Source: Euryodendron excelsum (taxonomy: Eukaryota; Streptophyta; Magnoliopsida; Ericales; Pentaphylacaceae). Taken from it: a stretch of 64,000 bases of DNA. Both the position numbers and the translations under genes were made by a program. The DNA lies in NCBI GenBank assembly GCA_033060915.1, contig CM065394.1:19551501-19615500 (forward strand). Reading direction: 5' to 3'. The notes beneath the pieces were generated by a model. The model saw only the letters and a program-made list of their open reading frames with translations, was not told where the DNA came from and ran no database searches. Below are positions 1-64,000 of this stretch, in pieces (within the stretch, counting starts at the first letter, position 1; the number at the start of each line of letters is the position of its first letter).

Positions 1-85
1 ACTCCTAGTGAAGCCTTAGCCTGGCGCCACTACAACAGGCACCAGGTCTATTCCACCTCTATAAATACAGAGCCTCCTCCAACGT
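1..85 (+). repeat. A1 5' LTR, segment 1 (promoter part)
   Basis: This is the upstream part of the A1 5' LTR, cut by A2. It aligns with 17116-17214 of the A1 3' LTR, with a deletion of about 10 bp between two promoter palindromes. It holds one 21-bp palindrome (23-43) and a TATA box (60-67). About 1.7 kb of this LTR lies before base 1, judged from the 3' LTR. AACGT at 81-85 is the left target duplication of A2. Confidence 0.9.
60..67 (+). promoter_or_regulatory. TATA box of the A1 5' LTR, separated from its element by A2
   Basis: TATAAATA is followed by CAGAGC, as in the 3' LTR (17185-17192). The promoter palindrome at 23-43 ends 16 bp before it. Solo LTR A2 is inserted 18 bp downstream of the box, so transcription from here would enter an antisense LTR instead of A1. 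Confidence 0.75.
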
Positions 86-599
86 TGTCACGTCCAGATT
101 TTTCGCACTCGAGGAATACTCACACAAGCGGGAAAAATGCTGTACTCTCTCGTTAGAACTCACCCTCCTAAAAGAATGAGTGCGACTAGGTTTGAATTGA
201 AAAATTGGTCTGAATAAAGGGCTTTTGAAAAAGATTCAGAGTCTCACCTAACTTAATTAAGGTGAGTTAGGTCACCTAAAAACTAAGAATAATCTGAAGA
301 CTACACTTAGGGATTTTGGAAAACGATTTTGGAAAACATCTTCAAGAGAGGGTTTTTTTTTAGGAAAATGGGTTGTTTGGCAACCTTTGGAAAACATTTA
401 GCCCTTTTTAGAAAAATAACTCCTTTTGGTCTTTGAAATTAGTGATCTAGGTTCGGAGGTTGGTTACTTGTAGAGAAGACGCACTAAGCTATCACCCTAC
501 CCCGCCCTTTCGGTACCTACATGTCAATCTACCCCAGATTCACCTATGAGAGTCTTTAACTAACTATAGTTCAATCCTATCCATTTTTAGAAAAACAAT

Positions 600-2640
600 G
601 TTTGAATAGAAACTAACATGATGCATGGTATGCAAGTATAAGGAAAGAGAATTGAAAAATAGATTTGAAAAGAGATTTGAAGAGATAGAATTGAAATTGA
701 AAAGTTTGAAAATTTGGAAATAGAAATTTGAAATTGGAAGTTTGAAAGTAGATTGGAATTTGAGATTTGAAAAGATTTTGGAAACCGCACCCATGAGGGT
801 GGAATTGAAAGTTTGAAAAGTATTGTGACTGCACCTATAAAGGTTGCCTACGTATCCCTTTGGGGGAATCAGGTTAGCCGTAGTTCGGACCGGAGTCCGA
901 TTGAAAAGAGATTGATTTGAAGAGAGAGATTGGATTAGAAGAAAGAGATTGAATTAAAAATTGGATTTGATTTGAGATTAGAAAAGGAGATTGGAAATTG
1001 AAATTGAGAAGATTGGACTTGCTTTGGAAAGATTGATTTTGGAAAGACTTGGTTGTGGAAAGATGGAGGTTTAGGAAACCTAGACTTAGGAAAGATAGGA
1101 GACCTAGGAAAGACTTGAGATTAAGAAAGATTGGATTGGAATATTGGATTTGGAAGATTTGGAAACTTGGAATTTAGGAAAGATTTGGATTAGGAAAGTT
1201 TCGAATTAGGAAAATGTTATTTTTGGAAAGTTTTGAAATGGGAAAGTATTGAATTTAGAAATGTTTTGAATTAGGAAAAGTTTAGTTTAGGAAAGACTTA
1301 GAATTTAGAAAGTTTCAAGTTAAGAAAGTTTTGAATTTTGGAATGTTTCGAAAAAGGGAAGTTTTGAAAGTGGGAAAGTTTAGAAAAACAAGGAAGTTTT
1401 GAAAATAAGAAAGCTTTGAGAACAAGGAAGTTTTGAAATTGGAAAGAGTTGAAGTTTTAGGAAAGTTTAAAATTTAGAAAGATTTGGGTTTAGAAAGATT
1501 TAACTTAAGAAAGTTTTGAATCTAGGAAGCTTAGAGTTTTAGAAAGATTTGAAATTTAGAAAGTTTAGAATTTAGAAAGTTTTAGAGTTTGAATTTTAGA
1601 AAGTCTTGAAATTAGGAAAGGCTTGCATTTAGGAAAGGTTTTGAAAACTTGAATTTGAAAAGTTAAGATTTAGAAAGGGGGTTGAATTAGGAAAGGGTTG
1701 AATTTTAGAATTTTAGAAAAGATTTTTATGTTCAAGTTTTGGAAACTTAAGGTTTAGGAAAGTGGAAGTTTAGGAAGGATTTGAATTAGGAAAGAGTTGG
1801 ATTTTGAAATTTAAAGAAAGATTTAGAGTTTAGGTTTAGGAAACTTAGGGTTTAGGAAGGTAGGAAATTAGGAAGAAGTTGAATTAGGAAAGGTTTGGGA
1901 TTTATTTCCAAAAACGGAGGATTGGATTTAGTTTCCTAAACGGAGAGATTAGATTTGGTTTCTTAAAGGGAAGATTTGATTTGACAAGGATTTGGAAAGG
2001 GAGATTCTAGAAACCCTAGTTTTGAAAGTGTGGAATTTTAACGTAGAAAAGAGGTTTTGGAAATATGTATAGTTTGGATGTAGAAAATGAAAGATTTTGG
2101 AAACCTAGGTTTGGGGCAAGGTTTGAAAATCATGTTTTTGGAAAGAAAATTAGGGTTTCCTAATTGTGGGTTCTAGGGCTTGACTTGGGCTTTAAGGAAA
2201 GAGTTTTTGAAAAGTGCGTTTTTAGAAACGAAGGTTTTCTAGAAGGGAATCTTAGGGAGGAATTTTTGGAAAGTGAATTTGAAGAGGGAGTTTTTGGAAA
2301 AAGATTTTAAAGAGAAGGAGTTTTGGAAAGTGTGTTTTTAGAAACATAGATTTTAGAAGGAAAATCCTAGAGAGGAAATTTCTAGAAGGAAGATTTTGGA
2401 AAGAGAGTTTTTTAGAAAGGTTTTTGGAGAGAGTTTTTAGGAAGGTGAATCTAGGGAGTGTTTTTAGAAAGTGAATTTTGAGGAAAAGATTTTGGAGAGG
2501 AGTTGAAAAAAAGAGAGTTTTGAAAAATAGATTTTGAAATGGAGTTTTTGAAAACAATTTTGAAGATGAGAGTTTTAGGAAAGTATGTTGAAAAAGAGAT
2601 TTTTAGAAAGAGATTTTTGAAGAGAGAGTTTTTTGGAAAG
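600..2640 (-). repeat. Degenerate purine-rich array in LTR A2
   Basis: About 2 kb of the + strand is nearly all A, G and T, built from a degenerate 13-16 bp motif resembling TTAGGAAAGTTTTGAA. On the sense (-) strand it is a pyrimidine-rich array of CTTTCCTAA-type units. The same tract occurs in every A LTR (6200-7830, 18060-19680, 52080-53860). Predicted peptides here are low-complexity and not conserved. Confidence 0.85.
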
Positions 2641-3528
2641 TATGAAAACGTCTCACTTTCCTAAAGTGATTCTAACCATAAGAGGGCTAGAACCACTTTT
2701 AGAAAGTGGTTTTGGAAAACAATAAAATTTGAAAATATAGACCAAAAAGGTCACTTTTAATGTAACACTTTCCTAAAGCAACCCTAGCCATGGAAAGGCT
2801 AGAATCACCCTACAATTTTGGTTTTGAAAACAAGTTTTTGAAAAAGAGATTTTGATGCAATTTTGAAAACAAGTTTGAAAACGATTTGAAAAACAACTTT
2901 GAAAACGGTTTTTGGAAGATGCAAGACTATGATATGCACAATGCAATTTGGGGTCGTGAACATACAAGGTTAAGGCTTCACCACATAATCAAGGGGGCCG
3001 GACCCACGTGGTCTTTGGTTAGACTAGAAGAAAGCCCCCGACACGGTGACTCTCTAATAGCCCAATCCTACACATGGATCGGGAATCCCCTTGTTTCAAG
3101 CATGCAAAGAAAGGGGGGGAAAGAGATGGGGGATTAAAATAGAGAAAACCCAAGTGGGTTAGGAGAGAGAAGAGAGAGGGGGGAAGTGCGAAAATTTAAA
3201 TAGAAAACCTACCGTATGTCTTTTTTATTTTGCGCGCCTTGCTTGTCTTCAATCTTCGGTCTTCGTCTTAATCTTCTTCTTCAACCTTCAAGGGTTGTCT
3301 TCAAACTTTAGATGGCAGCTCTTCAAGTCTTCAAAGGATGGTTGAAGGCTAGTGTATGAGTGTATGGGGGAGTGTATAAGTGTATAGGAGGCTAGGGTTT
3401 GTGTAGGGTGGCTAGGGTTTGGAAAACCTAAGGAAACTAGCATTTTGGAGGTGCTCGAGTTCTGAATATCAAAGTATATGATTTTTAGGTTAAGTTTGCA
3501 GACCCTTTTCACGTTGAATGAGGCTCTG

Positions 3529-3649
3529 TATTTATAGATGTTGGACAATACTAGTGCCTGTTGCAGTAGCGCCAGGCTAAATTTTACACTGGCGCCACTA
3601 GGAGTGGCGCTAGGCCAATTTTTGGCTTGGCGCCGCTATTAGTGGCGCC
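3529..3649 (-). promoter_or_regulatory. LTR A2 promoter: TATA box and three phased palindromes
   Basis: On the - strand, TATAAATA occupies 3536 to 3529. Three 21-bp palindromes start at 3553, 3591 and 3629, exactly 38 bp apart. The middle one has arms GGCGCCACT and AGTGGCGC. The gap from palindrome to TATA is 16 bp, as in the other A LTRs. Binding by any protein is not shown by the sequence. Confidence 0.75.
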
Positions 3650-4008
3650 AGCCAATTAGGAAAGGTTTAAGGTCAGCAAGCAACGTATCTTTGACTAGAT
3701 TTAGGCGCCTGTACTAGTGACTACCATGCAATTTTTAGCCTAGCTTCACTAGGAGTGACTCTGGAAAGTCTGGGAATGATTTGAAGAAGCCGGGAATGAC
3801 CCGGAAGGCCGAAAAGGAGCAGGAACACTTAAAATAGTGTCCTGGAGGTATTTGACTTGAAAATTGAGGAAAAAATGTGTCGGAAAAGTTGACCGGGCCT
3901 TTAGGGGCAAAACGGTCACTCGGACCGGGAAACTACCGGGACAGACTCGGATTGTCTTGGAAGAAGACTTGGGGATCTGGAAACATTACTCAGAATGTTC
4001 CCAAGAGG

Positions 4009-4340
4009 TTACCGGTTTGATACCCAGAATCGGTGTGGTCGGAAAAGGAGACCGGCCCACTAAGGGCAAAATGGTCATTTCGCACCGGGTCGGCCGGAAC
4101 TAACTCAGAATGATCCGGAAAGGTAAAAGGAGGTTGAGAACACTATAAAAAGTAGTCTCAGAAGGTTACCGGTTTGATACCTAGAGCCGGTGTGGTCGAA
4201 AAAGGAGACCGGCCCACCAGGGGCAAAACGGTCATTTTGTACCGGGTTGGCCGGAACTGACTTGGAATGATCCGAAAAGATAAAGGAAGATTGAGAATAC
4301 TATAAAAAGTAGTCTCAGGAGATTACCGGTTTGATACCCA
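4009..4340 (-). repeat. 157-bp tandem repeat in LTR A2 U3
   Basis: The motif GGTTACCGGTTTGATACC recurs at 4007, 4164 and (variant) 4321, a period of 157 bp. Each unit also carries GGGGCAAAACGGTCATTTTG or a close variant. The same array is present in A1 (16380-16720), A3 (about 44374-44560) and A4 (55181-55520). Confidence 0.85.
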
Positions 4341-4607
4341 GAGCCGGTGTGGTTCCCGGGACATTCGGATGCCTAGGGGCAAAATGGTCATCTTGACTGG
4401 AAAGTCTCGGAAAAGGTCCAAAGGGCAGTTTGGTCATTTTTCACCAAAGTGGGCTAACAGACACTGGTGTTGACCTGGGTTTTGAATATTTCCACCACTC
4501 TAACGACGGTCGTCGTGACATAGGGGTTTGTTGGCAATTCCCTGTATCGACCTATTTGTGAGTATTTCCGCTACTCTAACGGTTTTATGAGTAGTTTCGC
4601 TACTCGG

Positions 4608-5140
4608 ACCGTCTCGAGGAATAAACAGTTTTGAGAGAGGATTGGAAAGGGGTCTTACCGTCTCCGAGGAGATGTGCCTGAATTGGAACCGTCTCGAGGA
4701 ATAAACTGTCTCGAGAGTGGGATTGGACAGGGGACTTTTCATCTCTGAAGAGACGTGCCTGAATTGGAACCGTCTTGAGGAATAAACTGTCTCGAGAGTG
4801 GGATTGGAAAGGGGTCTTACCATCTCCGAGGAGATGTGCCAGGATTAGAACTGTCTCGAGGAATAAACTGTCGAGAGAGAGGGATTGGAAAGGCGTCTTA
4901 TCGTCTTTGAAGAGACGTGCCTGAATTGGAACCGTCTCGAGGAATAAACTGTCTCGAGAGTGGGATTGGAAATGGGTCTTACCATCTCCGAAGAGACATG
5001 CCTGAATTGGAACCGTCTCGAGGAATAAACTGTTTCGAGAGTGGGATTGGAAAGGAGTCTTACCATCTCCGAAGAGACGTGCCTGAATTGGAACCGTCTT
5101 GAGGAATAAATTATCTCGAGAGTGGGATTGGAAAGGAAAG
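4608..5140 (-). repeat. 81-bp tandem repeat, six units plus a partial
   Basis: ACCGTCTCGAGG or a close variant starts units at 4608, 4688, 4769, 4850, 4931, 5012 and 5093. Each unit is 80-81 bp. Because 81 is divisible by three, the array gives long open frames with a 27-residue repeat on both strands. These are artefacts of the period, not genes. Confidence 0.92.
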
Positions 5141-5324
5141 GACAATCCCCCTAAGGGCATTTTGGTCATTTTGCTTCTATTTGGGCCTAACAGGCCTGTG
5201 AAGCGATGGAAAGACTGAATTTGGACCTAGAAAATTGGTTTCGATTGGAATATGCCCACAATGACTTGAAAACAAGTCTGGACGGAGTGTAGACTGCCGA
5301 GCGGTCAAAAATAGGGTGCTTACA

Positions 5325-8300
5325 AACGTGAAAGAGGTCCGCAAACTCAGTCTAAAAACACCAATATTCGATATACAGAGCTCGAACACTTCCTAAACCC
5401 TAGCTTCTTTAGGTTTTCCAAACCCTAGCCACCATACACTAAACCCTAGCCTTCTATACACTCATACACACCCCCATACACTTATACACTAGCCTCCAAC
5501 CCTCCTTTGAGGACTTGAAGAGCTACAATCTGAAGTTCGAAGATTGAAGACAACTCTTGAGGATTGAAGACGAAGATTAAGACAAAGATCGAAGACAAGC
5601 AAGGCACGCAAAATAAACAAGACATACGGTAGGCTTTCTATTTAAATTTTCGCACTTCCCCTTCTCTCTTCTCTCTCCTAACCCACTTGGGTTTTCTCTA
5701 TTTTAATCCCTCACCTCTTTCCCCCCTTTCTTTGCATGCTTGAAACAAGGGGATTCCTGGTCCATGTGTAGGATTAGGCTATTGGAGAGTCACCGTGTCT
5801 GAGGCTTTCTTTTAGTCTAACCGGAGACCACGTGGGTTCGGCCCCCTTGATTATGTGGTGAAGCCTTAACTTTGTATGTTAACAACCCCAAATTTGCATT
5901 GTGCATATCATGATATTGCATTTTCCAAAAATTGTTTTCAAACTCGTTTTCAAAATTTGCATTACACTTGTTTTTAAAATTGCATCAAAATCTCCTTTTA
6001 CAAAACTTGATTTCAAAATCACAATCCTAGGGCGATTCTAGTCTTTCCAAGGCTAGGGTTGCTTTAGGAAAGTGTTACATTAAAAGTGACTTTTATGGTC
6101 CATATTTTCAAATCTTATTGTTTTCAAAACCACTTTCTTAAAGTGGTTCTAACCTTCTTATGGTTAGAATCACTTTAGGAAAGTGAGATGTTTTTATACT
6201 TTCCAAAAAACTCTCTTTTCAAAAGTCTCTCTTTCTAAAACTCTCTTTTTCAATATGATTTCTAAAAACTCTTCCTTCCCAAAGTTGTTTTCAAAAACTC
6301 CTTCTAAAAATCTATTTTCCAAAACTTCTCTTTTTAAACCCTTTCCAAAATGCTCTCTTCAAAGTCCACTTTCTAAAAACGTTTCCTAGATCTCCTTCCT
6401 AGAAAAACTCTCTCCAAAAATCTTTTCAAAAACTCTCTTTTCAAAACTCATCTTCTAGAAACTCCTTTCTAGGTTTTCTTTTCAAAAATCCTCGCTTTCA
6501 AAAAACACACTTTCCAAAAACTCTTTCCTTAGAGCCCAAGTTAAGCCCTAGAACCCACGATTAGGAGACCCTAATTTTCTTTCCAAAAATATGATTTTCA
6601 AAGTTGCGTTAAAACCTAAGTTTTCAAAACGCCCTGTTTTCTACACCAACTATACATATTTCCAAAACCTCTTTTCTACGTCAAAACTATAGCCTTCCAA
6701 ATCTAGGGTTTCTAAAACTTCACCTTTCCAAATCTTTGTCAAATCAAATCTTCCCTTTAGGAAACCAAATCCAATCTTCCCTTTAGGAAGCCAAATCCAA
6801 TTTTCCCGTTTAGAAAACTAGATCCAATCCTCCGTTTTTTGAAATAAAATCAAACTTTCTCTTTTAGAAACGAAATCCAATCCCTTGCTTTAGGAAATAG
6901 GAATCTTAACATTTCCTAATCCAAATCTTTCCTAATTTAACTCCTTCCTAATCTTCTACCTTCCTAAATTTTAAGTTTCCAAAACTTGAACCTAAACATC
7001 TTTCCTCAATTTTAAAACTCAATTTCCACATCTTTCCAAAATCAACCTTTTCCTAACTCTACCCCTTTCCAAATCTTAACTTTCCAAATCTAAGTTTTCA
7101 AACCTTTCCTAAACTCAAACCTTTCGTAATCTCAAGATTTTCTAAAATTCAAACTCTAAAACGTTTTAAATCTTAAACTTTTTAAATTTCAAATCTTTCT
7201 AAATTCAAAACTTTCTTAAGTTAAATCTTTCTAAACTTCCAAACTTTTTAAGTTCTAAACTTTCCAACTTTCAAAACTTTCTAATTTTAAAACCTTTCCT
7301 AAAACGAAACTTTCCAAAAATGAAATTTTCTTAAGTTAAAACTTTCTTAAATCCAAATTTTCCTAAAGTGAAACCTTTCCTATTTTCAAAACTTCCTAAT
7401 TTCAAAACTTTCCTAATTTCAAAACTTTCCTAATTTTGAAACTTTCCTAAGTTAAAACTTTCTTAAATTGAAACTTTCTTAATCTAAAACTTTCCTATTT
7501 TGACAGTTTTCTAAATCCGACCTTTCCTAATTCGAACCTTTCTTAAATCTAATCGTTTCTAAAACTCTTTTAAGTCAAGTCGAATCTTTCTTAAATCCTT
7601 CCGAGTCAAATCTTTCCTAATTCTCTTCTCTTTCCAAAGTCTAGGTTTCCTAAACCTTCATCTTTCTAAAATAAGTCTAAATCTTTCTTCCAAGTTCTAT
7701 CTTTTCAAATCAAAATCCAATCTCTTCAATTCCAAAATTCTAAATTATAATTTCCAATCTTCTATTCTAAGTTCAAATCAAATCCAATTTTCAATTCAAT
7801 CACTTTCTTCCAATCATCTCTTCTATTCTCAATTGGACTCTTGTCCGAAATACGACTGACCTGATTCCTTCAAAAGGATACGTAGGCAACCCTCATGGGT
7901 GCGGTCACAACATTTTTCAAATTTCCAATTCCATAACTCTTCAAATCTCTTTTCAATTCCAATTTCATATCTATCTTTTCAAATCTCTTTTTAAATCAAA
8001 TCAATTTCTTTTCAAATCTTTTTCCAAATCTATTTTCAAACTCTCTTATCTTGCACTTGTATATCATGCATCATATCTTTTTAAACATCTTTTCAAAGTG
8101 AATAGGATTGAACAATAGTTAGCTGAAGACTCTCATAGGTGAATCTAGGGTAGATTGACATGTAGGTATCACAAGGGCGGGGTAGGGTGATGGCTTAGTG
8201 CGTCTTCCTTACATGTAACCAACCTCCGAACCTAGATCACTGATTTCAAAGACCAAAAACAAAGTTATTTTCAAAAAAAGGGCTAAATGTTTTCCAAAGG

Positions 8301-8595
8301 TTGCCAAACAACCTGTTTTCCTGAAAACCCTCTCTTGAGGAAATATTTTCAAAATCTTTTTCCAAAACCCTAAGTGTAGTCTTCGGATTATTCTTAGTTT
8401 TTAAGTGACCTAACGCACCTTAATCAAGTTAGGTGGTTACTCCAAATCTTTTTCTAAAAGCCCTTTGTTCAAATCAATTTTCAATTCAAACCTTTTCGCA
8501 CTCATTCTTCTAGGAGGGTGAGTTCTAACGAGAGAGTACAACATTTTTCCCGCTTGTGTATGTATTCCTCGAGTGCGAAAAATTTAGGCGCGACA
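5325..8595 (+). repeat. A1 5' LTR, segment 2
   Basis: The LTR resumes after A2 with the duplicated AACGT and runs to CGCGACA at 8595. It contains the transcribed leader with a candidate splice donor (GT at 5629-5630), the pyrimidine-rich array (about 6200-7830), a block conserved in both LTR subfamilies (7850-7920 and 8130-8250), and a primer-binding-site-like copy at 8432-8443. The primer-binding site follows two bases after its end. Confidence 0.92.
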
Positions 8596-8597
8596 GG

Positions 8598-8616
8598 TGG
8601 TGACTCCGCTGGGGAC
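8598..8616 (+). other. Primer-binding site of A1
   Basis: TGGTGACTCCGCTGGGGAC follows the LTR end after a GG spacer. It starts with TGG, as expected for pairing with a tRNA ending in CCA. The version in element B (TGGCGACTCCACTGGGGAC) is the form I associate with Ogre elements primed by tRNA-Arg. This fixes A1 on the + strand. Confidence 0.82.
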
Positions 8617-10850
8617 ACTTAGAGGGTTAGGCCGTTAGTCATGTCTCTTACCCTTCACCCATTTGGAGTCTTCAATTAACTTGTTCAATCCTATTCACTT
8701 TAACTTTGTTTAAAAAAAAAAAAAAAACTAAATTTTCAAAAATTGTTTGAAAAAAAAAATGCATTTATTCATATTACCTTGTATTATGTTTGTCATCCTC
8801 ATATTAACACTTGCATCTTTGTTTTGTAGGTACATATTTTTTAAAATTTTATTAACTGCTATGCATGAATGTGATAAACAGGATGAATGGGAGTTGTTGG
8901 GTTCTTTCCTCCACTTTTAAAAATCACACAAACACTCTATGTGCACTTGTATTTTGCGTACTTACATTATTACTCTGATATGTCCTTTCTAGTTAGAAAG
9001 GGGGAACGGTATATTGGTTATGGGCAAGATGCTCTGTCAGTTTCTTCGCCTACGGCCTCTTGATGGTTCCCTCACTCGGATCACCAACTGATCATGGCAT
9101 CACCTCGGGGAGTGGGCCTAGGTTTGAAGATCTGGGGACCAAGCCTTTTTAGGACGCTTTAGTCAACCCTCAACCTCATGCTCATATAGACACCATGCAT
9201 AGCCGAACCTCTGCTGGATCTAAGACACGCACACTGTTTTCCAAAACCATGGAGGAAAGGGCGACTGCTCTTACTTTCATTTATACCTGTCTATTCCTGC
9301 TGTTATACTGACTGTATCCATACTGCTATAATGCCTGTCTAACTACTCATACATGCACGTTTATCTTGCTATTGCATTCTCTCTCCTTATACTATTTGCA
9401 TATCCATGTTCATGCATTCAATATTCCATGTCAAGACAAGAGTTCCAAGTAACTCAAGTCACTGCATTCTCATGCATATGATCAACCCATTGAGAGTGAC
9501 ACCAAGGTCACTCTCCCTTGCATTAAGCCTATCCAAACCCTGAGGGTTCCCACATAACCCTAAGGACTCATATCATGCATCTCAATTCATTCCATAAGAG
9601 GGGCCCCAATCCGTTTATGCTCACGGAGATAAGATTGCTGAGAAGACAAGGGGCAATCGATTATCAAGGTCTCTCAGCGACCTCCTCGACATCAAATCCA
9701 ACGAAGGCAAATTCGAAGACTCAAGACTAGTTTAGGTTTTCCCTTTATAAAACTAGATAGGTGGAAGTCCAAAGAAAAATGTTCCCCCTCCCCCTATTAA
9801 AATATATTTAAAATCTTTTATATTTCAGACCCAAACTTAAATGTATTTCTTTATTTTCCTTAAGTAAATGGATGGATGAACAGATGAATGGATGAAGGTT
9901 TCCACTTGACTGTAACGTACCTGCATACAGGGGCAAACCCCCTATCTCCAAAAGTGAGCAAACACATCATGTTCAGTTTCTCTCTCAAGGAGGGGCACCC
10001 CTAGGACATGCATTGCATAGAAATCTTCAAATCAAGGCACTAACTCTTCTCTTGTTTCTTATCTTCTGTCCTCCCCCTCCTCATCTCCAAATACCAAGAG
10101 AATCGAAGGCAAAAGCAAGACAAGCAGTCGGAGAGCACAGCTGAATTCATGGAATCCTTCTAGTACCCCACCAGATTCAAACCCATGGGAGGATAAGCCT
10201 GGTTATTAGAAGAGGCCGAACCTACATCAAGGAAAAAGAAGAACTAACCCATCCATCTGCAAGACGTTACCTCCCCGTCATGCTGCGACAATCACCGTCC
10301 ATGTAGAAAAAGGCTTCATCATTTGCAAAGTTCTATCAGACATGTACATTACTACAAAAGAATCTGCTAACTTTCGAATGCATGCCAAACACCACAAGAG
10401 ATCTGTCAATTTGCCCTCTGTCATTTGGTGATACACCCGAAGAATGAAAATGCCAAAGAAGCTGACAGTTCCAAAACCCTGTCAGGGGTACTCACTAAGA
10501 GATCCATGAGAAAAGGGAGATTTTCACAAAATTCGTCTATTTTCTTTTCGTCTCTCTATTTCTCGCATACCTTCTTTAAATAAACATTGCATGCCATGTA
10601 ATCATATTTTTAAATGAAAATATGTAGTTTCCAATTTATCCCCTTTGTCTCATACTCTTGTGGATGATTGTCACATTTAGGGGTTCTTCCCCATTCAGTA
10701 AAGACTTGACTTGAAGGATAGGATAGTATGGGCAACCCATTCAAAGAGGGGTTAAAACCTTTAAGAGACATAGAGAGAGTGAGAGATAGGAAGAAAACAA
10801 TCTCAACAGAGAGGTGTGGAGTTCATTGAAAAGGCGACACTTGCATGATA
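8617..10850 (+). other. A1 untranslated leader, no gag recognised
   Basis: No frame longer than about 60 codons is supported here. The segment aligns in patches with the B leader (36700-38199, reversed), for example the CCCCTCCCCC-type stretch near 9790 matching one near 37050, and a block near 9930-9960 matching 36900-36935. The gag frames that follow in B and C cannot be found in A1, so gag appears deleted or decayed beyond recognition. Confidence 0.6.
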
Positions 10851-11400
10851 TCTTGGTTAAGCGATGAGCAGCCGAGTACTCAAAATGATGAGAAGCCCTT
10901 ATTCTATTTATCCCAAATAAACACTACCTTTTGCTCAACCCACTAGAGCTGTACACAATTTCTTTTCAGATACCCCAGACCAAGAACCATCCCCCACATT
11001 GGGGTAAGCACATAATAGTTGATTTGATAGAACAAGTAAGGGGTTTCACTGACAGAAACACATCATCCCTAGGAATATTGTCTAAATTTTGTACTAAGGC
11101 TTTATGAACTAAGTAATTCAATTTTAAATGATTAGAGGCCCTCAATTCTGCTATCATACACAAAAATATCCCCTTTGCTTAACCCACTAGTGCGTCACAG
11201 AAACAAAAGATTTTTGTCAACCTCGATCCGAAACCATCCCCCCACACTGGGGCAGACAGGCAGCAAAAGATCTGACAGAGAACGTCATCGACCATCAAGC
11301 TGAAGTAACGTGAAGGCTCTATGGATCAAGCAATCTTGTTCAAAATGAACAAATGCCCTCATTTCATTTCCTATACAGTTAAAAGCAACCCTTGTCAAAC
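10850..11400 (+). repeat. Duplicated module of about 250 bp with a CCCCA-N3-TGGGG hairpin
   Basis: Two related copies follow each other. Each begins with a CTCAACCCACTAG block (near 10935 and 11177), contains a short hairpin (10992-11004 and 11240-11252) and ends with a related AT-rich stretch. Single copies of the hairpin and its surroundings occur in C (46267-46279) and B (33957-33969, reversed). It lies downstream of where gag ends in B and C. No coding frame is conserved. Confidence 0.65.
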
Positions 11401-11769
11401 CAGTTGAGCCAGTTACCTTTTTTCTAGAAAGAAACCTTAACCTAGGGATCACCACCTATAATGGATTAAATTGAAATGCTAAGGAAAGGATTTGAGAGAA
11501 AGAAGTTGTGGAAATGTTCGTCTTGTAGAAAGCAAAAAGAAAGGGAAGAAACAAAAAAGCAAAGAGAAAAAGCTACCACGGTCAAGTCAAAAGAAATAAA
11601 AAAGAAAAAAGAAAATGAAGGGGCAGCTCCGTTAGAAGGTCAAGGATCAAACTACAAAAAGGTGAACTCCTTGAAGAATATATAGTTATTCAAAGATGAT
11701 CCTAGGTAACAAAGAAGCCCAGTAGAAGCAATAGGTTCGAGCCTTTATCCTTTCTTATAAAAACCCGAA

Positions 11770-11972
11770 ACCGCAGCCTACATTACAACCCTACTAAAGT
11801 CCTCTCTGATTGAAAAAGGATTGCTTGATCTAGATGAGTCAAACGCGTTGCCGAAGCTCAAGGGGGAAATTAGGGGACCAAACCTTACGGGAAGACAAAC
11901 CAAGGATGGTGTGGATCTAAACCCTACTGGAAACAACATCAAATTTAAGCCTACATATCCCGTTCATTCATA
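11770..11972 (+). pseudogene. Conserved 3' spacer reading frame, A1 copy (unknown function)
   Basis: Read from about 11782, the frame gives AYITTLLKSSLIEKGLLDLD, closely matching AYITTLLKSILIENEFFDLN in element C (46880 onward). Similarity continues through KDGVDLN to about 11970, where a stop occurs. Matching at the protein level between independently decayed copies suggests it once was coding. I recognise no domain. It could be the C-terminus of a gag extension or a separate small protein. Confidence 0.45.
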
Positions 11973-12589
11973 AACCCCTTAACCTAGTCTACATTACGGT
12001 CCAAACTAAAGTCCTCTCTGATCAAAGAAAATTGCTTAGTCCAAATAAGCCTGAACAATACAAAGACAACTAGGTAGAGAAAGGAGAACTGGAAGGGAAT
12101 GCAAGGGGCAATCTCATGCTCCAAGGTGTGCTTAGATGGTTTTGGTTTAAACAACCCACTAAAAGAAGATCTTTGAGCCTAAATATCCCTTCGTTTCTTA
12201 CAACCTCTAAAAGAAGTCTTCTCGGATTAAGGGCTTAGCTGTTTATCGCTCTGCAGAGGGCATGCGAGTTGTCACTCGATCCATGGTGGCATTTTGGAGA
12301 TCTGAGAGAGAAAACCAAGTGAGATCAGAAAAATTTCAAATAGCAACCCTGTAGAAAGTAGGGATAGGGTAGCAAACCAAAAGGTCAAGATCCCTGAAAA
12401 ATGGTGCAAATGCTATCACACCCCGATGAGAATGGGACAAAACTAAATAGGGCAGGATCTTAGAAAGGAACAGAATCCTGATAGTATGGGCCCAAGGGGC
12501 AATCCTGGGATTTTCTTTTAAATAGTTTATATACATATAGTACTGATGCATCCATGACATGTATAACCTGTAAATCCATTTAGACTCCT

Positions 12590-12910
12590 GCGAAGTTTGT
12601 ATCTATTCATGTATTCAACTACATTCCTGTATGAACCTGTTCATTTGTAAGGAAGTAGGCCATGCATTTAACTCAATTCTTATATAAATCTATGCATTCA
12701 TCACAAAAAATAGGGGACATTGCATTTAAGTCTATTCTTATATGTGCATTATCCAAAAGTATAACATGCATTCATTTTCACTTTTGCGTGAACCTGTGCA
12801 TTCGTAAAATAAAAAAAGTAGTATATGCATTCGATTCAATTCTTATATAAACATGTGTATTAATAAAAAATAGATCATGTATTTAATCCTATGTGCAATC
12901 ATCATAAAAA
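12590..12910 (+). repeat. Degenerate AT-rich tandem repeat of about 60 bp
   Basis: Units built around GTATGAACCTGTTCATT, ATGCATTTAACTCAATTC and CTTATATAAATCTATGCATTC recur about four or five times. The equivalent place in element C (47480-47650) is a related but diverged AT-rich stretch. Predicted peptides here are repeat artefacts. Confidence 0.6.
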
Positions 12911-13974
12911 ATGATGACACCCTTTACCAGGGCATTTTTAAACTATTTTTGTACAAAAACTCACTCTTTTTGTTTCTGTTTCTCTCAAATAGGAAACAAT
13001 GAACAAGGCAAAACATAAAAAGGAGCTAAAGCCACCCCTCAGATATCTCTAGTACCGGTTCACACTTCAGAAAGCTCAGATTTCCATGACCAACAAGAAA
13101 CAGAGAATGGGGCAATGACCCACCCTTGACCTCCTCAATCAAACGGCTTCGAAAGAGGGGTAGTGAATAAGTGGCCGATCACCCAAAGCTGGAGTAATGA
13201 AGCACATCCCTAACTATGAGCATCGCCCCCCCTGCTAAAGTTTAGTAAGGCTCATGAAGGTCTGTCTCACAACCATAGGGGCATATGAGTGTCCTTCCTA
13301 AATCCTGGTGAGCAACGCACGCAATCAACGGCCGACCGAGTCACCCCCTTGTGGAGACATCAACAAGTTCAAGAGAAACAGAGATAGGGCTATCATGGAG
13401 AAATGGACCAATCTTGAGAAGTATGTCAATCCCCTGAACGAGCTCTCTTATGCGTCGCAAACTCAGAATGTGAGAACAAGAGCTTCATTGGGACATAAGA
13501 AAACTAGGGGCATGAGATCAGAAGAAAAGGCCACACAACGGAACCCAAGCTGAGAAGAGACAATCGCGACGCAGCTATTAGGAAAACTAGGTCCCATAAT
13601 GTCAGTTGAACCATTCCGAACACCTAGGAGGAAGCCATAGTTATGGGGAGTAAGGGCAGGCTCACATTCCCCAAGAAAGACTGGTCAGGTTGCCAAAAGG
13701 CAACCACTGCCAGAAAACATGCTACGCCAATAGGAGAGAAGACATGTAACCAAAGAACCGGTGAAAAATGTCTTACTCATCTGGATGATACCCGTCATAC
13801 CAAACCCGTAGTCAGCTCAAAATAGCGTCGGCCATCTCAAAAGTCAAAAGTGAGAAACCTCGACGTCCATCTCATCCTCGAAAGCTGGTTTAACTGGAAC
13901 GAAGGGGTCGACTAGAGGCCTACTTCCCCCCTTCCATTCTAGCTAGAGGATGCCATGCTAGTTGAGATTTGTGA
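12911..13974 (+). other. A1 segment without recognised content, in place of the PMD exon
   Basis: In B and C this position, between the AT-rich spacer and the start of the antisense gene, holds the PMD coding exon on the opposite strand. Here I see no PMD similarity on either strand. The + strand has short frames (13308-13553 and 13643-13825) that are Lys/Arg/Thr-rich and match nothing I recognise. It may be a replacement or a heavily decayed exon. Confidence 0.4.
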
Positions 13975-14073
13975 CTACTCCTGGAGCAGCTGGAGCTGCC
14001 AACAAGAATCTGTCTGAGTCGCCTTCCTCAAGCGGCGTCTCCTCTCAGAGCCATTATCGCCCACATTTGCCAT
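13975..14073 (-). pseudogene. A1 antisense PMD gene, start of coding exon only
   Basis: From ATG at 14073 the - strand encodes MANVGDNGSERRRRLRK and stops at 13975. The first residues match the N-termini in B (MSEAGGDGPNRR) and D (MSEVGDDGSDRR). A 3' splice site (TTTTCAG, intron end 14075) lies one base before the ATG, as in D. The rest of the exon is missing or unrecognisable. In intact relatives the product would be a PMD protein; this copy encodes about 32 residues and cannot be functional. Confidence 0.65.
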
Positions 14074-14074
14074 C

Positions 14075-14983
14075 CTGAAAAGGTAAGGCAAGGTAAGAGG
14101 TGTGAATGTACCATATATGCAATAAATAATAACACAATAAAGCAAAATAAAATAAACAACTAACATAAAAAAAAATAATAAATAAATAAATAAATAAAAA
14201 GATTTCAAATGATAAGTCAAAAACGAAATTTCCACACATCTTGATTTTCTAACTTCAAATCAAATCTCAAGAGTTTTCTATCTTTTTCCTTCAAAAAGAT
14301 TTATTTCCAAACCTTAATCAACTTTTTCCCTAATTTCTAAAAATTTTGGCAGAATCCCATTTAAAAATGGCCTCTACAACACCCATGACATTGACACAAA
14401 ATACAAAACGTGCACTCCACAACGTTATAATCACATAACATCCGCACTCGCGCACATTGTTCAATTTTTTAAAATTTTCAAAACATATGTTTTATTTTTT
14501 CAATAAATCAATGGTTTTCAAAGTTGTCCTAAAATTTCTCAAAATCACCTCAAATGTTTTCTAAACATATTCCAATATTTTTTTCAAAATTCAAAATCTA
14601 AAAATTTCATCAATCTCTCAAGTTTTCTTAATTTTCCTAATTTTCTAAGTATTTTCCTATTTTTCAAAAAATTAAAAATTCACCGAGTTTTCAAAAAATC
14701 ACAAAATTTCATACGGTTGATAAACACATTTTTATAAGGCACATTGCACAAAAATCTAGCCAGAAAACCCCATGCCCGAGTCTGTAGGAATAAATTTCCT
14801 ATTTCTACAGAAAACCCCCTTCACATATTCACATATAATCACACAAATTCAATCATACAAGCACCAAAATGCAAAAATACGTTCACCATCATGTTCAAAA
14901 CATATCAAAACATCAATTTTCACTATTCAAATGATTCAAACGAAAATCTACATATCAAAATCAACAAAAATTTGAAAACTCAC
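14075..14983 (-). other. Intron 1 of the A1 antisense gene (inferred)
   Basis: The donor AAAAA|GTGAGT (intron starts 14983) and acceptor TTTTCAG|G (ends 14075) occupy the same places as those in B and D. It is 909 bp long and lacks the tandem array that expands the intron to 1,653 bp in D and 1,891 bp in B. The sequence is AT-rich, as is usual for plant introns. Confidence 0.6.
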
Positions 14984-15169
14984 TTTTTGGAAGTTCTCCG
15001 ACGAAATCTTCTCTTCCGGCGACTTTTTCGGCGACGTAGTCTCCTTTCGGCAATCACCCGTCGTCTCCAAGAAGTGCCCCTTCAATGTTCAAGTTGGTTT
15101 CCTCGCAAACACTCTCGATTCTCCACAAACTCCCAAAATCCCGCAAGTTTTCGAATCAGAATTTTTCTA

Positions 15170-15245
15170 GTTTTAATCCCAAGCCTGGCGCCACTAGCAG
15201 AGGTGCCAAACCAACTTTGCCAAAGGTGCCATTGCTAGTGGCACA
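15170..15245 (-). promoter_or_regulatory. Promoter module of the A1 antisense gene
   Basis: Two 21-bp palindromes of subfamily A type start at 15187 (arms GGCGCCACT and AGAGGTGCC) and 15225, 38 bp apart. On the - strand, 10 bp after the proximal palindrome, lies an AT-rich box TTAAAAC (15176 to 15170). The same 10-bp gap occurs in B and D. The module is about 200 bp upstream of the first splice donor and about 200 bp from the 3' LTR. Confidence 0.65.
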
Positions 15246-15430
15246 AGTTTCCAATTCTGGGTAGCTTCGCCACCTTTTCCCGCCAAAACTCATTTTCGAA
15301 GGCCTTTTTGGCCCGCTATCCATTTTCAACCCCCGTTGTTGAAAAATTCCCAATGTCTGTCCCTCCGAATGCCTCGCAGTCAACATGGCACTCTTACTTT
15401 TATCGTTTTTTGTCTTTGACAAGCAAAGAC

Positions 15431-15447
15431 AGAAAAAGATGGGCAGC
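15431..15447 (+). other. Polypurine tract of A1
   Basis: AGAAAAAGATGGGCAGC directly precedes the 3' LTR (TGTAAGCA at 15448). The same tract precedes the 3' LTRs of D (59791-59809) and B (28021-28050, reversed). Confidence 0.85.
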
Positions 15448-15639
15448 TGTAAGCATCTCATTTTTTACCGCTCGGCAGTCTACACTCCGTCCAAACTTGT
15501 GTTCAAGTCATTGTGTGCATATTTCAATCCAAATTAACTTTCTAAATCTAATCCCGTCAATTCATCGCTTCGCGGGCCCCACCGGGCCCAAATAGAGGCA
15601 AAATGACCAAAATGCCCTCATGGGGCATTTTCCTTTCCA

Positions 15640-15880
15640 ATTCCAATTCCAATCCCTCCCTCGAGACAGTTGATTCCTCAAGACGGTAAATCTACTCCAA
15701 TTAGGCACGTCTTTCCGAAGATGATAAGACCCCTTTCCAATTCCAATCCCTCTCTCGAGACAGTTGATTCCTCGAGACGGTAAATCTACTCCAATCAGAC
15801 ACGTCTTTCCAAAGACGATAAGACCCCTTTCCAATTCCCATCCCTCTCTCGAGATAGTTGATTCCTCAAGACGGTCTGGC
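15640..15880 (+). repeat. 94-bp tandem repeat (A1 version of the 81-bp array)
   Basis: GACGG anchors at 15682, 15776 and 15870 give a 94-bp period, compared with 81 bp in A2 and A4. The unit shares the CTCGAGACAGTTGATTCCTC core (sense strand). Copy number differs between LTRs: about six in A2, four in A4, two in A1, about one in A3. Confidence 0.85.
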
Positions 15881-17071
15881 ACGATTTTTGAAGAAAATCT
15901 CTTCGAGACGGTAAGTCCCTTTAAACCTGTCGACTGGGACGAGACCCCAAGTCCCTTAGATGGTAGAACGGTCCACCTTTGGCGCCTGCTAGCCCGCCAA
16001 TGCAGAAATGTCCGTTAGGCACGCCTTCCAAGAAAGTTGACTTCTTAGGCGCTAAGTCCCTTTAGCAACTTCTTGAGATCAGGCAGTCTCAGGAATGATC
16101 GCAAACCGTCAGAGTAGCAGAAATACTTACAAACATCACAACTGTTAGGGTAGCGAAAATACTAACAAGTAGGTCGATATAGGAAATTGCCAACAAACCC
16201 CTGTATCACGCGACCGCTGTCAGAGTGACGGAAATACTCAAAACCCAGGTCAACACCGGTGCCTACTAGCCCACTTTGGTGAAAAATGATGAAATTGCCC
16301 CTTGGGCTTTTTCCGAGACTTTCCGGTCAAGATGACCATTTTGCTCCTAGGCATTCGAACGCCCTCGAAACCACACCGGCTGTGGGTATCAAACCAGTAA
16401 CCTCCCAAGAAAACTTCTTATAGTATTCCTGACCTTCCTCTATCTTTCTGGATCATTCCTAGTCAATTCCGGCAAACCCGGTACCAAATGACCATTTTGC
16501 CCCTGGTGGGCCGGTCGCATTTTTCTATCCACACTGGCTCAGGGTATCAAACCGGTAACCTCCAGAGATTGCTTCTTATAGTGTTCTCAACTTTCCTCTA
16601 TCTTTTCGGATCATTCTGAGTCAGTCCCGGTAAACCCGGTACAAAATGACCGTTTTGCCCCTAAAGGGCCGGTCGTCTTTTTCGACCACACCGACTCTGG
16701 GTATCAAACCGAAAACCTTTGGGAACATTCTGAATAATGTTTTCAAATCTCGAGTCTTCTTCCGGGACATTTCGGGTCCGTCCCGGCAGCTTTTCAACTC
16801 GATTGACCGTTTTGCCCCTAATGGCCCGGTCAATCCTTTCGACACATCCTATTCTCATTTTTCAAGTCAAATATCTCTAGGACATTGTTCTAAGTGTTTC
16901 TGCCCTTTTCCAGCCTTCTGGGCCATTCCAAGTCCCTTAAATCATTTCTGGACTTTCCGGAGTCACTCCTAATGAAGCTAAGCTGAAAATTGCATGGTAG
17001 TCACTAGTACAGGCGCCCAAATCTAGTCAAAGATATGTGGCTTGCCGACCTTAATAGTTTCCTAATTGGAT

Positions 17072-17192
17072 GGCGCCACTACTAATGGCGCCAAGCCAAT
17101 ATTTGGCCTAGCGCCACTCCTAGTGGCGCCAGAAGCATTTTTGCCTTGACGTCACTACAACAAGCGCCAGGTTTATTCCACCTCTATAAATA
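17072..17192 (+). promoter_or_regulatory. A1 3' LTR promoter: three phased palindromes and TATA box
   Basis: Palindromes start at 17072, 17110 and 17148, exactly 38 bp apart. Each is 21 bp with 9-bp arms; the best arms are GGCGCCACT and AGTGGCGCC. The last ends at 17168, and TATAAATA follows at 17185 after 16 bp. The box, its CAGAGC continuation and its place about 1.7 kb into the LTR support a functional RNA polymerase II promoter in the ancestral element. Confidence 0.8.
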
Positions 17193-20100
17193 CAGAGCCT
17201 CCTCCAACGTGAAAAAGATTTGCAAACTCAATCTAAAAACACCAATATTCGATATACAGAGCTCGAACACTCCCTAAACCTTAGCTTCTCTAGGTTTTCC
17301 AAACCCTAGCCACCATACACTAAACCCTAGCCTCCTATACACTCATACACACCCCCATACACTTATACACTAGCCTTCAACCCTCCTTTGAAGACTTGAA
17401 GAGCTGCAATATGAAGTTTGAAGATTGAAGACAACTCTTGATGATTGAAGACGAAGATCAAGATGAAGATCAAGATGAGCAAGGCGTGCAAAATAAATAA
17501 GACATACGGTAGGCTTTCTCTTTAAATTTCCGCACTTCCCCCTCTCTCTTCTCTCTCCTAACCCACTTGGGTTTTCTCTATTTTAATCCGCCATCTCTTC
17601 CCCCCCCCCCCCTTTCTTTGCATGCTTGAAACAGGGGAATTCCCTGTCCATGTGTTGGATTAGGCTATTGGAGAGTCACCATGTCAGAAGCTTTCTTTTA
17701 GTCTAACCAGAGACCACGTGGGAGACCACTTGATTATGTGGTGAAGCCTTAACCTTGTATGTTCACGACCCCAAATTTGCATTGGGCATATCATGATCTT
17801 GCATTTTCCAAAAATCGTTTTCAAACTCATTTTCAAAATTTGCATTAAACTTGTTTTCAAAATTGCATCAAAATCTCTTTTTTCAAAACTTATTTTCAAA
17901 ATCACAATCCTAGGGTGATTCTAGCATTTCCATGGCTAGGGTTACTTTAGGAAAGTGTTACATTAAAAGTGACTTTTATGGTCCATATTTTCAAATCTTA
18001 TTGTTTTCAAAACCACTTTCTTAAAGTGGTTTTAATCTTCTTATAGTTAGAATCGTTTTAGGAAAGTGAGACGTTTTTATACTTTCCAAAAAACTCTCTT
18101 TTCAAAAGTCTCTTTTTCTAAAACGCCCTTTTTCAATAGGATTTCTAAAAACTCTTCCGTCCCAAAGTTGTTTTAAAAAGCTCCTTCCAAAAATTTATTT
18201 TCCAAAACTTCTCTTTTTAAACCGTTTCCAAAACGTTCTCTTCAAAGTCCACTTACCAAAAACGTTCCCTAGATCTCCTTCCTAAAAAAACTCTCTTCAA
18301 AAATCTTTCCAAAAACTCTCTTTTCAAAACTCATCTTCTAGAAACTCCTCTCTAGGTTTTCTTTTCAAAAATCCTCATTTCCAAAAAACACACTTTCCAA
18401 AAACTCTTTCCTTAGAGCCCAAGTTAAGCCCTAAAACTCTTTGCCTTAAAACCTAGGTTTCCAAAACCCCCTGTTTTCTACACCAACTATACATATTTTC
18501 AAAACCTCTTTTCTACGTCAAAACTATAGCCTTCCAAATCTAGGGTTTCTAAAACCTCGCCTTTCCAAATTCTTTTCAAATCAAATCTTCCCTTTAGGAA
18601 ACCAAATCTAATCTTTCCTTTACGAAGCCAAATCCAATTTTTCCATTTTGGAAACTAGATCCAATCCTCCGTTTTTGGAAACAAAATCAAACTTTCTCTT
18701 TTAGAAACGAAATCCAATCCCTTGCTTTTGGAAATAGGAATCTTAACCCTTCCTAATCCAAATCTTTCCTAATTCAACTCCTTCCTAATCTTCTACCTTC
18801 CTAAATCTTAAGTTTTCAAAACTTGAACCTAAACATCTTTCCTAAATTTTAAAACTCAATTTCCACATATTTCCTAAATCAACCTTTTCCTAATTCTACT
18901 CCTTTCCAAATCTTAACTTTCCAAATATAAGTTTTCAAACCTTTCCTAAGCTCAAACCTTTCCTAATCTCAAGATTTTCTAAAATTCAAACTCTAAAACT
19001 TTCTAAATCTTAAACTTTCTAAATTTCAAATCTTTCCAAGTTCAAAACTTTCTTAAGTTAAATTTTTCTAAACTTCCAAACTTTTTAAATTCTAAACTTT
19101 CCAACTTTCAAAACTTCCTAATTTCAAAACCTTTCCTAAAACGAAACTTTCCAAAAACAAAATTTTCTTAAGTTAAAACTTTCTTAAATCCAAATTTTCC
19201 TAAAGTGAAACATTTCCTATTTTCAAAACTTTCTTATTTCAAAACTTTCCTAATTTCAAAACTTTCCTAATTTTGAAACTTTCCCAAGTTGAAGCTTTTT
19301 CTTAAATTGAAACTTTCTTAATCTAAAACTTTCCTATTTTGACACTTTCCTAAATCAGACCTTTCCTAATTCGAATCTTTCCTAAATCTAATCTTTTCTA
19401 AAACTCTTTCAAGTCAAGTCGAATCTTTCTTAAATCCTTCCAAGTCAAATCTTTCCTAAGTCTCTTTCTTTCCAAAGTCTAGGTTTCCTAAACTTTCATC
19501 TTTCTAAAACAAGTCTAAATCTTTCTTCCAAGTTCTATTTTTTCAAATCAAAATCCAATCTCTACAATTCCAAAATTCTAAATTATAATTTCCAATCTTC
19601 TATTCTAAGTTCAAATCAAATCCAATTTTCAATTCAATCTCTTTCTTCCAATCATCTCTTCTATTCTCAATTGGACTCTTGTCCGAACTACGACTGACCT
19701 GATTCCTCCAAAAGGATACGTAGGCAACCCTCATGGGTGCGGTCACAACATTTTTCAAGTTTCCAATTCCATAACTATTTTCAAATCTCTTTTCAATTCC
19801 AATTTCAAATCTGTCTTTTCAAATCTCTTTTTAAATCAAATCAATTTCTTTTCAAATCTTTTTCCAAATCTATTTTCAAACTCTCTTATCTTGCACTTGC
19901 ATATCATGTATCATATCTTTTTAAACATCTTTTTCAAAGTGAATAGGATTGAATAATAGTTAGCTGAAGACTCTCATAGGTGAATCTAGGGTAGATTGAC
20001 ATGTAGGTACCGCAAGGGCGGGGTAGGGTGATGGCTTAGTGTGTTTTCCCTACACGTATCCAACCTCCGAACCTAGATCACTGATTTCAAAGACCAAAAA

Positions 20101-20436
20101 CAGAGTTATTTTCAAAAAAAGGGCTAAATGCTTTCCAAAGGTTGCCAAACAACCTATTTTCCTAAAAACCCTCTCTTGAGGAGATATTTTCAAAATCGTT
20201 TTCTGAAACCCTAAGTGTAGTCTTCGGATTATTCTTAGTTTTTAGGTGACCTAACTTACCTTAATCAAGTTAGGTGGCAACTCCAAATCTTTTTCTAAAA
20301 GCCCTTTGTTTAAATCAATTTTCTATTCAAACCTAGTCGCACTCATTCTTCTAGGAGAGTGAGTTCTAATGAGAGAGTACAACATTTTTTTCGCTTGTGT
20401 GTGTATTCCTCGAGTGCGAAAAATCTGGGCGCGACA

Positions 20437-21551
20437 ACGACTAGATGTAAAGAAGATCACAACTTGACTAGAGTTGGTCAACACGTTTAAAGCCCAATAT
20501 CGCCATAACATTGATCTCACTTTTGATCGGTGGTCCTTAATGACCATGAGCAAAGGAGAAAAAGAGAACTTCAAAAGTTATGCCTTGAGGTGGAGAGAAG
20601 CAGCTACACAAGTTAACCCCCCCTTCGAAGAAAAAGAGTATGTGCAACTGTTTGTACACACGTTCTAAGGCATATACTATGAGAGGCTCTTCCCTAGCGT
20701 AGGGAAAAGCTTCTCCGAGCTCATCATGCAAGGAGAAATGATAGAAAATGGCCTTAAGATGGGGAGGACCATTGATCCCTATGCGAAAATTGGAGAAAGC
20801 CAAAAAGGTGGCTATTACAAGGGGAGTAATCAAAAAGCAAAGCAAGGTGTCCGCCATCTTACTCGTTCAACCACTCCAATATCGTCCCCCACTTCAATCT
20901 TACCCTATCTTATCCATGACCATTCTAAACATACCTATTTAAGTCCCCAACTTTGGCCTTGCTGGGGCCGACCTAACGTCGATAGGCCGGCCCGACGCTT
21001 CTATAATTTCGATGCCTTAGCCTGTACCCAAAGTGAAGCCAACCATAACCTCCTAAAGAATAACATCCTAAAACCCTTACTGGCCCATCTATTGCCAAGT
21101 CCCCTACCTTCCAACTTTAATGGCGCCCTCACCTGTGAGTACCATTCGAGCGGGCAAGGGTATGATACTGAGAGTTGCTTTTCCCTCAAACGTAAAATCT
21201 AAGATGCGATCGACAACAAGACCATTGACCTACAATTGGTAAACCTTACTCCTGCCCCCAACGTGACTACAAACCCTCTGTCGGACCACACGGTCAATGT
21301 GATGTTAGAAGAAATAGACGATGAGGGGGAGTTGGATGAGATCATGGTTAAGGATTATGAAGGGGATTGAGAGACTGATGAAAAGGGTGACTGGGAGGAG
21401 GAACTCTCACTGTCCCCAATCTAACTCTATAACCCTAATGAGGTGCCCAATTCATCAGACTGGCCGGTTGAAGTGCCAACACGTGTGGAGAAAGACCCTG
21501 CCAAAGACATGGTTGTTGATAGTTGGGGTGTTGAATTTCTACACCCAAGAT
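20437..21551 (+). pseudogene. Element C gag, 5' truncated by A1, broken by stops
   Basis: One frame runs through the whole segment, with in-frame stops but no frameshift. It contains the retrotransposon gag core (KGEKENFKSYALRWREAATQ, about 20549-20608), then YYERLFPSVGKSFSELIMQG, and a zinc-knuckle-like CEYHSSGQGYDTESC where the second His is Tyr. An acidic tail leads to VEFLHPR at the A3 insertion. The capsid protein would form the cytoplasmic particle. Two of the stops are explained by C-to-T change at Gln codons, judged against B. The frame continues at 45486. No protease or polymerase follows. Confidence 0.82.
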
Positions 21552-23934
21552 TGTCGCGCCCAGATTTTTTGCACTAGAGGAATACACATACAAGCGGAAA
21601 AAATATTGTACTCTCTCGTTAAAACTCATCATCCTAAAAGAATGAGTGCGACTAGGTTTGAATTGAAAAATAGATTTGAATAAAGGGCTTTTAGAAAACA
21701 TTTGGCGTCGCTACCTAACTTGATTAAGGTGAGTTAGGTCACCTAAAAACTAAGCTCAATCTGAGGATTACACTTAGAGTTTTTGAAAACTATTTTGAAA
21801 ATATCTCCTCGAGAGAGGGTTTTTAAGAAAACAGGTTGTTTGACAACTTTTAGAGAACATTTAAGCCCTTTTTAGAAAATAACTCCATTTTGGTCTTTCG
21901 AAAACAGTGATTCTAGGTTTGGAGGTTGGTTACGTATAGGGAAAACGCATTAAGCTATCACCCTACCCCGCCCTTGCGGTATCTACATATCTATTTACCC
22001 TAGATTGACCTATGAGAGTTTCAACTAACAAATGTCCAATCCTATCCACTTTAGAAAAGAATGTTTAAAAAGACATTATGCATGATATGTAAGTGCAAGA
22101 AAAGAAAGTTGGAAAATAGATTTGGAAAGAAATTGGTTTGATTTAAAAAGAAATATGAAAAGATAAATTTGAAATTGGAAAGTTTTAGAAATTGGAAATA
22201 GAGATTTGGAATTGGAAGTTTGAAATAGATCATGGAATTAGATATTTGAAGAAGATTGTAGAATTAGAGATTTGAAAGAAGTTGTGACCGCACCCATGAG
22301 GGTTGGCTACATATCCTTTTGGAGGAATCAGGTCAGTTGTGGTTCAGACAAGAGTCCGATAGAAAATAGATTTTTGATTTGAACTTAGAATAGAAGATTG
22401 GAAACTGGAATTTGGAATTGAAAGGATTAAGAAATTGATTTGGGAAAGATTAAGGTTGAGGAAACCTAGACTTAGGAAGATAGAATTTAGGAAGGACTCG
22501 AGATTAAGAAAGATTTGACTCGAATATTGGACTTGGAAGATTAGGAAAGTTGGAATTTAGGAAAGTTTCATTTTAGGAAAGTTTTGAATTAGGAAAGTTT
22601 CATTTTAGGAAATGTTTCAATTTAGGAAAGGTTTCGTTTTAAGAAAGTTTTGAAATTGGAAAGTTTTAAATTTGGAATGTTTTGAAATAGGGAAGTTTTG
22701 AAAGTAAGAAAGTTTTGAGTTTAGAAAATTTTAGATTTGGAAAGTTTTGAAGCTTAGGAAAGTTTAGAAAAGTTAGATTTGGAAAGTTAAGATTTGGAAA
22801 TGTGTGGAATTAGGAAAGGTTTAGACTAGGAAGGATTTGGAAGTTTAAAGTTTAAGGAAAGATTTAAATGTTTAAATTTTGGAAACCTAAGGTTTAGGAA
22901 AGTATGAGATTAGGAAGGAGTGGATTTAAGTAAGGTTTGGAGTTGGAAGGATTGAGATTCGTATTTCCTAAAATAAGGGATTGGATTTTGCTTCTAAAAA
23001 AGAGGTGTTTTGATTTTGTTTCCAAAAACGAAGGATAGGATCTAGTTTCCTAAATGGGAGATTGGATTTGGTTTCCTAAAGGGGAAGATTGGATTTGGGC
23101 ATGGATTTGGAAAGGAAAGTTTTAGAAACCCTAGATTTGGAAGTGTCGTGCCTCGGTTTTTGGGTGTCCAAGGTCCTTTCGCCTCGGAGACCAAAAGCAC
23201 GGAACTTTGTCACTAGAACTCGTCCTCCTAGAAGGACAAGTGCGACTAGGTTTGAAAATTGGTTTGACTAAGGGCTTTACAAAAAATAGGAGTCGCCAAC
23301 TAACTTCATTAAGGTGAGTTAGGGCACCTAAAACTAAGTGTTAATCCAAAGATTAAACTTAGGGTTTTTAGAACAGGTTTTGAAAACTCCATAAAGAGAG
23401 GGTTTTTAAGAAAATAGGTTGTTTGGTAACCTTTGGAAAGATTTAAGCCCTCTTGGAAAATAATTTCATTTTGGTCATTTGAAAACAGAAATCTATGGTT
23501 CGGGGGTTGGTTACGTGTAGGGAAGATATCCTAAGATCATCACCCTACCTCGCCCTTTCGGTACCTACATGTCTAATCACCCTTTTGTTCACTCACTAGA
23601 ATAATCGGTTACCATTGTCCACTTAATATCCACTTTAGAACTTTGAAAATGAGGTTTAGTCATCACTTTCGGATGAATGATGCATGATGCATGTTTTGGA
23701 AGAAATTTGAAACACGGAAGTCTTTGGAGGAGTTTGAAATGGGAACTTGGAGTTGATTGAAATTTTTGAAAAGGGGATTGGAGTTGAAATTAAAGTTATG
23801 ATTACACCATTTTAGGTTGCCTACGTGTCTCATTTGGCCAGAATCAAGTCATTCGTAGTTCGGGCAAGAGCCCGATGGAAAATAGGCGCATTAGGGCCTT
23901 TGGAAGGTTTGAAGATATTTTGGGATCTTTAGAA

Positions 23935-24150
23935 AAGTTTAAGACACTTTGAGGTCTTCAAAAAAGTTTAAGACACATAGAGGTCTTTGAAAAAGTTTAA
24001 GACACTTTGAAGTCTTTGGAAAAGTTTAAGTCTCTTGGAGGTCTTTGAAAACATTTAAGACATTTCGAGGTCTTTGAAAAAATTTAAGACACTTTGAGAT
24101 CTTTCGAAAAGTTTAAGACACTTGGAGGTCTTTGGAAGTTAAAGACTCTT
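23935..24150 (-). repeat. 29-bp tandem repeat in LTR B
   Basis: AAGACACTTTGAGGTCTT-type units start at 23941, 23970, 23999 and 24028, so the period is 29 bp, with about seven or eight units. The same array lies at about 39005-39220 in the other B LTR. Units are adjacent and related throughout, with no unique spacers. Confidence 0.85.
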
Positions 24151-24800
24151 TGTGGTCTTGGAAGTTTTGAGTTGAAATTGAATGGTGGGTTGTTTTGAAA
24201 ATGTTTTTAGATCAATTTAAGGGAGGTTTGGCAAAATGCTTCGGCAGGACTCAAGAGAACTTGAAAGTATTTTTGAAGTCTTGTTTCGAAAACCTTGGGG
24301 GCATGACTTTAGAATGTTTTGATAAATTAGTTTTTGAAAGTGGTTTTTGGAAATGGCTAAGGGTTTAGAATCCTAATATGGATAACCGTAGAAGTTGTTC
24401 ATGATTTATCACTTGTCCTTGGAATCCCTAACCATGAGAGGGCTAGGGACCCCTTAGGTTTGTGACCTTTTGAAAACGTTTTTGGAAATGCCTTAAAGAT
24501 GGAGTGTAAGAACATTAGAAGAGTTTATGGAGTTGGTTTTTTGAAATCAAGAGAGTAGAAAGTTTTGGAAAAGATGGGTTATGAGAATGGTTTAAAATTG
24601 AGTGATTATTTAGAAAAAGGTTCAAGAGTTGGAACCTTAAAGTATACTAACCTAGGTTGGGTTAGCCTAGGGTTAAGGGTAACCTAAGGTTAACAAACTT
24701 GGGTTAGGTTAACCTAGGGTTAAGATGACATATGGTTAACTAACTTGGGTTAAGTTAACCTAGGGTTAAGATGACTTAGGGTTAAGTTGACCTAAGGTGA

Positions 24801-24950
24801 GTGAACTAGGGTCAAGTTAACCAAGGGTTGGTCAACTAGGGTGAAGTTAACTTAGGGTTGGACAACTAGGGTGAAGTTAACCTAGGGTTGGTCAACTAGG
24901 GTGAAGTTAACCTAGGTTTAGTCAATTAGGGTCAAATTAACCTAGAGTTG
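24801..24950 (-). repeat. 30-bp tandem repeat, five units (3' LTR of B)
   Basis: Units of the form GTCAACTAGGGTGAAGTTAA plus CCTAGGGTTG repeat every 30 bp. The other B LTR has about seven units (39882-40090). The TAGGGTTA-like content recalls the plant telomere repeat, but the period and sequence differ. Confidence 0.85.
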
Positions 24951-26199
24951 GATTGGAAAATGGTTTTAAAAGTTGGTTTAATGCACTTTTGAAAAGAGTT
25001 TTGAAAAACAAAACATGTTATACAATGGACTTTGGTGGACAACCCTTTTGAAGATCATTTCTATGAAAATTGTGACTCTAGCCAAGAGTATGGTTTATAT
25101 GGTTGGTGATTGGAGACCATTCCAAGGGAAGTTTTCTCATGGCCATTATAACCTTTATCTTGACAAGAGTGGGGATTTTAAAAATCAACATGATGATGGC
25201 AACTTTTGGAAAATCATTTTTGATGCAAAGATGGAGAGAGTGTATTTTTGAAAATCATCTTTTGAGAAGGATTTTGAAAACCATTTTTCAAGGGAAACAT
25301 TCCATCAATAGAGGGTTCATATGGCCAAACAAAAGGGAGATCTCTCAAGAGAGGGTTCCATAGGACCATTCCAACCACTACACTTAAAAGAATGAAAATC
25401 TTAAAAATTGGAGAATTAGAAAGCAACCCTTATGCAAGTTAAAATATCATGATGCCAAAGTAGGAGTTAGGGGGTTAGTAAGAAACTTTCTAAAGCATGA
25501 TTTCTAAGGTCTTGTCCTCCACTTCAAGGGGATAACTCTTGAAACCATTTTCGAAAGAAATATGGAGCTTGGAAATGGCATGAAAACAAGAGCAATGTAA
25601 GCATTGTAGAACATGACAATAAGCATAAAATGAAGCCAAGCATGTAAGACATGATTGAAATAGTAATATGCAAGGGGTTATGATCACATACAAGGCTTTT
25701 ATGCTACACCACATAAACAAGGGGCTGCTAGGTCATACCATCTCAAAGTAGGCTAGTGAGAAGTCCCCCTACACGGTGGCTCTCACTTGCTTTCCTCTAG
25801 GCATGATCTAAGAGCCCTCATGGCTCAAGCATGCAAGAAATGGGGGTCGAAGATGGGGATTAAAACAGAGAATAACCTAAGTAGGCTAGGAGGGAGAAGA
25901 GAAGAGTGGGGGAAAACACAAATGTAAAAGGGATACCACGTTTTGCCTTCAACACACTTGTAGTCTTCGAAGGATGCTTTAATTAGAGCTTGAATGACTT
26001 CAAGAAGGCTTAGAGGGCTGGTAAGGAGTGTTTGATGGTGTATAAGGCTTTATATGTGAAGTATATAGGCTTAGGGATGATGTAATCTAACCTAAGTGTT
26101 GGAGGGATAAAGTGTGTATAGAGATTCGCAGTTTGGGAGTGACTTCAGCGGAGTTTCGCATAAAAAATCGGAGTTGGAATATGCAAAAGTGGGGTCTGG

Positions 26200-26317
26200 T
26201 ATTTATAAACATTATGTAACAGGCCTAGCGCATGTACTACATGCGCCTGGCCATAATTTGACTTGGCGTATGTAGGACATGCACAGGTATTGTTCCATTG
26301 CTAAAATGACACGTGGC
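26200..26317 (-). promoter_or_regulatory. Element B 3' LTR promoter: TATA, palindromes and G-box
   Basis: On the - strand, TATAAATA spans 26207 to 26200. Palindromes start at 26227 (arms AGCGCATGT and ACATGCGCC) and 26265, 38 bp apart, and the gap to TATA is 19 bp. Further upstream is GACACGTGGC (26308-26317), a G-box of the kind bound by plant bZIP and bHLH factors. The other B LTR has the same layout. Confidence 0.72.
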
Positions 26318-26379
26318 ACCTTGTGTACTGGTTAAATCTTGACTGTTGATCGAAGTTTGGTCAATCTGATCAAAATTTG

Positions 26380-27060
26380 AGCGCATGCAGCATACGCTAC
26401 ATCACCGGGTAGGTTCATCCAAATTTTGTCTTGATAATTGTGTCAATTGGGAAGGTTTCGGGGGAATCGGTTGCACTCGGGATGTTCTTCTAGGGCTTCC
26501 GGTGAACTTTCATGTTTTTAGAAAGTTTGAATTATGTTTGGAAGCAACGGATATTGTCTCAGGAAGCGTGCATAAAAGGACACTTTTGCAGAGCATCTGT
26601 GATACGCTCCGATGGTGTTCGAAAGTGGCTGTTTTCGTTTCGTGTGATCAAGGCCTTCGGGAAGCGATCCTTTCGATCGGACTGTACAAATGGAAAGTAC
26701 TTTGGAAATACTTTTGGGAATTCCTAGATTGACGCATTTCTCAAGTCGTTTGACGGTGCGTTTTAGTAAGGAAATTGGGAAAAAGTCAACCTTGGCGGAG
26801 CGCCTGCGAGACGCTCCAGGGGTTGTCAAAAGTAACTGGGTCTGAGCCATAAGATGAAGGGCTTCAGGAAGCAATCTATCCAATCAATCCATATCGATGG
26901 AAAGATCTATGAACGAGCTTCCAAGAATTCCCTGATTTACATATTTCTCAAGTTAGTTGATGGTATGTTATAACTAAAGAATCGGGAGGAAAGACAACTT
27001 AGGCGGAGCGTTTGTGAGACGTTCCAAGGAACTTTTACCGTGTTGTGAGCGTTTAATGTC
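26380..27060 (-). repeat. 208-bp tandem repeat with 21-bp palindromes
   Basis: GAGC anchors at 26591, 26798 and 27006 give a period of 207-208 bp. Each unit carries a palindrome of arms GGAGCGTCT and AGACGCTCC around a 3-nt centre (for example 26797-26817), the 9-3-9 design seen at the promoters. The array recurs in the B 5' LTR (about 41520-42200), D 5' LTR (about 49720-50290) and D 3' LTR (about 60790-61360). Confidence 0.8.
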
Positions 27061-27519
27061 ATAAGGTCCTCCTCAGGTTAAACAAGGGTGTATGGTGAAA
27101 CCCTTTGCTCGAAATCCCAAGACCGGTGCTGTTTCGGGGAATATTTGGATTTCTAGGGACAAAACGATCATTTTGACCGGGATTGGCCAGAAATGGTTAG
27201 GAATGGTTTGATGTGTTGTGTTAAGCATGTGGGGTTGTTCAGGTATGGTTATGGGAGAGTCTTTTACCGTTCGGTGGGGTTTGTGCAGTGTTGGGGTGTT
27301 TAGGGGCAAAACGGTCACTTTGATTGGAGTGGGCCGGAATAGAACCGGATTTTAACCAAATGGCGTGCGGGGGATGCCTTATAGTTTAACAACATTTTGG
27401 AAGGATAGAATTATCATTTTGAGGGATTCTGAACTTTCCCAAAACGTGTCTGGGGCCCAAGGGGCGGGTTTGGTCATTTTTCACCGAGTCGGACTAGCAG
27501 GCGCCGATATTGAGCTAGG

Positions 27520-27710
27520 TGTTGGTTCCTGAGACCGCCCAATCTCAGAAAGCTACCTGTGCAGTGTTGGTCTCTAAGAATGCCCAATTTTAGAGAGCTA
27601 CCCTTAGGAGTGGTGTTAGTTCCTGAGAATGCCTGGTCCTAGAAAGCTACCTAGAAGAGTGGTGTTGGTCTCTAAGAACGCCTGATCTCGGAGAGCTACC
27701 AAATGATGGA
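27520..27710 (-). repeat. Short tandem repeat of 45-49 bp with GAGACCG palindromes
   Basis: TGTTGGT-type anchors at 27520, 27565, 27614 and 27663 mark units of 45-49 bp. In D the units show a clean palindrome GAGACCGGGCGGTCTC (60234-60249 and 60279-60294), degraded here. It lies between the LTR start and the 208-bp array. Confidence 0.75.
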
Positions 27711-28020
27711 CATTCTACATTGGCGGGTTAGTAGGCGCCATAAGTGAATTGTCAAGAACTTGATGAGGTGTTGGTCCCCGAGATCTCCCGATCCCAGGAA
27801 GCTACCTAGATGATGTTGGTTTCCAGGACCACCTGATCCAGAAAGCTGCCTAGAATAATGGTGCTTATGGCTTCAGCGGGTCCTTGTGAACCCGTGAAGT
27901 GACCAGTTGGCTGGATTATAGGTTGAAAGGCTCATCTTGAACCTGCATGTGTTGTGATGTTGGAAAACTTTGCCCGGTTTGGCCGGAGATTGCCGAGCGG
28001 GCAAAAATGGGGTGCTTACA

Positions 28021-28050
28021 ACTGCCCCTCTTTTTCTGTCTTTGCTTGCC
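28021..28050 (-). other. Polypurine tract of element B
   Basis: On the - strand the bases before the 3' LTR read AGACAGAAAAAGAGGGGCAGT, almost identical to D and A1. This fixes B on the - strand. Confidence 0.85.
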
Positions 28051-28356
28051 AAAGGCGAAAAAATAACAAAGTAAGAATCCTTTTAGGTTGCGAGGCGATC
28101 GGAGGGACGATGCGCAGGTAAGTTTGAAATGCTCTGGGGACCCCTTGTGGGTTGCCGGTTTGGAACGTTTTGGAATTGAAAAAGCTTTACATTCAGGTTG
28201 AGAATCGGGTTGCCGGTTTGACATGTTTCAATTCAGGACATTCAATTCTTGTGAGTGAATGTTGAAAGGTCGACTTTCGGTTTTTGAAAAAGCCTCGGAA
28301 ATGGATTCGGACCTTTGGAAGTTTGAAACTAATTTTGGCGGGAAGCTGAAAGGTCT

Positions 28357-28477
28357 GGCACATGCGTTACATGCGCCTACATTGTTTTAACCCTGGCACA
28401 TGTGATACATGCGCCTGTTTAGATCCTGTGCTAGTGCATCTGCTACATGCGCTAGCCCATGGCCATTTAAACAGAGC
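28357..28477 (+). promoter_or_regulatory. Promoter module of the element B antisense PMD gene
   Basis: Three 21-bp palindromes of subfamily B type start at 28357, 28395 and 28433, exactly 38 bp apart. The second has arms GGCACATGT and ATACATGCGCC-like ends. The last ends at 28453; 10 bp later comes CATTTAA (28464-28470) followed by ACAGAGC, the heptamer that also follows the LTR A TATA box. It probably starts a transcript running away from the 3' LTR into the PMD gene. Alternative: an inert remnant of an internal LTR copy. Confidence 0.68.
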
Positions 28478-28479
28478 AG

Positions 28480-28663
28480 GTTGCGTTTTCCAATGCATAT
28501 TTCTTGTTTTAAGTTTGATCCGAGGGTTGCTTTGAAGGTTTTTCGATGGATTTTGACTAGGAATCATTAGAGGAGTGTCAGGAGACGTTGGGCACGTGCC
28601 GGTTGCTATCATTGTCACTATATTCTCGCCGGAAAGCTTGGTTTTTGCCGGAGAATTTCAAAG
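28480..28663 (+). other. Non-coding exon 1 of the B antisense gene (inferred)
   Basis: The start is placed just after the core box and is approximate. The end is set by the donor TTTCAAAG|GTTAGT at 28663/28664. GCCGGA and GGAGAA motifs before the donor are shared with D (reversed, up to 59152) and A1 (up to 14984). No conserved reading frame is seen. Confidence 0.5.
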
Positions 28664-30554
28664 GTTAGTTTTCTTGAAATTTCTTCGATTTTGATGCATA
28701 TGTCTCGATTTTTTGCCAATGATTAGTGTATTCCTATACTTTAAGATGTTTAGAACACAATGATCAGACTGTTTTTGTAATTTGGTGGAGATTTGAATGT
28801 GTTTTGAATGATTTTTCATGTTTATGAAAGTGAGTTTCTTGCGGGACTTGAAAAATTGCCTCTACAAGCTTGGGCATTAATTGTTTGTGTGCGATTTTTA
28901 CACCGAGAACCTTAGAAAAATGTGTAGAACAGTCGTATGAAATTTTGTAATTTTTTGAAAATTTTGAATTTTTAAATTTTTAGAAATTGTGGAAAATAGG
29001 AAAAACTAAAGAAAATTAAAAAACGGATCATGTTAAAGGTTGAAAAATCACTGAACATTTTTAGAAAATTGTGGTGACACACTCAAATGTTCTAGGAATT
29101 TTTGTGAAATTTTTTGGAAATAAAATTGAAATCAAAAATTTTTGGAAGCTGAGGAATTGTCCTAAAAATTATGTTTGAGGATAGGTCGCGTGTCGTGGGG
29201 GCGAGATTGTTTTGACTGATGTGGTGGAAGGTCTGAGATTGTTTTGGGCTGTGTTTGTGACTTGTGGAATTTCGGGGTAGTGACTTTTTAAGGCAAAATT
29301 CTACCAAAATTTTCAAAAATTTTAACACTTAGCTTTAAAACCTTTCAGTAAAGCAAATCCTTTTGGGAAAGGGGCTTTTGAGGAAGAAAGCCCGGAGAAA
29401 CCTTAACTTTGGAGAAATTTTTGGGAGTGGGATTTTTGAAGGAGAAAAATCCCGGGAAACTGATTTTTAGAAAACTTATGGAACAGGGCTTTTGAAGGTG
29501 AAAGCCTGGGAAACCGTTAAACCCTTAAAATGAGACTTTATGAGGGAAAAGCTCGAAAAATAGTTAAAAATGTTGAACAAGGGCTTTTTGAAGGAGAAAG
29601 CCCGAGAAACCAGTTTGAAATTTTAAAACGGAATTTTTAAGGGGAAAACCCGGGGAACCGATTTGAAATTTTAAGATTAGACTTTTTGAGGAAAAAGTTT
29701 CGAAAACCATTAGAAAATTTTTGAACCAGGGTTTTTGAAGAAGAAAACCTGGGAAACCGGTTTGGACTTTTGAAACCAAACTTTTTTAGGTAAAAGCTTG
29801 AAAACCCTTAGAAAATTTTTGAACCAGGGTTTTTAAAGGAGGAGACCCGAGAAACCGATTTTGAAATGTTGAAGTCAAACTTTTGAGGGGAAAACTTGAA
29901 AACCATTAGAGAACTTTTGAACCAAGGCTTTTGAAGGAGAAAGCCCGAGAAACCGACTTGAAATTTTGAAATGAGACTTTTTGAGGAAAAAGTCCGAAAC
30001 ACCGTTAGAAAATCTAGAAACGGTGTTTTTGAAGGAGGAAACCCGAGAAACTAGTTTTGAAATGTCAAAGTCAAACTTTTGTGGGGAAAACTTGAAAACC
30101 ATTAGAGAACTTTTGAACCAAGGCTTTTGAAGGAGAAAGCCCGAGAAACCGCCTCAAAATTTTGAAATGAAACTTTTTGAGGAAAAACCCGAAAAACCTT
30201 AGAAAATCTGGAAACGGGGTTTTTGAAGGAGGAAAACCTGAGAAATCGGTTTTGAAATGTCAAAATGAGACTTTTTGAGGAAAAAGCCCAAAAAACCGTT
30301 TAGAAATTTTAGGTACCATACTTTTGCGGGGAAAGCTAGAAAATTGTTAAAAATCTTAAATGGTGATAGGTGGGGCCCTAGCCCTTCCACTTTTTCTTTT
30401 CTCTCTTTTTCTTTCTTTTTCTTTTTTTTTCTTCTTTCTCTTTTCTCTTTTTTTTTTCTTTCTTTTCTTTTTGTATATATATTGACGCATTTATCTTTGC
30501 GCTTATCACATATGGTGACTGATTGATTCTTTTGAATGTTGTCATTTTTTCAAG
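28664..30554 (+). other. Intron 1 of the B antisense gene (inferred)
   Basis: It begins GTTAGTTTTCTTGAAATTTC, matching the first bases of the D intron, and ends in a polypyrimidine run and CAAG directly before ATG at 30555. In D and A1 the acceptor is TTTTCAG one base before the ATG, so the B acceptor is weaker. It contains a tandem array (29360-30300) and a T/C-rich stretch (30385-30475). Confidence 0.62.
29360..30300 (+). repeat. Intronic tandem array, unit about 95-100 bp
   Basis: GGCTTTTGAAGGAGAAAGCC-type starts recur near 29486, 29580, 29728, 29827, 29924, 30022, 30119 and 30215. Between them a second motif (GAGACTTTTTGAGGAAAAAG) recurs with the same period, so each unit is two related halves. 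The D intron has the array (about 57740-58450, reversed); A1 lacks it. Predicted peptides of the KALVQKFSNGF type arise from this repeat. Confidence 0.85.
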
Positions 30555-32497
30555 ATGTCGGAGGCCGGGGGTGACGGTCCGAATAGGAGGCACCATGGGA
30601 AGGCACCATGGACTGAGCTCGAGGAGGGCAGCGGTAGCCGGGGTAGCTCGGCCAGGGGCGGCAGCAGGACCGGCTCAGCTCGGAGCAGTGGCCGGGGTGG
30701 CCCAGTGCGAGGAGGCAGCAGGGGTGGTTCCACGCGGAATAGTGGTAGAGTTAGTTCTCCTCGGGATGGCCGTAGTGGGTCACACCGATCTTTGAGCAGG
30801 ACAGCTTCTAGTGGGAGCTCCATGATGGGGCAGCCTTCGGCGGCTCTCAATGAGAGATTTGAGGATGAGGCTGACTCGTCCGTGGACCCACGGATAGGGT
30901 ACGATATGGCCTCTGTTCAGGACAGGTGGAGAGATACTTCATTCACCGATGACCAGCTAGCCATTCCTGATATCCCACCGCTAAGTGACTTGGCGTTCCA
31001 CCCAAGCCTATATTCGCGCTACAGTCGGATGCCATCATCTAGCCACAGTTCCTTTAGAGGGGTTAGTATCTCGGCCTTGAGGGCTATGCAGGTGTCAGCT
31101 CCATCCTATCAGGACTTTTTTGCATCGGATTGGTTTTGGTGCTTTTATGACCTTGCAGATGGACAGACTTGATCACAGGATCGCTATGGGGTTGTTAGAG
31201 CGGTGGTTCGAGGAGACAGGGACCGTACACTTGGTGGGTTTCGAGTTGGGACTTACCCCCGTCGATTGGGCTATGATTACCGAGCTATCTTTCGAAGGGG
31301 TTCCGATCTCTTTACGGGACGTGTCTCTAGGGGAGGCCCGTCTTCTCTTGTGGTTGCCAAGGCTTGGGGGCTCGAGTTTCCCAGCTTCACTTTTATGCTC
31401 AACAGAGACAGCCTTTGCTTTTGAGCCTTCTCTAGATGACCAGATTATTACGAGGCGCCGGTTGGTGCTGTATGTCATCTTTAGTTGCTTTTGCAACAAT
31501 AATAGGTCGATGGTTCCTTTGTCTTTAGTGAGCCTGGTAGCGGATCTGGATGCGCTAGACTACGTTGATTGGGGTGCTTTCACCTTTGCTTGCTTTTTAC
31601 GAGGGATGAGAGTAAGGACATCCAGGGTTTGGGGGAGCTTGACGAGCTTTTGGCCGTTTCTGGTATGGTGGGGCTATGAGTATTTGCCGGTTCCCCGACC
31701 AGAGGTGTTAGCGGGCGATGCCTTCCAGCGGGCCACAAGGTGGGCTAGGCAGTAGGTAGTCCAGCGGTCTTTGCTCACAGATTTTGTAGCCCTCATGGCC
31801 AACTTGGAGCTGCTGAGGCCTCGGGTTGTGACCTAGGCCCCTTACCACCGGTCCACCCAGTATGCAGGCATGAGGGACGTCATCCTTTTATCCAGGTCGC
31901 GGATCACCTTTCAGGGCCCTGTGTAATGGGAGACGTATCTCGGGGAGCCTCACTGGCGGCAGCTTCATACTGCCTTCCGTGCGGCCATGAATCCTCCCCA
32001 GTATATGTTTGGACTTTATCGGGCCGAAGTAGTGATCCCTTATATAGTCGGGGTTCCTGGTGAGCGGTTCTTGCTTTTGCCGGATGTGGATTATAAGGCT
32101 CATTTTCGGGCGAGATCCATTGGCGCCTTCACCCAGCTAGATCTGGTGGTCAGAGGGCAGGCGGTTGGCCATGAGGTGGTGGAGCATTGGCGTCGAGCTT
32201 AGGGTTTTGTTTCTGAGAAGGAGTACCTAGTAGCTTGCCAGGCATGAGATCAGTACCGTGTTGAGGTGGAGGCCCTAACTGCCTGCATATCTTTGATGGA
32301 GGCTCGTTGGGTGTGTTATTTATGGTTCATTATTTTCATGTTCCTTATGCATCCCTTGTGTTTGACGCTAGCTCTTCTTCCTTTTTGCCTTTTTCTTTGG
32401 TCAAGGTCCTTTTGATGCGGGAGCTTCCTCCAGCCAGCCCTCTCCGTATGTGCCGGACTTGGATGATTTTGGTTTGGACGATGGCCCTGTTCCTTGA
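30555..32497 (+). pseudogene. Element B antisense gene: plant mobile domain (PMD) protein, broken
   Basis: The coding exon starts at ATG 30555 (MSEAGGDGPNRRHHGK). Residues 1-90 are rich in Ser, Gly and Arg; then comes a stretch shared with D (VDPRIGYDMASVQDRWRDTS). One frameshift near 31110-31125 moves to the frame carrying the PMD-like part (LLERWFEETGTVHLVGF, then WAMITELSFEGVPI). In-frame stops include those at 31753 and near 32200. The block YMFGLYRAE...SIGAFTQ (from about 32005) matches C. A last exon (32414-32497) encodes 27 acidic residues like that of C. PMDs occur in plant transposon proteins and in MAIL1/MAIN-type host proteins; the biochemical role here is unknown. It is antisense to the element. 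Confidence 0.78.
32311..32413 (+). other. Intron 2 of the B antisense gene (inferred, acceptor lost)
   Basis: By alignment with C, exon 2 ends at 32310 and the intron begins GTGTGT. The last exon starts GATGCGGGAGC at 32414. In C the matching exon is preceded by TTTGTAG; in B the TAG is absent, leaving CTTTT directly before GAT. The splice acceptor therefore looks destroyed in B. Confidence 0.5.
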
Positions 32498-34934
32498 GGC
32501 GCCCCTTTTTATCTGTTGACACAGCTGTAGTTCAGTTAGTTTGGCTGTATTGTTTTATGTTTTAATAGCTGTATGTTGGCCCTCATGGATGATGATTGTA
32601 TGATGATTTTATGTGCATTATTTTTGTTTCTTGCATGCGATGATGTTTATTTCTTCCTTCTTGTTTCATCATATATGTTATGTGGATATACGATGGGTAT
32701 GAATGCAAACACAGGGATACAGAAATCATGGTATGCATAAGAAATGGTGGATATGTGCAAACTTGAAGCAGATGTGAGAAGGTAGGTGTATTGTCACACA
32801 CATTCAGACAAAGCATACATGTATATAGCTTTATATAGACCAGGCCAGAGGTAGATTGGGCGTTCACTAGAAACTATTGTTTCAGCATTTTGCTATTTCT
32901 TTGAAAATCCCTTTTTTTGTTATGCTCTTCTCTTACCATGACGTGATAGTAGTTGCCCCATTCCTAGGGTTTCCATTTTCGGATCCGACTCCCCTTTCTC
33001 TTATTTGAGAAACTGTCTCTCAATTGATTTTCTCTCGGGGGCCTTACGTTTGATCTGGTAGACTCTCCAGGTGACAGTCGAAGTAGCCTTTAGTAAAGGA
33101 GCAAGCAGTTTCCATCCTCAATCCAAGAAGACTTTACTTTGGACCGTAAAGTAGGCTAGGTAATGGGTGATGAATGAAGGGGTATTCAAGCTCAAATGAT
33201 TCTCTTTTCTTCCCTTTTTTTTTTTTTTTTTTTTTGTTGATAGTAACTATAACCACATTAAGTAAGCTTTTGCTGCTTTGTTTTTTTTTTTTTTTCGAAT
33301 ATCACCATTTTCTTTTGAACTTGTTTAGACTAAACAATCTTCCCTGATCTGAGGGGACTTTTTGTGGATTATAATGTGGCCAGGTTGCGGGTTTTTGAAG
33401 GAAATGGTATCGAAGGCTCAAAGAGTTATATGGTTTCTGGGGTTTACCTATGATCACCTTTCTAGATCTTTGTGGGCTTATCTTTCCCTTTTTCTCTCTT
33501 CCTTTTTGTACGAACTCACACCCATATAGGGCTCGTCATTTTTTTTTTAGTTTTTGCCCCAGTACTACCGCTTGCACAATCTATCGACTTTTGAGAGGCA
33601 TTAATCATCATCATCATTTTTTTTTTGTTTTTTTTGGGTATTGCCTTGTTTCCCTCCTCTTTCGATGTAGGAGGGGGCCTTTTTTCTCTCCATACTCCTT
33701 TTTTGTCATTTTTTCCTCTGAGCTTGCCTTTGCCCATTGCAGGGGGTGATCACTAGTGCGGGTTTTTCGAAGGAATATGATTTGGCTCAAAAGAGGTTTT
33801 TCGAAGAGGATTCTTTTAACTGTATGGTAGCAGAACAGATGACCCCTCTTCCTTCCAGACAAGATTGCTTAGACTATGAAGTTCAGTTTTAGAGCTTCTG
33901 GTGTCATCCTTTGAAACAAACAGGTGTTAGCTTAATTGTTCTGTCACTCGCACTTGCCCCAATGTGGGGGGTGATTCTTAGTTAGGGTGTTTGAATGAAA
34001 ATTACTTGTGGCTTGAGTGGGCTAACCAAGGGAATTACTTTTGCTATTCCAAGGACTTTGAAATGAGGGCTTCTTTTCCTTTCGAGGGTCTAACTGCTGA
34101 CTGCTTTGCCATGGCGTCTTTTGGAGGCCACCCTTTTTGTGATTCACTGTCCTTCCTTCCTTTCGCTATCTTTCCTTTTGGATCATAAATGGTCCCCATA
34201 GGCGAGGACGCATGAACCATCCCTCCTTTCAATTTAGGGCGTAACAACAAAAAAGGAAAATTCTGAGAAAGAGCAAGTACCAAAGATGATAAATGCAAAT
34301 TTCAACTTCTTTCATTTCAAAAATTCTGTTTGCATGATGAGCTCTTGATTAGCAAAAGATGAAAGTAGAGTTAACGAAGCAAAAATTAACAGGAAAGTAA
34401 AGACAAAGTTTAGTAGAAGAACATCCTTTTAACAATCACTTCTTCAAGTAGGTTTTGAGACAACGCCTACCTTTTCCATGCTCCATTTGTTGGCTTCTTC
34501 ACTTAGTTGTGTTGGACGAATTAATGCATCAGCTGCGGAGTGTCAGAGACCAGCAATCATAGTGCAACCAGGGCTTCCTCCTTTTCCTTCTTCTTCTTTA
34601 GTGGGGTCAGTGAGGTTACACGTCCCATCTTGGGACCCCTACTGGCTCTCCTTGAGTTGGGTAGTTTTCTCTTTCTCGGCTTCTTGGGATTTCATAACCA
34701 GGCTTTCTTTAGAGGCTTGCAACAACTCTTTTTTGGCTTATTCTTTTTCAACTTCCCTTTTGTCAATCTTTGTAAACAGGCTATCCAGATCACCTTCGTT
34801 GAATTCGAATGGTGGGTTTGGTAGTTTCGGCTCATAGATGCCCCAGCCCATGTCCTCGTAGTCGATGAGTTCTTTTTTCAGGCGAGCCTCAGTTTTAGCA
34901 TATCAAGGATGTAGGAATTCCTCTCCTTAGCCAT
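32498..34934 (-). other. Element B spacer between gag and antisense gene; no pol
   Basis: This 2.4 kb lies where pol would be expected in an autonomous element, but no reverse transcriptase, RNase H or integrase motif is readable on either strand. It contains poly-T runs (33215-33236 and 33279-33295) and the CCCCA-N3-TGGGG hairpin (33957-33969). It aligns in patches with A1 10600-12000 and C 45800-47200 (reversed), so the lack of pol is shared rather than a local deletion. Confidence 0.7.
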
Positions 34935-36670
34935 CTACAGGTGCAGTATCATTGGGAATGTTTGCAATGGGTTCATCCATGGGCCAATCGAAAGGGTCTT
35001 GTCTCCACTTGTGTTGTAAAGATAGATAGGGCATGGTGCCAGTTCTTCCTCCCAATTGCTTTCAGTGTCTGACTCACCCTCGAAGTACTCTGTGGTTATG
35101 ATGCCATCAGGATTCGCCTCATCCTCGGTGATGATGTTGACAGCATGGTATGGTAAGGGATTTGCCGTGACATTAGGCGTGGGGACCGGCTTTGTTTCTT
35201 GGGTGTTAATAACCTTGTTGTCAATGTGGTCTTGAATCTTATGCTTCAAAGAGAAACAAGGTTCTGTGTCATGCCTCTGTCTCGCAGAATGGTACTCGCA
35301 GGTAAGAGCAGGCTTAAAAGTTGGCGACAACGGGCTTGGCAATGGTCGCGGGGGGATAGGGTTTATATGCTTGGCTTTGAGGAGCTCATGATAGGCCTCT
35401 ATCTGGGAGCATGCCAAACGTGTGAATTCTCGATTTCGTTGATTGTTGTTTTTGTTAGAGTTGATGTATGGTCGGCCTGCAGTAGGTCCAGTTGACGGTG
35501 CTTGGATAGTAACAACAGGGATGTCGATGATGGGAGCAGGCGGTGAAGGTCAAGCTTGGTATTGGGGGTAATATGGCTACTGTTATGTAGGCAGGATGGC
35601 GGATACTTCTCCTTCTTTCTTGCCGAACCCTCAAGTGGTGGCTACCTTCTTAGCCGCATTCGCAAATTCCTCACTTGTCCTAGCATAGGGGTCAATGATT
35701 TTGCCAAGTTTCAGTCCATTCTTGTTCATTTCCCCTTACATTATCAACTCAGAAAAGCTCTTCCCAATGCTCAGATATAGACATTCATAGTACGGATGGT
35801 GTTCACAAACAGTTGCAAATACTCTTTTTCCAACAATGGGGGGTTGACTTGGGCGGTTGCCTCCCTCCACCTTAGAGCGTAATTCTTGAAGCTTTCTTTC
35901 TCTCCTCGAGTCATCATCATTAGGCCACACCGGTCCATGGGTAGATCGCTATTATGGCAGTATTAGGATTGAAAGGCTGAGACCAGTTCGCTCCAGGTTG
36001 TAATTTTCCTTAGATCCAACAGGGCAGACCATTACAGTGCAGGCCCTGTCGAACTATGTTGGAATAGTTGCATCAGGAGTTTGGGGTCATTCCCATGGCC
36101 ACTTAGTGCCCCAGCGTATAGTCTTAGGTGAGCCACGGGATCTCCGCTTCCATTGTACTTTTGGAAATCAGGCATCTTGAATTTGGGCGGCCTTAGGTGG
36201 TCAGGGAAGAAGCAGAGTTCATCGTAGGACATCCCACCGAAGGTGTCATGACCTTATAGGCTGCGTAGGGACTACTCTAAGCCTTGTATCTTGAGATCGA
36301 GAGGGTCTGGGCCTTCCTTCTTTGATGTGGCAATTAGCAAGATGGTTTCAGGGTTGTCCTCTTATCCTTCCTTGAGGTATACCGCTTTGGGGAGCTCCTT
36401 GCTCTTCGTTGCACCATCAGGTCACACGACGACCCTTGGCGGGATTGCTTCAATTTCCTTAGGGTGTGATGTTGAGGTTGATGGATTTGTGACAGGCCCT
36501 TTGAAGGCTATTAGTTGCATGAGCTTGAACATCCCGTCTATCTTTGCGTCCATTTCATTCACTTCTTTACGTGCCACTGAATTGTTCTGTTGATCAGGAG
36601 TATTACCTTCGCTCGACATTTGTGCTGTTGTTTGTCGGGTACGGACTGGTGTTCGGAGGACGAGGGTCAC
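34935..36670 (-). pseudogene. Element B gag, broken by stops and frameshifts
   Basis: It starts near 36670 with a Thr/Gln-rich head. It then shows MPDFQKYNGSGDPVAHLRLY (about 36180-36120), typical of Ogre-like gag, and GEKESFKNYALRWREATAQV (about 35900-35840) matching C. A zinc-knuckle-like CEYHSARQRHDTEPC keeps Cys, His, His, Cys but has Arg for the usual Gly. An acidic tail (DTESNWEEELAPCPIYLYN) follows. Beyond 34935 weak similarity to C continues (DYEDMGW near 34860). The product would be the particle-forming Gag. No protease active site is seen after it. Confidence 0.8.
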
Positions 36671-38199
36671 TCGCGTTCCTTTCTTTCCTTTTCTTGGAGC
36701 AATGGTGACCTACAATGTGAGCAGTCTCACCAAAGCTATTGCTAGTCTTTTGATGAGACAGGGGGAGGAAAAGAAAATAAGGAAAAACAAATAAAAGGTT
36801 TACATGTTAGGTTCTTGATTTGGAAAATTTTTTATACGATACATTGCCTAAGGATGTCCTTGCCTTTTGAGGGGAATTAAATATGATGCTTTGGCTCATA
36901 TCTGGAGATAGGGGATTGCCCCTGCATGCGAATACTATACTTACCCCTGTTCATCCATTCATAGATTCATTCATTCATTTGATAATAAGAACAATTTTAT
37001 TAAGATGAATTCTTTTTGGTACATACAAATTCTCAAAAATATATAGAAATGGGGAGGGGGAACATTTACCTTGGGACTTCCATCTATTTTACATTTACAT
37101 CATAGAACTCTAAACTATTCTTGAGCCTCTGGATCTACTTTGTTGGTAGGAGCCCTTGATTTGAATTGCTCCCTTATCTTCTCGGCAACCCTATCTCCAT
37201 GAGCAAAGAGGGATTAAGGCCCCTCTTTATGAGATGACTGTGATGCATGCCATGAATCCTTAGGGTCTCGTGGTACCCTTAAGAGTTTTGAGTTGGTTTG
37301 AATTAGATGAGAAAGTCTTTGAGCCTTTCTCTAAGGGTTGATTGGATGTATGAAGATACAACGACTGGAGTTACTTTGAGAACTCTTGTCTTGAAGTGAG
37401 TTCCGATACATGTGTAGTTATGATGCATGTACATGGAAACAGCAATAATTAAATAGCATAACAACATGGATTAAACAAAATATATAAGGAAAAATAAAGC
37501 AGTCGTCCTTTCCTTCTTGGTTTTGAAATTGATGCGTGTGTCCTAAATCCGGCAGAGGCTCGACTATGCATGGGGTGCTGTATGAGCATGAGGTTGGGGG
37601 TTTACCAATGCTTCCTAAAAAGCTTAGTCCCCAAACCTTCAAACCTCCGGCATCCACCCCCGAAAGGGTGAACTCCATCTTTGGTTGGCGTTTCGAACGG
37701 GGGAATTATCAAGAGACCGTAGGCTAAGAAATTGACACAGCATCCGCCCACAGTCAATATACTGTTCCCCCTTCTATCTAGAAGGGTAGTAACCAGGTAA
37801 TATATGCAAGATACAAATGCAAGTGAGTGCGCCAAGTGTGTGTGAAATTTTTTAAAATAGAGGAAAGGACCCAACAACACACATCACATCCTGTACATTC
37901 ATTCACATACATGGAAATAAATAAGATATGAAACAAAAATGTGAACAAAGGTCCACCTACAAAAGACAAATGCAAAGAGTTAGTAACTTTTCAAAAAACT
38001 CGATGCAAGGTAAAATGGATGATTAATGTAAGAGTATGAATGTAAACATTGAATGCGAGTGATAACACTATTTTGAAAAAATAGAACAGCTTTGAAAACT
38101 TGAAAATTTTTGAAGAGTGGATAAAATTGGACAAAGTAACCAGAGATTCTAGGTGAGTGAAGGGTGAAGAGACATGTTAACGGCCTAACCCTCAAAGTA
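36671..38199 (-). other. Element B untranslated leader
   Basis: The 1.5 kb between primer-binding site and gag has no conserved frame. It aligns in patches with the A1 leader (8617-10080). Predicted frames here (for example 37418-37880) are not shared with A1. Confidence 0.65.
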
Positions 38200-38218
38200 G
38201 TCCCCAGTGGAGTCGCCA
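38200..38218 (-). other. Primer-binding site of element B
   Basis: On the - strand TGGCGACTCCACTGGGGAC follows the 5' LTR end (38221) after a 2-nt spacer. It differs from the A1 site at two positions. It is the sequence I associate with tRNA-Arg-primed Ogre elements. Confidence 0.85.
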
Positions 38219-38220
38219 GG

Positions 38221-41200
38221 TGTCGCGCCTCGGTTTTTGGGTGTCCAAGGTCCTTTCGACTCGGAGACCAAAAGCACGGAACTCTGTCACTAGAACTCAT
38301 CCTCCTAGAAGGACAAATGCGACTAGGTTTGAAAATTGGTTTGACTAAGGGCTTTACAAAAAATAGGAGTCACCACCTAACTTGATTAAGGTGAGTTAAG
38401 GCACCTAAAACTAAGTGTTAATCCAAAGATTAAACTTAGGGTTTTTGGAACAGGTTTTGAAAATTCCCTTAAGAGAGGGTTTTTAAGAAAATAGGTTGTT
38501 TCGTAACCTTTAGAAGGATTTAAGCCCTTTTGGAAAATAATTCCATTTTGGTCATTTGAAAACAGAAATCTATGGTTCGGGGGTTGGTTACGTGTAGGGA
38601 AGATATCCTAAGATCATCACCCTACCTCGCCCTTTCGGTACCTACATGTCTAATCACCCTTTTGTTCACTCACTAGAATAACCGGTTACCATTGTCCACT
38701 TAATATCCACTTTAGAACTTTGAAAATGAGGTTTAGTCATCACTTTTTGGATGAATGATGCATGATGCATGTTTTGGAAGAAATTTGAAACACGGAAGTC
38801 TTTAGAGGAGTTTGAAATGGAAACTTGGAGTTGATTGAAATTTTTGAAAAGGGGATTGGAGTTGAAATTAGAGTTATGACCGCACCATTTTAGGTTGCCT
38901 ACGTATCTCATTTGGCGAGAATCAAGTCATTCATAGTTCGGGCAAAAGTTCAATGGAAAATAGGCGCATTAGGGCCTTTGGAAGGTTTGAAGATATTTTG
39001 GGATCTTTGAAAAGGTTTAAAACACTTTGAGGTCTTTGGAAAAGTTTAAGATACTTGGAGGTCTTTGGAAAAGTTTAAGACATTTTGAAGTCTTTGGAAA
39101 AGTTTAAGACACTTGGAGGTCTTTGAAAAAGTTTAAGACATTTTGAGGTCTTTGAAAAAGTTTAAGACACTTTGAGGTCTTTGGAAAAGTTTAAGACACT
39201 TGGAGGTCTTTGAAAGTTGAAAACTCTTTGTGGTCTTGAAAGTTTTGACTTGAAATTGAATGGTGGGGTGTTTTGAAAATGTTTTTGGATCAATTTAAGG
39301 GAGTTTTGGCAAAATGATTCGGCATGACTCAAAAGAACTTGAAAGTGTTTTTAAAGTCTTGTTTTGAAAATCTTGGGGGCATGACTTTAGAATGTTTTGA
39401 TAAATTAGTTTTTGAAAGTGGTTTTTGGAAATAGCTAAGGATGTGAAATCCTAATATGGACAACTTTAGAGGTTGTTCTTGATTTATCACTTGTCCTTGG
39501 AATCCCTGACCATGAGAGGCCTAGGGACCCCTTAGGTTTGTGACATTTTGAAACCGTTTTTGGAAATGCCTTGAAGATGGAGTGTAAGAACATTAGAAGA
39601 TTTTATGGAGTTGGTTTTTTGAAATCAAGAGAGTTGGAAGTTTTGGAAAAAATGGGTTATGAGAATGGTTTAAAATTGAATGATTATTTAGAAAAAGGGT
39701 CCAAGAGTTGGAACCTTGAAGTATACTAACCTTGGTTGGGTTAGCCTAGGGTTAGGGGTGACCGAAGGCTAACAAACTTCGGTTAGGTTAACCTAGGATT
39801 AAGATCACTTATGGTTAACTAACTTGGGTTAAGTTAACCTAGGGTTAAGATGACTTAGGGTTAGGCTAACCTAAGGTGAGTGAACTAGGGTCAAATTAAC
39901 CAAGGGTTGGTCAACTAGGGTCAAGTTAACCTAAGGTTGGACAACTAGGGTCAAGTTAACTTAGGTTTGGTCAACTAGGGTCAAGTTAACCTAGGATCGG
40001 ACAACTAGGGTCAAGTTAACCTAGGGTTGGTCAACTAGGGTCAAGTTAACATAAGATTGGACAACTAGGGTGAAGTTAACCTAGGGTTGGATTGGAAAAT
40101 GGTTTTGAAAGTTGGTTTAATGCACTTTTAGAAAGAGTTTTGAAAAACAAAACATGTTACGCAATGGACTTTGGTGGACAACCCTTTTGAAGATCATTTC
40201 CATGAAAATTGTGACTCTAGCTAAGAGTATGGTTTATATGGTTGGTGATTGGAGACCATTTCAAGTGAGGTTTCCTCATAGCCATTATAACATTTATCTT
40301 GTCAAGAGTGGGGATTTCAAAAATCAACATAATGATGGCAACTTTTGAAAAATCATTTTTGATGCAAAGATGGAGAGAGTGTATTTTTGAAAATCATCTT
40401 TTGAGAAGGATTTTGAAAACCATTTTTCAAGGGAAACATTCCATCAAGAGAAGGTTCATATGGCCAAACAAAAGGGAGACCACTCAAGAGAGGGTTCCAT
40501 AGGGCCATTCCAACCACTACACATAAAAGAATGAAAATCTTGAAAATTGGAGAATTGGAAAGCAATCCTTATGCAAGTTAAAATATCATGATGCCAAAGT
40601 AGGAGTTAGGGGGTTAGTAGGAAACTCTCTAAAGCATGATTTCTAAGGTCTTGTCCTAGGTTTCAAGGGGACAACTCTTGGAACCATTTTCGAAAGAAAT
40701 ATGGAGCTTGGAAATGGCATGAAAATAAGAGCAATGTAAGCATTGTAGAACATGACAATAAGCATAAAATGAAGCCAAGCATGCAAGACATGATCGAAAT
40801 AGTAATATGCTAAGAGTCATAATCACATACAAGGCTTTTAGGCTACACCACATAAATAAGTGGCTCCTAGGCTATACCATCTCAAAGTAGGCTAGTGAGA
40901 GGTCCCCCTACACTGTGGCTCTCACTTGCTTTCCTCTAGGCATGATCTAAGAGCCCTCTTGGCTCAAGTATGCAAGACAGAGGGGTTGAAGATGGGGATT
41001 AAAATAGAGAATAGCCTAAGTAGGCTAGGAGGGAGAAGAGAAGAGTGGGGGAAAACACAAATGTAAAAGGGATACCATCTTTTGCCTTCAACACACTTGT
41101 AGTCTTCCAAGGATGCTTTGATTAGAGTTTGAATGACTTCAAGAAAGCTTAGAGGGCTGGTAGGGAGTGTTTGATGGTGTATAAGACTTTATATGTGAAG

Positions 41201-43161
41201 TATATAGGCTTGGGGATGATGGAATCTAACCTAAGTGTTGGAGGGATAAAGTGTGTATAGAGATTTGCAGTTCTGGAGTGACTTCAGCAGAGCTTTGCAT
41301 AAAAAATTGGAGTTGAAATATGCAAAAGGGGGGTCTGGTATTTATAGACATTTTGGAATAGGCCTGGCACATGTACTATATGCGCCTGGCCAAAATTTGA
41401 CCTGGCGTATGTAAGACATGCGCAGGTACTGTTCCATTGTCAGAATGACACGTGGCACCCTGTGTACTAGTTAAATCTTTATTGTTGATCGAAGTTTGGT
41501 CGATCTGATCAAAATTTGAGCACATGTAGCATACGCTCCATCACCGGGAAGGTTCGTTCAAACTTTGTCTCGATAATTGAGTCAATCGGAAAGGTTTCGG
41601 GGGAATCGGTCACACTTGGGATGTTCTCCTAGGGCTTCCGGTGAACTTTCATATTTTTGGAAAGTTTGAATTGTGTTTGGAAGCCTGGGATATCATCTCG
41701 GGAAGCGTGCATAAAAGGACACTTTTGTGGAGCATCTGTGATACGCTTTGAGGGTGTTCGATCGTGGCTGTTTTCGTTTTGTGTGATCGAGGCCTTCGGG
41801 AAGTGATCCTTTCGATCGAATTGTACAGATGGAAAGTACTCTAGAAATACTTTTGAAAATTCCCAGATTGACGCATTTCTCAAGTCATTTGACGGTGCGT
41901 TTCAATAAGGGAATTGGGAAAAAAGTCAACCTTGGCGGAGTGTCTACGAGACGCTCCAAGGGTTGTCAAAAGTAATTGGGTTTGAGTCATACGATGAAGG
42001 GCTTTGGGAAGCGATCTATCCAATCAAGCTGCATCGATCGAAAGATCAATGAACGAGCTTACAAGAATTCCCTGATTTACACATTTCTCAAGTTAGTTGA
42101 CGGTATGTTATAACTAAGGAATCGGGAGGAAAGACAACTTAGGCGGAGCATTTGTGAGACGCTCCAAGGAACTTTTACCGTATTGTGAGCGTTTAACATC
42201 ATAGGGTCCTCCTTGGGTTAAACAAGGGTGTATAGTGAAACCCTTTGCTCGAAATCCCAAGACCGGTGTTGTTTCGGGGTATATTTGGATTTCTAAAGAC
42301 AAAACGATCATTTTGACCCGGATTGGCCGAAAATAGTTAGGAATGGTTTGGTGTGTTGTGTTAATCGTGTAGGGTTGTTCAGGGATGGTTTTGGGAGAGT
42401 CTTTTACCGTTCGGCGGGGTTTGTGCAGTATTGAGGTGTTCAGGGGCAAAATGGTTATTTTGACTGGAGTAGGCCAGAATAGGACCAGATTTGGACCAAA
42501 TGGTGTACGGGGGATGCCTAATGGTTTAACTACATTTTGGAAGGATGGACTTATCATTTTGAGGGATTTTGAACTTTTCCAAAATGTGCCTGGAGGCCCA
42601 AAGGGCGGGTTTGGTCATTTTTCACTGAGTCGGGCTAGCAGGCACTGGTGTTGACCTAGGTGTTGGTTCCCGAGACCGCCTGGTCTCGAAGAACTACTTG
42701 TGCGGTGTTGGTCTCTAAGAACGCCCGGTTTTAGAGAGCTACCTGTAGGAGTGGTGTTGGTTCTTGAGAACGCCTGGTCCCAAAAAGCTACCTGAAAGGG
42801 TGGTGTTGGTCTCTGAGAACTCCTAGTCTCGAAGAGCTACCAAATGACGGACATTCTACATTGGCGGGCTAGCAGGCACCAAAAGTGAACTGTCTGGAAC
42901 TTGATGAGGTGTTGGTCCCCAAGATCGCCCGATCCTGGGAAGCTACCTGGATGGTATTGGTTTCCAGGACCACCTAGTCCGCAAAGCTGCCTGGAATAAT
43001 AGTGCTTATAGCTTCAGCGGGTCCTTGTGAACCCGTGAAGTGACAAGTTGGCTGGATTATAGGTTGAAAGGCTCATCTTGAACTTGCATGTGTTGTAATG
43101 TTGAAAAACTTAGCCCGGTCAGGCCGGAGATTGCCGAGCGGGCAAAAATGGGGTGCTTACG
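38221..43161 (-). repeat. Element B 5' LTR (4,941 bp)
   Basis: It starts TGTCGCGCCTCGG and ends GGTGCTTACG; the final base is mutated from A. It has the same modules as the 3' LTR: 29-bp array (about 39005-39220), 30-bp array with about seven units (39882-40090), TATA (41339-41346), palindromes (41366 and 41404), G-box (41447-41456), 208-bp units with palindromes at 41937-41957 and 42145-42165, and short repeats (42660-42840). Confidence 0.93.
41339..41456 (-). promoter_or_regulatory. Element B 5' LTR promoter: TATA, palindromes and G-box
   Basis: TATAAATA (41346 to 41339 on -), palindromes at 41366-41386 and 41404-41424 (38-bp spacing), a 19-bp gap to TATA, and GACACGTGGC at 41447-41456. 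The layout is identical to that of the 3' LTR despite point differences. Confidence 0.74.
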
Positions 43162-45485
43162 GGAAGACTATAGTTTTGATGTAGAAAATAGGTTTTGGAA
43201 ATATATATAGTTTTGATGTAGAAAACAAGAGATTTTAGAAACCTAGGTTTTGAGGCCAAAATAAGGGATTGGAAATCATGTTTTTGGGAAGGAAAATTAG
43301 GGTTTCCTAATTGTTGGCTCTAGGGCTTGACTTGGGCTCTAAGAAAAGAGATTTTGGAAAGTGAGTTTTTGGAAAGGGATTTTTGGAAGGAAATCCTAGA
43401 GAGGAGTTTTTAGAAAAGGAGATTTTTAAAAAGAAATCCTAGAGAGGAGTTTTTAGAAAGTGAATTTAACAAGAGAGAGTTTTTGGAAGGGGATTTTTAT
43501 AAGAGAGTTTTTTAAGAAGGAAACCTAGGGAGTGTTTTTAGGAAATGAATTTTGAATAGAGCTTTTTAGAAAGCATGTTGGAAAAGAGATTCTTAGGAGA
43601 AGACTTTTGAAAAAAAATAGTTTTTGGAAAGTATAGAAAATATCTCACTTTCCTAAAGCGATTATAACCGTAAGAAGATTAGAACCACTTTAAGATAGTG
43701 GTTTTGAAAACAACAATGTTTTGAAAATATGGACCATATTGGTCACTTTAAATGTAAAATATTTCTAAAGCAACCCTAATCATGAAAAGGCTAGAATCAC
43801 CATAGGATTGTGATTTTGAAAATAAGTTTTGAAAAAGAAGATTTTGATACAAGCTTTTGAAAACGAGTTTGAAAACGAACTTTAGAAGAATGCAAAATCA
43901 TGATATGCACAATGCAAGTTGGGGTCGTGAACATATAAGGTTAAGGTTTCACCACATAATCAAGGGGGCCAAACCCATGTGGTCTCCGGTAGATGAAAAG
44001 AAAGCCCCCGACACGGTAACCCTCCAATAGCCTAATCCTACACATGGACTGGGAAGTCCCTTGTTTCAAGCACGCAAGAAAAGGGAGGGAAGAAGATGGG
44101 GGATTAAAATAAAAGAAAACCCAAGTGAGTGACTCCGGAAGGTCCAGAAAACATTTAAGGGACTGGGAATGGCCCGGAAAGCCAGAAAGGAACAGGAACC
44201 CTCAAAACAGGGTACCAGAGGTATTTCACATGAAAAAGGATGATAAGAATTGTCGGAAAGGTCGACCGGGCCATTAGGGGCAAAATTGTCAACCAGGCCG
44301 GAAAGCTGCCAGGACAGATTCGGAATGTCCTGAAAGAAGCCTCAGGTTTTTGCAACATTATTTAGAATGTTTCCAAAGGTTACCGGTTTGATACCCAGAG
44401 CCGGTGTGGTCGGAAAAGGCGACCGGCCCACTAGGGGCAAAACGGTCATTTTGCACCAGGTTTGCCGGAATTGACTCAGAATGATTCGGAAGGATAATGA
44501 AAGGTTGGAAATACTATAAGAAGCATTCCCAGGAGGTTACCGATTTGATACCTAGAGCCAGTGTGGTTTCCGGGGCGTTCCGATGCCTAGGGACAAAATG
44601 GTCATCTTGACTAGAAAGTCTCAAAATTGGCCCGAAACTGACTAAAAAGCACCTAATCATGCCAGATTGCTTTTAAGACAATCTTGGAAGGGTGGACTTA
44701 CCGTTCTGAGGACTTAGGTATTTTATCAAGAAACGTGCCGAAAAATGGCCTTAGGGGCAATTTGGTCATTTTTTATCGGAGTGGGCTAGCAAGCACTGGT
44801 GTTGACCTAGGTTTTGAGTGTTTCCGTCACTCTGATGACAATCCCGTAATGCAGGGATTTGTTGGAAATTCCCTTTATCGACTTGTTTGCGAATATTTTC
44901 GCTACTCTGACGGTTGCGATGTTTGCGAGTACTTCTGCTACTATGACGGTTCGCGATCATTCTTGAGACTGCCTGATCTCGGAAAGCTACTAAAGGGACT
45001 TATCGCCTGAGAAATAAACTCTCTTGAAAGGCGTGCCAAAATAGACATTTCTACATTGACGGGTTAGCAGGCGCCAAAGGTGGACAGTTCTACCATCTAG
45101 GGGACTTGGGGTCTCGTCCTGGTTAATAGGTTTGAAGAGACTTACCGTTCCGAAGAGACTTTCTTTGAAAAACGTGTCGGACAGGATAGACTTACCATCT
45201 CGAGGAATCAACTTTCTCGAGAGAGGGATTGGAATTGGAATTGGACTTGAAAAAGGGGACTTACCGTCTTTGAGAAGACGTGCCTGATTTGGAATTGGAC
45301 CAAACAATGCCCCTAACGGCATTTTGATTATTTTGCCTCTATTTGGACCTAGTGGGCCCCCAAAGCGATGGATAGACTGGATTAGACTTGGAAAGTTGAT
45401 TTGACTCAAAATATGTCCACATTGACTTGAATACAAGTCTGGACGAATTGTAGACTGTCGAGCGGTAAAAAGTGGGGTGCTTATA

Positions 45486-45771
45486 AAGATATGCTGAAAC
45501 TGAGCCCACGACTGATTTTAACTATGAAGACATGGGCTGGGAGCTAGATGAGCCAAAGGTATAGGCAGAGCTGTTTGAGTTGGAGGGAGGCGAGATAACT
45601 GCCCTATTTTTGGAAGAAACTGTCATCAAGAACAACAAGAAGGCTGACAATTGCACCATCATTGTTGACACACCTGGGGTCCTAGAAGAAATCTTTGCTT
45701 GCCTTGCCTTGGCCGGAGATTGCGATCATGGATGGAGCATCGAAAATGTGGCCATCATCCTAAAACCCTAA
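45486..45771 (+). pseudogene. Element C gag C-terminal end
   Basis: After the A3 duplication the C frame resumes (YAETEP, then FNYEDMGWELDEPK), matching B near 34900-34850. It then gives GGEITALFLEETVIKNNKKA and DNCTIIVDTPGVLEEIF and ends GWSIENVAIILKP at the stop 45769-45771. I recognise no protease motif; the single DTPG is not in a clear aspartic-protease setting. It seems to be the end of the gag product. Confidence 0.6.
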
Positions 45772-46876
45772 AGAAAAGGAGTACTCTTTAAAGCGTACAA
45801 GAGAGGGGTGTTTTCACCCACTTTCTTTCTATTCCTTTTATTTTGCGCCTTTAAATTACTGTTTGCATTTCCATGTTGCTTAAGAACTCTATGCTTTTCA
45901 TTAAAAGAATAAAATGATAGTTTTTTCACTCAGTACTGCTATCTTATATTTCTCTTGTGAATGGTGAATGCTTCCTACACAAGGGGCATGGTCTATCTTA
46001 TGGAGAATCTGACTTGAAGGGTATGATAGCATGAGTTAACCACTCGCCATTGATTAACTTTTCAAAAAGAGAGAGGATGAGGATGAGTGAGGAAACTACC
46101 CAAAAGCAGCACTTGCAAGACATCGAAGCTAAGCGAGGTGTGGCCAGACTATCAAAAGGAAGAGGAGCCATCTTTCATTTTCCCATAAAAAAACCCCCTT
46201 TGCTCAACCCACTAGTGCCTCGCAGAAAGCAAAGATTTCTTGTCAAACCTCGATCCAAGGCCATCCCCCCACACTGGGGCAGACAAATAACTAAGAACTC
46301 TGCAAAGCATGTCATTCATCCTCAATCAAGCCGAAGTAATGCAAAGGCTTTATGGATCAAGCAATCTAGTTCAAAATGAAGAGAGGTCATCATTTCATTT
46401 CTCATACAGTTAAAAGCAACCATTGACACACCTCTTCAGCCAGTTACTTTTCTTTTCAAGAAAAACCTCAGCCTAGGGATCACCGCCCACAATGGGTTAA
46501 ATTAAAATGCTAAGGAATAGATCTAAGAGAAAGAAGTTGTAGAAGTGTTCATCTCATAAAAAGGAAAAGAAAGGGGAAAAAAAAGAGAAACAGAGGGAAA
46601 GAAAAACAAAGAGAAAGAGTTGACAAGGGCAAGAGGCCAAAAAAAAAAAAAAAGAATAAACAAAAGCAGGTCTGAGAAAAGACAGGAAAAGAATAATGTT
46701 TATGCCATCTTGAAAAGCATATAGAAAAGCCGGAAAAGAAAGGAGCCATGTCATGGCATCTTGAGAAATATATAGCAAAGGCAAGAAACAAAATCCAAAG
46801 GTGATCCTAGGGAGTAAAGAAGCCTAATAGAAGTTATAGGTTCAAGCCTTTACCTTTTCTTGCTAAACCCAAAACC
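45772..46876 (+). other. Element C spacer with conserved hairpin
   Basis: No supported gene. It contains one copy of the module duplicated in A1, with CCCCACACTGGGG at 46267-46279 and the CTCAACCCACTAG block near 46203. The A/G-rich run at 46555-46680 gives low-complexity frames that are not conserved in A1. Confidence 0.6.
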
Positions 46877-47167
46877 ATGGCCTACATTACAACCCTATTA
46901 AAGTCCATTCTGATTGAAAATGAATTTTTTGATCTAAATGAGCCAAACGTGTTGCCAAAGCTGAAGAAGGATGTTAGAAGGCCAAAACCTGCCAGAAAAA
47001 CAATCAAGGATGGTGTGGATCTAAACCTTGTTGAAAGCAACATCAAATTTGAGCCTGCATATCCCATTGTTTCGAAACCCTATAACTTAGCCTACATTAT
47101 GGTCTTAAAACAAAGTCTCCTCAGATTGAAAGACTGGCTGCTCATCGCTTTGCCAAAGGTCATGTAA
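46877..47167 (+). pseudogene. Conserved 3' spacer reading frame, C copy (unknown function)
   Basis: A 96-codon frame starts MAYITTLLKSILIENEFFDL and contains KKDVRRPKPARKTIKDGVDL. The first two thirds match A1 (11782-11970). A short echo (LAYFTVQSK) may exist in B near 33150 on the - strand. There is no recognised domain, signal or membrane segment. Conservation between copies with different decay hints at past selection on the peptide, but it could also be RNA-level. Confidence 0.45.
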
Positions 47168-47737
47168 GTAGTTGCCAAAGCCTCGAGGGTTGAGAGTTCA
47201 AGCCAAATGATCTTATACACTTACCCAAGATAGAAAATCGAAGTCGGTTAAAAGGCTGAGAAATGTACAAAATGCTATCATCCAGTCAAGGTAGGGTTGA
47301 GCCAAAAGGGAGGCTAAGCCACTGACAAGGAAGGAGTTGCCATTTCAAGGATGTATAATTTGACAGTGCCCCATTCATTGTATTAATTTTTGCATCCCTA
47401 ACATGTGTATATATTTTGATAAAAATTTGGCATAAGCTTTGCATACATAGGACATAGCTAACTGTAGAAATAGAAGTCACCAAAGTAGTTCAATATCATC
47501 TCATGTAATAAATACATATCGTCATCATCATCCTTGTACATGCATCTGTTCATATACCTAGCTGTATAAATCATAAATATCTCTGCCTGTCCAAGCATCA
47601 ATACATACATCTAACTATCTAAATCATAAATGTCCACTCTATGCAAAATTTACAAAATAAACTGTCTAACAATGGAACTAAATACATCTCCAGGATAAAA
47701 TACAAGAAAATCTAAGTCTATGTCAAGGGGCCACTCA
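47168..47737 (+). other. Element C spacer, AT-rich
   Basis: No gene is seen. The part 47480-47650 is an AT-rich stretch with repeated CATACAT/ATAAAT words, corresponding in position to the A1 repeat at 12590-12910. Confidence 0.5.
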
Positions 47738-48729
47738 TCAAAGGTCAAAGTCGATGTTTGGGTCAAAGTCTCCAAAACCTGGCTTTAGAGGAGGCGGATG
47801 ACTGCTAGAAGCACCAGAATCCTACAAAGAAGACAAAACCAGAATCAGTGAGGCAAGGGAATAACTAAGCAATGTCAAAACAAAGAGAGGGAAAGGACAA
47901 CATACCCTGCCACCTCCAAGCTGAGCCAACCATGCCATCAAGGAAGCTAGCTCCACCTGGAAATGATCCCTCTCCATTTGGAACTGGTCCCTCTGAGTCT
48001 GGTAACTATCCCTTTGGTCCCTCACAGTAATAAACTCAGCCTGGAGCACATATCCTCCGGCTCGACACCACAAATCCACCACCTCTTGGCCAATGGCGTA
48101 CCCACCAACTACCACCTCAAACTGAGTAAAAGCACCTATGGAATGAGCTCCAAAGTGTGCAGCATAATCAGTCTCTGGAGGAAGCAGAAAACCGGCACCT
48201 AGTTGACGCTCCTGATATAGAATAAGAACTCCCTCAACTAAGGCTCCGAACATGTACTCTGGCGAATCCTTTGCTGACTAGAATTCCTTATGGAACTGAC
48301 GCCAATGCCAGTCTCCCATATAGGACTCCCAGTAATCATCACTGAGAAAGGAAACCCTTGATAGAGTTAATAGGACCAAGTACCTGACTGCCTTATAATG
48401 AACGGATCTGACAAAGGGTTGCCAAGTCACATCCCTCGCCTCAATCAGCTCCAGGTTCGCTCATATCGTCACGAAGCCAGTAATCTCGGATCACTGGGCC
48501 ACCCGGTCACGAGCCCACCTTAAAGCTCGAGGATAAATGTCAGCCTCAATAATCTAGGACGACGGACCGACATGTACTCATAACTCCACCATACAACAAA
48601 AAGCCAAAAACCAGTCACATTGCCCTAGTGTGAGGTAGTCCGGACTCGCATGGAGTGAAGGAAGCAGCCGAAGGAAAAAGACCCCCAATCTATCTTAGAT
48701 AAAGCTCCAAGAATGGCTACTATGCTCAC
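47738..48729 (-). pseudogene. Element C antisense PMD gene, 3' half with intact last intron
   Basis: The - strand frame carries HWRQFHKEF (with a TAG after it), then YMFGALVEGV, FLLPPETDYAAHFGAHSIGA and FTQFEVVVGG, matching B. A Gln/Arg/Asp-rich probable coiled coil follows (RDSYQTQRDQFQMERDHF). Exon 2 ends at 47906 in phase 0 (GGGR); an 84-bp intron (47905 to 47822; GTATGT...TTTGTAG) follows; exon 3 (47821 to 47738) encodes 27 residues starting DSGASSSHPPPLKPGFGDFD and a stop. The element B last exon is also 27 residues. The 5' half is cut off by element D and lies outside the window. Confidence 0.75.
47822..47905 (-). other. Intron 2 of the antisense PMD gene (C copy)
   Basis: 84 bp with donor AGG|GTATGT and acceptor CTTCTTTGTAG|GAT. 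It is phase 0, so both flanking exons stay in frame. The length and borders are typical of small plant introns. Without splicing the frame runs into hydrophobic residues not matched in B. Confidence 0.68.
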
Positions 48730-51221
48730 TGTAAGCACCCCATTTTTGCCTGCTCAGTAATCTCTGGTCAGACTAGATCTAGTTTTCAAACATCACAATA
48801 TATTCGAGCCCAAGACAGGTCTTTCAAACTTTGATCCAACTAGTTGTTTCTCGAACCCACAAAGGCCCAATTGAAGCTGTAAAGACCATCATGCCCATAG
48901 GCATTCCAGGCTGCTTTCTGAGGCCGGGTAGTCTCGAGAACCAACGCTATCCAGGTAACTTCTCGAGATCAGGCGATCTAGGGACCAACACCTTATAAAA
49001 TTCTAGATGGTTCACTTCTGGCACTTGCTAGCTCGCTAATGTAGAATATCCGTCATTTGGTAGTTCTCCGAGACCAGGCATTCTCGGAGACCAACACCAC
49101 CCTTATAGGTAGCTTTTTGAGACCAGGCATTCTCAGAAACCAACACCACCCTACAGGTAGCTCTTTGAGACCAGGCAGTCTTAGGGACCAACACCACATA
49201 TGTAGTTTTTCGAGACCGGACGGTCTCGGGAACCAACACCTAGGTCAACACCGGTGCCTGTTAGCCTGACTCGGTGAAAAATGACCAAACCTACCCCTTG
49301 GGCCTCCAGACACGTCTTGAGAAAGTTCAAAATCCCTCAAGACGATAAGTCCACCTTTCCAAAGTGATCCTAAATAGTTAGGCATACTCAACATGCCATC
49401 TCGTCCAATTGCAGTCCCATTTCAATTAACTTCAGTCAAAATGAATGTTTTCCCCCTAGACACCCTAACACATCACAAATCCCACCAAACAGTGAAAAAA
49501 TCTTCCGAGATTATCCCTGAATGACTCAGCACGCTTAACACAACACTCTAGTCCATTCCTGACCTTTTCAACCGAACCTGGTCAAAATGACAAATTTTCC
49601 CCTAGTGACCCAAACACGCCCTGAAACTACACCAATCCTAAAATATTGAACAGCGGGTCCCATCATACACCCCTGTTTAACCCGAGGTGAACCTCATGAC
49701 ACTAGACACTCTCGACTCAATGAAAGTCCCCCTAAAGCGTCTCGCAGATGCTTTGCTAATATTGCATTTTCTCTCGATTCCTTGGTTATAACACACCGTC
49801 AAACGACTTGAGAAATGCGTAAACTAGGATATTCCCGAAAGCTCGTTCATAGTTCTTTCCATCAATATGGCTTGATCGGATAGATTGCTTCCCAAAGCCC
49901 CTTATCGCATGGCTCGAAAACTGCTACTTTTAGCAACCTCTAGAGCGTCACATAGACGCTCCGCTAAGATTGACTTTTTCTCTAATTCCTTTATTATAAC
50001 CCCCTGTCAAACAACTCGAGAAAAACATAAATTAGGGAATTCTCAAAAGTATTTCTAAAGCACTTTCCATCGGTGCGATCCGATCAGAGAGATCACTTCC
50101 CGAAGGCCTTGATCATGCGGCACACAAACAGCTACTTTTGAACCCCGACAGACCGTATCACAAACGCTCTACGAAAATGTGATTTTATAGACATTTTTCG
50201 AGACTATATCTTACACTTTCAAACACCGTTCAAGTTTTTTGAAAACTCGAAAGTTCACGAGAAACCCTAGGAGAACATCGTGGATGCAACTGATTTCTCC
50301 AAAACCTTCCCCGTTGGCACAATTATCAAAGCAAAGTTTAAATGAACACTCCCGACAATGGAGTGTATGCTACATGCACCCAAATTTTGATTAGATCGAT
50401 CAAACTTTGCCTAGCCCTTAAGATTTAGCCAGTACAATGAGTGCCACATGTCATTCTGCCAATGGAACATTACCGGCGCATGTAGCACATGTGCCAGGAA
50501 ATATTTTGCCTAGACGCATGTACTACATGTGCCAGGTCTCTCCAAAGTTGCCTATAAATATAGGCCTCCCCCTTAGCATATTACAGAATCAAAAATTATA
50601 ACAAAACTCTGCACAAACAGCTTTAGAAATCCGAAACCCTCCCTATATCTCTCCCTCCAAACACTTAGGTTGTAGTCCACCTCATTCTAGCCCATGCACC
50701 CCACCTACAAGGCCTTCCATGCCATAGAAGACCCTATTACAGCCCCTTCCGAGTCCATCCATGCTCAAGTCCAAGCATCTAATGAAGTTTGAGTGAGTTT
50801 GAAGGCAAAAGGTAGTATTTCCTTTCACCTTTTTTGTCATCCCCCACTTCTCTCTCCTCCCTCCTGGCCTACTTAGGCCATTCTCGATTTTAGTCTCTAT
50901 CTTCTACCACCCATTCTTGTATGCTTGAGACAAGAGAGCTCCTAACTCATGCCTAGAGGAAAGCTAGTGAGAGCCACCATGTAAAGGGATCTCTCACTAG
51001 CCTACTTTAAGATGGTTTGACCTTAGAGCACCTTGATTATGTGGTGTAGCCCTTTAGCCTTGTATGAATTCATGACCCCCTTTTGCATATGACTATCTTG
51101 TTCATATTTTATGTGTTTGGCTTTATTTTCATGTTTACAACCATGTTTTCCAAAGTTTGCACTATCCCCATTTCCATGTCATTTTCAAGCTCCTTATTCA
51201 AATGTTCTTTCAAAAGTGATT
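48730..51221 (+). repeat. Element D 5' LTR, segment 1
   Basis: It starts TGTAAGCACCCCATTTTT at 48730. It carries short repeats with GAGACCGG-type palindromes (48910-49230), 208-bp units with palindromes near 49734, 49942 and 50151, the promoter (50475-50560) and a candidate donor (GT 50812-50813). It aligns throughout with the D 3' LTR from 59810. It ends at the aberrant A4 junction. Confidence 0.9.
50475..50560 (+). promoter_or_regulatory. Element D 5' LTR promoter
   Basis: Palindromes at 50475-50495 (arms GGCGCATGT and ACATGTGCC) and 50513-50533, 38 bp apart. TATAAATA at 50553-50560 follows after 19 bp. The spacing equals that in both B LTRs and in the D 3' LTR. Confidence 0.78.
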
Positions 51222-51256
51222 CCCGCTTGTGTGAGGAATACTCACACAAGCGGGAA
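51220..51256. repeat. Perfect 16-bp inverted repeat (fold-back) at the left end of A4
   Basis: TTCCCGCTTGTGTGAG (51220-51235) and its exact reverse complement (51241-51256) flank the 5-nt loop GAATA. The right arm is normal A-LTR sequence. The left arm replaces the expected LTR terminus, while its first bases TTCC are also the host LTR sequence. Confidence 0.95.
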
Positions 51257-54200
51257 AAATATTGTACTCTCTTGTTAAAACTCACCCTCCTAAAACAATG
51301 AGTGCGACTAGGTTTGAATTGAAACTAAGTTTGAATAAAGGGCTTTTTGAAAAAAGTTTGGAGTCGCCACCAAACTTAATTAAGGTGAGTTAGGTCACCT
51401 AAAAACTAAGCATAATTCGAAAACTACACTTAGGGTTTTTGAAAAAGGTTTTTGAAAATACTTCCTCAAGATAGGGTTTTTAAAAAAATAGGTTGTTTGG
51501 CAACCTTTGGAAAACATTTAAGCCTTTTTTGAAAAATAACTCCTTTTGGTCTTTGAAAACAGTGATCCTAGGTTCGGAGGTTGGTTACGTGTAGGGAAGA
51601 CGCACTAAGCCATCACCCTACCCCATCCTTTCGGTACCTACATGTCAATCTACCCTAGATTCACCTACGAGAGTCTTCAACTAACTAATGTTCAATCCTA
51701 TCCACTTTATAAAACAATGTTTAAAAAGATATGATGCATGATATGCAAGTGCAAGAAAAGAGACTTGATTTAGAAATAGATTTGAAAAGAATTTGATTTG
51801 ATTTGATTTGAAAAGAAAGAGATAGAAGTTTGAATTTGGAAACAATAGTTTGGAATTTGAAATTGAAGATTGAAAATAGAAATTTGAAATTGAAAATTTG
51901 AAAATAGATTGGAGATTTGAAAAGATTGTAGAATTGGAGATTTGGAAAATATGGAGGAATTTGAAATTTGAAAAAAGTTGTGGAATTGGAAATTTGGAAA
52001 AATGTTATGACCGTACGCATGAGGGTTGCCTGCGTATCCTTTTGGAGGAATCAGGTCAGTCGTAGTTCGGACAAGAGTTCGATTTAAAAGAGATTGATTT
52101 AAAAGAAAGAGATTGAATTGGAAATTGAGTTGGAAGATTGAGAGATTGAACTTAGAATAGAATATTGAAGATTGGAATTTAAAATTTTGAAATTGAGAAG
52201 GTTGAATTTTGATTTTGAAAGATAGAACTTGGAAGAAAGATTTAGACTTGTTTTTGGAAAGACAAAGGTTTAGGAAAGATAGGATTTAGGAAAGACTTGA
52301 GATTAAGAAAGATTGGATTTGACTTGGAAATATTGGATTTAGGAAAGATTCAAATTAAGAAAGGTCCGATTTAGGAGAGTTTCGAATTAGGAAAGTTTCA
52401 TTTTTGAAAAATTTCGAATTAAGAAAGTTTTGGAATTAGGAAAATTTTGAATTAGGAAAGTTTCAACTTAGGAAAGTTTTGAATTAGGAAAGTTTCATTT
52501 TTGGAAAGTTTTCAAATTAGGAAAGTTTTCATTTTAAGAAAGGTTTTGAAAGAGGAAAGGTTTTGAAAATAAGAAAGTTTTAAGTTTGGAAAGTTTTAGA
52601 ATTGGAAGGATTTGGAGTTTGAAGAAAGTTTAGAATTTAGAAAGTTTTAGATTTAGAAAGTCCTAACTTAAGAAAGTGTTTGAACTTGGAAAGCTTAGAA
52701 TTTGGAAAGATTTTGAAATTTAGAAAATTAGGATTTTGGAAAGATTTGGCTTTAGAAAGTTTTAACTTAAGAAAGTTTTGAATTTGGAAGGATTTGAAAT
52801 TTGGAAAGTTTGAGATTTAGAAAGTTCTAAAGTTTGAATTTTAGAAAATCTTGAGATTAGGAAAGGTTGAGTTTAGGAAAGATTTGAAAACTTGAATTTG
52901 GAAAGTTAAGATTTAGAAAGGGGTTGAATTAGGAAAGATGTGGAAGTTGAAAGTTTTAGGAAACTTATGGTTTAGAAAGGTAGGAAATTAGCAAAGATTT
53001 GAAATAGGAAAGATTTAGATTTTGAGTTTTAAAATTTAGAAAAGATTGTTATTTTCAAGTTTTGAAAACTTAAGATTTAGGAAAGTGGAAGATTAGGAAG
53101 GAGTTGAATTAGAAAAGATTTATATTAGGAAGGGATTGGATTTTGTTTCTAAAATGGAGGATAGGATTTAGGAAAGGGAGGATAGGATCTAGTTTCCTAA
53201 ACAGGAAGATTGGATTTGGTAAGGATTTGGAAAGGGAAGTTTCTAGAAACCCTAGATTTGAAAAACTATAGTTTTGACGTAGAAAATGAGAGGTTTTGGA
53301 AATGTGTATCGTTTGAATGTGAAAACAAGAGGTTTTGGAAATGTAGGTTTTAAGGCAAGTTTGAAAACTATGTTTTTGGAAAGAAAATTGTTGTTTCCTA
53401 ATTGTGAGTTCTAGGGCTTGACTTGGGCTCTAAGGAAAGAGTTTTTGAAAAGTGCGTTTTTGGAAACGAAGGTTTTTAGAAGAGAATCATAGGGAGGAGT
53501 TTTTAGAAATTGAATTCGAAGAGAGAGTTTTTGGAAAAAGATTTTAAAGGGAAGGAGTTTTTAGAAAGTGTGTTTTTGGAAACAAAGATTTTAGAAGAAA
53601 AATCCTAGAGGGGAGTTTCTAGAAGGCAAATTTTGGAAAGAGAGTTTTTGGAAAGATTTTTGAAAAGAGTTTTTCTAGGAAAGAGACCTAGGGAACGTTT
53701 TTAGAAAGTGGACTTTGAAAAGAGCGTTTTGGAAAGGAGTTGAAAAAGGAAAGTTTTGAAAAGAATTTTTAGAAAACAATTTTGGAAAGAGGAGCTTTTG
53801 GAAAACATGTTGGAAGAGAGATTTTTAGGAGGAGGGATTTGAAAAGAGAGTTTTTAGAAGATATAAAAACATCTCACTTTCTTAAAGCGATTCTAGCCAT
53901 AAGAAGGCTAGAACCACTTTAAGAAAGTGGTTTTGTAAAACAAGGAGTTTTGAAAATATAGACCATATTGGTCACTTTGAATGTAACACTTTCCTAAAGC
54001 AACCCTAACCATGAAAAAGCTAGAATCACCCTAGGATTGTGATTTTGAAAACACGTCTTTGAAAAGGGAAATTTGATGCAATTTTGGAAACAAGTTTGGA
54101 AACGATTTTGAAAATGAGTTTGAAAACGATTTTTGGAAGATGTATGATCATGATACGCACAATGCAATTTTGGAGTCATGAACATACAAGGTTAAGGCTT

Positions 54201-54726
54201 CACCACATAATGAAGGAAAGCCTAAAGGAAAGCCTCCGACACGGTGACCCTCTGATAGTCTAATCCTACACATGGACTGGGAGTCCCCTTGTTTCAAGCA
54301 TGCAAAAAAAGGGGGGAAAGAGATAGGGGATTAAAATAGAGAAAACCCAAGTGGGTTAGGAGAGAGAAGAGAGAAGGGAGAAGTGCGAAAATTTAAATAG
54401 AGAGCCTACCGCATGTCTTGTTTATTTTGCGCGCCTTGCTTGTCTTCGGTCTTTGTCTTGATCTTCGTCTCCAATCTTCAAGAGTTGTCTTCAATCTTTA
54501 AGCTTTAGATTGCAGCTCTTCAAGTCTTCAAAGGAGGGTAGGAGGCTATTGTATAAGTGTATGGGGGTGTGTATGAGTGTATAGAAGGCTAGGGTTTAGT
54601 GTATAGTGGCTAGGGTTTGGAAAACCTAAGAAAGCTAGGGTTTAGGGAGTGCACGAGCTCTGTATATCGAAATATATGATTTTTACACTGAGTTTGCGGA
54701 CCTCTTTCACGTTAGAAGAGGCTCTA

Positions 54727-54825
54727 TATTTATAGAGGTTAGACAACACTAACGCCTATTGCAGTGGCGCCAGGCCAAACTTTACACTGGCCATTTTTTG
54801 GCTTGGCGCCACTACTAGTAGTGCC
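54727..54825 (-). promoter_or_regulatory. LTR A4 promoter with one palindrome deleted
   Basis: TATAAATA runs 54734 to 54727 on the - strand. The first palindrome (54751-54771) is 16 bp from it, as in all A LTRs. The second is missing and the third starts at 54805 instead of the expected 54827, a 22-bp deletion matching one palindrome. Confidence 0.72.
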
Positions 54826-55788
54826 ATTCATTTAGGAAATGTTTAAGGTCGGCAAGCAATGTATCTTTGACTAGATTTGGGCGCCTGTATTAGTGATTAC
54901 CATGCAATTTTTAGCTTGGCTTCGTTAGGAGTGACTTTGAAAAATTCGAAAATGATTTTAAGAGGCCGGGAATGACCCGGAAGGCCGAAAAAGAGCAGAA
55001 ACACTTAGAATAGTGTCTTGGAGATATTTGACTTGAAAAATGAGGACAAGATGTGTCGAAAGGGTTGACTGGGCCGTTAGGGGCAAAATGGTCGATCGGG
55101 TTGGAAAGCTGCTGGGACGAACTCAGACTGTCCCGGAAGAAGACTCGAGATTTGAAAACATTATTCAGAATGTTCCCAAAGGTTACCGGTTTGATACCCA
55201 GAGCCGGTGTGGTCAGAAAAGGCGACCGGCTCTCTAGGGGCAAAACGGTCATTTTGCATCGGATTTACCAGAACTGACTCAGAATGATTCGAAAAGCTAA
55301 AGAAAGGTTGAGAGTACTATAAAATGCATTCTCAGGAGGTTACCGGTTTGATACCCAGAGCAGGTGTGGTCGGAAAAGGAGACCAGCCCACTAGGGGCAA
55401 AATGGTCATTTTGTTTCAGATTGGCCGGAACTAACTTGGAATGATCCGGGAAGATAGAAGAAGGTTGAGAATACTATAAGAAGCAATCTCAAGAGGTTAC
55501 CGGGTTGATACCAAGAGCCAGTGTGGTTCCCGGGGCATTCGGATGCCTATGGGCAAAATGGTCATCTTGATCGGAAAATCTCGGAAAAGGCCCAAAGGGC
55601 AGTTTGGTCATTTTTTACCGAAGTGGGCTAGCAAGCACCGGTGTTGACCTGGGTTTTGAGTGTTTCCACCACCCTGACGGCGGTCGTCGTGACACAGGGG
55701 TTTGTTAGCAATTCCCTATGTCGACCTATTTACGAGTATTTCTGCTACTCGGATGGTTGTGATGTTTGCGAGTATTTTCGCTACTCAG

Positions 55789-56160
55789 ACCATCTCGAGG
55801 AATAAACTGTCTCGAGAGAGGGATTGGAAAGGGGTCTTATCATCTCTAAAAAGACGTGCCTGATGTGGAACCGTCTCGAGGAATAAACTATCTCGAGAGA
55901 GGGATTGGAAAGGGGACTTACTGTCTTCGAAAAGACGTGCCTAATTTGAAACCATCTCGAGGAATAAACTGTCCCGAGAGAGGGATTGGAAAGCGGACTT
56001 ACCGTCTTCGAAAAGACGTGCCTGATTTGAAACCGTCTCGAGGAATAAACTGTCTCGAGAGAGGGATTTGAAAGGGGACTTACTGTCTTCGGAAAGACGT
56101 GCCTGAATTGGAACCGTCTCGAGGAATAAACTATCTCGAGAGAGAGATTGGAGTTGGAAT
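55789..56160 (-). repeat. 81-bp tandem repeat, four units plus a partial (A4)
   Basis: Anchors at 55789, 55870, 55951, 56032 and 56113, exactly 81 bp apart. This gives a 27-residue repeat frame on the + strand (MPDVEPSRGINYLERGIG...) that is a by-product of the period. Confidence 0.9.
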
Positions 56161-56351
56161 TAGAAAGAACAATGCCTCTAAGGGCATTTTGGTCATTTTG
56201 CCTCTATTTGGGCCTGGCGGGCCCTCGAAGCGATGGACAGACGAGATTTAGACTTAGAAAGTTGATTTCAATTGGAATATGCCCACAATGACTTGAACAC
56301 AAGTCTGGACGGAGTGTAGACTGCCGAGCGGTCAAAAATGGGGTGCTTACA

Positions 56352-56424
56352 CAAGAGTTGGCCCATTTAAGTTTAGGATGAGATTGCAAGTAAATATGCC
56401 TTAGAAAAGCTCTCTATTAACCCC
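56352..56424 (+). repeat. Element D 5' LTR, segment 2, ending at a deletion junction
   Basis: It matches 62290-62363 of the D 3' LTR up to ATTAACCCC, then changes abruptly to antisense-gene sequence. The remaining 2.4 kb or so of LTR is missing. Confidence 0.85.
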
Positions 56425-57497
56425 ATCTCCTACGAAAATGCATCAGCAGGTAGTACCTCTGGCCGGCAAACAGGCAGATAATCATAACTCCATCATATCA
56501 AAAATGGCCAAAAACTCGTCAAGCTCCCCCATGCCCCAGATGTCCTCAATCTCATCCCTCGTAAGAAACTGGAAAAAGTGAAGGCGCCCCAATCCATAAA
56601 ATCTAGTACATCCAAGTCTACTATCAGGCTCACCAAGGGTAAAGGAACCGTCGACTTATTACTATTTCAAAAGCAACTAAAGCCGACGTATAATACCATT
56701 TGATGCCTCGTAATGACCTAATTAGCTGGGGAGGGCTCGAGAGCAAATGTTGTCTCCGATGAGCATAAAAGTGAAGCCGAAAAACTCGAGCCCATAATTC
56801 CCGGCAAACCTAAGAGAAGTCAAGCCTCATTAACAAACACAACCCACAAGGAAATCGAGATACCTCCAAAAGACAATCCAGTAATCATGGCCTAGTTAGC
56901 AGGAGTAGGCCCTAGCATAAAGCCTACCGAGTGTACAGTCCCGATCTCCCCAAACAATCACTCCAGTAGCCCAACCGCTATCCAGTGATCAAGCTTGTCT
57001 ACCTGAAGCGTCATAAAGGCACTGAAGTCGATGTGGTATAGGAAGTCCTGATAGGATGGAGCCGACGCCTGCATAGCTTTGAAGGCCGAGATACTAGCTC
57101 ATCTAAATGAACTGTGAGTTGATAACGGCATCCGACCATAACGTGAGTACAAGCTCGGGTGGTAAGCTAAGTCTCGCAATGGTGGGACGTCAGGGATCGC
57201 TACCTGGTCGTTTGTGAAGGATGTATCCCTCCACCTGTCCCGAATGCATGCCATGCCATATCCTGTCTGCGGGTCAACGGCCGAATCAGCGTCATCCTCA
57301 ACCCTCTCATCCGGGGCAACCGAGGGCTGTCCCATCGCAAAACTACCACTGGAGGCCATCCTACTCGTAGACTGCTAAGACCGACCACTGCCAACTCGGG
57401 CAGAACCGCTCCTACTGCCATTGCCCTCCCCTAGCTCGATCTGTGGCACCTTCCCATGGCGCCTCCTGTCAGAACCATCATCACCTACCTCCGACAT
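56425..57497 (-). pseudogene. Element D antisense PMD gene, 5' half of coding exon
   Basis: ATG at 57497 starts MSEVGDDGSDRRRHGKVPQI. An in-frame TAG follows near 57376, then the block matching B (DPQTGYGMACIRDRWRDTSF; LAYHPSLYSRYGRMP). Past 57060 the frame keeps APSYQDFLYHIDFSAFMTLQ without the frameshift present in B, then the PMD-like LLEW...GTVHSVGF stretch. More stops occur further on. The C-terminal half is removed by the deletion at 56425. The upstream acceptor TTTTTCAG|G is well preserved. The product would be a nuclear or DNA-associated PMD protein only by family analogy. Confidence 0.72.
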
Positions 57498-57498
57498 C

Positions 57499-59151
57499 CT
57501 GAAAAAGCGACGATAGGCAGAAAGTTGATTAGCCACAGGATATGAATGAAAAGTAAAAAGATATTTATACAAAAAGAAGAAAATGAAAAAGAAGAAAGCA
57601 AAAAAAAGCAGAGAAAGAAAAAAAAAAAGCAAAAAAAAAAGAAAAGCAAAAAAAAAAAAAAAAGCAAAAAAGAAAAAAAAAAAAAAAAAAGAGGAAAAAA
57701 GCTAAAGCCCTATCCGTTTCTATTTCTAAAATTTTAGAGCAGTTTCCTTGGCTTTCTCCTCAAAAGCCTTGTTTCAAATTTTTCGATGGTTTTCCCGAGC
57801 TTTTTCCTCGGAAAGTCTCATTTCAAAAATTTCAAACCGGTTTCCCGACTTTTCATCCTCAAAAGCCCTGTTTCAAAGATTTTCTAGCGGTTTTCCAAGC
57901 TTTTTCCTTAAAAAGTTTCATTTCGAAAGTTTCAAACTAGTTTCTTGGGCTTTCTCCTTCAAAAGCCCTTTTTAAAAATATTTCAACAGTTTTCTAAGCC
58001 TTTTCCTCAAAAAATTTTGTTTCAAAAGTATCAAAAGCAGTTTCTCGGGCTTTCTCCTCAAAAGCCCTATTTCAAAGTTTTCTATGGTTTTCCCGAACTT
58101 TTTCCTCAAAAAGTCTCATTTGAAAATTTTCAAATCGTTTTTCAGGTTTTTCATCCTCAAAAGCCCTGATTCAAATATTTTCTAGCGGTTTTCTGAGCTT
58201 TTTCCTCAAAAAGTCTCATTTCAAAAATTTCAAACCAGTTTTTCGGGCTTTTCCCTTCAGAAGCCTTGTTTCAAAGTATTTTCTAGCGGTTTCCTGAGCA
58301 TTTCCTCAAAAAAAAGTTTCGTTTCAAAGTTTTAAGCCAGTTTCCCAAGCTTTCTCCTTCAAAAGCCCTACTTCAAAAAGCTTTCTGAAATTTTAGTTTT
58401 TCCCAGGCTTTCCCCTTCAAAAGCCCAGTTTTCAAAAATAACTGCTTTTTCTAAGAATTTTAGAATTGAACGTTGAATTTATAAAGAATCAATACTTTTT
58501 GAAAATTTCGACAGAGTTCCACCTTAAAAAGCCACTGCTCCAAAATTCAACAAGTCACAAACACAGTCCCAAGGCATCCCGAGCCTTCAATCACTTCAGT
58601 CAAAACAATCCCATTCTCCGCAATACGTAACCCTTTCTTAAACACAATTTCTAAGTCAACTTCTTCGGTTTTCCAAACTTCTCGGTTTCGTTTTTGTTTC
58701 AAAAAATTCCAAAAAATTCTTACAACATTGAAGAATATCCCCACAATTTTCTAAAATTGTCCTGCAACTTTTCGACCTTCAGTAGGATCAATGTTTTAAT
58801 TTTTCTTAATTTTTCCTTTTTTTCCTAGCTTTCAAAAATTAAAAAATTCAAAATTTTTTAGAAAATTACAAAACTTCATACAGCTATTCTATACATTTTT
58901 CTAAGACACCCTGCAAAAAAATCACACACAAACATGCAATACCCGAGCCTATAGAGGCAATTTTCTCAACCTTGTAGAAAACCCATTTACATAAACAAGC
59001 AAAATCACACAATCACACTCAAATCTTCACCAAATAGCAAAAAAAATCCACCCATTGCATTCTAAACATCCTAAAGCATAGATTTACACTAATCATATGC
59101 AAAAAAACGAACACATATGTATTGAAATCGACAAAATTTCAAAAAACTAAC
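57499..59151 (-). other. Intron 1 of the D antisense gene (inferred)
   Basis: Donor CAAAG|GTTAGT (intron starts 59151) and acceptor CTTTTTCAG (ends 57499) match those in B. The intron holds an extreme A-rich stretch on + (57545-57705; T-rich in the gene sense) before the acceptor and the tandem array at about 57740-58450. Open frames here are low-complexity. Confidence 0.65.
57740..58450 (-). repeat. Intronic tandem array, D copy
   Basis: GGTTTTCCGAGCTTTTTCCT and CTTTCTCCTCAAAAGCC-type half-units alternate with a full period of about 95-100 bp over about seven units. It is the reverse complement of the B array at 29360-30300. Confidence 0.82.
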
Positions 59152-59337
59152 CTTTGAGTTCTCTGGTGAGAAACGAGCTTTCTGGGGAGAATCCGGCGAC
59201 AATGTTGACATTCAGTAAACATCTAGCATTCCTTGATACTCTCCCAATAGTACCCAGTCAAAACCTTTTGAAAATTCCTCCACCAAGCTCTCCAATTGCT
59301 CCAAATGTTCAAAACTCGTAATGAAAAACGTGAACCT

Positions 59338-59458
59338 GCTCTGTTTTAAAACCCATGACCTAGCGCATGTAGCAGATGCGCTAGAAGGAAAATCCAACTA
59401 GCACATGTGCTACATGCACTAGGGTTCTTTTAGACCAGGCGCATGTGCTACATGCACC
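59338..59458 (-). promoter_or_regulatory. Promoter module of the D antisense gene
   Basis: Palindromes start at 59362, 59400 and 59438, exactly 38 bp apart; the first has arms AGCGCATGT and AGATGCGCT. On the - strand the proximal one is followed after 10 bp by TTTTAAA (59351 to 59345) and then ACAGAGC (59344 to 59338), as in B. Exon 1 would run to the donor at 59152. Confidence 0.7.
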
Positions 59459-59790
59459 TGGCCCTTCAACTTCCCGCCAAAACCAACTTTCAATCCTCTA
59501 AGTGTCAAAAATCATTTTCAAGCTTTCAAAAGCCAAAAATCAAGCTTTCAAAGATTTATTTTCAAAAACTAAGTGTTTTGGGCCGAACTTCATCAAACCA
59601 ACATTTTCAAAACTTGGATCATGAACAAAATTTCAAAAACAAAAAGTTTTGCGAAATTCAAAATTTTCCAGACAAACGACTCACAAGTAATCCAAAACTT
59701 TCCAAACTTGCCAAGTTATCGTCTCTCCAATTGCCTCACGACCAAAAAGGGATTCTGACTTTGTCATTTTCTTGCCTTTAACAAGCAAAG

Positions 59791-59809
59791 ATAGAAAAAG
59801 AGGGGCAGT
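59791..59809 (+). other. Polypurine tract of element D
   Basis: ATAGAAAAAGAGGGGCAGT directly precedes the 3' LTR (TGTAATCACC). It is nearly identical to the tract of B. Confidence 0.85.
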
Positions 59810-62800
59810 TGTAATCACCCCTTTTTTGCCTGCTCGACAATCTCTAGCTTGACCGGATCCAGTTTTCGAACATCACAATACATACAAGCCCAAGATGGAT
59901 CTTTCAAACTCTGATCCAACAAGTCACTTCCCGAACCCACAAGGCCCAATTGAAGCTGTAAAGACTATCATGCCCATAGGCATTCTAGGCAGCTTTTTGA
60001 GACCGGGCAGTCTCAGGAACCAACGCCATCCAGGTAACTTCCTGAGATCGCCCCAACACCTTATCAAATTCTAGATGGTTCACTTCTGGTGCCTCTAGCC
60101 TGCCAATGTAGAATGTCCATCATTTGGTAGTTCTCCGAGACTAGGCATTCTCGGAGACCAACACCACCCTCATAGGTAGCTTTCTCAGACTAGGCGTTCT
60201 CAAAAACCAACACCACCCTATAGGTAGCTCTTTGAGACCGGGCGGTCTCATGGACCAACACCACACAAGTATTTTTCCGAGACCGGGCGGTCTCAGGAAC
60301 TAACACCTAGGTCAACACCGGCGTCTGCTAGCCCGACTCGGTGAAAAATAACCAAACCTGCCTCTTGGGCCTCCAGGCATGTCTTAAGAAAGTTCAAAAT
60401 CCCTTAAGATGCTAAGTCCATCTTTCCAAAGTGATCCTAAATAGTTAGGTGTACTCAACATGTCATCTCGTCCAATTTCGGTCCCATTCCGATTAACTTT
60501 GGTTAAAATGACTGTTTTGCACCTAGGTGCCCTAACACAGCACAAATCCCACTAAATAGTGAAAAACTCTTCCAAGATCATCCCTAAATGACTCAGCACG
60601 CTTAACACAACACTCCAGTCCATTCCTGACCTTTTCAACCGAACCCGGTCAAAATGACCATTTTACCCCTAGCAACCCAAACGCGCCTCGAAACTACACC
60701 AATCCTAGAATATTGAACGGAAGGTCCCATCAATCACCCTATTTAACCCGAGGTGAACCTCATGACACTAAACACTCTTGACTCAAAGAAAGTCCCCTTG
60801 GAGTGTCTCGTAGATGCTTCGCCAAGATTACATTTTCTCCCGATAACCTAGTTATAATGTACCGTCAAACGACTTAAGAAATGCGTAAACTAGGGAATTC
60901 TCGAAAGCTCATTCATAGGTCTTTCCATTAATACGGCTCGATCAGATAGATTGCTTCCCGAAGCCCCTCATTGCATGGCTCAAAAATTGCTACTTTTAGT
61001 AACCCCTGGAGCGTCTCACAAATTCTCCGCCAAGATTGAGTTTTTTTCCAGTTCCCTGATTATAACGTATTGTCAAACGACTTAAGAAATGTGTAAATTA
61101 AGAAATTCCTAAAAATATTTTTAGAGCACCTTCTATCGGTATGGCCTGATTAGAGAGATCGCTTTCCGAAGGCCTCGATCATGCGGCACAAAAATAGCTA
61201 CTTTTGAACCCCCATGGAGCGTATCATAGACGCTCCACAAAAATGTGATTTTATGCACACTTTCCGAGACGATATCTTACACTTTCGAACATCGTTCAAG
61301 TTTTTTGAAAACTTAGAAGTTCACGAGAAACCCTAGGAGGACATCGTGAATGCAACCAATTTCTCCGAAACCTTCACTGTTGGCACAATTATAGAAGAAA
61401 ATTTTAAACGAACACTCCCGGCAATGAAGCGTATGCTACATGCACCAAGATTTTGATTAGTTCGATCAAACTTCACTTAGCCCTTAAGATTTAGCCAGTA
61501 CAATGAGTGTCACATGGCATTCTACCAATGGAATAGTACCGGCGCATGTAGCACATGTGCCAGCAAAAATTTTGCCCAGGCACATATACTACATGCGCTA
61601 GGTCTTTCCAGAGCTACCTATAAATACAGGACTCCCCCTATGCATATTCCATAATAAAAAATTGTAACGAAAATCTACACAAATAGCTCCAGAAATTTGA
61701 AACCCTCCTTATATCTTTCCCTCAAAACACTTAGGTTGTAGTCCACCTCACTCTAGCCCATACACCCCCACTAACAAGGCCTTCCATACCATAGAAGACC
61801 TTATTCCAGCCCCTTCCAAGTCTATCCAAGCTCAAGTCTAAGCATCAAATGAAGTTTGAGAGTGTTTGAAGGCAAAAGGTGGTATTTCCTTTTACATTTT
61901 TGTCATCCCCCACTCCTCTCTCCTCCCTCCTAGCCTACTTAGGCTATTCTCTATTTTAATCCCCATCTTCTACCCCCCATTCTTGCATGCTTGAGACAAC
62001 AGAGCTCCTAGCTCATGCCTAGAGGAAAGCTAGTGATAGCCACTGTGTAGAGGGATCTCTCACTTCCCTACTGTAAGATGGTATGATCTTGGAGCACCTT
62101 GATTATGTGTTGTAGCCCCTTAGTCTTGTATGAATTCATGACCCACTTTTATATATGACTATCTTGTTCATGTTTTGTGTGCTTGGCTTGATTTTCATGT
62201 TTACAACCATGTTTTTCAAAGTTTGCACTATTCCCATTTTCATGTCATTTTCAAGCTCCTTATTCAAATATTCTTTTAAAAGTGATTCCAAGAGTTGGCC
62301 TTTTAAGTTTAGGATGAGACCGCAAGTAATCATGTCTTAGAAAAGCTCTCCATTAACCCCTAACTCACATTTTTGTATCCTTGCATTTCAACTTGCATAA
62401 AAATGGTTTCCAAACTTATCGACTTCCAAGGTTTCAATCCTCACAAGTCTAGTGGTTGGAATAGCCCCATGGAACCCTCTCTTGAGTGGTCTCCCTTATT
62501 ATTGGCCATAAGAACCCTAGCTTGTTAGAATAGTTCCCTTCTCTTTCTATTTTTGTATAAAAATGATTTTCAAGCTTATCAGTTTCTAAGGTTTCCATGC
62601 TCACAAGTCTAGTGGTTGGAATGGCCCCATGGAACCCTTTCTTGAGTGATCTCCCTTATCATTGGTCATAGGAATCCTAACTTGTTAGAATAGTTTCCTT
62701 TACAAATGGTTTTCAAAGACTTCTTTTTAAACATGATTTTCAAAAGTTTATCCTCTCCATCTTTGCATTAAAAATGGCTTCGCACAAGTCATCATCATTA

Positions 62801-64000
62801 TATTGATTTTTTAAAGTTCCTACTCTTTTCAAGATAAAGGTTATAATGCTCTTAAGGAAACCTTCTTCGGAATGGTTTTCAAGCATCAACCATATAAACC
62901 ATATACTTGACTAGAGTAAATTTTCATGAAAATGATCCTCAAAATATTTGTTTACGAAAGTCCTTTGCATAACATGATTTGTTTTCCAAAATCTCTTTCA
63001 AACAATGCATGCATAAAACCACCTTTCTAAAAACCCCTTTTCAACCATAGTTTAACTTGACCCTAGTTGTCCAATTTTAAGTTAATCTAACCCAAGTTAG
63101 TTAACCCTAGTTGACCAACCCTATCTTAACCTAACCCAAGTTAGTTAACCCTAGGTCATCTTAACCCTAGGTTAACTTAACCCAAGTTGATCAACCCTAG
63201 TTCAACCTAACCAAGGTTAGTATGCTTCAGGGTTCCAACTCAAAGACCCCTTTTCGAATGATCCTTCAATTCTGACCTTACATAACTTATTTTGAAAAAC
63301 ATCCCGCTCTATTGAAAAATCAACTCAAAAATCTTTTCAATCCTTCCATATCATTTCTAAAAATTCTCTTCAACTTGTTTTGACAAAAGTGGCTAGACAC
63401 TTCACATTTTCCGAAAGCTATTTTCAAAAGTGATTTCAAAACTCACAACTCTAAGGTAATCTCAACCCTCGCATGGTTAAGGTTTACTTAGAAAAAGTGA
63501 CATATCAAGTGAGACCCTCTAAGGTCCAAGGGTTTCGAACCCTAAATGTTTTTCAGAAACCTTTTTGAAAAGTATTTTTCAAAAATCACATTTTTTAAGC
63601 AACCCTAATCCTTGATGGTTGGGATTATTCAAGTATAAGTGAGATATTCAAGAAGGGTTCCATAACCCTAAAAGTTTTAAAAACTAAAGGAAAAGTCTCT
63701 AGCCCCTTTTTCAAACATGTCTTCGAAACTCATAACCCCAAAGAAGTTTAGTTCTTCAATGACTAACCTCTCAAAGATGATGAAATATTGAACATGCCTT
63801 TCATAAGGTATATGAAAGCTATTTTCAAAAATCATTTCGAGACAAGTTCATTAGAGCTCTTGTGAGTCCAAATCTAATTCTCAAGTCCATAACTAAGTTT
63901 TCAAAACTTTCAAAACGCTTCAAAATCCCATTTCAAGAATACTTTCAAAAACCTTCAAAGTTCTATTCCAAAAACACTCCAACATCCGACTTCAAATCAA
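59810..64000 (+). repeat. Element D 3' LTR, cut by the window end
   Basis: It starts TGTAATCACCCC at 59810. It holds GAGACCG palindromic short repeats (59999-60294), 208-bp units with palindromes near 60809, 61008 and 61216, promoter palindromes (61541-61561 and 61579-61599), TATA (61619-61626), the 30-bp-type AACCCAAGTTAG array (about 63045-63225) and AT-rich sequence to the window end. At least 4,191 bp are present. Confidence 0.9.
61541..61626 (+). promoter_or_regulatory. Element D 3' LTR promoter
   Basis: Two palindromes start at 61541 and 61579 (38 bp apart). The second ends at 61599, and TATAAATA lies at 61619-61626, a 19-bp gap. This copy has diverged in the arms but not in the spacing. 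Confidence 0.76.

Follow-up and report, generated by a model that had tools for sequence, protein, structure and literature searches.

Mutator-like VANDAL transposons of Arabidopsis possess an anti-silencing system, VANC, with an element-encoded protein and a motif of about 9 bases that recurs in non-coding stretches and varies among related families (excerpts of PMC5735166). The word 'palindrome' is absent from the main text of this paper (PMC5735166). By binding its motif, the VANC protein brings about a loss of DNA methylation. In the plant retrotransposons Retand and Grande, excerpts of two papers place antisense accessory genes between gag-pol and the 3' LTR (PMC7264820; PMC11963269), and gene23 of Grande is described there as transcribed from a promoter upstream of the gene (PMC7264820). 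A regulatory role has been suggested for the antisense accessory gene, with DNA binding predicted for TRP28 (PMC11963269); the role of such genes in plant retrotransposons is left open in these excerpts (PMC7264820; PMC11963269). A plant mobile domain (PMD) is reported for 57% of Ogre elements, and the excerpted account gives neither a regulatory function nor a promoter motif for it (PMC6317226). Finally, excerpts of two further papers link the host PMD proteins MAIN and MAIL1 to a promoter motif called 'DOWN' (PMC7156037; PMC9899485). The MORC1 copy of this motif is CATGCAGTTT; direct binding by PMD is not known there, and direct chromatin contact by PMD complexes is left open in the excerpt (PMC9899485).

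The locus analysed here can be compared with these systems. As in VANC, copies of a motif of about 9 bp lie in non-coding sequence of the element, the motif differs between related families, and the element encodes a regulator, here in candidate form. Unlike VANDAL, which is a DNA transposon, the elements are LTR retrotransposons, and the arms stand in fixed phase 5' of TATA at two promoters of one element. The predicted antisense gene lies between gag-pol and the 3' LTR as in Retand and Grande, but it encodes PMD instead of TRP28, and an operator shared with the LTR is not mentioned in the excerpts of PMC7264820 and PMC11963269. With the Ogre elements that carry PMD in an extra ORF (eORF) it shares very long LTRs. 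The U3 region of HTLV-1 contains three Tax-responsive 21-bp repeats 5' of TATA, with a regulator encoded by the element. The repeats 5' of TATA and the element-encoded regulator are alike, but protein and sequence are unrelated, which makes this an analogy only. Judging by the titles and abstract openings of the papers listed, none concerns an LTR retrotransposon of plants whose LTR and antisense promoter have a phased palindrome operator in common, which is no proof of absence.

According to self-comparison and boundary reading, the window (the whole stretch of 64,000 nucleotides that was analysed), which its contents mark as plant DNA, consists of nested LTR retrotransposons of two related families, A and B. 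The LTRs of A are about 5.0-5.2 kb long and the full B LTR measures 4.9 kb. The copies are as follows.

~86-5324, minus strand: A solo LTR, TSD ACGTT
15448-20437, plus strand: A 3' LTR; the 5' LTR of the same element is split by the solo LTR at ~86-5324
23-43, plus strand, at the window edge: promoter site of the split A 5' LTR, with TATA at 60 and the remainder of the LTR at 5325-8595
~51233-56352, minus strand: A LTR copy
23144..43161, minus strand: element B1 with both LTRs (~23144-28019 and 38220-43161), TSD CTTCC, PBS-like and PPT-like sequences
48730-51223, plus strand: truncated B LTR
from 59810, plus strand: further B LTR

In the A 5' LTR at position 23 the solo-LTR insertion falls just beyond TATA. 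Element B1 has a PBS-like sequence (TGGCGACTCCACTGGGGA / TGGCGACTCC), whose tRNA match is presumed, and a purine tract. Its internal region contains gag-like pieces recognised by eye, without a Pfam match, and the antisense PMD gene. Ten internal pieces, out of many more that exist, were scanned, and none of the ten contained a pol domain (including an aRH between RH and INT); the copies may therefore be non-autonomous. The elements are probably Tat/Ogre-like LTR retrotransposons, judging from LTR size, PMD, and presumed gag and PBS features. As expected of Tat/Ogre elements with a PMD eORF, in which LTRs reach ~5 kb, B1 has very long LTRs (4.9 kb), PBS-like and PPT-like sequences and a TSD, and PMD (PF10536) is found in an extra ORF antisense to the element (E 2.8e-12), with a broken frame. 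Three A LTRs also contain a palindrome near their 3' end, GTGAATCTA nnn TAGATTGAC (8/9), at 8139, 19980 and 51644. Another palindrome, TGTCTTTGACAAGCAAAGACA, lies at 15411-15431, just 5' of the A-element purine tract, and related sequence occupies the equivalent place in B1 (~28020-28055) and in the second B copy, B4 (~59775-59805).

Each promoter site is 21 bp long and consists of a 9-bp arm, a 3-nt centre and a second 9-bp arm (9-3-9). A scan of the window with the two arm types, allowing up to 4 mismatches, returned promoter sites only (9 A-type and 14 B-type rows); in the five Markov sequences that served as null, the best matches had 5 mismatches. The sites, including distal ones, are listed here.

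3553..3649, minus strand: A LTR promoter array of the solo LTR, sites 3553, 3591, 3629
17072..17168, plus strand: A LTR promoter array, sites 17072, 17110, 17148, with TATAAATA 16 bp beyond
54751..54825, minus strand: A LTR array with one palindrome missing, sites 54751 and 54805
23..43, plus strand: proximal site of the A 5' LTR
26227..26285, minus strand: B LTR promoter pair, sites 26227 and 26265
41366..41424, minus strand: B LTR promoter pair, sites 41366 and 41404
50475..50533, plus strand: B LTR promoter pair, sites 50475 and 50513
61541..61599, plus strand: B LTR promoter pair, sites 61541 and 61579
28357..28453, plus strand: B1 antisense promoter array, sites 28357, 28395, 28433
15187..15245, minus strand: A antisense promoter array, sites 15187, 15225
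59362..59458, minus strand: B4 antisense promoter array, sites 59362, 59400, 59438
3704..3762, minus strand: A LTR distal pair, sites 3704 and 3742, weakly palindromic
16959..17017, plus strand: A LTR distal pair, sites 16959 and 16997, weakly palindromic
54880/54918: A LTR distal pair, placed by homology with the other two distal pairs
60800..61446, plus strand: B LTR distal GGAGCGTMT-type sites at 60800, 61008 and 61216, and a hybrid at 61426

The first-pass annotation had reported 21-bp palindromes at LTR and antisense promoters. The sites are indeed there, but they are not perfect palindromes: among the 25 proximal sites, at least 8 of 9 arm positions pair in 10, at least 7 of 9 in 19, and all 9 in none. 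The TATA-proximal A site is asymmetric, with a ACAGGCGCC-like right arm in 4/4 copies, and one distal A site (16997, 3704, 54880) has a right arm of this kind in 3/3 copies. Distal A sites are poor palindromes in general (3 to 7 of 9 paired). Equivalents of the distal GGAGCGTMT-type sites are present in the other three B LTRs.

The spacing of the sites is constant with one exception. All 13 adjacent pairs lie exactly 38 bp apart, just as had been claimed: four in A LTRs (3553/3591, 3591/3629, 17072/17110, 17110/17148), four in B LTRs (26227/26265, 41366/41404, 50475/50513, 61541/61579) and five at antisense promoters (15187/15225, 28357/28395, 28395/28433, 59362/59400, 59400/59438). The distal A pairs 3704/3742 and 16959/16997 have the same spacing in the scan itself; that of 54880/54918 is not an independent finding, since the pair was placed by homology. 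The exception is the A LTR with sites 54751/54805, which are 54 bp apart because one palindrome is missing. An unbiased definition of palindromes (9-3-9 with 7/9 or more arm pairs and 4 or more G/C in each arm) yields 11 pairs at 38 bp in the window; ten Markov sequences yield about 10 pairs per window, summed over all distances from 22 to 260 bp. When 8/9 or more paired positions and 3 or more G/C are required, 36 palindromes of the 9-3-9 form are counted, against 6.7 expected. Loops of 5, 7 and 9 are raised too (26, 30 and 25 against 8.9, 6.7 and 5.7 expected), which partly reflects the same dyads with arms running past 9 bp, and the 38-bp pairs recur there. The idea that the 17-bp spacers are palindromes themselves was dropped, as not all of them fit it (1 to 6 of 7 arm positions). 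Matches in viral contigs to the A (1 stretch) and B (8 stretches) palindromes were taken as chance; where the sequence at distances of 38 and 76 bp on both sides of these matches could be read, no more than 5/9 arm positions were paired.

The arrays also keep a fixed position relative to TATA. The gap between the last site and TATAAATA is 16 bp in 4/4 A LTRs and 19 bp in 4/4 B LTRs, in agreement with the earlier reading. For the antisense promoters a gap of 10 bp had been given; we obtain 10-12 bp, as more than one T/A run can be chosen as the box. Sites start exactly at -40 and -78 from TATAAATA in 4/4 B LTRs, and at -75 and -113 in two A LTRs (3553 and 17072), where the spacing puts the third at -37. 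Outside the sites and TATA, A and B promoters can barely be aligned.

Further upstream, these two A LTRs (3553 and 17072) have sites at about -188 and -226, and the B LTRs at about -193, -403, -611 and -819. The B site at about -193 is a hybrid with 3 to 5 of 9 positions paired; the other three have GGAGCGTMT-type arms within degenerate 208-bp repeats. In three of the four B LTRs (B2-B4), comparison of the repeat units gives these arms an identity of 0.67-0.83 and their flanks one of 0.27-0.54. For B1, 2/3 comparisons at the fixed offsets are out of register (0.11 and 0.06); the one comparison in register gives 0.83 against 0.33. The degenerate 208-bp repeats, each with a 21-bp GGAGCGTMT-type palindrome, were seen in the U3 of B at 26380-27025, 41519-42165 and 60800-61446, and these palindromes may possibly be distal sites of the same protein.

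Within arrays the arms have been kept and the spacers have drifted. Between units of the same array the arms are 0.78 identical, the 3-nt centres 0.39 and the 17-bp spacers 0.30, with random 17-mers at 0.26 (17 comparisons in nine arrays, leaving out the edge LTR and the LTR at 54751). Across whole subfamilies, in figures that take in homologous copies, arm identity is 0.76 in A (11 units) and 0.81 in B (14 units), and left spacers reach 0.40 and 0.38. Of 59 departures of arms from the family consensus, 45 are transitions and 43 of these are C>T or G>A, as expected for methylated cytosines. When C>T and G>A are excluded, departures fall to 2/144 in B LTRs, 3/108 in B antisense promoters, 1/90 in the second and third proximal A sites and 2/36 in the A antisense promoter. 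In the TATA-proximal A site 8/72 arm positions still depart, owing to the ACAGGCGCC-like right arm of all four copies.

The inner bases of the arms read CACT in A and ATGT in B. It had been proposed that arms are specific to the subfamily and that the antisense promoter carries the arm type of its own LTR. The second part holds, the first not throughout: arms are nearer to the consensus of their own subfamily in 16/16 cases in B LTRs, 12/12 in B antisense promoters and 4/4 in the A antisense promoter, but in only 14 of 18 in A LTRs, where 3 are nearer to B and 1 is a tie. These four are the right arms that make the TATA-proximal sites asymmetric. A and B have orthologous antisense promoters, yet each promoter has the arm type of its own subfamily; the inner bases have therefore changed at corresponding sites of both promoters. 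Recent copying of arrays between promoters is unlikely, since the spacers of B LTR and B antisense arrays are only 0.38 identical (random 0.26). Of the suggested co-divergence of site and factor, the sequence shows the side of the sites, which differ jointly in both promoters. It is one evolutionary contrast between two subfamilies, in which the A antisense gene is too broken for its PMD to be compared with that of B.

The antisense promoters of A, B1 and B4 can be aligned with each other. The predicted order starts with TTTGGCGGGAA and continues with the palindromes (two in A, three in B1 and in B4), a T/A-rich box and lastly a 5' splice site.

28334..28344, plus strand: B1 TTTGGCGGGAA box, 12 bp upstream of the array
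15277..15287, minus strand: A antisense TTTGGCGGGAA box
59471..59481, minus strand: B4 antisense TTTGGCGGGAA box
28466..28471, plus strand: B1 antisense TATA-like box TTTAAA, aligned among the B copies
28664..30554, plus strand: predicted first intron of the B1 antisense gene, GTTAGT ... AG ahead of ATG, with tandem repeats inside
30555..32412, plus strand: B1 antisense PMD gene in broken frame pieces, PF10536 on 31081-31752 (E 2.8e-12)
56433..57497, minus strand: degraded B4 antisense PMD gene, PMD by similarity to B1
13978..14073, minus strand: start of the A antisense protein, MANVGDNGSERRRR, which resembles the B start; the remainder is degenerate

Exact copies of TTTGGCGGGAA, which we take to be an E2F-type consensus, occur only three times in the 64 kb, once per antisense promoter; such a box could possibly time the antisense gene to S phase. 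The predicted 5' splice site follows the box after 197 bp in B1, 200 bp in B4 and 193 bp in A. In A and B4 a predicted acceptor, TTTTCAG/G, stands immediately 5' of ATG; in B1 it reads AAG. The predicted proteins begin with MSEAGGDG, MSEVGDDG and MANVGDNG. Three copies have an antisense gene between the gag-pol region and the 3' LTR with a predicted promoter and splice plan. Large tandem repeats of ~50/100 bp were seen in the predicted first intron of both B copies (29470-30310 and 57722-58403). A further PMD gene remnant at 47825-48729 on the minus strand adjoins the truncated B LTR and consists of a C-terminal part with a charged, helix-like end; similarity to the PMD of B1 is also found at 48547-48729. 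The scanned antisense pieces and their relatives contain PMD and no TRP28 (PF04195).

The element's own PMD protein had been named as a candidate binder. As a candidate it gains independent support from structure prediction and from a weak domain match. P0006, a PMD relative, has a modelled fold that fits best to 9lnj, the crystal structure of VANC21 with its target DNA, and DUF1985, the VANC domain, appears as a weak second family below the cut-off in 10/22 PMD proteins. DUF1985 was not found in the element-type relative P0001 (392 aa, with 71% identity across 90% of the query piece), the AlphaFold2 model of which is poor and has no significant Foldseek match. P0001, P0002 and P0003, all from 'lgn' contigs, came from a database search; further protein searches scored the 7998 candidates sharing most words, so the relatives are a lower bound. 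A PMD profile run against PDB sequences reached a best E of 0.65, with tropomyosin coiled-coil matches at E 1.1-4.6, and a coiled-coil heptad test was not significant. The DOWN motif CATGCAGTTT and the B arm ACATGCGCC have CATGC in common, a 5-mer that may be shared by chance, and DOWN is not enriched in the window (5 matches with at most one mismatch, 4.3 expected). In the spacer of the distal pair, all three A LTRs holding such a pair contain CATGCAATTT, which differs at one position from the DOWN motif of MORC1 (3725-3734, 16987-16996, 54901-54910); over the whole window the motif is no more frequent than chance would have it.

How can these observations be explained? The proposal of a phased operator that serves both promoters is favoured by arms that are kept next to drifting spacers, by the fixed position relative to TATA and by own-type arms in orthologous antisense promoters. 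From the sites, their phase and position, the conservation of arms versus spacers, the subfamily-matched arms and the predicted gene plan, all read from the sequence, we infer binding, a dimer, the identity of the protein, transcription and a direction of regulation. A sequence-specific protein would occupy the arrays, most likely as two protomers per 21-bp site, one on each 9-bp arm, just 5' of TATA at two promoters of a Tat/Ogre-like element. The LTR promoter would produce genomic RNA, and the internal antisense promoter a spliced mRNA for the PMD protein. The binder would most likely be this PMD protein itself, acting as a VANC-type DNA binder. At its own promoter it would exert feedback; at the LTRs it would activate its own subfamily or keep it from being silenced. 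Drift in PMD specificity would then change the sites in both promoters jointly, to CACT in A and ATGT in B. To our mind the chances are evenly balanced that the arrays are operators of the element's own VANC-like PMD protein, serving LTR and antisense promoters.

One could also argue that a host transcription factor from a dimeric family, whose members differ in specificity, reads the operator, and that the element borrows this factor twice. LTR promoters often use host factors, and host factors may act nearby, given the exact E2F-type box of the antisense promoters and a CCAAT box just 5' of the sites in 2/4 B LTRs. Plant genomes also contain annotated MAIN-LIKE relatives of PMD. What a host factor explains poorly is the joint change of inner bases in B1 promoters that are ~2 kb (3' LTR) and 13 kb (5' LTR) apart, and we consider this explanation rather unlikely, though one to be taken seriously. 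The arrays might instead be by-products of the tandem duplication of a 38-bp unit, without any selected function. Such duplication would give an identical period, and the LTRs and introns here are rich in tandem repeats; yet neighbouring spacers are near random (0.30) where arms reach 0.78, and the phase is kept across two subfamilies and across LTR and antisense promoters despite differing spacers (0.38, random 0.26). This makes duplication extremely improbable.

Hairpins in nucleic acid, used in RNA packaging or termination or formed as DNA cruciforms, would account for inverted repeats without a protein. The repeats would be part of the genomic RNA, in U3 and in the 3' internal region, A LTRs contain other 9-3-9 palindromes 3' of the promoter, and, at the 21 proximal sites other than the TATA-proximal A site, all 4 arm pairs that changed on both sides are still complementary. 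But in 34 arm pairs just one side changed, the TATA-proximal A site has a non-complementary right arm in 4/4 copies, and arrays go with TATA-type boxes whether these face along or against the genomic RNA; we think hairpins very improbable, if a shade less so than duplication. Returning to an operator read by PMD, one can extend the reading: PMD would be a VANC-like branch of DNA binders, made from the antisense gene as a self-directed switch on phased palindromes in the LTR and in its own promoter, and split by subfamily so that each family would serve itself alone, with MAIN/MAIL1 as domesticated relatives. This extension is tentative, and we think it less likely than not. If PMD does bind the arms of its own subfamily, LTR retrotransposons would share an anti-silencing or autoregulatory strategy with DNA transposons, and MAIN/MAIL1 of the host would gain a plausible DNA-reading ancestry. 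Together, the shared LTR/antisense operator and the structural link between PMD and VANC lead to one cheap test, that of PMD on the arms of its own subfamily.

The palindromes 3' of the A LTR promoter have the sequence AACCACTTT nnn AAAGTGGTT and are found at 2691, 6128, 18011, 43683 and 53912, twice with a second palindrome 20 bp off (6148 and 53892). They may possibly form an RNA hairpin in the transcript leader.
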